Of a stretch of 32,827 nucleotides of DNA, positions 1 through 32,827 are shown in pieces. Below the pieces are notes generated by a model. That model worked only from the letters and a program-made list of their open reading frames with translations. It was not told where the DNA came from and searched no databases. Source of the stretch: Flavobacteriaceae bacterium (GTDB lineage Bacteria > Bacteroidota > Bacteroidia > Flavobacteriales > Flavobacteriaceae); the NCBI GenBank assembly GCA_021648445.1, contig JAKISU010000016.1, forward strand, positions 1 to 32,827, given 5' to 3'. Within the stretch, counting starts at the first letter, position 1; the number at the start of each line of letters is the position of its first letter. Both the position numbers and the translations under genes were made by a program.

Positions 1-131
1 TCTAATAATTCCCGAAACAACTCAAAATCTATCGCTTTGCTAATCGCTTCTAAGGGATTGCCTATAACCGATAAACGTTCTCTCGTGAACTCCTCATCAA
101 ATAAGCCTTTTTTTCCTTGTGCTTTGTACAT
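1..131 (-). CDS. IS5-family transposase, N-terminal part (cut by window edge)
   Basis: Reading the minus strand from an ATG at 131 gives 43 uninterrupted codons to the window edge, starting MYKAQGKKGLFDEEF and continuing through TRERLSVIGNPLEAISKAID. From family knowledge, this opening (a short basic MYK..KKGLFDE segment, then ERL..IGNPLE.LSK.IDFE.FR) is typical of the N-terminal domain of IS5-group DDE transposases in Bacteroidota. The catalytic DDE region would lie beyond the left edge, so activity cannot be judged. The family assignment rests on recalled sequence character only. Confidence 0.72.
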   Translation of the reverse strand, partial: MYKAQGKKGLFDEEFTRERLSVIGNPLEAISKAIDFELFRELL

Positions 132-210
132 TTGGTTTAAATTGGATTTTTACAAGGTAAATATACAGATAATTATATGATTGACAGATGGTTAAATTTT
201 AGAAGTCCCC
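1..210 (-). mobile_element. Terminal part of an IS5-like insertion sequence
   Basis: The transposase fragment at 1-131 is preceded, in its own direction, by about 80 bp without a gene. Reading towards the transposase, position 210 downwards begins GGGGACTTCTAAAATTT. This is the kind of G-rich start followed by an A/T run seen at IS5-group ends. The neighbouring TPR gene stops exactly in this stretch, which suggests the IS edge lies near 205-211. The other terminal inverted repeat and any target duplication are outside the window, so the boundary is inferred. Confidence 0.45.
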
Positions 211-1158
211 TTTACTTATTTTTAATGCATCTTCAAGGAATTTAAGGGCTGTTTTATAATCTTTTTTATTCTTATAAAGATTACCTAAATTGTTTAATAC
301 TTTCGCTATGTTTCTTTTGCTTCCAATCTTTTTTTGAATTTCCAAGGATTTTTCATAATTCTCAATTGCTTTATCATAATTCTCATAATCTTTATAGATA
401 ATACCTATATTATTTAAAACCTTAGAAATTCCTATAGTATCCTTTATTTTTTCAGAAACCTCTAAAGACTTATTGTAATATTCTAATGCAGCTGGATAAT
501 TATTTTGGTCTAGATATATATTACCAATATTATTAAAACAACTAGAAATTTCTAGTTTGTAATTATGCTTTATATTTAAATCCAAAGCTTTATTATAATA
601 TATAAGTGCTTCTTCAAAATTACCTTGGTCTGTATAAGAGTGTCCAATATATTTTAAACTTACTGCTGTGCTTTCTGTATTACTATTTTTTTCAATATTC
701 CTTATTGAATTTTTATAATATTCTATTGAGTTAGTGTAATCACTTTTATAATAAGATGCTAGCCCCATTTTAGCGTAGCATTTAGAAATACCAATCTTAA
801 AATCTATTTTTCCATATACTAAAAGTGCTTCACCAAAATACTCAATTGCTTTATCAAAATTTGATTGTGACATTGCAATAATCCCTCTTAAATAGATACT
901 TTCCCCTTTTCCTTTTTTAAAATCTATAGCTTCTGAAATTGCTTCAGACTGTTCTATATATTCTATACTTTTAGAAATATCTATTCTTTGATATGAAAAT
1001 GCTAAATTATTTAATAGCTTTACTTTTATGGTATCGTTCTCCTTATGAATTAACAATTCGTTTTTTAAACTATCTATTTTAGCATTTTGAGATTGCATAT
1101 TTCCTGCAAAAAAGAAAAAACATAATAAAAAAAGAATAGATTTATTGATGAAATTCAT
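199..1158 (-). CDS. Secreted TPR-repeat protein, probably truncated by an IS
   Basis: This is a 319-residue protein with an N-terminal signal peptide (hydrophobic residues about 8-22, ending at SQ) followed by about seven tetratricopeptide repeats filling the rest. Repeats such as NNLGNLYKNKKDYKTALKFL are clear. In Bacteroidota such signal-peptide/TPR arrays usually sit at the N terminus of periplasmic-sensor histidine kinases or LuxR-type regulators. Here the chain ends right after a TPR helix (ALKISKGDF), with no membrane helix or output domain. The last codons lie in what looks like the end of the adjacent IS, so this is probably the 5' fragment of an interrupted sensor gene. A naturally short TPR adaptor is the alternative. 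Confidence 0.7.
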   Translation of the reverse strand: MNFINKSILFLLCFFFFAGNMQSQNAKIDSLKNELLIHKENDTIKVKLLNNLAFSYQRIDISKSIEYIEQSEAISEAIDFKKGKGESIYLRGIIAMSQSNFDKAIEYFGEALLVYGKIDFKIGISKCYAKMGLASYYKSDYTNSIEYYKNSIRNIEKNSNTESTAVSLKYIGHSYTDQGNFEEALIYYNKALDLNIKHNYKLEISSCFNNIGNIYLDQNNYPAALEYYNKSLEVSEKIKDTIGISKVLNNIGIIYKDYENYDKAIENYEKSLEIQKKIGSKRNIAKVLNNLGNLYKNKKDYKTALKFLEDALKISKGDF

Positions 1159-1443
1159 GAATTGAAATTTATTGTTTTTCAGTAAAAAAAATAAGATTTG
1201 CTAAAACTACTGATTTTAGATTAGCATGGGGTTATATTTCATATCTTTTGTAAACTTCCCCTTTGTCAGTTTTTCGCTCTACTTCTATTAAATAGGTACT
1301 CGTGAACCTTATTATTCGGTTTTATTACCAGAGTAAAAAATAATTTAGCTAAACTTTTGGTGAAGATTATTGAACTCAAGATGAGTTCATTGTAATATAT
1401 CTTGCTTTATCAACTGTTTAAAAAGTGATTTTATTATTTATTC

Positions 1444-2313
1444 TCAATAATTAACTTCCAACTTATAACCAACACCATGAACGTTTGTTAGCTTAATTGA
1501 AGTGTCATCCTGTAATTTTTTACGAAGTTTTGATATGTATGTGTCTAAACTTCTACCAACAAAAACACCATTGTCTTCCCAAACTTGTTTCATTAAATCT
1601 TCACGCTTAATAATTTGGTTAGGATTGGCAGCAAAAATTTCTAACAGTTCACACTCTTTTTTTGAAAGACTGATTTCTACAGCAGCTTTTACCAATTTAT
1701 TTTGCTCTGGATAAAATCGAAAGCTACCAATTGAAGCATACGTTGAATTATCGTCTTCAGTAGGATTCGTCTGTTTTCTTTTATTAAAAAATAATAGTAA
1801 AAAAACAAGAACACTAAAGATTGAGATGTATAAAAATATTTTCTTGTTATAATTAGAAGTTAATCTATCTGTAAATTTAACTTCAATAGTATAGCAACCT
1901 TTTGGCAAAAATCGTCCAGCACAAGGAATAATACTTTTTTCTTCATTAAGCTGCATTTCATAGCTATAAGCAACTTCTTTATCTACACAATTAAAAACTT
2001 CAACTCGATAATTATTAGGAATATTTGCTTTATTAAAACTGCTTTTTATTATGGCAACCAAATTTTCAGGTTCAAACGAAAGTTGATTTTGAAACGACAA
2101 TTTATATTTAGACTTATCAATCTCAATAACGGGTAATATTAAAGAGGTAGAATCTTTGCTAATAAGCAATAGTTGATGTCCAACATTGCGTAATGAAACT
2201 TTTACTTGTTCCGAAAAATCGTCTTTACTTTCATTACCAGAGCATGAAAACATCCAAGTAAAAAGCATCAAAAAAAGTACTACAACAAATAAATAAGCAG
2301 GTTTTCTGTTCAT
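1444..2313 (-). CDS. Membrane-anchored winged-helix regulator (OmpR/PhoB-type DNA-binding domain at C terminus)
   Basis: With the start at 2313 the protein has 289 residues. It has an N-terminal hydrophobic segment ending in FSCSG (signal anchor or lipoprotein-like), about 130 residues likely outside the membrane, a second membrane helix (IFLYISIFSVLVFLLLFF), then a C-terminal Trans_reg_C domain of about 95 residues. That domain contains SLSKKECELLEIFAANPNQI, the recognition-helix region SLDTYISKLRKKL, and the wing VHGVGYKL. The topology is reversed relative to ToxR/CadC, whose DNA-binding domain is N-terminal. There is no receiver domain, so signalling would come through the outer domain. 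An in-frame ATG at 2397 would add 28 residues, but that DNA is part of a promoter cassette also found upstream of 3111, so the start at 2313 is preferred. It is divergent from the exported-protein run it probably controls. Confidence 0.82.
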   Translation of the reverse strand: MNRKPAYLFVVVLFLMLFTWMFSCSGNESKDDFSEQVKVSLRNVGHQLLLISKDSTSLILPVIEIDKSKYKLSFQNQLSFEPENLVAIIKSSFNKANIPNNYRVEVFNCVDKEVAYSYEMQLNEEKSIIPCAGRFLPKGCYTIEVKFTDRLTSNYNKKIFLYISIFSVLVFLLLFFNKRKQTNPTEDDNSTYASIGSFRFYPEQNKLVKAAVEISLSKKECELLEIFAANPNQIIKREDLMKQVWEDNGVFVGRSLDTYISKLRKKLQDDTSIKLTNVHGVGYKLEVNY

Positions 2314-2345
2314 AATTACTGCAAATAACATATAATTTATTGAGT

Positions 2346-2413
2346 TTTTACAACCGTTGACACTTCTTTTACATTTTTTTGACATATTTCTTTTCATATC
2401 AATTTAGTTTTAC
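2346..2413 (+). promoter_or_regulatory. Promoter cassette, copy 1: 11-bp-phased TTGACA-like repeats and -7 element
   Basis: Three direct repeats start at 2357 (TTGACA), 2368 (TTTACA) and 2379 (TTGACA), exactly 11 bp apart. A TAGTTTTAC element at 2405-2413 resembles the Bacteroidota -7 box. The block matches 3028-3095 at about 59 of 68 positions with no gaps. Eleven-bp tandem half-sites are the known geometry for OmpR/PhoB-type winged-helix dimers, and the adjacent divergent gene encodes such a domain. It lies between the regulator start (2313) and the secreted protein (2431), so it could serve both directions. Confidence 0.65.
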
Positions 2414-2430
2414 TAAAAAATATAATCCTA

Positions 2431-3027
2431 ATGAAAAAAATAATTATAATATCAATCTTACTAAGTTGTTCTTTTTATATCTACGGACAAAAAAATGAAG
2501 AAATAAATTTAATGCAAGCTGATAGTACTTGGGGAAAAGAGATTATTAAAATACCTTTTTGGTTTGCTCCAAAAATTAATTATAAAGGACACGAAGACAT
2601 CAGGTTTGCAAAAGGTTGGGAAGAAATAGATAGTGCTAGTTTTTGGACACTGGTTTTTGTTTGGGATATGAACTTAAATACTAAACCTACAATAAAATTC
2701 TTTGAAGATAATATTAAACTATATTTTAATGGATTAATGAAGGTTGTTAACGAAGATAAAGAGTTAATTATTCCAAAAACCAATGTGTTCTTTTTAGAAA
2801 ACGAAACAAAAAACGGAACAACAACTTTTACAGGAACAGTAGAAACCTACGATGCGTTTACAACTAAAAAAATGATAGCTCTACAGGTTACAATAGAAAG
2901 TTATTATTGTAAAAAAACGAAAAGATACATACCTCTTTTTAGGTTTTCTCCTAAAGATTTTAAACATGCTATTTGGAAGGAATTAAACAACATAAAACTT
3001 CGTACTACTACTGTTTGTGATAACTAA
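2431..3027 (+). CDS. Secreted protein of unknown function
   Basis: This 198-residue protein has a signal peptide (KKIIIISILLSCSFYIYGQ, cut before or after Q20). The mature part is rich in aromatic residues, with segments such as WGKEIIKIPFWFAPKINYKG, DIRFAKGWEEI and FWTLVFVWDMN. It resembles an uncharacterised family of exported Bacteroidota proteins that I recall only in outline, and I cannot assign a reaction. It sits between the two promoter cassettes and directly upstream of the S41 peptidase, so it is probably part of the same regulon. Confidence 0.8.
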   Translation: MKKIIIISILLSCSFYIYGQKNEEINLMQADSTWGKEIIKIPFWFAPKINYKGHEDIRFAKGWEEIDSASFWTLVFVWDMNLNTKPTIKFFEDNIKLYFNGLMKVVNEDKELIIPKTNVFFLENETKNGTTTFTGTVETYDAFTTKKMIALQVTIESYYCKKTKRYIPLFRFSPKDFKHAIWKELNNIKLRTTTVCDN

Positions 3028-3095
3028 TTTTACAAAATTTGACACTTCTTTTGCACTCTTTTGACACTTTTATTTTCATATCAATTTAGTTTTAC
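3028..3095 (+). promoter_or_regulatory. Promoter cassette, copy 2, upstream of the S41 peptidase gene
   Basis: Direct repeats start at 3039 (TTGACA), 3050 (TTTGCA) and 3061 (TTGACA), again 11 bp apart. They are followed by a 23-bp segment (3073-3095) identical to 2391-2413, which includes the TAGTTTTAC element at 3087-3095. The offset to copy 1 is a constant 682 bp. It begins at the stop of the preceding gene and ends 15 bp before the next ATG, so it looks like an internal promoter under the same regulator. Confidence 0.65.
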
Positions 3096-3110
3096 AGAAA
3101 AATATATACA

Positions 3111-4856
3111 ATGAAAACAATAAAAGTTATTATAATGATGGTTCTCGTTTTAATTACAACGGCTAGTTGTATTAATACCAAAGGTAATTCTTCTTCTGTT
3201 TTAAAAGAAGAGGCAATAAAACCAGAAAAACTATCTATTTCTCAAACGCTTAAAGAAAATAATCATCTACCAATTAAAGAACAGGTGGCTCTTTATCTTA
3301 AATTAAAAAAGGAAAGTCCTGATGCGTATAATTTTGAAAACGAAGATGAACTAACTATGTATGGCTATTCATATCTCTGGGGAAATGAAGTAACAGAAGC
3401 CATAGAAATATTCAAATTAATTGTTCAGCAATTCCCAAATTCATCAAATCCGTACGACAGTTTAGGTGAAGGATATATGGTAAATGGAAATAATGAATTG
3501 GCGATACTAAATTATGAAAAATCATTAGCGCTTAATCCTGATAATTTTAACGCAGAAGACCAGATTGAACGCATTAAAAATCCAGAAAAAAAACTAGCAA
3601 CGTTTGCCGATAAATTTTCAAAAGTTTACACAATTAAAGCGTATAAAGAAGATTTGAATCAATTAGGAAAAAAACTAATTGAAGTACATCCAAATGCACT
3701 CAAATTTATTTCAGAAAAAGACTTTTGGGAAACTATCAAACAAAAAAAAGCACTACTCACAGAAAGTACTACATTTAGCGAATTTTACTGGTATTGTAGC
3801 GAAATAATAGCCAATATTAATTGTTCGCATACATCAATGAGTAACTCTTTTCGAGAGGCAGATATATTGCCAGTATCTTTGCGATTCCCGATACAAACAC
3901 GATGGATTAATGAGCAGTTATTTGTAATAGACCCTTTAAACAACAAAAATAACGTTGCTGTTAAAAATGAAATAGTAAGCATAAATGGAATTGTTGTTTC
4001 AGAATTGATAGATGATATTTACAAACATATTCCATCGCAAGGTTATATAAAAACATCTAAAAGATACACTTTCAATGCTTTGGCAACAAGTATGATTCCT
4101 TACTCATTAAAATTTCCCACTATTTATAAAATTAAAGTAAAAGGAAAAGAAAATAGTATTGTTTTAAACAAAGCAAAAATAGTTAAAAACTCTTTCAACA
4201 GTACATTCAAAAAACAATGTGATGATAACTTATGTTTAGAGTTTTTAGATAACAATAAAAATGCTGTACTAACCATTTCTTCGTTTAACTATTATCCTTG
4301 GAATAATCTGTCTTTTTTTAAACAATTTATAGATAATAGTATCCAAGAAATCAACGAAAAAGATGTTGAGAATTTAATAATTGACCTTCGTTTTAATGGA
4401 GGCGGTTCTCCTGAATCTAGTATTCATTTGCTTAAATATTTAATTGATAAACCGTTTAACTATTTTTCAAATACTACAAATTCTGAAAAAGATAAAGTAT
4501 ATACTACTTTTAATAACGGATTTAAAGGCAAACTATATTTTATAATTGATGGAAATGGAAAATCTACAACAGGTCATTTTATTGCACTCGTTAAAGATTT
4601 AAAATTAGGAACTATTGTAGGAGAAGAGTTAGGTTCTAATCAGTTTTGTACTGCAGGACAAACAATATTAAGACTTTCAAATACAAAACTAAAATTTAAT
4701 GCCGCTAACTCAACATCTAAACTTACAATTTCATCGCTTCCAGATGAGGTTGGGATTTTACCCGATTTTTATGTCACTCAAAGTATCGATGACTATTTGA
4801 ATAAAGTAGATACAGTAAAGAATTTTACCTTTAATTTAATAGAAAAACAGCATTAA
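3111..4856 (+). CDS. S41-family peptidase lipoprotein with TPR repeats
   Basis: This 581-residue protein has a lipoprotein signal (LITTASC, lipid on Cys20). TPR-like repeats at about 85-155 include NPYDSLGEGYMVNGNNELAI, and an S41 (C-terminal processing peptidase-like) domain spans roughly 180-575. The strand-rich core IDLRFNGGG and the motif KSTTGHF, with candidate nucleophile Ser485, match the S-x-x-G-H/E pattern of Bacteroidota S41 enzymes, followed by GTIVGEELGSN. It is expected in the cell envelope acting on peptides or proteins; the substrate is unknown. It has its own upstream cassette and is followed after 13 bp by the DUF2911 gene. Confidence 0.85.
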   Translation: MKTIKVIIMMVLVLITTASCINTKGNSSSVLKEEAIKPEKLSISQTLKENNHLPIKEQVALYLKLKKESPDAYNFENEDELTMYGYSYLWGNEVTEAIEIFKLIVQQFPNSSNPYDSLGEGYMVNGNNELAILNYEKSLALNPDNFNAEDQIERIKNPEKKLATFADKFSKVYTIKAYKEDLNQLGKKLIEVHPNALKFISEKDFWETIKQKKALLTESTTFSEFYWYCSEIIANINCSHTSMSNSFREADILPVSLRFPIQTRWINEQLFVIDPLNNKNNVAVKNEIVSINGIVVSELIDDIYKHIPSQGYIKTSKRYTFNALATSMIPYSLKFPTIYKIKVKGKENSIVLNKAKIVKNSFNSTFKKQCDDNLCLEFLDNNKNAVLTISSFNYYPWNNLSFFKQFIDNSIQEINEKDVENLIIDLRFNGGGSPESSIHLLKYLIDKPFNYFSNTTNSEKDKVYTTFNNGFKGKLYFIIDGNGKSTTGHFIALVKDLKLGTIVGEELGSNQFCTAGQTILRLSNTKLKFNAANSTSKLTISSLPDEVGILPDFYVTQSIDDYLNKVDTVKNFTFNLIEKQH

Positions 4857-4869
4857 AAACAATCAGGAA

Positions 4870-5733
4870 ATGAACAAATTAATAACAATACTCTTACTTT
4901 TAGTAATTACACACGTTAAAGGTCAGGAAACAGAATTTCTATTCCCTTCTTTTAGCCCAAAAGGAAAAATTTCCCAAATCGTTGGAAACACACTTATAGA
5001 ACTTGAATACGAAAGGCCTTCTGCTCGTAAAAGGCAAATTTTTGGAGGATTAGTTCCTTGGAATAAGGTTTGGAGAACTGGAGCAGGAAACTGCTCTAAA
5101 ATCCGATTTAATAAAGATGTAGAAATTGGTGGTCAAAAAATTCCTGCTGGAAATTATTCAATATACACAATACCAAACCCAAAAAAATGGATTATAATAC
5201 TCAACAAGGACACTACATTATATGGCAGTTTTGATTATGATTATAAAAATGATATTGCAAGATTTATTGTAATTCCCGAAGTGTCAAATCGGTTTTATGA
5301 GACTTTAAATTTCGATATGGAATTAAATGAGCACAATGCAAGAATGTACATTTCGTGGACGAACATTCAAGTGAGCTTTGATATTAAAACATCGACTAAT
5401 TCAGAAATTGAAAAGCTGATTAAAGAAGAATTACTAGCAGGAAAAAACAGAATATCAGACAATTATGCAAGAGCTGCTGCATATTTATCTTTTAGAGGAG
5501 TTAATTTAACACAAGCTCTTAAATTAGCTGATAAAGCCAAAGATCTTGATAAAGATAGCGAGTGGATTAGCGGAATAAAAATTGAAATTTATGAACGTTT
5601 AAAACTTTATGATGATGCCCTTGACGAAATTAAAGAAGCTCTTGAGTTTTTAAAAAGGAAAAAAGACAGAGCTAATGAAATAAGTAAAATGGAATCAAAA
5701 TATAAACAGATAAAAAAAATAAAAGAGAATTAA
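4870..5733 (+). CDS. DUF2911 protein with C-terminal helical (TPR-like) region
   Basis: This 287-residue secreted protein has a signal peptide ending near VKGQ. Residues about 28-175 carry the DUF2911 pattern: SPKGKISQIVG, IELEYERPSARKRQIFGGLV, PWNKVWRTGAGNCSKIRF and IPAGNYSIYTIP. The C-terminal 100 residues are helical with TPR-like spacing (ARAAAYLSFRG, ALKLADKAKDL, YDDALDEIKEAL). DUF2911 proteins are common exported Bacteroidota proteins without a known activity. It lies 13 bp after the S41 gene and 4 bp before the serine hydrolase gene, implying one transcript. Confidence 0.88.
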   Translation: MNKLITILLLLVITHVKGQETEFLFPSFSPKGKISQIVGNTLIELEYERPSARKRQIFGGLVPWNKVWRTGAGNCSKIRFNKDVEIGGQKIPAGNYSIYTIPNPKKWIIILNKDTTLYGSFDYDYKNDIARFIVIPEVSNRFYETLNFDMELNEHNARMYISWTNIQVSFDIKTSTNSEIEKLIKEELLAGKNRISDNYARAAAYLSFRGVNLTQALKLADKAKDLDKDSEWISGIKIEIYERLKLYDDALDEIKEALEFLKRKKDRANEISKMESKYKQIKKIKEN

Positions 5734-5737
5734 GCTT

Positions 5738-7204
5738 ATGAAAACAAATAATCATATAAGTAAATCTATTTTCCTTATAATATTCTTGCTATTTAGCATA
5801 TTAAATACTTCTTGTGGACAAAACAAGATTAGTAAACAGACCAAATCCGATAAAATAAATGAACTCGTAAGTTTATATGCAGATTACGAAGAATTCAATG
5901 GTTCAGTTTTAGTAGTGAACAAAGGAAAAGTTATTTACAAAAAAGGCTTCGGATTGGCAAATATGGAATGGGATATTCCAAACCAAACTGACACCAAATT
6001 CCAAATTGCTTCTATAACAAAACAATTTACAGCAATGTTAATTATGCAATTGGTTGCCGAAAATAAATTGGATTTACACAAACCTATCACTACTTATTTG
6101 CCAGATTATCCTAAAGAAAATGGCAATCAAATAACAATTCATCATTTACTAACGCATTCTTCTGGACTAGGTGATGGTCTAAATGATGATAAAAAATACA
6201 ATAATCCTAAAGATATGGTACACCAATTTGCAGAAGTACCTTTGAAATTTAATCCAGGAGAACGATTTTCGTATAGTAATGGAGGTTACACACTTTTAGG
6301 TCACATTATTGAAACCATAACTGATAAATCTTATGAAGAAGTTTTAAAAGATAAAATATTTACGCCTTTAAATATGAAAAACAGTGGTTATTATAGACAT
6401 AGACCAATCATAAAAAATATGTCTTCAGGATATAATAAAAGTTGGGGAGAATATTCAGATATCGATTATTCCGATGAATCGACAGCTTATGCAGCAGGAG
6501 CAATATATTCAATTGTTGAAGATCTATTTCTTTGGGATCAAACATTAAATACCGAAGATTTACTGCCAAAAAAATATATGGATTTAATTTTCAAAAAGCA
6601 TATTGCCGATCTTAATGATGGTGGTTATTATGGTTATGGTTGGGAATTAATTAAAAAACCTATTGGTAATACAAATAACACTATTGAAACAATTGGTCAT
6701 ACTGGTGTAATTTCTGGTTATTGTGCTTTGTTTACAAAAATTCCATCAAGCAATTCTACTATTATTTTCTTAAATAATACAAGACGTGCATTCCTCAATG
6801 CTATGACAACTGCAATTACTGGTATATTAAATGATAAACCATATAATTTTCCTTTAAAACCTTTGGCTATGTTTATGACTAAAACTGCTGAAAAAGAAGG
6901 TATTGATAAAGGCATTTTGTTTTATAAAGAACATAAAGATTTAAACGATTATTATGTATCTGAACAAGAACTAATAGTTGCAGGATACAGATTGTTGCAC
7001 GCTGGAAATGCTGAAGATGCTGCTAAAGTTTTTAAATTGTGTACTGAAGTTTTTCCAAATAAAGATAACCCTTATGATAGTTATGCTGAAGCATTGATGG
7101 AGCTTGGTAAAAATGATAAAGCCATTAAAAATTATAAAAAATCTCTCGAACTAAACCCAAACAATAATAATGCTAGAAAAATGCTTAAAAAGCTAGAAAA
7201 ATAA
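5738..7204 (+). CDS. Serine hydrolase lipoprotein (class C beta-lactamase/D-peptidase fold) with TPR tail
   Basis: This 488-residue protein has a lipoprotein signal (ILNTSC, Cys26). Its Beta-lactamase (PF00144-type) domain spans about 40-360 with all three active-site motifs: S92-I-T-K95, Y179-S-N181 and H321-T-G323. A TPR tail at about 405-485 contains NPYDSYAEALMELGKNDKAI. That tail is strongly similar to the TPR segment of the S41 protein three genes back. HTG in place of KTG is normal for esterase/peptidase members, so beta-lactam hydrolysis is not implied. It probably cleaves D-amino-acid peptides or esters in the periplasm, and is last in the run. Confidence 0.88.
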   Translation: MKTNNHISKSIFLIIFLLFSILNTSCGQNKISKQTKSDKINELVSLYADYEEFNGSVLVVNKGKVIYKKGFGLANMEWDIPNQTDTKFQIASITKQFTAMLIMQLVAENKLDLHKPITTYLPDYPKENGNQITIHHLLTHSSGLGDGLNDDKKYNNPKDMVHQFAEVPLKFNPGERFSYSNGGYTLLGHIIETITDKSYEEVLKDKIFTPLNMKNSGYYRHRPIIKNMSSGYNKSWGEYSDIDYSDESTAYAAGAIYSIVEDLFLWDQTLNTEDLLPKKYMDLIFKKHIADLNDGGYYGYGWELIKKPIGNTNNTIETIGHTGVISGYCALFTKIPSSNSTIIFLNNTRRAFLNAMTTAITGILNDKPYNFPLKPLAMFMTKTAEKEGIDKGILFYKEHKDLNDYYVSEQELIVAGYRLLHAGNAEDAAKVFKLCTEVFPNKDNPYDSYAEALMELGKNDKAIKNYKKSLELNPNNNNARKMLKKLEK

Positions 7205-7743
7205 GAATAGATTATTCCACGCACATTTCATTACACTCCCCCGAGTGCTCGGGGTTGTTTCGTAAAAAGAGTGCCTGTCGTAGGCAGATTCCATTACCAT
7301 CGAAGAAATAGCTTTTAGTTTAAACTTTTAAGGAAATAATAAATGATATATCTAGCTTTTGCCAAATCTAAAGGAGGCTTCGGAAGAAATTCATGATCTC
7401 CTCTAGACAATAGAAACGTTGCGAATAAAGCAAAATAACCCTTCGACTTCGCTCAGGATAAACTCCACACTGTACATTATAGGACATTTTATAAATTAGG
7501 TTTATCCTGTGGGTGAACCAATATTTAAGAATGACGGAGCATTAGCGAATAATTCGCGTATAACCGTATTTCAGACAAATATTTAGTATTTACTTTTTTA
7601 AATACTAATATTCACGAACTCCATAAAAAATAATAAAGTTGTGAGTAACTTATACATAATAATTGATATGATGCTTTTAGACTTAAATCTCGCAACCACA
7701 TCATCTTTCTCAAAATTAAATTAATCCACAGGATTAATTTGGT
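7205..7743. other. Gene-free spacer with repeat-like elements
   Basis: No gene is supported in these 539 bp. The spacer holds a perfect GC palindrome (CCCCGAG TG CTCGGGG, 7239-7254) and a small stem TGCCT/AGGCA just downstream. It also has a 10-bp perfect inverted repeat CAGGATAAAC (7454-7463) / GTTTATCCTG (7500-7509) and the string CTTCGACTTCGCTCAGGATA, a common form of interspersed repeat in flavobacterial spacers. The sequence looks like accumulated short repeats between the hydrolase operon and the toxin-antitoxin pair. Confidence 0.6.
7239..7254 (+). terminator. Possible terminator hairpin after the serine hydrolase gene
   Basis: CCCCGAGTGCTCGGGG is a perfect 16-bp palindrome, realistic as a 6-bp GC stem with a GTGC loop. 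It is followed by TTGTTT and lies 35 bp after the stop at 7204. The T tract is weak. The sequence is also repeat-like, so it could be a dispersed repeat that doubles as a terminator. Confidence 0.4.
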
Positions 7744-8049
7744 TTATGAAATATGTTTCAAAAAATTCATTCTTCCTCCCAGTACTCTTACAATAAAAAC
7801 TCCAGTTTCTGTTGGGTAATAAAAAATCATATGCGAAATATATCTATATCTAAATAACATTTTCTTACTAGTTGAAAGATATCTTTTACCATGATTAGGG
7901 TTCTTACTTAAGAACTCTAACTCTTTTGCTAACCCTATAGCATACTTTTTAGATTGTTCAACTCCAAATTTTTCAATTATATATAAAGCAATGCCCCTTA
8001 AATCTTCTTTCGAACGTACACTTAATATGTACTTATTTTTTTTGCTCAT
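7744..8049 (-). CDS. parE: ParE-type toxin of a ParDE toxin-antitoxin module
   Basis: This 101-residue protein has the RelE/ParE toxin pattern. Helix-rich residues 12-52 (KEDLRGIALYIIEKFG, YAIGLAKELEFLSKNPNHGK) are followed by a basic strand region (SKKMLFRYRYISHMIFYYP) and the closing VRVLGGRMNFLKHI. ParE proteins of this family poison DNA gyrase. The gene overlaps the upstream antitoxin gene by 17 bp, the usual translationally coupled order. No truncation is visible. Confidence 0.85.
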   Translation of the reverse strand: MSKKNKYILSVRSKEDLRGIALYIIEKFGVEQSKKYAIGLAKELEFLSKNPNHGKRYLSTSKKMLFRYRYISHMIFYYPTETGVFIVRVLGGRMNFLKHIS

Positions 8050-8284
8050 ATTCTTTTATCGCTTCATCCCATATACTAGAGATTGTTGCATCAGATGGTC
8101 CACTTTCTATACCATCAATTAAAGCTTCCTGTAAATCAATTATATATTTTCTACTTTCTTGGTCTTTACGTATAACATCTCTTATATATTCACTATCGTT
8201 AGTGTAAAACCCTTGTTCTATTAAGCTTTTTATAAAAGTATCTTGTTGTTCTGTAAATGTTATTGATTTTCTTATAACTCCCAT
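8033..8284 (-). CDS. parD: ParD-type ribbon-helix-helix antitoxin
   Basis: With ATG at 8284 the protein has 83 residues. The N terminus (GVIRKSITFTEQQDTFIKSL) is a CopG/ParD ribbon-helix-helix, followed by YTNDSEYIRDVIRKDQE and an acidic, flexible C-terminal half that would wrap the toxin. An upstream in-frame TTG at 8293 is a poorer start. The RHH dimer is expected to bind its own promoter upstream of 8284 and repress the pair. It overlaps parE by 17 bp. Confidence 0.85.
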   Translation of the reverse strand: MGVIRKSITFTEQQDTFIKSLIEQGFYTNDSEYIRDVIRKDQESRKYIIDLQEALIDGIESGPSDATISSIWDEAIKEYEQKK

Positions 8285-8377
8285 TTGAACCAAATTTAAT
8301 ATTATTGATGCAATTTATAAAATACTTATTAATATTCCAAAATATATATCCATTTATTCCCACTCCACACACATTTC

Positions 8378-8443
8378 ATTATTCTTCCTCCAAGTACACT
8401 TACAATAAAAATTCCCGATTCAGTAGGGTAGTAAAAATCATAT
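8378..8443 (-). pseudogene. Fragment of a second parE toxin gene
   Basis: On the minus strand from 8443, one frame begins with Met-Ile-Phe. After a single-base deletion the next frame reads YYPTESGIFIVSVLGGRI. This matches the intact ParE C terminus at 7744-8049 (MIFYYPTETGVFIVRVLGGRM). DNA similarity to about 7757-7823 is obvious by eye. Only the last 20 or so codons remain, and the fragment abuts the stop of the next gene at 8446. It is the relic of a second toxin copy. Confidence 0.7.
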
Positions 8444-8445
8444 CT

Positions 8446-9609
8446 TTATTGATTTGTAGTTGGAGCCTTACATTTAGTCACTTTTGAAATTTTTCCAAAC
8501 GCGCTATTAGTATTTGTAATATAACTATCTACTACATTATTTATCATAGGAACTAATTGATCAGAACGTGGTGAACCCATTTCACATTCACATTTGTAGG
8601 TATAATATAAAGTAAGCCAGCTATATGCTTTCTGTTCATCTATATCGGTAGCATTGCTAGACATTTCTTTATATGCTAGTGCTTTCTTTCCCGGGCATTT
8701 TACCGGCGTATTAGCTATCTTAGTCGAATCTTTTTTTATAGGTACAATTTGTTTAACAGCTATTATTTCTTTATCTGTCTTATTTTCATCACCTTTCGTC
8801 ATGTTTATTTCTTTAACAGAAACTGAATCTGAGAGCGTTACTTTTGTAGTCTTAACACTTATTTTATCAATCTTATCCTTTACAGGTTCAATTTCTTTAA
8901 CTGGAATTACTTCTGAAGAAGCTGTTTTTGTAGTTTTAACATTTATTTCGTCGAGTTTAGCTGCTGGTATTTCTATAGAGTTAACCTTAGCGTTATATTT
9001 GACTTCCAGATTTTTTACTTTTTCTTTCGTTTTGTTACTCTGTAATGTTACAGATTTAGGTTCATTAACAATATCATTTAATATAGGGTCATAAGACTTA
9101 AAATCTTTTTTTAACCGATAACCTAAAAATTGCCAATTGGTTAACTTTGGGGTTTGTCTTTCATAGAGATAGAGATATGTAGTAGTTGTTATGATCTCTT
9201 TAGGCTTAATTTCTTCAACTTTATGATCACGAATTGACCAAACAAATAAGGATTGATCTAAATGTCGTTGAATAGAATTTGGCTCATAGTTTTTAAGATA
9301 TTTATAATTACAATAATTATGTGAATATGGTTTTATTGGATTTGGGCTTACACTTATAGTCGCAATACCAACCCCACGTGGAACGATAGAACCTGAATAT
9401 CCATTCTCAATCCCAAAAGTTACTTTCCAAATATAAATCTTTTCTTTAGAAAAATTTTCATCTGAATAAGGATTACCTTCACATAAAACGAATTTTTCTG
9501 TTTGTTGAATTTCATAGAATATCTTCACGCCCTTTTCATCAGTATATAATGTTTGCGCAGTAGTATAAACGTTTAGAAGCAATATAAAAATAGATATTGT
9601 GTTTTTCAT
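8446..9609 (-). CDS. Secreted protein of unknown function with internal repeats
   Basis: This 387-residue protein has a signal peptide (ISIFILLLNVYTTAQ). The N-terminal half (about 20-180) looks globular and contains scattered Cys residues (VLCEGNP, HNYCNYKY). A charged linker at about 220-300 carries a 28-residue near repeat (INVKTTK...VKEIEPVKDK, then ISVKTTK...VKEINMTKGD). The C-terminal 80 residues have a Cys set (VKCPGKK, YKCECEMG, KCKAP) that may form disulphides outside the cytoplasm. No family recognised. It is transcribed alone, convergent to nothing and divergent from the transporter at 9859. Confidence 0.75.
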   Translation of the reverse strand: MKNTISIFILLLNVYTTAQTLYTDEKGVKIFYEIQQTEKFVLCEGNPYSDENFSKEKIYIWKVTFGIENGYSGSIVPRGVGIATISVSPNPIKPYSHNYCNYKYLKNYEPNSIQRHLDQSLFVWSIRDHKVEEIKPKEIITTTTYLYLYERQTPKLTNWQFLGYRLKKDFKSYDPILNDIVNEPKSVTLQSNKTKEKVKNLEVKYNAKVNSIEIPAAKLDEINVKTTKTASSEVIPVKEIEPVKDKIDKISVKTTKVTLSDSVSVKEINMTKGDENKTDKEIIAVKQIVPIKKDSTKIANTPVKCPGKKALAYKEMSSNATDIDEQKAYSWLTLYYTYKCECEMGSPRSDQLVPMINNVVDSYITNTNSAFGKISKVTKCKAPTTNQ

Positions 9610-9711
9610 AGCAGTATTTTTGTCTAATTAATTACTTAATTCTAAAGAAATTTAAAAGATGAGTAATACAGTTAATAAATTCCAAAGGTAAGTGATAAAT
9701 AACTGAATATC

Positions 9712-9729
9712 AAGGGGATTTTTCCCCTT
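9712..9729 (+). terminator. Hairpin with T tract upstream of the cotransporter gene
   Basis: AAGGGGA (9712-9718) pairs with TCCCCTT (9723-9729) across a four-T loop and is followed by further Ts. On the plus strand this has the shape of an intrinsic terminator. No plus-strand gene ends just upstream, so it could act in a leader ahead of 9859 or block antisense transcription. No riboswitch class is recognised. Confidence 0.35.
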
Positions 9730-9858
9730 TTTAAAACCTTGAATATGTTTCTCATATTTTTCGTCACTCCTATTCATATAAAATAAGGCGACTATTTTAA
9801 AAAAAATTTCTATATTCACTTCCTATTTCTATATGCAATTTACCAATTGTTCTAATTA

Positions 9859-12042
9859 ATGTCAGGAAAAAAGAAATTTGGTGCGTTTGCAGGTGTTTTT
9901 ACACCTTCAATTTTAACCATTTTAGGCGTCATCATGTATATGCGCTTGGGCTGGGTTGTTGGTAATGCCGGTTTAATCGGTGCCATTATCATTATTGTTA
10001 TAGCCCATGTTATTGCAGTAACAACCGGTTTAAGTGTATCATCTGTAGCAACAGATAAGAAAATTGGAGCCGGTGGTATTTATTATGTACTCTCACGAAG
10101 TATGGGAGTTCCAATTGGTGGCTCAATTGGTATTGCAATCTATGTAGGAACCGCTTTTTCTATTGCTTTATATTTAATAGGTTTTGCAGAAAGTTTTAAT
10201 AGCTATTTCGGTTTTGGAATGTCAGTCAACGATTTTAGAATGACAGGCACTATTGCACTTATTTTATTGACTGCTTTGGCATTAATAAGTACTTCCGTAG
10301 CATTAAAAGCACAGTTTTTTATTCTGGCAGCTATTATCATTTCGTTAGTTTCTATCTTTTTCGGAACACCTTACCATGCCCCGGAAACTGTACCGTTATT
10401 CTCAACAGAAGGCTCAGTACCTTTAGAAGTTGTATTTGCCATATTTTTCCCTGCAGTTACCGGTTTTACCGCCGGTATTGCTATGAGTGGCGATTTAGAA
10501 GACCCTAAAAAATCTATTCCTTCGGGAACCTTGATAGCTATTGGTGTTGGACTGATAGTATATCTTAGTCTTGCTATATTTATAGCATATAATATCAATA
10601 CAGAAATATTAAAGACAGATTATAATGTTTTAATGAAAATGGCTCTGTTTGCTCCAGCTGTTGTTGCAGGAATTTGGGGTGCTACACTATCTTCAGCTTT
10701 AGGAGGAATTCTTGGCGGGCCCAGAATTTTACAAGCCATGTCTATTGATAAAGTAACACCTAAAATATTTGGTAAAGGCAAAGGAATAAATAATGAACCT
10801 GTAAATGCATTATTTATGGTTTTTATTATTGCAGAAGCCGGTATTTTAATTGGTGAATTAGATGTCATTGCTCGCGTGGTTTCTATGTTTTACCTTACCG
10901 CTTATGGATTTATTAATATTTCTTATTTCTTAGAAAGTTGGGCAAATCCTGATTTTCAGCCTACCTTTAAAATCAAACGTTGGATTGGTTTATTAGGATT
11001 TATTGCTTGTTTTGGAGTGATGTTCAAATTAGACATAATAGCAATGATTGGTGCATTAGCGGTTGTTGGAGGTTTGTATTTTTGGTTACAACGTAAAGAA
11101 GTGCATTTACAATCTAATGATGTTTGGCGAAGTGTTTGGGAAAATGTAGTAAATAAAGGCTTAAAAAAAATAGATGGTAAAGTTGATGAAAATTCTAATT
11201 GGAATCCTAATATTATTTTGTTTAGTGGCGAAAGCAAACATCAGTCATATTTATTAGAATTAAGTAAAACCGTATCTGGTCGAACAGGAATAGTTACTAA
11301 TTTTAAATTGATTCTCGATAGGGAAAATGATAAACCTTTACGAAAGACTGAACAAATTATAAGAGATGAAACTTTTAAAGAACTTGGCATTTTTGCAAGA
11401 CAGATAAAAGTTGATAATATTTATACAGGTATTACAAATATTGCTTCTACATTCGGGTTTTCGGGTGTTGAACCTAATACTGTAATGATGGGTTGGCCAA
11501 AAGGTTTGGAAGGTTCAGAGGAATATGCTAAAATGACAGAAACCCTATTGCATTTAGATTATAACTTATTGTATCTTGACTTTGATAGGAATACAAAATT
11601 CGGTAACTATCAAACGGTTGATCTATGGTGGCGAGAAACGGATAGTAAAAATGCTGAAATGATGCTAAATATTGCTCGTTTTATCATTGCAGCGCCAAAA
11701 TGGAACAATACAAGTATTAGAGTATTGTTTGTGAATAATAACAATGTAGATAGTACAATTATACATACTAAAATTACCAAACTTGTTGAAGATCTTAGAG
11801 TAAATGTAGAGATTAAAATTATTAATAATGCTGTTGAACAAAAACCATTTTATAATATAATCAAAGAACAATCAAAATCTACTGACTTAACTTTAGTGGG
11901 TATCCCAAATTATCAAATTGAAAAACAAACTGAGTTTATATTAAAAACAAATCATTTATTTGAAGCCATTGGTTCTACCCTACTAGTAAAAGCTGCAAAT
12001 AATTTTAATGTACTTGATCTAGATTTTGTTAAGAGTGAATAA
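9859..12042 (+). CDS. Cation-chloride cotransporter (SLC12-like, APC superfamily)
   Basis: This 727-residue membrane protein opens with the SLC12 signature-like stretch FGAFAGVFTPSILTILGVIM followed by YMRLGWVVGNAG. A membrane domain of about 12 helices extends to residue ~410, including the conserved ISYFLESWANPDFQPTFK segment before the last helices. The C-terminal part, about 300 residues, is cytoplasmic (WNPNIILFSGESKHQSYLLE onwards). This matches the Na-K-Cl/K-Cl cotransporter layout, with a C-terminal domain as in prokaryotic homologues. The transported ions cannot be read from sequence. Its link to the nar genes 3' of it is positional only; a GC-rich repeat lies between. Confidence 0.85.
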   Translation: MSGKKKFGAFAGVFTPSILTILGVIMYMRLGWVVGNAGLIGAIIIIVIAHVIAVTTGLSVSSVATDKKIGAGGIYYVLSRSMGVPIGGSIGIAIYVGTAFSIALYLIGFAESFNSYFGFGMSVNDFRMTGTIALILLTALALISTSVALKAQFFILAAIIISLVSIFFGTPYHAPETVPLFSTEGSVPLEVVFAIFFPAVTGFTAGIAMSGDLEDPKKSIPSGTLIAIGVGLIVYLSLAIFIAYNINTEILKTDYNVLMKMALFAPAVVAGIWGATLSSALGGILGGPRILQAMSIDKVTPKIFGKGKGINNEPVNALFMVFIIAEAGILIGELDVIARVVSMFYLTAYGFINISYFLESWANPDFQPTFKIKRWIGLLGFIACFGVMFKLDIIAMIGALAVVGGLYFWLQRKEVHLQSNDVWRSVWENVVNKGLKKIDGKVDENSNWNPNIILFSGESKHQSYLLELSKTVSGRTGIVTNFKLILDRENDKPLRKTEQIIRDETFKELGIFARQIKVDNIYTGITNIASTFGFSGVEPNTVMMGWPKGLEGSEEYAKMTETLLHLDYNLLYLDFDRNTKFGNYQTVDLWWRETDSKNAEMMLNIARFIIAAPKWNNTSIRVLFVNNNNVDSTIIHTKITKLVEDLRVNVEIKIINNAVEQKPFYNIIKEQSKSTDLTLVGIPNYQIEKQTEFILKTNHLFEAIGSTLLVKAANNFNVLDLDFVKSE

Positions 12043-12397
12043 TACCAATTTAATTATAAAACTAGTCATATAACTTGTTTACTCACTTCCCTTTTTATTT
12101 TTTTAAAGGAGTTCGTGATGTACTTCGTAATTCTTTTTCACTTATATTTTGTTAAAAAAAGAAACTATAATTAACGTGAGTTCGACATAACTTTTCAAAA
12201 AAGTAATAATTGTTTTAATCTATAAATCCCCCCTATGCCTGCCTACCGTTGGAGGGGCTTGCCCGCCCGTGCCGGTCGGACGGGTCTCGGGGATAGTTGG
12301 TTTCAAGATTTTTTTATTTGGAGTTATAAAATTAATTTTTTTATAAAAAAAGATAAAAAGACCTTTTTATTTAGAATTATTATAAATAACTACAAAC
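12043..12397. other. Spacer between the cotransporter gene and the nar promoter, repeat-bearing
   Basis: No real gene is seen. The first part is AT-rich and contains GGAGTTCGTGA (about 12110), whose reverse complement TCACGAACTCC occurs near 7612. The second part contains a GC-rich repeat (see the entry at 12226-12294) in otherwise AT-rich DNA. The open frame through it from 12235 is a by-product of the GC-rich repeat. Confidence 0.6.
12226..12294 (+). repeat. GC-rich dispersed repeat, left copy (inverted with respect to 24499-24524)
   Basis: Positions 12256-12281 match the reverse complement of 24499-24524 at 25 of 26 bases; both contain GCCCGTGCCGGTCGGAC. Flanking ATCCCC (from 12226) and GGGGAT (12289-12294) can pair, giving a cruciform-like outline. 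The block is far more GC-rich than the surroundings and sits 170 bp before the narC start. Confidence 0.7.
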
Positions 12398-12441
12398 CTG
12401 ATAAATGTCAGTTTTTATACTTTAATGATTTGTTAGTTTCG
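12398..12441 (+). promoter_or_regulatory. narC promoter: Crp/Fnr-type palindrome plus -7 element
   Basis: CTGATAAATGTCAG (12398-12411) is a dyad with TGAT-N4-GTCA core; outer bases AACCTGA/TCAGTTT pair at six of seven. TAGTTTCG (12434-12441) is one base from the Bacteroidota -7 consensus TAnnTTTG. The dyad centre (12404.5) is 29.5 bp from the first T of the -7 box, placing it near -41 of the expected start site, which is the class II activator position. The ric promoter has the same core and exactly the same spacing. The cognate regulator is not encoded in the window. Confidence 0.65.
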
Positions 12442-12467
12442 TTTCATTAATTAATCTATTAAAACAA

Positions 12468-13325
12468 ATGGATAAAAATACTTCAACTTCGATTTTATTG
12501 GTTCTCTTTTTTTTCCTAAGTATTTTAGCTCAAGCTCAAGAGGGCGAAAGTCTTTTTAAATCTAAATGTGCAACCTGCCATAAAACATCTAATAAACGAT
12601 CAATTGGTCCGGGCTTGGCTAATGTACATGAAAAATACACCAAAGAATGGTTTAAAAATTTTGTGAATTCATCTCAAACATTAATAAAAAGTGGAGATGC
12701 TGATGCCGTAAAAATATTTGAAGAATACAACAAGGTAATAATGCCGGATCAAGCACTATCTGATGCCGAATTAAATGCCCTCTTCGATTATATCAAAAGT
12801 GTAAGTCCTGCAAAGTCAGAAGTAGCAGCTACTGAAACTGTAGAAGATAAAATAACTCCTTTTGAACCCACCAAAGAAGAAATATTAATTGGTCAAAACT
12901 TATTTTCCGGTAAAAAGAGATTTAAAAACGGCGGACCTTCATGTATCTCATGTCATGACCTTAGGTATGATGATATAATAGCTGGAGGAGGGTTATCAGT
13001 AAACTTAACAGATGTTTATGATAGACTTAAAAAAGAAGGTCTTGAAGGAATGATTACCGGACTTCCATTCCCGCAAATGAAAATTTCTTATCAAAACAAC
13101 CAAATAACAGAAGAAGAAACCACACAACTTATCGCTTTTTTAAAAGAAGTGAGCGAACAACGTTACTATCAATTAGGCCTTACATCCTATAAAAATGTAC
13201 TCTTAATATGTGGAATTATAGGCGCTATCCTATTAATGGGAATCTTCCCATTGTTTTGGTACAAGCGCAAAAAAGAAAGTGTTAATAAAAGAATTTACGA
13301 AAGACAGATTAAGTCTCACAATTAA
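12468..13325 (+). CDS. narC: Membrane-anchored dihaem cytochrome c (NarC-like)
   Basis: This 285-residue protein has a signal peptide ending near AQAQ. The first c-type haem domain has C34-A-T-C-H38, with Met92 of IMPDQ as likely distal ligand. The second has C159-I-S-C-H163, with Met204 of FPQMKISY possible. A membrane helix at about 243-264 is followed by a basic cytoplasmic tail. It is exported, so both haems face the periplasm. Thermus NarC, also a membrane-attached dihaem cytochrome c, is the first gene of the narCGHJI operon and is needed for nitrate reductase function. The matching position and layout here support the same role, in electron transfer or assembly of NarGHI. It ends 22 bp before narG. 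Confidence 0.82.
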
Positions 13326-13347
13326 TATAACTAATAAAACGAATACT

Positions 13348-16300
13348 ATGAGTTGGATTGAAGATATTATTTCCCCACAAACAAGAAAATGGGAAGAGTT
13401 TTATAAAAATCGTTTTCAACACGATAAAGTTGTAAGAAGCACTCACGGTGTAAATTGTACCGGTGGTTGTTCTTGGCAAATACACGTTAAAGAAGGTATT
13501 GTTGTTTGGGAAACCCAACAATTAGATTACCCATTATTAGAAAGTAGTTTACCTCCTTACGAACCACGTGGTTGTCAAAGAGGTATCTCTTTTTCTTGGT
13601 ATTTGTATAGCCCTTTACGAATTAAATACCCATTAATTCGTGGTGCTTTAATAGATGCTTATAGAGCAGAAAAAGAAAAATGTGGTGACCCTTTACAAGC
13701 TTGGGAAAACCTGCAAAACAATAAAGAAGCAAGACAAAGATACCAACACGCTAGGGGAAAAGGTGGATTTAGAAGAGTCCATTGGGATGAAGTTTTAGAA
13801 ATTATGGCTGTTGCAAATATTTATACAGCCAAAAAATATGGTCCGGACAGAGTTGTTGGCTTCTCCCCTATTCCTGCAATGTCTATGCTTAGTTATGCAG
13901 GAGGATCAAGATTCTTACAATTATTTGGAGGTGTAAATTTAAGTTTTTACGACTGGTATTGTGATTTGCCAAATGCATTCCCTGAAATTTGGGGAGAACA
14001 AACAGATGTTTGCGAAAGTGCTGATTGGTACAACTCAAAAATGGTCGCTGTAATGGGAGCCAATTTAAATATGACAAGAACTCCTGATTGTCATTTCTTT
14101 GCCGAATCAAGACATAACGGAACCAAAGCAGTAGTATTCTCACCGGACTTTAATCAAGTAGCAAAATATGCCGATCAATGGGTACCGTTACACGCAGGTA
14201 GTGATGGTGCTTTTTGGATGGCGGTAACCCACGTGATACTAAAAGAATTTCATCACGAAAAGAAAATACCCTATTTTATAGAATATACAAAACGCTATAC
14301 AGATAGCCCATATTTGGTTGAACTAAAAGATGAAGGTGGCTATTATTCTTCAGGAAGACTATTACGTGCCAACCAATTAGAGCAACACAAAGATATAGAG
14401 CAAGGCGATTGGAAGTTTGTAAATATCGATGAAAATACAGGAGATTTTGTAATTCCGAAAGGAAGCTCAGGATACAGATGGCAAGAGGAGAAAGGAAAAT
14501 GGAATATGAAATATGAAGACGGTGAAACAGATAAAGCATACAATCCTGTTTTAAGTCTTTTAGAAACTAAAGATGATATAGCTCAAGTTGAATTTACAGA
14601 ATTTGGACTGGACAAGAAAGCATTGCGCAATGTTCCGGTAAAAAGAATTCAAACCGTAGATGGAGAGCGTTTGGTTACTACCGTTTACGACCTGACCATG
14701 GCGCAATATGGTGTTAGTAGAGGGCTGGATGGAGATTATCCAAAAAGCTATGGCGAAAAAGATCAAGCATACACTCCTGCTTGGCAAGAGATATTTACAG
14801 GCATTGATGCCAAAATGATAATCAATTTTGCGAGAGAATGGGCAAATACTGCCGAAGTTACAGAAGGAAAATGTATGATTATTATTGGTGCCGGTATCAA
14901 TCACTGGTATCATAACAACTTAATGTACCGATCTGGTATTATGGCTTTAATGCTAACCGGTTGTGTAGGTAAAAATGGTGGCGGTATGAATCATTATGTT
15001 GGTCAAGAAAAACTAGCACCTTCAGATTCTTGGGGTGCAATTGCGTTTGCAAAAGATTGGCAAGGACCACCAAGGTTACAACAAGCTCCTATTTGGCATT
15101 ATATTAATACTTGTCAATATAGATACGATGGACATTCATCTAGATACAATACAGTTCCGGAAAATGAAATGACGGCAGGTCATCATGCAGATCACATTTT
15201 TAAATCTGTAAGAATGGGTTGGATGCCTTTCTTCCCTCAGTTTGATCAAAACACATTAGAACTTAGTAAAGAAGCCATAGCAAACGGCGCAAAAACAGAT
15301 GATGATATTCAAAAATATGTACTTGAAAAACTAAAAAGTAAAGAGTTGGGCTATGCTGTTGGAGATCCTGAAAACGATTTTAACTTCCCCAGAACTTGGT
15401 ATATATGGAGAGGAAATGCAATCTCGGGAAGTATGAAAGGAAATGAATTTGCTCTTAAACATTATTTAGGAACAACATCAAATGCTATTTCTAAGGATTA
15501 CGATGAAGAGAAAACCAAAGAAGTTAAATGGCATGAAATTGCACCAACCGGTAAAATGGATTTAGTGGTAGATCTTAATTTCCGTATGGATTCATCTGCA
15601 TTATATTCAGATATTGTATTACCTGCAGCATCTTGGTACGAAAAAGACGACTTGAATAGTACAGATATGCACTCGTTTATACACCCCTTGTCGAAAGCCA
15701 TTGCGCCCGTATGGGAATCAAAATCTGACTGGGAAATATTTAAGGAAATCGCTAAAAAAACAAGTGAACTTTCAGAAAAATATCTTTCAGAAACACAAAT
15801 CGATATTGTTACAACAGCAATTGCTCATGATTCAAAAGGCGAAGTCGCACAAAAGGATATTAAAGATTGGTATCATGGTGAATGTGAAGCAATTCCCGGT
15901 AAAACAATGCATGGTATTTCAGTAGTAAAAAGAGATTATACCAAAATTTATGAAAAATTCTGTGCCTTAGGAGAAAATGTAAAAACCAAAGGTTTAGGAG
16001 CACACGGTAACCATTATATGTGTGGTGATGAATATGACGAAATGATAGAATCTAATCATTTTCCAACCATTAAAATCGGCGATAAAAAATATCCTTCAAT
16101 TGCAGAAGACGTTGAAGCTGCTAATGCAATATTACATTTATCCACATTAACCAATGGTTCACTTACTGTAAGGGCTTATGAAAATATGGAGAAAAAAACA
16201 GGTTTAAATTTGGTAGATCTCGCTAAGGGTAATGAAGATTTTAGGTTAGATTTTAAAGATTTACAAGCCCAGCCAAGAAGATATCTAACATCTCCTGTTT

Positions 16301-16968
16301 GGTCAGGACTTATGAATGACGGTAGAGCATATGCTGCTTTTACTTATAATATAGAACGATTAATCCCTTGGAGAACATTAACTGGAAGGCAACATTTCTA
16401 TTTAGACCATGAAATGTACATTGCCTATGGTGAACATTTACCAACATACAAGCCATCTCCTTGCCCTGAAGTTTACGGCGATTTAAAAGAAACCCTAAAA
16501 GGGAAGAGTATGGCTAAAGCATTAAACTGCTTAACACCTCATGGCAAATGGCATATCCACTCTACCTATATGGATAATATTAGAATGTTAACACTCTCTA
16601 GAGGTATGGAACCTTGTTGGATAAGTGAAGCCGATGCAGAAGATATGGGTATTAAAGACAATGATTGGGTAGAAGTGCACAACGACAATGGTACCTATTG
16701 TACAAGAGCCGTAGTAAGTTCAAGAATTCCTAAAGGAGTTTGTATTGTGTATCACACAGTAGAAAGAACAATTAGTATTCCTAAATCTCAATTAAGAAAT
16801 GGCAATAGAGGTGGTTCTAATAATAGTATTACTAGAATTCATTTAAAACCCAATTTATTGGCAGGAGGCTATGGTCAATTTACTTTCCATTTTAATTATT
16901 GGGGACCTACTGCGGTAAATAGAGATACACACGTTGTAATTCAGAAAATGGATAAAGTAGAATGGTAA
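13348..16968 (+). CDS. narG: Respiratory nitrate reductase alpha subunit (Mo-bisMGD)
   Basis: With ATG at 13348 this is 1206 residues, close to E. coli NarG (1247). The FS0 [4Fe-4S] ligands are present as H33-GVN-C37-TGG-C41 and C76 (EPRGCQRG), corresponding to His49/Cys53/Cys57/Cys92 of E. coli. The Mo ligand is Asp206 in FYDWYCDLP, equivalent to Asp222. Long stretches such as [18 protein letters not shown] and [14 protein letters not shown] are near-identical to known NarG. There is no twin-arginine signal, so the catalytic site should face the cytoplasm. It reduces nitrate to nitrite with electrons from NarH. A GTG-initiated extension from 13279 overlaps narC and is unlikely. Confidence 0.97.
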
Positions 16969-17111
16969 AAATAAATGCACTAAAGTTAAAAATATTTAAA
17001 GTGTGCTAAAGTTGTTAAAAATAAAGTAGTAAATGTGCAAATAAGACCTATAACTTATAAATTCTAGGCACTCCAAACTTTAGGCACTTAACTTAATAAA
17101 TAATTAATAAT
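16969..17111. repeat. narG-narH spacer with degenerate repeats
   Basis: This 143-bp gap lies within an operon whose genes are usually tightly packed. It contains two related units, GCACTAAAGTTAAAAAT (from 16978) and GTGCTAAAGTTGTTAAAAAT (17003), and later GGCACTCC and TTTAGGCACTT strings, a common style of flavobacterial spacer repeat. No promoter or gene is recognised in it. Confidence 0.5.
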
Positions 17112-18662
17112 ATGGATGTACGTTCACAGATTTCAATGGTATTTCATTTAGATAAATGTATTGGATGCCATACCTGCTCAATAGCTTGTAAAAATATTTG
17201 GACAGATAGAAAAGGTGCTGAATATATGTGGTGGAACAATGTTGAAACCAAACCAGGTACCGGATATCCAACCAAATGGGAAGACCAAGAAATATATAAA
17301 GGTGGTTGGGAAAAAAATATGGGAAAAATTCGCTTAAAAGGAGCAGGAAAAGCCAAAGGTTTATTAAATATTTTTCATAACCCACACTTACCTGTAATAG
17401 ACGATTACTATGAACCTTTTACCTATAAATATTTAAACTTGATTGAATCTCCGGAAGAAGACACTCAAGTTACGGCAAGACCGGTATCAATGATAACAGG
17501 AAAACCTATAGATATTAAAATGGGCCCTAACTGGGACGATGATTTAAGCGGTACGCCAGACTATGCACGTAACGATCCAAATTTTAAAAACTTATCTGCA
17601 GGAGAGCAAGAGGCAATGTTTCAATTAGAACGTATGGCTATGTTCTACTTGCCAAGAATTTGCAACCATTGTTTAAATCCTGCCTGTGTAGGTTCTTGCC
17701 CTTCAAGAGCCATCTATAAAAGAGGAGAAGATGGTGTGGTTCTTATTAACCAAAATGTGTGTAGAGCCTGGAGAATGTGTGTTACTGCTTGCCCGTATAA
17801 AAAATCATATTATAATTGGGGAACCGGAAAGTCTGAAAAATGTATTCTTTGTTATCCTAGGTTAGAATCCGGTCAAGCACCAGCATGTATGCACTCTTGT
17901 GTAGGACGTATTAGGTATTTAGGTGTAATGCTTTACGATGCAAGTCAGATTGAGGCTGTAGCAAATTCAGATGATGAAGATCTAATAAAAAGGCAAATGG
18001 ATATGATATTAGATCCTTTTGATCCTAAAGTAATTGCTTCAGCAAAGAAAAACGGAATTGCAGATTCTACCTTAAAAGCAGCTCAAGATTCACCAACCTA
18101 TAAATTTGTAAAAGAATGGGGAATGGCATTACCACTTCACCCGGAGTTTAGAACAATGCCAATGCTATTTTATGTTCCGCCATTATTACCCGTTATGGCA
18201 ACTTTAAGTAACAATGATGTAGAATCGCAAAAAGACACCTTAAACCCTATCTCTAAATTTTGGGAAAGAGCAACAAAATACGATGCTTCTATGGATAACA
18301 TTTTTGGTACTGTTGACGATGCTCGTTTTCCTCTTAAATACTTAGCAAATTTATTTAGCAATGGTGATGAAGAATTAATAAAAATTACTTTGAAAAAATT
18401 AATGGCTGTCAGACTGCATCGTAGAGATGTTACCGTTGGCGATTTAAGTAAAGAAATGGTTGCCGAAAGCTTAAAAGAAGTTGGTTTAGATACCGAAATG
18501 GCAGATGCGATTTACTATTTAACTTCCCTAGCAAAATTTGATGACCGTTTTGTAATTCCTGCTGCACATAGAGAGCAAGCAATTGAAATGACCGAGTTTA
18601 CCGGAGACAGAAAAGGAGATGCAGGATTCGGATTTACTGAGCATCCTGCTCGTGGACTTTAA
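17112..18662 (+). CDS. narH: Respiratory nitrate reductase beta subunit (Fe-S electron transfer)
   Basis: This 516-residue protein has four ferredoxin-type Cys clusters. They are C16-IG-C19-HT-C22-SIA-C26; C184-NH-C187-LNPA-C192-VGS-C196; C217-RAW-RM-C223-VTA-C227; and C244-IL-C247 with C259 and C263. Trp220 in CRAWRMC is the residue that gives one [3Fe-4S] cluster in E. coli NarH, at the identical number. The protein therefore carries three [4Fe-4S] and one [3Fe-4S] cluster and links NarI haem b to NarG. Start and length agree with the family. It is followed by a 266-bp repeat-bearing gap before narJ. Confidence 0.97.
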   Translation: MDVRSQISMVFHLDKCIGCHTCSIACKNIWTDRKGAEYMWWNNVETKPGTGYPTKWEDQEIYKGGWEKNMGKIRLKGAGKAKGLLNIFHNPHLPVIDDYYEPFTYKYLNLIESPEEDTQVTARPVSMITGKPIDIKMGPNWDDDLSGTPDYARNDPNFKNLSAGEQEAMFQLERMAMFYLPRICNHCLNPACVGSCPSRAIYKRGEDGVVLINQNVCRAWRMCVTACPYKKSYYNWGTGKSEKCILCYPRLESGQAPACMHSCVGRIRYLGVMLYDASQIEAVANSDDEDLIKRQMDMILDPFDPKVIASAKKNGIADSTLKAAQDSPTYKFVKEWGMALPLHPEFRTMPMLFYVPPLLPVMATLSNNDVESQKDTLNPISKFWERATKYDASMDNIFGTVDDARFPLKYLANLFSNGDEELIKITLKKLMAVRLHRRDVTVGDLSKEMVAESLKEVGLDTEMADAIYYLTSLAKFDDRFVIPAAHREQAIEMTEFTGDRKGDAGFGFTEHPARGL

Positions 18663-18928
18663 AACTATTTAGTATGAAACATTTTAGTATATAGCAAAAA
18701 ATGATAAAGAGATGAACTTCTTTTAGCAAAAGGTGAAGAAGACCGAAGACTGAAGACTTAAGGTTAACGACCACTAAAAGTTGTTAAAAAGAAGAATGTC
18801 ATTTCGACAGAGCGACACAGGAGCGACGAGAAATCTCTTATTAATATAGATTTCTTATCATCCTTGCAGGTTTTTTTGGAATTGACAAATTATAAATTTA
18901 TTAGTATGAAAACAATAAAAGTAAACAG
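18663..18928. repeat. narH-narJ spacer carrying a flavobacterial dispersed repeat
   Basis: Around 18798-18855 is a form of the GTCATTTCGAC...GAGAAATCT repeat common in flavobacterial spacers. AGAAATCT (18829-18836) and AGATTTCT (18848-18855) make a perfect 8-bp stem. GAAGACTGAAGACTT-like strings precede it. At 18906 a nine-codon frame MKTIKVNR-stop ends in TGA that overlaps the narJ ATG (ATGA), possibly for translational coupling. No larger gene is seen. Confidence 0.55.
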
Positions 18929-19591
18929 ATGAAAAAACAATTATTAGATTACAATAAAATTTCTAAACTATTTGTCTTTCCTCAAAAAGAAGACTATGCT
19001 GATAATGTAAAAAATGTGCAACAATATTTAGATAAAGCACTACCAAATGTTGGTAAAATATTGCAACCTTTTACAGATGTAGTTAGTAGTATAAGTAAAT
19101 ATGAACTAGAAGATCTCTATTTAAGATCCTTTGAGGTGCAATCTATTACAACTTTAGATATTGGATATGTAGTTTTTGGAGATGACTATAAAAGAGGTGA
19201 ACTATTGGTGAACCTTAATAAAGAGCATAAAACCTATAATATAGACTGTGGCAATGAGCTAGCAGATAATTTATCGAATATATTAAAACTAATAAGCCAA
19301 ATTAAAGACCCGAAGTTACTGGATGATCTGGTAAATAAAATAGTTGCTCCTGCCTTAACTAAAATGATTCAAGGGTTTGGCAAAGATCAAATTAAAGCAA
19401 AAGAAAAAGTATATATAAAACACCATAAAACACTGTTAGACAAGCATAAACACTTCACTATATATAAACACTCTTTATTTGCTTTATACAAAGCATTAGA
19501 TCATGACTTTAAAATTAAAGCACAAGAACAACCTCAACGGTCAGGAGGATTTTTAAGTTCAATTAAACAAGAAATAACATTAGAAACATAA
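18929..19591 (+). CDS. narJ: Nitrate reductase assembly chaperone (NarJ/TorD family)
   Basis: This 220-residue soluble, helical protein is divergent but keeps the NarJ pattern. ELEDLYLRSFEVQSITTLDI corresponds to the conserved E..Y...FD......L.. motif, YVVFGDDYKRGELLVNLN to YH.FGDSR.RGEALV.L, and ELADNLSNILKLI to the E..D.LP..LEF segment. NarJ binds apo-NarG and helps insert the Mo cofactor and FS0 cluster, and it is not part of the final enzyme. Position between narH and narI supports the call. It ends 15 bp before narI. Confidence 0.88.
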   Translation: MKKQLLDYNKISKLFVFPQKEDYADNVKNVQQYLDKALPNVGKILQPFTDVVSSISKYELEDLYLRSFEVQSITTLDIGYVVFGDDYKRGELLVNLNKEHKTYNIDCGNELADNLSNILKLISQIKDPKLLDDLVNKIVAPALTKMIQGFGKDQIKAKEKVYIKHHKTLLDKHKHFTIYKHSLFALYKALDHDFKIKAQEQPQRSGGFLSSIKQEITLET

Positions 19592-19606
19592 TTAAATAAT
19601 AATAAT

Positions 19607-20335
19607 ATGGATGCACTAAACAACTTCTTTTTTATCGCCTTACCATACATAGCATTTGTAGTATTCTTAATAGGAACTATTTTTAAGTATAGATTACAAA
19701 AGTTTAAATTTTCGTCCTTATCCTCTCAATTTTTAGAAGGTAAAAAATTATTTTGGGGTTCAGTTCCTTTTCATTGGGGACTTATGATTTTGTTTTTTGG
19801 ACACCTTTTCGCATTCCTTATTCCAAAAAGTATTATCCTATGGAATAGTGAACCTTTAAGGTTATTATTCTTAGAAATATCTTCATTTATAGCTGCAATT
19901 TGTGTTTTTGTAGGGTTGATCCTTTTATATATAAGAAGATTGACTGATGAAAGAATTAGAATGGTAACTACCAAAATGGATATTTTTATAGAATTATTAT
20001 TGTTATTTATAATATTTACCGGAATGTACACCGCAGTATTCTATAGATGGGGAAGCACATGGTTTGCGTCAGTAATTTCACCTTATTTAAAATCTGTTTT
20101 TAGACTTTCGCCAGAAATTTCTGCGGTAAGCGCTATGCCTATAATGTTTAAACTACACATAATAGGTGCATACTTACTTATTTTAATGACTCCATTCACA
20201 CGATTGGTACATTTTCTAGTATATCCGTTAAATTACCTTTGGAAACCCTATCAACAAGTAATTTGGAATTGGAATAAAAGAAAAGTAAGAAGCCCGAAAA
20301 CACCTTGGTCTATACACCGTCCTAAAAACAATTAA
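19607..20335 (+). CDS. narI: Respiratory nitrate reductase gamma subunit (dihaem b, quinol oxidase)
   Basis: This 242-residue protein has five membrane helices. The four haem b ligands are present: H56 and H66 (FHWGLMILFFGH) and H184 and H202 (KLHIIGAYL...RLVHFL). The first pair has E. coli numbering exactly, and the second keeps the 18-residue spacing of His187/His205. It anchors NarGH to the cytoplasmic membrane and oxidises quinol (menaquinol expected in this phylum) at the periplasmic side. It is followed after 8 bp by narK1. Confidence 0.96.
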   Translation: MDALNNFFFIALPYIAFVVFLIGTIFKYRLQKFKFSSLSSQFLEGKKLFWGSVPFHWGLMILFFGHLFAFLIPKSIILWNSEPLRLLFLEISSFIAAICVFVGLILLYIRRLTDERIRMVTTKMDIFIELLLLFIIFTGMYTAVFYRWGSTWFASVISPYLKSVFRLSPEISAVSAMPIMFKLHIIGAYLLILMTPFTRLVHFLVYPLNYLWKPYQQVIWNWNKRKVRSPKTPWSIHRPKNN

Positions 20336-20343
20336 CATTTTTA

Positions 20344-21900
20344 ATGACTACTATGGATAATTCGGCACCTAGACTACTTAATTTTAAAGACCCTAGCATA
20401 AAGACGTTACATTATACTTGGATAGCATTTTTTCTAACTTTTGTAGTTTGGTTTAACGTAGCTCCGATTTTAACAAAAATGTTAGATCAATTTGAGTGGT
20501 TAACTAAAGCCAATGTAAAGTCTATCATTTTATGTAACGTTGCTTTAACAATACCTGCTCGTGTTGTGGTTGGTAATTTAATTGACCGCTACGGCCCAAG
20601 AGTGATTTTTGCAGGTTTAATGGTCTTAACCGTTATTCCGGGTTTGCTGTTTGCCTTTGGAGACACACTTACCATGCTAACAATATCCAGATTATTTTTA
20701 GGTACCATTGGCGCCGGTTTTGTAATTGGCATTAAAATGACAGCCAATTGGTTTACACCAAAATATATTGGTCGTGCAGAAGGTTTTTATGCAGGTTGGG
20801 GTAATTTTGGTTCTGCTGCTGCTGCTGCTTTAGTACCATTCTTTGCCATTTCTGTAATAGGCGGAGAAGATGGCTGGAGATGGTCTTTGGCAATTACTAG
20901 CATTATGTGTGCGGTTTATGGTGTGTTCTACTTTTTTATAGTAAAAGACCATCCGGAAGGTGTTAAAATTAAAGAAAAAAAAGGAAAACTAGAACCTTTG
21001 CCAATTACTTCAAAGAAAGATTTAGTGCAATATTGGTTTTGGCAATTTCCATTATTTGGTGCTATTGGCTTAGTAGTATATAATTTACACAAACAGCAGG
21101 TTGATGGACAGGCAATGCTAAGTTGGACTACAGTTTATATAATGTGGGGAGTGTTGTTTCTTGTTTATCTAATGGATGTGATCAAGGTAACAAAACATAA
21201 CTTGCCTAAAATAAAAGAAGGTATTCCGGAAAAAGACAAATACTCTTTTGCCAATATTGGAGCATTGAATGCAACCTATTTTGCTAATTTTGGTGCTGAA
21301 CTGGCCATTGTGTCTATGCTACCCATGTTTTTTTATCAAGTTTTTAGTTCTCTATTAAATGCTAATGGAGATAGAATAGTAACTTTAGAAATGGCAGGGC
21401 TTATTGCAGGTTCTTTTGCCGTTATTAATTTAATTGCCCGTCCGTTAGGCGGATTACTTTCAGATAAAATGGGCAACAGAAAAAAAACAATGATTTTCTA
21501 TATGATAGGAATTGTTCTCGGTTTTTTCTTAATGGCTATCATTCCTCAATATGGTCCGGTTGATAGTGTTACAGGCGAAGTAACATTAGTTCCTCTTTAC
21601 AACACGGTAACTTGGCTAGTGGTTTCAATAGTAATTACCATATTTGCTTCCTTTTTTGTACAAGGAGCCGAAGGTGCAACATTTGCTATTATTCCAACTA
21701 TTAAAAAAGATATGACAGGTCGTATTGCCGGAATGGCTGGTGCTTACGGGAATGTAGGTGCGGTAGTATATTTGTTTTTATACACAATGACAGATGAAAA
21801 AACATTCTTGTTTTTTCTTTCTGCCGGTGCTCTTGTTAGTTTAATATATACAGTATTTTCATTAAAAGAGCCTAAGGGTGCTTTTGAAGATTATCATTAA
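20344..21900 (+). CDS. narK1: Nitrate/nitrite transporter, MFS NarK type 1-like
   Basis: This 518-residue, 12-helix major facilitator has the nitrate-porter signatures: an arginine-bearing helix 2 (ALTIPARVVVGNLIDRYGPR), the glycine-rich helix 5 motif GWGNFGSAAAAAL, a second arginine helix (LIARPLGGLLSDKMG), and the second glycine motif AGAYGNVGAVVYLF. The short N terminus before helix 1 and the DRYGPR loop are closer to type 1 NarK, usually nitrate/proton symporters that start nitrate import. That type assignment is by recall. An ATG three codons in (20353) is an alternative start. Confidence 0.9.
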   Translation: MTTMDNSAPRLLNFKDPSIKTLHYTWIAFFLTFVVWFNVAPILTKMLDQFEWLTKANVKSIILCNVALTIPARVVVGNLIDRYGPRVIFAGLMVLTVIPGLLFAFGDTLTMLTISRLFLGTIGAGFVIGIKMTANWFTPKYIGRAEGFYAGWGNFGSAAAAALVPFFAISVIGGEDGWRWSLAITSIMCAVYGVFYFFIVKDHPEGVKIKEKKGKLEPLPITSKKDLVQYWFWQFPLFGAIGLVVYNLHKQQVDGQAMLSWTTVYIMWGVLFLVYLMDVIKVTKHNLPKIKEGIPEKDKYSFANIGALNATYFANFGAELAIVSMLPMFFYQVFSSLLNANGDRIVTLEMAGLIAGSFAVINLIARPLGGLLSDKMGNRKKTMIFYMIGIVLGFFLMAIIPQYGPVDSVTGEVTLVPLYNTVTWLVVSIVITIFASFFVQGAEGATFAIIPTIKKDMTGRIAGMAGAYGNVGAVVYLFLYTMTDEKTFLFFLSAGALVSLIYTVFSLKEPKGAFEDYH

Positions 21901-21983
21901 AAAGTTGGAAGTCTGAAGTTCAACATTAAAAATTAAAAATTTAACATTTCTCTGTGAAACAACTAAGTTAAAAATTAAAAACC

Positions 21984-23612
21984 ATGTCTATTAACATTAA
22001 GGATTGGAACGTAGAAGATGAATCCTTTTGGAATTCTAAAGGAAAAAAAATAGCCACTAGAAACTTATGGTCATCTATACCTGCATTACTTCTTGCATTC
22101 TCAATTTGGATAATGTGGGGTGTACTAATCAAGTATATGAAAGAATTTGGTTTTACTTTTGGGATGGTCGAAGGACTCGTACAAGGTTCTGAAGAATACA
22201 TTACAAAACTTAAAGAAATTAATAGTTTGTATTATACGCTACCCGCAATAGCTGGCCTATCTGGTGCTACTTTAAGACTTCCTAACTCCTTTTTAATATC
22301 ATTAGGAGGTGGTAGAAATGTAATTTTTGTTACAACTGCGTTACTCATAATTCCGGCTATCGGAACAGGAATTGCACTTAGTGACATCAATACTCCTTAT
22401 ATATTCTTTGCAATAATGGCTTTACTTTCTGGTTTTGGTGGAGGTAATTTTGCATCATCAATGAGTAATATCAGTTTCTTTTTTCCGAAGAAAATGCAGG
22501 GTTATGCATTGGGCATGAATGCCGGACTCGGAAACCTTGGGGTCGGTATTATGCAAAAAGTGATACCACTAGTTGTAACCCTTTCATTATTCGGAGGTAC
22601 AGCAGGTTCTATTGCAACAGCAAAAGGAGCTCCATTTGAAGGCTTACAAAATGCTGCATGGGTTTGGGTACCGTTAATAGTATTGGCTACTTTAGGTGCA
22701 TTTTTTGGAATGAACAACATTTCAACAGGTACACCAAGTTTACCAAATACTGTAAAAGGTATTTCTAAAACGTTATATATGGTTTTACTTGGTTTAATTG
22801 CCGCCGCCGTAGGAGCATTTTTGCTAATTGGTCTTCCTTGGGAAGATTGGGGTATGAAAAATTCTTCTATGTGGATCGTTCTCCCTATTGTAATTCTTCT
22901 TTGTGTTTTTCTTATGAAAGTTGCAACCCCTAGTGAAATAAAACAAAATCTTAACAAACAATTCTCAATTCTTGACGATAAGCATAATTGGATTATGACT
23001 ATTATTTATGTTATGACATTTGGTTCTTTTATCGGATACTCTATGGTATTTCCTAAATTAGCTCAAGATATATTTGTGTATTCTAATGAATTAGATCCGG
23101 AATGGGTAAACCCAAACGCTCCAAATATTATGCTGTGGGCATTCTTAGGTCCGGTAATTGGTGCTTTAGTTAGACCATTAGGAGGTATTCTTTCAGATAA
23201 AGTAAATAGTGGTTCTAGAGTAACAGCCTGGAGTACCTTTTTTCAAATTATTGCTGCACTTGCCGTTGCGTATTTTGTTATACAGACAAAAGGCACTGAA
23301 ACCCCTGAACAATACTGGTGGCCATTCTTTGCAGCATTTATGGTGTTGTTTTTAATGACTGGAATAGGAAATGGATCTACTTTTAGAAGTATTCCGTATA
23401 TTTTCTCTAAAGAAAAAGCAGGTCCTGTATTAGGCTGGACTTCGGCAATTGCAGCGTATGGAGCCTTTATTATTCCTAAAGTGTTCGGACAACAAGTTAA
23501 AGCCGGACATGCTGAATATGCCCTTTATGGATTCGCTATATATTATTTAATCTGTTTACTACTCAATTGGTGGTATTATTTGGGTCCTAAAAGAGAATTT
23601 GATAAGCCATAA
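21984..23612 (+). CDS. narK2: Nitrate/nitrite antiporter, MFS NarK type 2 (E. coli NarK-like)
   Basis: This 542-residue protein has an N terminus (DWNVEDESFWNSKGKKIATR, then NLWSSIPALLLAFSIW) that closely follows that of E. coli NarK. So do LSGATLRLPNSFLI with the substrate-binding arginine, FGGGNFASSMSNISFFFPKK, AGLGNLGVGIMQ and RPLGGILSDKV. An insertion after helix 1 (about 60-80) makes it longer than E. coli NarK (463). It is expected to exchange cytoplasmic nitrite for external nitrate once respiration runs. It lies 83 bp after narK1, with repeat-like AT-rich sequence between. Confidence 0.93.
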   Translation: MSINIKDWNVEDESFWNSKGKKIATRNLWSSIPALLLAFSIWIMWGVLIKYMKEFGFTFGMVEGLVQGSEEYITKLKEINSLYYTLPAIAGLSGATLRLPNSFLISLGGGRNVIFVTTALLIIPAIGTGIALSDINTPYIFFAIMALLSGFGGGNFASSMSNISFFFPKKMQGYALGMNAGLGNLGVGIMQKVIPLVVTLSLFGGTAGSIATAKGAPFEGLQNAAWVWVPLIVLATLGAFFGMNNISTGTPSLPNTVKGISKTLYMVLLGLIAAAVGAFLLIGLPWEDWGMKNSSMWIVLPIVILLCVFLMKVATPSEIKQNLNKQFSILDDKHNWIMTIIYVMTFGSFIGYSMVFPKLAQDIFVYSNELDPEWVNPNAPNIMLWAFLGPVIGALVRPLGGILSDKVNSGSRVTAWSTFFQIIAALAVAYFVIQTKGTETPEQYWWPFFAAFMVLFLMTGIGNGSTFRSIPYIFSKEKAGPVLGWTSAIAAYGAFIIPKVFGQQVKAGHAEYALYGFAIYYLICLLLNWWYYLGPKREFDKP

Positions 23613-23719
23613 AGTTAGACTAGACAATAATAGATGCTAGACATTAGAGAACGTATATTGATTTTAACAAGTTAATAACAAAATAACATTTTAAGTATAA
23701 CTATTTAATATTAAAAAAG

Positions 23720-24376
23720 ATGAGTATAGATTTAAAAAACTTAAACAAACAAGATCCAATAAAAAGAATGGTAGAACGCCAAAACAAAACCGAAGAATTT
23801 TCTCCTATGGATCCACCGGATGCATTTCAACCACCTGCTTTAGATGAAGTGAAGTATGAAGACATGCATCCAATAATTCAATTATTAATAGATGAGCATA
23901 AAGATTGCAATGACGCTATAAGCACATTTGAAAACACACTTAATTCACTACATACTAATGGTTTTTCAAAAAATACTTTAGAAGAAATAAACGATTTCTT
24001 TTCTTTCTTCGATGATTTTGTTATTGAACATAACAGGAAAGAGGATAATACTATTTTTGCTGATTTAAACATTATTCTCCATCAAAAAGAAGAATTTAGT
24101 ATAGGTACAAAAAAGACTGTTGTTGATTTAATGGAAGATGATCATATAAAAATGTTACAACTTGCTGCTATATCTTTTAATTTATTTGGTTTAGTCACTC
24201 GTATTCCAGATCAAAACTCAGGAATGGTCATACTTGACCTTGCTATTGAACAGTCTAAAGCTTTAATAGAAATACTAAAACTTCATATTTTTAGAGAAGA
24301 TAATGTTGTTTTTCCTATGGCTAATAACTATTTATCTACTAAAGCCTTAGATGCAATGAAGGTTAAATTGGTATAA
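23720..24376 (+). CDS. Hemerythrin-like di-iron protein at the end of the nar cluster
   Basis: This 218-residue soluble protein has a disordered Pro-rich N terminus (about 25-45) and a four-helix HHE domain from about 48 to 205. The full di-iron ligand pattern is visible: H60, H104xxxE108, H142, H189xxxE193. It lacks the ScdA_N CC motif of RIC. Such proteins bind O2 or NO, or handle iron. Being last in the nar run, sensing or scavenging of NO/O2, or protection of the reductase, is a reasonable inference. The exact role is unknown. It is convergent with the porin gene. Confidence 0.85.
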   Translation: MSIDLKNLNKQDPIKRMVERQNKTEEFSPMDPPDAFQPPALDEVKYEDMHPIIQLLIDEHKDCNDAISTFENTLNSLHTNGFSKNTLEEINDFFSFFDDFVIEHNRKEDNTIFADLNIILHQKEEFSIGTKKTVVDLMEDDHIKMLQLAAISFNLFGLVTRIPDQNSGMVILDLAIEQSKALIEILKLHIFREDNVVFPMANNYLSTKALDAMKVKLV

Positions 24377-24440
24377 TAAGTACATGACAAAAAATGAGTT
24401 GATAGTCTGTATTGTATTTTAACTTTTTTAGACCTCACCC

Positions 24441-24531
24441 AAAACTTCCTCTGAAAGTTTTGACCTCTTCAAAGGAGAGGTAAATAGGAAACCCCGAGGT
24501 CCGACCGGCACGGGCAGGCAAGCCGTCGGGG
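24441..24531. terminator. Hairpin cluster between convergent genes
   Basis: Three stems lie in the 173-bp convergent gap: AAAACTT (24441-24447)/AAGTTTT (24455-24461), ACCTCT (24463-24468)/AGAGGT (24476-24481), and CCCCGA (24492-24497)/TCGGGG (24526-24531). None has a long T tract. A bidirectional termination role for the hemerythrin and porin transcripts is inferred from position. Confidence 0.4.
24492..24531 (-). repeat. GC-rich dispersed repeat, right copy (inverted with respect to 12256-12281)
   Basis: Positions 24499-24524, read on the minus strand, match 12256-12281 with one mismatch in 26. The block is bounded by CCCCGA and TCGGGG, which can pair. The two copies are in opposite orientation and bracket the whole narC-to-hemerythrin block (about 12.2 kb). 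Confidence 0.7.
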
Positions 24532-24549
24532 AATTCTTTTGATTAAAAT

Positions 24550-25809
24550 TTAATGGGTATAGGAAAAAAACTGAGGTTTAAAAGTTATCATTACCCATCC
24601 CCAGCTATTATTTTCGTCTTTGTCTCCACCTTTTAGTATTTCCATTGTATCTGTTGCAAACATTTTTGAATATCCGGCATTTACAGAAATATTCTTATCT
24701 AATTTATAACCTACTGTAAAATCAATTTCTGTTCCTAAATTATTATCCATTTTAACTGATCCGTTATAAACATCGGCAGCAGCTGAGAACAAATGAGGAA
24801 CTAATTTTGCAGAAAATTTATCCTTTTTGTATGCTAATGTTGCGTAAATATCTGTCAAACCAACTGAACCTGCGTAATTACCAACATAAAAATAGTCCAT
24901 CAAACCATTAAATTTATGGTTTGTACCAAATAGAGGTGCAAAAGATCTTACATCAGAATTGGAATCATTCATATCTTTACCTGATAGATATTCCATCCCA
25001 ACTCCTAATGAGAAATGTTTTATTACTTTATAATCAATATTTCCTGCATAATAGGATGCACTTACGTCTGCATCTAATGATTTTCCGGTTTGGAAATAAG
25101 TAGCTACATTGGCACTAAGTTTATCGGATTTATACGTTAATCTTGGACCAATGGTTTGCATATAGTCAATAACTTGTTTTTCTTCTGAACCGGAATTGTC
25201 TAAATATTCGATACCTGTATTTAATAGCAAGAAACTTAAGCCAAACTTATTAAAGTCACCATGATACCAAGCATATTGAAACGCTTTGTATCCTGCAGCA
25301 TTACTGTACAACTCATCGGTTATTCCTTCTCTGTCTGAATTTAGTGCTAAACCTATATCCAATCTATTATTCTTATTTGGTGTAAACTTGAAAAGAAAAG
25401 CATCATGACTACGGGCTTGTTGTGCCCAATCTACATTACCAAAAATTCTATGGTCATCATATACTATCTCTTGCCTTCCTAATTTAAAAGAAACCTTATC
25501 TGACAAAATTGTTTCAGCCCATGCTTCGTGTAAGGCTGTTGCATTATCATCACTCGCCATTGTGGCGACATCTCCCCAAACTCTGATGTTTTGAAAAATT
25601 ACTCGTAACCTAATTTTATCTTGTTCATAATCAAAATTTAAACGAGTTCTTTGTGAAACAAAGTTAGTACCGTCTGCATCTTTATCTATAAGTGTACTAA
25701 AGCCATGTCTATTTTCATAACGCGGTCTTAACTCAGCAGATAAATCAAACTGTTGTGCGTTTATCACACCACTGATACTCAATAGTGAAATAAAAATTAA
25801 CTTCTTCAT
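24550..25809 (-). CDS. Outer-membrane porin, alginate-export-like beta-barrel
   Basis: This 419-residue protein has a signal peptide (FISLLSISGVINAQ). The chain is made of alternating amphipathic strands, with the family-like opening LSAELRPRYENRHG, SQRTRLNFDY, HEAWAETILSDKVSFKLGRQ and EIVYDDHRIFGNVDW, and a C-terminal aromatic strand (GWVMITFKPQFF). This fits the Alginate_exp type of barrel, which in many organisms is a general solute channel and not an alginate exporter. It lies 12 bp after ric and shares its promoter, so passage of nitrate, nitrite or another anaerobic-respiration solute is the likely reason for it here. Confidence 0.82.
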   Translation of the reverse strand: MKKLIFISLLSISGVINAQQFDLSAELRPRYENRHGFSTLIDKDADGTNFVSQRTRLNFDYEQDKIRLRVIFQNIRVWGDVATMASDDNATALHEAWAETILSDKVSFKLGRQEIVYDDHRIFGNVDWAQQARSHDAFLFKFTPNKNNRLDIGLALNSDREGITDELYSNAAGYKAFQYAWYHGDFNKFGLSFLLLNTGIEYLDNSGSEEKQVIDYMQTIGPRLTYKSDKLSANVATYFQTGKSLDADVSASYYAGNIDYKVIKHFSLGVGMEYLSGKDMNDSNSDVRSFAPLFGTNHKFNGLMDYFYVGNYAGSVGLTDIYATLAYKKDKFSAKLVPHLFSAAADVYNGSVKMDNNLGTEIDFTVGYKLDKNISVNAGYSKMFATDTMEILKGGDKDENNSWGWVMITFKPQFFSYTH

Positions 25810-25821
25810 CTGTTTATATTT

Positions 25822-26535
25822 TTATTGTTTTTCTAATTGAATTGCTTTAGGAAACAAAATATTGTTTTCTAAATGTATATGTTGATGTAAATCTTGTTCA
25901 AACTCTTCCAATTTTGCATATAAGGCTCTAAAAGTATTACAAGCACCTTCCGGTGGAGAATAATTAGTAGTTAATCTTGCAATTTCTTTAAAAATATCTC
26001 CAGCATTTTCATGCTCGTTTTCCATCATTTGTATTGGGTTTTTTACTGTTCCGAAATGGGGTTTTAAAGGAGGTGCTCCTTCATCTTTTGCCTTAACCAA
26101 TTGTTTTATATGAGGGAAAAGAATGAGTTCTTCTTTTCTCATGTGTACAGTAAGTTCATTAGCAATTTCAGTAAATAAATTATTTATTTCTACAACTTCT
26201 GTATAGTGTTGTCCATGTACTTCAGCCACTCTATTTGCATATTGAATAAGCAAAGGAATGTTCTCTTCAACATAAGTATGATGTACATTTAAAATGTGGT
26301 CTATGAGAAAACTTAAATCCCAATTATCATAGTCATATGCTTTTGAAACAACAGCATCAATAGCGTCTAATTCCTTTTTTAAAACGAGATAATCAAGGTC
26401 TTTTTTTGCACATGCTTTTTCAATGGTGACTCCACCTCCACAACAAAAATCAATTCCATATTTTTTAAAAATATGTGCAGATTTTATATTCTCTGTTACA
26501 GTTTCTGCTACTGTTTTATCTTTAGTTATATTCAT
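25822..26535 (-). CDS. ric: Iron-sulfur cluster repair di-iron protein RIC (ScdA/YtfE family)
   Basis: This 237-residue protein has an N-terminal ScdA_N domain with YGIDFCCGGG (C31, C32), then a hemerythrin-like four-helix bundle. Its ligands are H85/H86, H107, H131xxxE135, H175 and H219xxxE223, matching the YtfE arrangement. RIC proteins repair Fe-S clusters damaged by NO or oxidants and have been reported to act on NO. In a nitrate-respiring cell the NO comes from nitrite, which explains the pairing with nar. It is first gene of the ric-porin operon, with a Crp/Fnr-type promoter. Confidence 0.94.
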   Translation of the reverse strand: MNITKDKTVAETVTENIKSAHIFKKYGIDFCCGGGVTIEKACAKKDLDYLVLKKELDAIDAVVSKAYDYDNWDLSFLIDHILNVHHTYVEENIPLLIQYANRVAEVHGQHYTEVVEINNLFTEIANELTVHMRKEELILFPHIKQLVKAKDEGAPPLKPHFGTVKNPIQMMENEHENAGDIFKEIARLTTNYSPPEGACNTFRALYAKLEEFEQDLHQHIHLENNILFPKAIQLEKQ

Positions 26536-26584
26536 TTGTAGTTGATTTAAAGTTTAAAATAAGACTTTTTTATCTTTTATTAAG

Positions 26585-26629
26585 CAAAACTATATATTAG
26601 TTTGAAGTTAAATTATGATTTATGTCATA
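26585..26629 (-). promoter_or_regulatory. ric promoter: Crp/Fnr-type palindrome plus -7 element
   Basis: TATGATTTATGTCATA (26614-26629, plus-strand reading) has perfect 5-bp arms around six bases, with the same TGAT-N4-GTCA core as the narC site. On the minus strand TAGTTTTG (26592-26585) matches TAnnTTTG fully. The dyad centre (26621.5) is 29.5 bp from the first T of the -7 box, identical to narC. The ric ATG is at 26535, leaving a leader of about 45 bp. Confidence 0.7.
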
Positions 26630-26757
26630 TTTTGGTTATATCAATAAAAAAAATTATCATATCTTTTTTCATTATTCTAATAGTTTTAAACGTTAGCAAA
26701 AGCTATAAGAATTATCTGGGTAAAATTTAAGTCTGCCAAAAGACCTAAGAACTTACA

Positions 26758-28629
26758 TTAGTTTCTATAGATGGAATCATCAGTTAAACTATTCTTTAAT
26801 TGATGATGTTTTTCCATAACATGCATTCTATGTTTCCCCAAATTACTAACAGGTTGTTTGGTGTGATAGTGTCTTAGTTGATGTTCTTTTTGTCGCGCTG
26901 AACTAAAACTAGATACGCGTTTGAGATAGCCAATGACACGTGTGGCATGATCAACATTTATAGAATTACACTTACTACATTTATATAAGGTATGTTTGTC
27001 AATATAATCACACTCATTACAAATGGTGATTTTTATATTAAAACAAAAATAGTTACATCCTGCTGCTGCTGTAGCATGAAGGAGTTTTACAAATCCTTCT
27101 TTGTTTGGAGGTTCTTCAAGGTTAAGATGCAAGGCTGAACCTCCGTCAAGGTATTTTATAATTTCATTACCGTGTAATAGTATTTTGTCTAGAGTATTAA
27201 TCTGCGTGTCTTCAACGGCATAGAAATAAGAGTTATAACAATCTCTCGGTACAAAAAGACCATCTTCTTTATCCCATTTAGCATTTTTTACACCTAAATT
27301 TTCGGCAGGAACAAATTCTGTATTAAACATATATCCATAGTGTTGCCTTGCTCGTTTATTTTCATCATAAATTGCTTTAAGATATGTGTTTACAAAATTT
27401 TTGTAGGCTACATTATTTTCTACTCTTATACCCTGACTTTGGGCTGCTTCTACCATTCCGTTAATTCCAATGGTTAAAAATTGTTTGTCTAATGAGATGA
27501 ATCCTGCTTTATATACAGGTAATAAGCCTGTGGCTTCATATTCTTCAATTAATTTTCTATATGCTACCTGATATTTATGTATTTTCTTTACTTCTTCAAC
27601 AATATTGGCTCCCTTTTGTACCAATCTATTTATATTAAGGGTAATGACATTGATAGAGCCTGTAGCTACACCTCCTGCTCCTAACGAATAGCTAAAGGTA
27701 TTGTCGCTAATCTCACTTCGCAATCTGCAGCAAGATGCTAAGCTATCAGCATTTTCAGATTGGTATATAAAAAATGAATTTCCTTCACTTAGTTCTTGTG
27801 CACACATATCTGTAAAAATCGTGTCAACGGGTTTACCATCTTTTACCAACATAGCAGCTGTTACTACCGGAAAAGTAAGAATGGCTTTATTACGTTCTTC
27901 ATTAAACCATTTCATAAAAAATGTTTGTAATTTCTTTACGCTTTGCCATTGAGGTTTGGTCATATCCGGAAAAACAAAATCACCAAACATACTATTAAAA
28001 TATGGTTCATCATATAAAGAAATATTCCAAAATACCGATTGATAACCTCTGGCAGCAGCAGGTTGGTTAATAGCATATACTACATGCTGAAGATGATTGG
28101 CTATTAATTTTTCATGATCTTCCAAATAATCAGATCCATAATCTTTAGCAGCAAAATGGTCAAAGTACATTAAGAATTCTACCGTTGCTAATGCTCCGGC
28201 AAACTGAGAACTTATCGCAAATACAAGGTTTACAAACTCTCCACAAAAACTCTCTAAATGCTTTGGAGCTCTACTTTCTCCTCCTAATTTGGTTAGTCCG
28301 TCAAATAGAAAAGGATACATACTTATAGATACACAATAGGGTTTAAGCGACGTTTCATCATGCACATATATTTCATGAGCTTCAATTTGCCTTATGTACT
28401 CATCAGCTAACTCTTTGTCAAAAACGGAAGCAATTTTTCGTTTTACCAAAGCTCTATTTACTTGTATATTTATGTCTTTATTCAATTCTGCTTCCATAGT
28501 GGCAATATTTTTGGAGGTAACATTGGCATTAGCATCTACTTTTGAACCATCAGCTGCATTGGCAGAACCTATATAATGATCTATAAAAGCTATTTTCTTT
28601 TTTACTTGTGTATCGGTAAGTCGTATCAT
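26758..28629 (-). CDS. nrdD: Anaerobic (class III) ribonucleoside-triphosphate reductase
   Basis: This 623-residue glycyl-radical enzyme reduces NTPs to dNTPs without oxygen. The radical site is RVIGYLKRVS with Gly567. A zinc site of two CxxC pairs (CNEC, CSKC) lies just before it, and SCCRLRSE and GGVATGSINVITLNINRL form the core. No obvious N-terminal ATP-cone is present, since the catalytic-domain motifs begin early (HEIYVHDE near residue 86), so allosteric activity control may be absent. The tail beyond the radical glycine is 56 residues and His-rich (RHYHTKQPV, GKHRMHVMEKHHQ). It is translated 9 bp after nrdG. Confidence 0.94.
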   Translation of the reverse strand: MIRLTDTQVKKKIAFIDHYIGSANAADGSKVDANANVTSKNIATMEAELNKDINIQVNRALVKRKIASVFDKELADEYIRQIEAHEIYVHDETSLKPYCVSISMYPFLFDGLTKLGGESRAPKHLESFCGEFVNLVFAISSQFAGALATVEFLMYFDHFAAKDYGSDYLEDHEKLIANHLQHVVYAINQPAAARGYQSVFWNISLYDEPYFNSMFGDFVFPDMTKPQWQSVKKLQTFFMKWFNEERNKAILTFPVVTAAMLVKDGKPVDTIFTDMCAQELSEGNSFFIYQSENADSLASCCRLRSEISDNTFSYSLGAGGVATGSINVITLNINRLVQKGANIVEEVKKIHKYQVAYRKLIEEYEATGLLPVYKAGFISLDKQFLTIGINGMVEAAQSQGIRVENNVAYKNFVNTYLKAIYDENKRARQHYGYMFNTEFVPAENLGVKNAKWDKEDGLFVPRDCYNSYFYAVEDTQINTLDKILLHGNEIIKYLDGGSALHLNLEEPPNKEGFVKLLHATAAAGCNYFCFNIKITICNECDYIDKHTLYKCSKCNSINVDHATRVIGYLKRVSSFSSARQKEHQLRHYHTKQPVSNLGKHRMHVMEKHHQLKNSLTDDSIYRN

Positions 28630-28638
28630 AAATATATT

Positions 28639-29088
28639 TTAGTTTTTAATGAATAAATGATTGTATATTTTGTTAGTTTTAACTTCTATGAATTTTTGAT
28701 TAGTAGTTGTGCTACTTAAGCCACCTAATGATTGTTTCCATTTACCGGTTTTAATCCAGGTGAGTTCGTTTAAAATATTTTCTGATATGTGTTCTTCTCC
28801 TGTATAAAGACACGTTTTATATTTTTTGTTTTTTGCCAGTTTTAACATGCTTATTATTTCTTCTTTATGCCACTCACCTCCCATAAAAAGAACACAGGTT
28901 GCCAAATTGCTATATTGCTCAAGAAAAACTTCAAATTGTTTTTTAGTGAGTAAACTGCCATTGCCTTTCTTCCATAAAAAAGGAGAATGGCATCCATTAC
29001 ATTGAAGTGAACATCCGGATATTGAAAAACATAAACTTATTTCACCTGGAACTTCTTGAAATACTATTTGAAAATCATAATAATACAT
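28639..29088 (-). CDS. nrdG: Anaerobic ribonucleotide reductase activating protein (radical SAM)
   Basis: This 149-residue protein has the radical-SAM cluster motif C-SLQ-C-NG-C (CSLQCNGCHSPFLW) near residues 26-33, followed by VLFMGGEWHKEEI, the GGE-type SAM-binding strand, and KYKTCLYTGEE. It generates the glycyl radical on NrdD. It is shorter than the E. coli protein (154) by only a few residues. It is the promoter-proximal gene of the nrdG-nrdD pair, the reverse of the usual nrdD-nrdG order. Confidence 0.9.
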   Translation of the reverse strand: MYYYDFQIVFQEVPGEISLCFSISGCSLQCNGCHSPFLWKKGNGSLLTKKQFEVFLEQYSNLATCVLFMGGEWHKEEIISMLKLAKNKKYKTCLYTGEEHISENILNELTWIKTGKWKQSLGGLSSTTTNQKFIEVKTNKIYNHLFIKN

Positions 29089-29839
29089 TATAATAAAAGA
29101 CTATTTTATCTTCTATAAAAATACAGCGCATCTTTTGTTATTTGCAAGCAAAAGGAAATGAGTTATCAAAAATGTTATTAACAGTAGAACTAATCATGTT
29201 ATTACCTTAAATACACAAATATCTTCCGAAACCGAACTGCACATCATTATTGGGAATGCTCGATTTTCAAATCTCACCATAACTAGTGCTATGTTTACGA
29301 GTCTCAAATCTGTACTACACCAATACTAACATTTTGGAATTTTTTGAATAGATACAAGGTTAACAAATTCATAGTTTTTGGGAGAGATTAGCGTTTATAG
29401 GTAGCTTTAAAACTACCCAGTTTCACTAGTTTTTATGAAGAGGGAATTTTGTAACTTGTATATGAATATAAACGGACTAATTTGGCACTATAAAGTAAGA
29501 AAAGGAGATAATATTTTCAAGTCTTTATTGTATTAGGCAAGCAATAATTTTATCTACTTGTTTTAGAGAAATGTTGTTATGTAAAACCCCCGGTTATATG
29601 TAAATAAAATTAAAAAACGGACTAATGAATAGTAATTTTAAAACCAATTGCCTATGAAATAGTAAATCAGCCAAATAACCGAAGGAGATGCAATATTAAT
29701 ATTTTTTGGTCAGAAAACGCCTTTGGTAATCATAAAACTCATATAAACAAAGAGTAAAGTGATTATAAAACTCACATAGACAAAGAGTAAAGATTTTCGC
29801 GAAATCCGGAAAATGTGAAATCATAAATTTAAACTTAAA
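29089..29839. other. 750-bp gene-free region
   Basis: No coding sequence is supported on either strand. It must contain the nrdG promoter (minus) and probably the promoter of the lipoprotein gene (plus). Visible structure: a perfect dyad TGTTATTAACA (29173-29183), a stem GGTAG (29400-29404)/CTACC (29413-29417), and a 33-bp tandem duplication (29731-29796). Sequence near 29221-29262 resembles sequence near 32721-32762. An undetected small RNA or decayed gene cannot be excluded. Confidence 0.5.
29731..29796. repeat. 33-bp tandem duplication upstream of the lipoprotein gene
   Basis: Two adjacent 33-bp units (29731-29763 and 29764-29796) agree at 27 of 33 positions; both contain ATAAAACTCA and ACAAAGAGTAAAG. 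The second unit ends 44 bp before the ATG at 29840. A doubled binding site or a slippage product are both possible. Confidence 0.65.
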
Positions 29840-31051
29840 ATGAAAATAAATAATAAAATTTATAAACCGCTAGGAGTATTGCTTTTAAGTGCATTATTTT
29901 TAATAAGTTGTAATGATAGCGAAGGAGAAAACATTACATCTAATGCTTTCGATAAAAGTAATATTGAAACTGCTCCGTTAGAAGTTCAAATAGAATATGC
30001 CAACAAGCATTTATTAGATATTGGTAAAGTTGTTGCTAAATTAGCTCGCAATAAAGAGTTTGAACCTATTCTTTACAGCAATATTCAAAAAAGGGTAAAT
30101 ACTGGCTATTACAATTCAATTCTAGTAAAAGATTTGATTACAGATATTAACACCAAGAGTAGTAATAACTTTTTTATTAGTGAAGAAGATAAAAGCCATT
30201 TGCAAAAGTCTTTAGAAGCTTTTTATGATTTAGAAGGGCGAGATTGGCATCCTGAAATTATCATCACAAACTTTGAAGAGAAGTATCAAAAGATTTTATC
30301 TTCTGTTGGAAGCAAAACGTACGATACTTCTAAGCCTTTAATCGCCCCTGTAGTATTTGAAGATGATGATGAGACAACTGAAGATGCTTATGATGCTTTT
30401 CAAGAAGATAATGAAGGGAATTTGCAACCAACAGGCTTTAAAGTTACGCAAAGTGATGCTGAAACCAAAAATGTGCTGTTTATTAAACTTTCTGAATCTT
30501 GTGATGATATAATACCTAAGAATTCAAATCTAATAAGTTTATGTCCTGATGACCCTTGGTCTGGTGGTGGTGGAAATACTAACGTCCCGAAATTTTACTT
30601 AGATAGAGTGACTGTTAAACAGCATAAAGAGCCGGTAGGGAGATCAGAAATAAATTTTAAAACGCAAGTTTATTTAGTAACAGACCTACCGCTACAACCC
30701 CTTGTTGTTAGTGAAGTGCCTGATACACACATGAATACAGATCATTCGTTTAAAAGAAAGTGGATTAGAAGAAAATCATCTAGAGTTATTAGTGCTAGAT
30801 ATATCTATGCAGACCCTGTACCAAGTGGTCAAAGCATTTATTATGCTGTAGCAGTTGCTGAATGGGATGCATGGCCAGCCCCAAGGATAGAAGTGAAATT
30901 TAGTAAAACTTTACCAAGCGGTCGGAAATTGGAGGTAATGATGCCTTTTCATTCATGGCAGAGTCCTTACACAAATGGGCAAATTAAGCAAGGTGTACCC
31001 AGTTGGGCTTTTGAAAATGCTGGAATAAAATACAATTTTAAATATCAATAA
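29840..31051 (+). CDS. Lipoprotein of unknown function
   Basis: This 403-residue protein has a lipoprotein signal (LLLSALFLISC, Cys24). A mostly helical N-terminal third (about 40-160, for example EVQIEYANKHLLDIGKVVAK) is followed by an acidic linker (FEDDDETTEDAYDAFQEDNE) and a Gly-rich turn (DDPWSGGGGN). The C-terminal part, strand-rich and basic, runs from about 250 to 403 (KRKWIRRKSSRVISARYIYA, SGQSIYYAVAVAEWDAW). No family or active site is recognised. It is likely surface- or periplasm-exposed. A strong hairpin follows the stop, so it is probably transcribed alone. Confidence 0.78.
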   Translation: MKINNKIYKPLGVLLLSALFLISCNDSEGENITSNAFDKSNIETAPLEVQIEYANKHLLDIGKVVAKLARNKEFEPILYSNIQKRVNTGYYNSILVKDLITDINTKSSNNFFISEEDKSHLQKSLEAFYDLEGRDWHPEIIITNFEEKYQKILSSVGSKTYDTSKPLIAPVVFEDDDETTEDAYDAFQEDNEGNLQPTGFKVTQSDAETKNVLFIKLSESCDDIIPKNSNLISLCPDDPWSGGGGNTNVPKFYLDRVTVKQHKEPVGRSEINFKTQVYLVTDLPLQPLVVSEVPDTHMNTDHSFKRKWIRRKSSRVISARYIYADPVPSGQSIYYAVAVAEWDAWPAPRIEVKFSKTLPSGRKLEVMMPFHSWQSPYTNGQIKQGVPSWAFENAGIKYNFKYQ

Positions 31052-31064
31052 TAAAAATTAAAAA

Positions 31065-31103
31065 AAAGAGGTACAATTTTTTAGAATTATGTTGTGCCTC
31101 TTT
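31065..31103 (+). terminator. Terminator-like hairpin after the lipoprotein gene
   Basis: AAAGAGGTACAA (31065-31076) pairs with TTGTGCCTCTTT (31092-31103) over 12 positions, one of them a G-T wobble, with a 15-nt loop, and starts 14 bp after the stop at 31051. The upstream strand begins in an A run. An in-frame ATG at 31089 for the next gene lies inside this structure, which argues for the later start at 31116. Confidence 0.65.
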
Positions 31104-31115
31104 AAAAAATATCTT

Positions 31116-31835
31116 ATGAAAAAATCAATTTTAAGTATCGTATGTACATTCTTTTTTTTACATAGTTTTTCTCAAGAAAAACAAAAACCTAGATTTTCAA
31201 TTAAAGTAGGTACAGAATATAGAATAACACCAATTTACTCAGTAGATTCTGACCCCTCGATAAACTTAGGTAGAAGTACTATTAATTTTAATTTAGACAA
31301 ACAGCTAAGCGGTACATCAATTAATTATACCTTGAGTTATTTGATATTTAAAAAATTTGAAATAGGCTTTTCTCACTCTTTTCGTTATGACCATGTATAT
31401 TATAAATCAGGATTTGATGATTTACAACCTAATACGAGTCTAACCGCTACAGAAGGAGAGTCTATAAATAGATGGATAAGTGACACCCATTTTTTTATAG
31501 GGAAATATTTTACCTTGCGTAAAACCGATTTATTTTTAAGGGGAGGTTTTTCTATGATGAATAGAGGTACTGATTATTTACAAGTTGTTTCTAATAAATC
31601 TGAAGATAATTCTTATTCTTACATAAGTATCCCTTCACATTTTAATTTTTTTGCATTTAGAACCAGTGCTGGTTTTGTTTCTAATAAATTTGAATTGGAT
31701 ATTGGTGCTTATTTTATTGGAGAATTTAAAAATGGTTCTATAGTTGTTTCTGATGAGAATAGTTTTTTTGTTAGTTCTCAGGTACAACAAAACATCATCA
31801 TGCCTTATTTAAAATTAAGTTATAGAATAAAATAA
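31116..31835 (+). CDS. Outer-membrane beta-barrel-like protein
   Basis: With the start at 31116 the protein has 239 residues and a clean signal peptide (KKSILSIVCTFFFLHSFSQ). The mature part is a series of alternating strands with aromatic ends (FSIKVGTEYRITPIYS, SINYTLSYLIFKKFEIGFSH, LFLRGGFSMMNRG, FELDIGAYFIGEF) and ends in IMPYLKLSYRI, the usual form of a C-terminal barrel strand. The size suggests 8-10 strands. There is no functional clue beyond location in the outer membrane. Confidence 0.72.
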   Translation: MKKSILSIVCTFFFLHSFSQEKQKPRFSIKVGTEYRITPIYSVDSDPSINLGRSTINFNLDKQLSGTSINYTLSYLIFKKFEIGFSHSFRYDHVYYKSGFDDLQPNTSLTATEGESINRWISDTHFFIGKYFTLRKTDLFLRGGFSMMNRGTDYLQVVSNKSEDNSYSYISIPSHFNFFAFRTSAGFVSNKFELDIGAYFIGEFKNGSIVVSDENSFFVSSQVQQNIIMPYLKLSYRIK

Positions 31836-31970
31836 AAGTCTAAGGTATAATACAAAAATAGCCAATTCAAGAAATTTAAGTTTTAACAAAATCTTTAAAA
31901 ATAACGTTAAACTATGTATAAAGTTTTATAAAATGTTTGTTTTTAATAAGTTATTTAATGTAATTACAAT

Positions 31971-32432
31971 ATGAAAAATTTTATTTTATTTGTGTCGCTT
32001 CTATTTTTAACCACTCTTTATACCCAAGAAAAAGAAAAACCAAAAACCACTATCTATAGTAATTTATTTAGCAGTAAGTTATCATTACATACAAAACTTT
32101 CTAATAATTGGTCTTTACTAAATGAGTTAGAAATTTCAAATGCACATGATTTTAATAGAATAGAGTTACCCATTTCATTAAAATATAGCATTACAAAAAA
32201 ATGGAGTGTTTTTGCAGGTCCTAAACTGAGATATAGTTTTGTTAAAGATGATTTTTATTTAGGGTCTTATGAAAATTTTAATGTTCTGGCTCAAGTGGGT
32301 ACACGTTATGATTTTACAGAAGATTTTTTTGGTGAAATGATTTATGAGTACAACCTGATTCATAAAAATTACAATGAAGCTTTACAAGTTAGTGGAGGTC
32401 GTTTGAGGTTTGGTGTTGGGCTTAAATTTTAA
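31971..32432 (+). CDS. Small outer-membrane beta-barrel-like protein
   Basis: This 153-residue protein has a signal peptide (KNFILFVSLLFLTTLYTQ) and about eight predicted strands (KLSLHTKLSNNWSLLNELEI, WSVFAGPKLRYSF, FNVLAQVGTRYDF), closing with RLRFGVGLKF, a classic C-terminal barrel strand with terminal Phe. The composition and strand pattern fit a small DUF481- or OmpA-membrane-domain-like barrel, but no family is certain. It is separated from the previous gene by 135 AT-rich bases. Confidence 0.72.
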   Translation: MKNFILFVSLLFLTTLYTQEKEKPKTTIYSNLFSSKLSLHTKLSNNWSLLNELEISNAHDFNRIELPISLKYSITKKWSVFAGPKLRYSFVKDDFYLGSYENFNVLAQVGTRYDFTEDFFGEMIYEYNLIHKNYNEALQVSGGRLRFGVGLKF

Positions 32433-32447
32433 AAAACGACTGTTTTT
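32432..32447 (+). terminator. Weak hairpin at the end of the small barrel gene
   Basis: AAAAAC (32432-32437), loop GACT, GTTTTT (32442-32447) begins at the last base of the stop codon. The stem is short and mostly A-T, but the trailing Ts give it an intrinsic-terminator shape. Confidence 0.35.
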
Positions 32448-32827
32448 ATGCAATATTTTTCTATTTTAAGCTAAATAGGTACACAAAGGTTTACACAAAG
32501 CTCAGAAAGAATTATTTTCATTTTACCTTGTGATCTTTTTGCCACCCACAGTGTTCTTAGTGGTTAAACAAAAAATAGCAACACGATTATAAACTAGAGC
32601 CTAAAAGTTTAATTGTATAATTCCCAATAAATTTAGCAAAAAGGTCTTCGAATTATGTGACTTTATCAGAATATGCGAATTTTAATAAATTTAACTTTAA
32701 CCCGTATTATTCACAGATGTTCTATTCCAAAACCAAACTACCTGCAATCTAAGGAAATGCTCAAAATTTTTATAACCCAAAATTGGGTAAACAATTCCTC
32801 TTATAAAAACTCCTGCGCTTCCCTTAT
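32433..32827. other. Gene-free end of window
   Basis: No gene is supported in the last 395 bp. Strings such as ACACAAAGGTTTACACAAAG and CAGTGTTCTTAGTGGTTAAA resemble short spacer repeats common in this bacterial group. The part from about 32721 shares scattered identity (about 25 of 39 positions) with 29224-29262. Confidence 0.5.

Follow-up and report, generated by a model that had tools for sequence, protein, structure and literature searches.

A predicted FNR-like operator at one fixed distance from the −7 boxes of narC and ric, and its candidate regulator, in a Flavobacteriaceae genome

The narC and ric promoters of a Flavobacteriaceae bacterium both carry a Crp/Fnr-type palindrome, which raises the question of whether one regulator reads the two sites, which protein this might be and which signal it would follow. 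The window, i.e. the whole stretch of 32,827 nucleotides analysed here, contains only two TGAYN4RTCA sequences, and these are the narC and ric sites. The predicted narC operator, TGATAAATGTCA, occupies positions 12399 to 12410 on the plus strand with its dyad centre at 12404.5, and the predicted ric operator, which reads TGACATAAATCA towards ric, occupies positions 26616 to 26627 on the minus strand with its centre at 26621.5. The first-pass annotation had described a TGAT-N4-GTCA string common to the two promoters; both sites are present, but the string given for ric belongs to the plus-strand reading, TGATTTATGTCA, i.e. to the strand opposite to the gene. Read towards their genes, the half-sites are swapped between narC and ric, which is irrelevant for a symmetric dimer, and the common form is TGAY-N4-RTCA. 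The identical spacing, claimed at the same time, is exact: the dyad centre and the first T of the −7 box are 29.5 bp apart at narC (box TAGTTTCG, 12434 to 12441, plus strand, one mismatch to TAnnTTTG) as well as at ric (box TAGTTTTG, running from 26592 to 26585, minus strand).

The first gene of the nar cluster, narC (12468 to 13325, plus strand), encodes a cytochrome c with two CxxCH motifs (PF00034) and adjoins narG, the gene of the nitrate reductase alpha subunit (13348 to 16968, plus strand), which begins at an internal ATG of the open reading frame listed from 13279. The beta subunit gene narH (17112 to 18662, plus strand) was, like narG, named from sequence, and homologues of narG were located. 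A narJ-like frame without Pfam match, narI and two narK-type MFS transporter genes come next (18929 to 23612, plus strand), narJ and narI being named by position and sequence only. On the minus strand, ric (25822 to 26535) encodes ScdA_N and hemerythrin domains (Pfam), and directly 3' of it lies the gene of an Alginate_exp-type outer-membrane porin (24550 to 25809, minus strand); given the 12-bp gap between them, the two probably form one operon. Upstream of narC, the AT-rich intergenic region holds a short GC-rich stretch, possibly a repeat element (12225 to 12300), and two small overlapping ORFs at 7744 to 8293 (minus strand) resemble, on sequence alone, a ParE/ParD toxin-antitoxin pair.

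FNR and CRP bound at the class II position in Escherichia coli are centred at −41.5. In Flavobacterium psychrophilum, mapped start sites show that the sigma-A box, TAnnTTTG, spans −12 to −5 (PMC9723704). If the boxes of narC and ric hold the same position, a centre 29.5 bp before the first T falls at −41.5, so that both operators would stand at the class II position, in keeping with the placement proposed in the first-pass annotation. The starts predicted in this way are 12446 for narC and 26580 for ric, with leaders of 22 and 45 nt; the median leader in the F. psychrophilum study is 24 (PMC9723704).

Taken alone, the half-site string is near chance. TGATN4GTCA is expected 0.86 times per window and was found twice, and in the whole genome it occurs 118 times versus 81 in a backward control. 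This is not so for the string together with its spacing, since the site followed at a gap of 23 bp by TANNTTYG is expected 0.0075 times per window (first-order Markov model) and was found twice; this pattern was fitted post hoc, and counts in the genome and in 100 genomes are the better test. For these counts the full (strict) element was TGAYN4RTCA followed after 22 to 24 bp by TANNTTTG. It occurs 11 times in the host assembly (G000, 85% complete) and never in the backward control, which preserves base composition only and not promoter structure. Random occurrence of the motif across the genome, which would have spoken against a common regulator, is thus not what is seen for the full element. 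The gap is exactly 23 bp in 10 of the 11 elements, and together with the 29.5 bp common to narC and ric this is the one fixed operator-to-box distance expected of class II sites. The single element with a gap of 22 bp, on contig C36 at the point where two ABC-permease-like coding frames meet, is probably a chance match. Because its box ends in TTTCG, narC falls outside the strict pattern; gap-23 elements number 13 in the genome when narC is included together with the elements of ccoN and of the Fe-S side of C90, whose boxes both read TAnnTTTA. The preference for a gap of 23 bp over 22 or 24 is a stronger argument than the backward-control counts.

Which genes stand behind these elements? Those scoring over curated cut-offs are a nosZ cluster with two tandem sites (fasciclin-domain protein, cytochrome c and nosZ), an Rrf2 regulator, hemN, korA (2-oxoacid oxidoreductase alpha subunit) and ccoN (a fused ccoNO); ccoN, like narC, has the element with a looser box. 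An sdhC-like gene stays under the cut-off, its Sdh_cyt score being 21.3 bits where 25.8 are required; a short ORF resembling universal stress proteins was named from sequence or under the cut-off, and a nitroreductase-like ORF at a contig edge, without Pfam match, has the least typical site, TGATATAGGTCA. A typical gap-23 element also precedes a 605-residue ORF (L116:4020-5837) that has neither a Pfam nor an NCBIfam match and is divergent from a cluster that encodes an NrfD protein and an Fe-S protein, the latter DsrO-like but below the cut-off. As a whole, these genes look like the set that an anaerobic respiratory regulator would control. Nitrate respiration and NO-damage repair, the two functions that the first-pass annotation had joined under one regulator, are included through narC and ric, but the set is much wider. 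Among the genes it had named for a motif scan, the nosZ cluster and fnr (see below) carry the site, whereas nrdDG does not: positions 29089 to 29850 contain neither TGAN6TCA nor TANNTTTG, and control of nrdDG by the same site was rejected. In the 85%-complete assembly there is no match to Prismane (Hcp), no NirK over the cut-off and no frame recognised as NorB-like among the two COX1 matches, one of which is ccoN. With narG and nosZ present, no Hcp match, no NirK over the cut-off and only two COX1 matches in this 85% of the genome, the bacterium is possibly a partial denitrifier.

The survey of relatives covered 100 genomes, namely G000 and 99 others; relatives and promoters by themselves point to a Bacteroidota, probably flavobacterial, origin of the DNA. 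The full element occurs in them 872 times versus 54 in the control, at least once in 91 of the 100, and among the 150 places listed the gap is 22 bp in 9, 23 bp in 126 and 24 bp in 15. One hundred loci were also chosen by gene (fnr, ric and narC searches plus fnr-cco stretches), the pattern playing no part in the choice; they gave 25 gaps of 22 to 24 bp, 24 of 7 to 12 bp and 8 elsewhere within 0 to 60 bp. For 31 Bacteroidota narH loci the figures were 4 gaps at 22 to 24 bp and 5 elsewhere, and a control palindrome, with 0 matches in either locus set, was uninformative. At ccoN, which was within reach in 19 of 21 loci examined, a site lies within 350 bp in 18 of the 19 and the gap is 23 or 24 bp in 16; the hemN and nosZ-cluster promoters of genome G009 retain the gap of 23 bp. 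The site, its spacing and the existence of a wider regulon are solid by computation.

The narC and ric sites themselves are less widely distributed. In the nearest named relative (L009; NarH 95% and NarC 70.5% identical to those of the window), the narC operator, TGACAAATATCA, at a gap of 22 bp, has both half-sites altered and retains the TGAY-N4-RTCA rule. Among the 28 other narC loci, in 8 of which the alignment begins after residue 100 and the gene start was extrapolated, the full element was found in 2 (L009 and L062) and any TGAYN4RTCA within 400 bp in 5. Of 30 ric loci, the present one among them, 4 carry a gap-23 element before ric or before a gene reading into it (L181, L182, L184 and L193); L183 has a gap of 24 bp, the sites of L187 and L192, at 73 and 81 bp upstream, lack a recognised box, and one locus offered only 85 bp of upstream sequence. 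An Rrf2-type gene (MFSKACEYGIKA..., named from sequence) lies directly upstream of ric in 10 of the 30 (L196-L199, L201, L204-L207, L210) and one gene further upstream in L194, which suggests that ric is controlled differently in these loci. Pairwise conservation of the two sites was consequently rejected for most relatives (2/28 and 4/30 loci). Loss of the sites in close relatives that keep the genes was another outcome that would have counted against the proposal, and elsewhere the sites are in fact poorly preserved; the narC site persists in altered form in L009. Joint control of the narC and ric operons would therefore be local, neither site being widely conserved, while for the present genome such shared control is supported.

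A single Crp/Fnr-type regulator encoded outside the window had been postulated, and the common operator type agrees with this. Two proteins of the assembly score over the HTH_Crp_2 cut-off (on C161 and C119), and ten have a cNMP_binding domain. The strong candidate is the C161 protein, of 228 residues (G000:C161:46421-47104), encoded beside ccoI and ccoN and assigned to the Crp/Fnr superfamily by PF00027 (74.2 bits, cut-off 27.5) and PF13545 (48.1 bits, cut-off 27). In its recognition helix, Glu191 and Arg195 are invariant in 30 of 30 sequences and align with Glu209 and Arg213 of FNR, while the position of FNR Ser212 is taken by Ile194. The Fe-S cluster of E. coli FNR is held by C20, C23, C29 and C122. 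Three of these have equivalents in all 30 sequences (Cys4, Cys7 and Cys106 for C20, C23 and C122), but the C29 column holds a cysteine in fewer than 5 of the 30, so that the family lacks the four-cysteine set of the E. coli type; Cys53 (30/30) and Cys59 (29/30) are extra and are candidates for a substitute fourth cluster ligand. In the structure model, residues 1 to 11 have a pLDDT under 50. The best NCBIfam match is NF008365 (Fnr), at 86.5 bits versus a cut-off of 228. Since the C29 column so rarely holds a cysteine and this cut-off is not reached, the C161 protein, which would work like FNR, is not to be filed as an E. coli-type FNR.

FNR is not singled out by fold or overall similarity. A profile of the 30 sequences matched 2gau best (1.2e-41), then FNR (5e44, 2.5e-32), with the cAMP-binding GlxR (1.2e-29) and Mycobacterium tuberculosis CRP (1.7e-29) almost as near, and after them E. 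coli CRP (1.8e-20) and DNR (3dkw, 4.8e-15), and was thus nearer to FNR than to DNR; with the single sequence, M. tuberculosis CRP (1e-18) was slightly ahead of FNR (1e-17). In the structure search, 2gau again came first, with Z 26.5 (rmsd 1.9, 217 aligned), and GlxR/CRP chains (Z 23-26) ranked above FNR (Z 22.2, rmsd 3.1, 224 aligned). This nearest solved structure, a Crp/Fnr protein of Porphyromonas gingivalis, is 32% identical over the structural alignment, and its sequence match begins at profile position 18, after the CxxC. It is the cysteines, the helix, the neighbouring genes and the target genes that point to FNR.

The regulator gene itself has the operator. Of the 30 loci that match best, which are 48-100% identical and include that of G000, 27 have TGAYN4RTCA within 300 bp upstream of fnr, and in 26 of the 30 it stands 9 to 12 bp from a box TAnnTT[TC]N; in many fetched stretches the operator is shared with the divergent ccoI (L114:10367-10378; L240-L259). 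With its centre at about −27.5 to −30.5, the operator would overlie the −33 region, an arrangement suggestive of self-repression. The density of elements per Mb is 3.40 where the genome has a C161 relative at E up to 1e-40 (62 genomes), 2.38 where there is a weaker relative only (16 genomes) and 0.62 where there is none (22 genomes), figures that are uncorrected for kinship and to be read with the genomes without relative being mostly small (the 2.4-4.5 Mb band has only 3 of them, with 5 elements and 2 in the control). The density of 2.38 in the 16 genomes with a weaker relative implies that other regulators read the same element. The evidence that ties the sites to the C161 protein is thus strong, though of an indirect kind.

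The signal had been left as low oxygen or nitric oxide. An NO-sensing DNR-like or NnrR-like regulator, encoded in the roughly 15% of the genome that the assembly leaves unseen, would account for nar, nos and ric, which are typical of NO regulons. The DNR and HcpR regulons resemble the present set in being run by Crp/Fnr activators, at nor, nos or hcp, that use TTGATn4ATCAA or TTGACn4GTCAA, the DNR motif TTGATn4ATCAA being nearly identical to the present one; they differ in being NO-responsive (PMC1274295). We consider such a regulator unlikely, and favour the FNR-like reading over NO, because no Prismane match, no NorB-like frame among the two COX1 matches and no NirK over the cut-off were seen in the 85%-complete assembly and the profile of the C161 candidate is nearer to FNR than to DNR; ccoN, hemN, korA and the sdhC-like gene also fit oxygen better. 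FNR proteins can respond to NO too, so the oxygen and NO readings overlap. HcpR2 of Bacteroides recognises GTAACn4GTTAC and mostly controls hcp alone (PMC1274295), whereas the motif here is TGAY-N4-RTCA and the 85%-complete assembly has no Prismane match.

Another protein of the same fold might read the sites instead of the C161 protein. Apart from the C161 protein, only C119 (218 aa, beside YeeE/YedE-like genes) exceeds the HTH_Crp_2 cut-off, and with ten cNMP_binding proteins in all there are eight shorter ones besides. However, these eight remain below the HTH_Crp_2 cut-off, and in the helix of C119 a Val replaces the Glu of FNR and CRP, at the position correlated with the A of TGA (PMC1274295); the nearest TGAYN4RTCA lies about 500 bp upstream of C119, inside the preceding gene. 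This makes either choice very improbable. Much the same judgement, slightly more severe, applies to a response regulator with Crp/Fnr output (receiver, cNMP and HTH_Crp_2 domains), such as probably reads the element in G009. The recognition helix of the G009 protein is almost identical to that of the C161 protein, its gene sits among elements of the same spacing, and regulators of its type may explain genomes that have elements and no close C161 relative; but no receiver fusion was seen in the present assembly, where none of the 10 cNMP_binding matches lies in an open frame longer than 233 residues, and around the G009 gene the centres of the elements are mostly GG-rich, which those of this genome are not. 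That AT-rich sequence should have produced the whole pattern by coincidence is scarcely credible: the half-site string by itself stays close to chance (118 vs 81), but the full element does not (11 vs 0 in the genome, 872 vs 54 in 100 genomes, with gap 23 dominant), and its placement is conserved at fnr and ccoN.

We regard it as probable that one dimeric FNR-like activator, most likely the C161 protein, uses both sites as its operators and would turn on a wider low-oxygen gene set. As oxygen falls, the C161 protein, probably via an Fe-S cluster, would bind TGAY-N4-RTCA centred at −41.5 and contact RNA polymerase on the Bacteroidota −7 box, and narC-narGHJI, ric, the nosZ cluster, hemN, ccoN, korA, the sdhC-like gene and a few others would be activated. 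At its own promoter, in the region common to the divergent ccoI, the operator is 11-14 bp closer to the −7 box, and binding there would block the promoter, with probable self-repression. The sites, their spacing and enrichment, the genes that follow them and the conservation at fnr and ccoN are observed; binding, activation, oxygen as signal, the Fe-S cluster and self-repression are what we infer. The predicted system shares with E. coli FNR the TTGATn4ATCAA core (PMC1274295), the predicted centre at −41.5, the Glu and Arg of the helix, the equivalents of Cys20, Cys23 and Cys122 and the anaerobic respiratory genes. It differs in the rarity of Cys at the Cys29 column (fewer than 5/30), in the extra Cys53 and Cys59, and in promoters that have the sigma-A box TAnnTTTG and not the −10 hexamer.

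In F. psychrophilum, the cbb3 oxidase and heme synthesis are induced when oxygen is limited, and the main text of that study contains neither 'fnr' nor 'crp' (PMC9723704). CRP/FNR homologues in Flavobacteriales and Saprospiraceae MAGs of a nitrogen-cycling community, Bacteroidota Crp/Fnr proteins as well, were predicted to be MalR-like carbon sensors, and so were assigned to carbon and not to low oxygen (PMC8510549). Among the open-licence papers that the searches listed, titles and abstract openings gave no description of a Bacteroidota FNR regulon with this motif. A candidate sensor, an operator, an exact promoter geometry and target genes can now be named for the flavobacterial low-oxygen response. 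The arrangement would show how Crp/Fnr class II activation fits the unusual Bacteroidota −7 promoter, and with the nosZ cluster in the set it bears on the timing of nitrous oxide removal by Bacteroidota. A broader generalisation is offered tentatively, as conceivable though rather doubtful: flavobacteria-like Bacteroidota may own an FNR oxygen-sensor class, with its cluster held by the CxxC near the N terminus, by the equivalent of C122 and by a fourth ligand displaced to Cys53 or Cys59, a family-wide −41.5 regulon on TAnnTTTG, self-repression from an operator 11-14 bp closer, and an operator code shared with response regulators of the same helix. If this were true, two-component signals could feed into the same promoters through the response regulators that share the code.

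Two further observations were made in relatives. In L009, the gene of a porin like that following ric (2666 to 3937) has its own TGACATTTGTCA at 2596 to 2607, with GAATTTTG at a gap of 23 bp. In two loci of G009 (L231 and L232, G009:C1:2155000-2194999), gap-23 elements precede BON-domain, ferritin and other stress-type genes, and the centres of these elements are mostly GG-rich, e.g. TGACCTAGGTCA; the response regulator fused to a Crp/Fnr domain is encoded there (L232, 12493 to 13563, minus strand) near a multi-PAS kinase, and its recognition helix is nearly identical to that of the C161 regulator.
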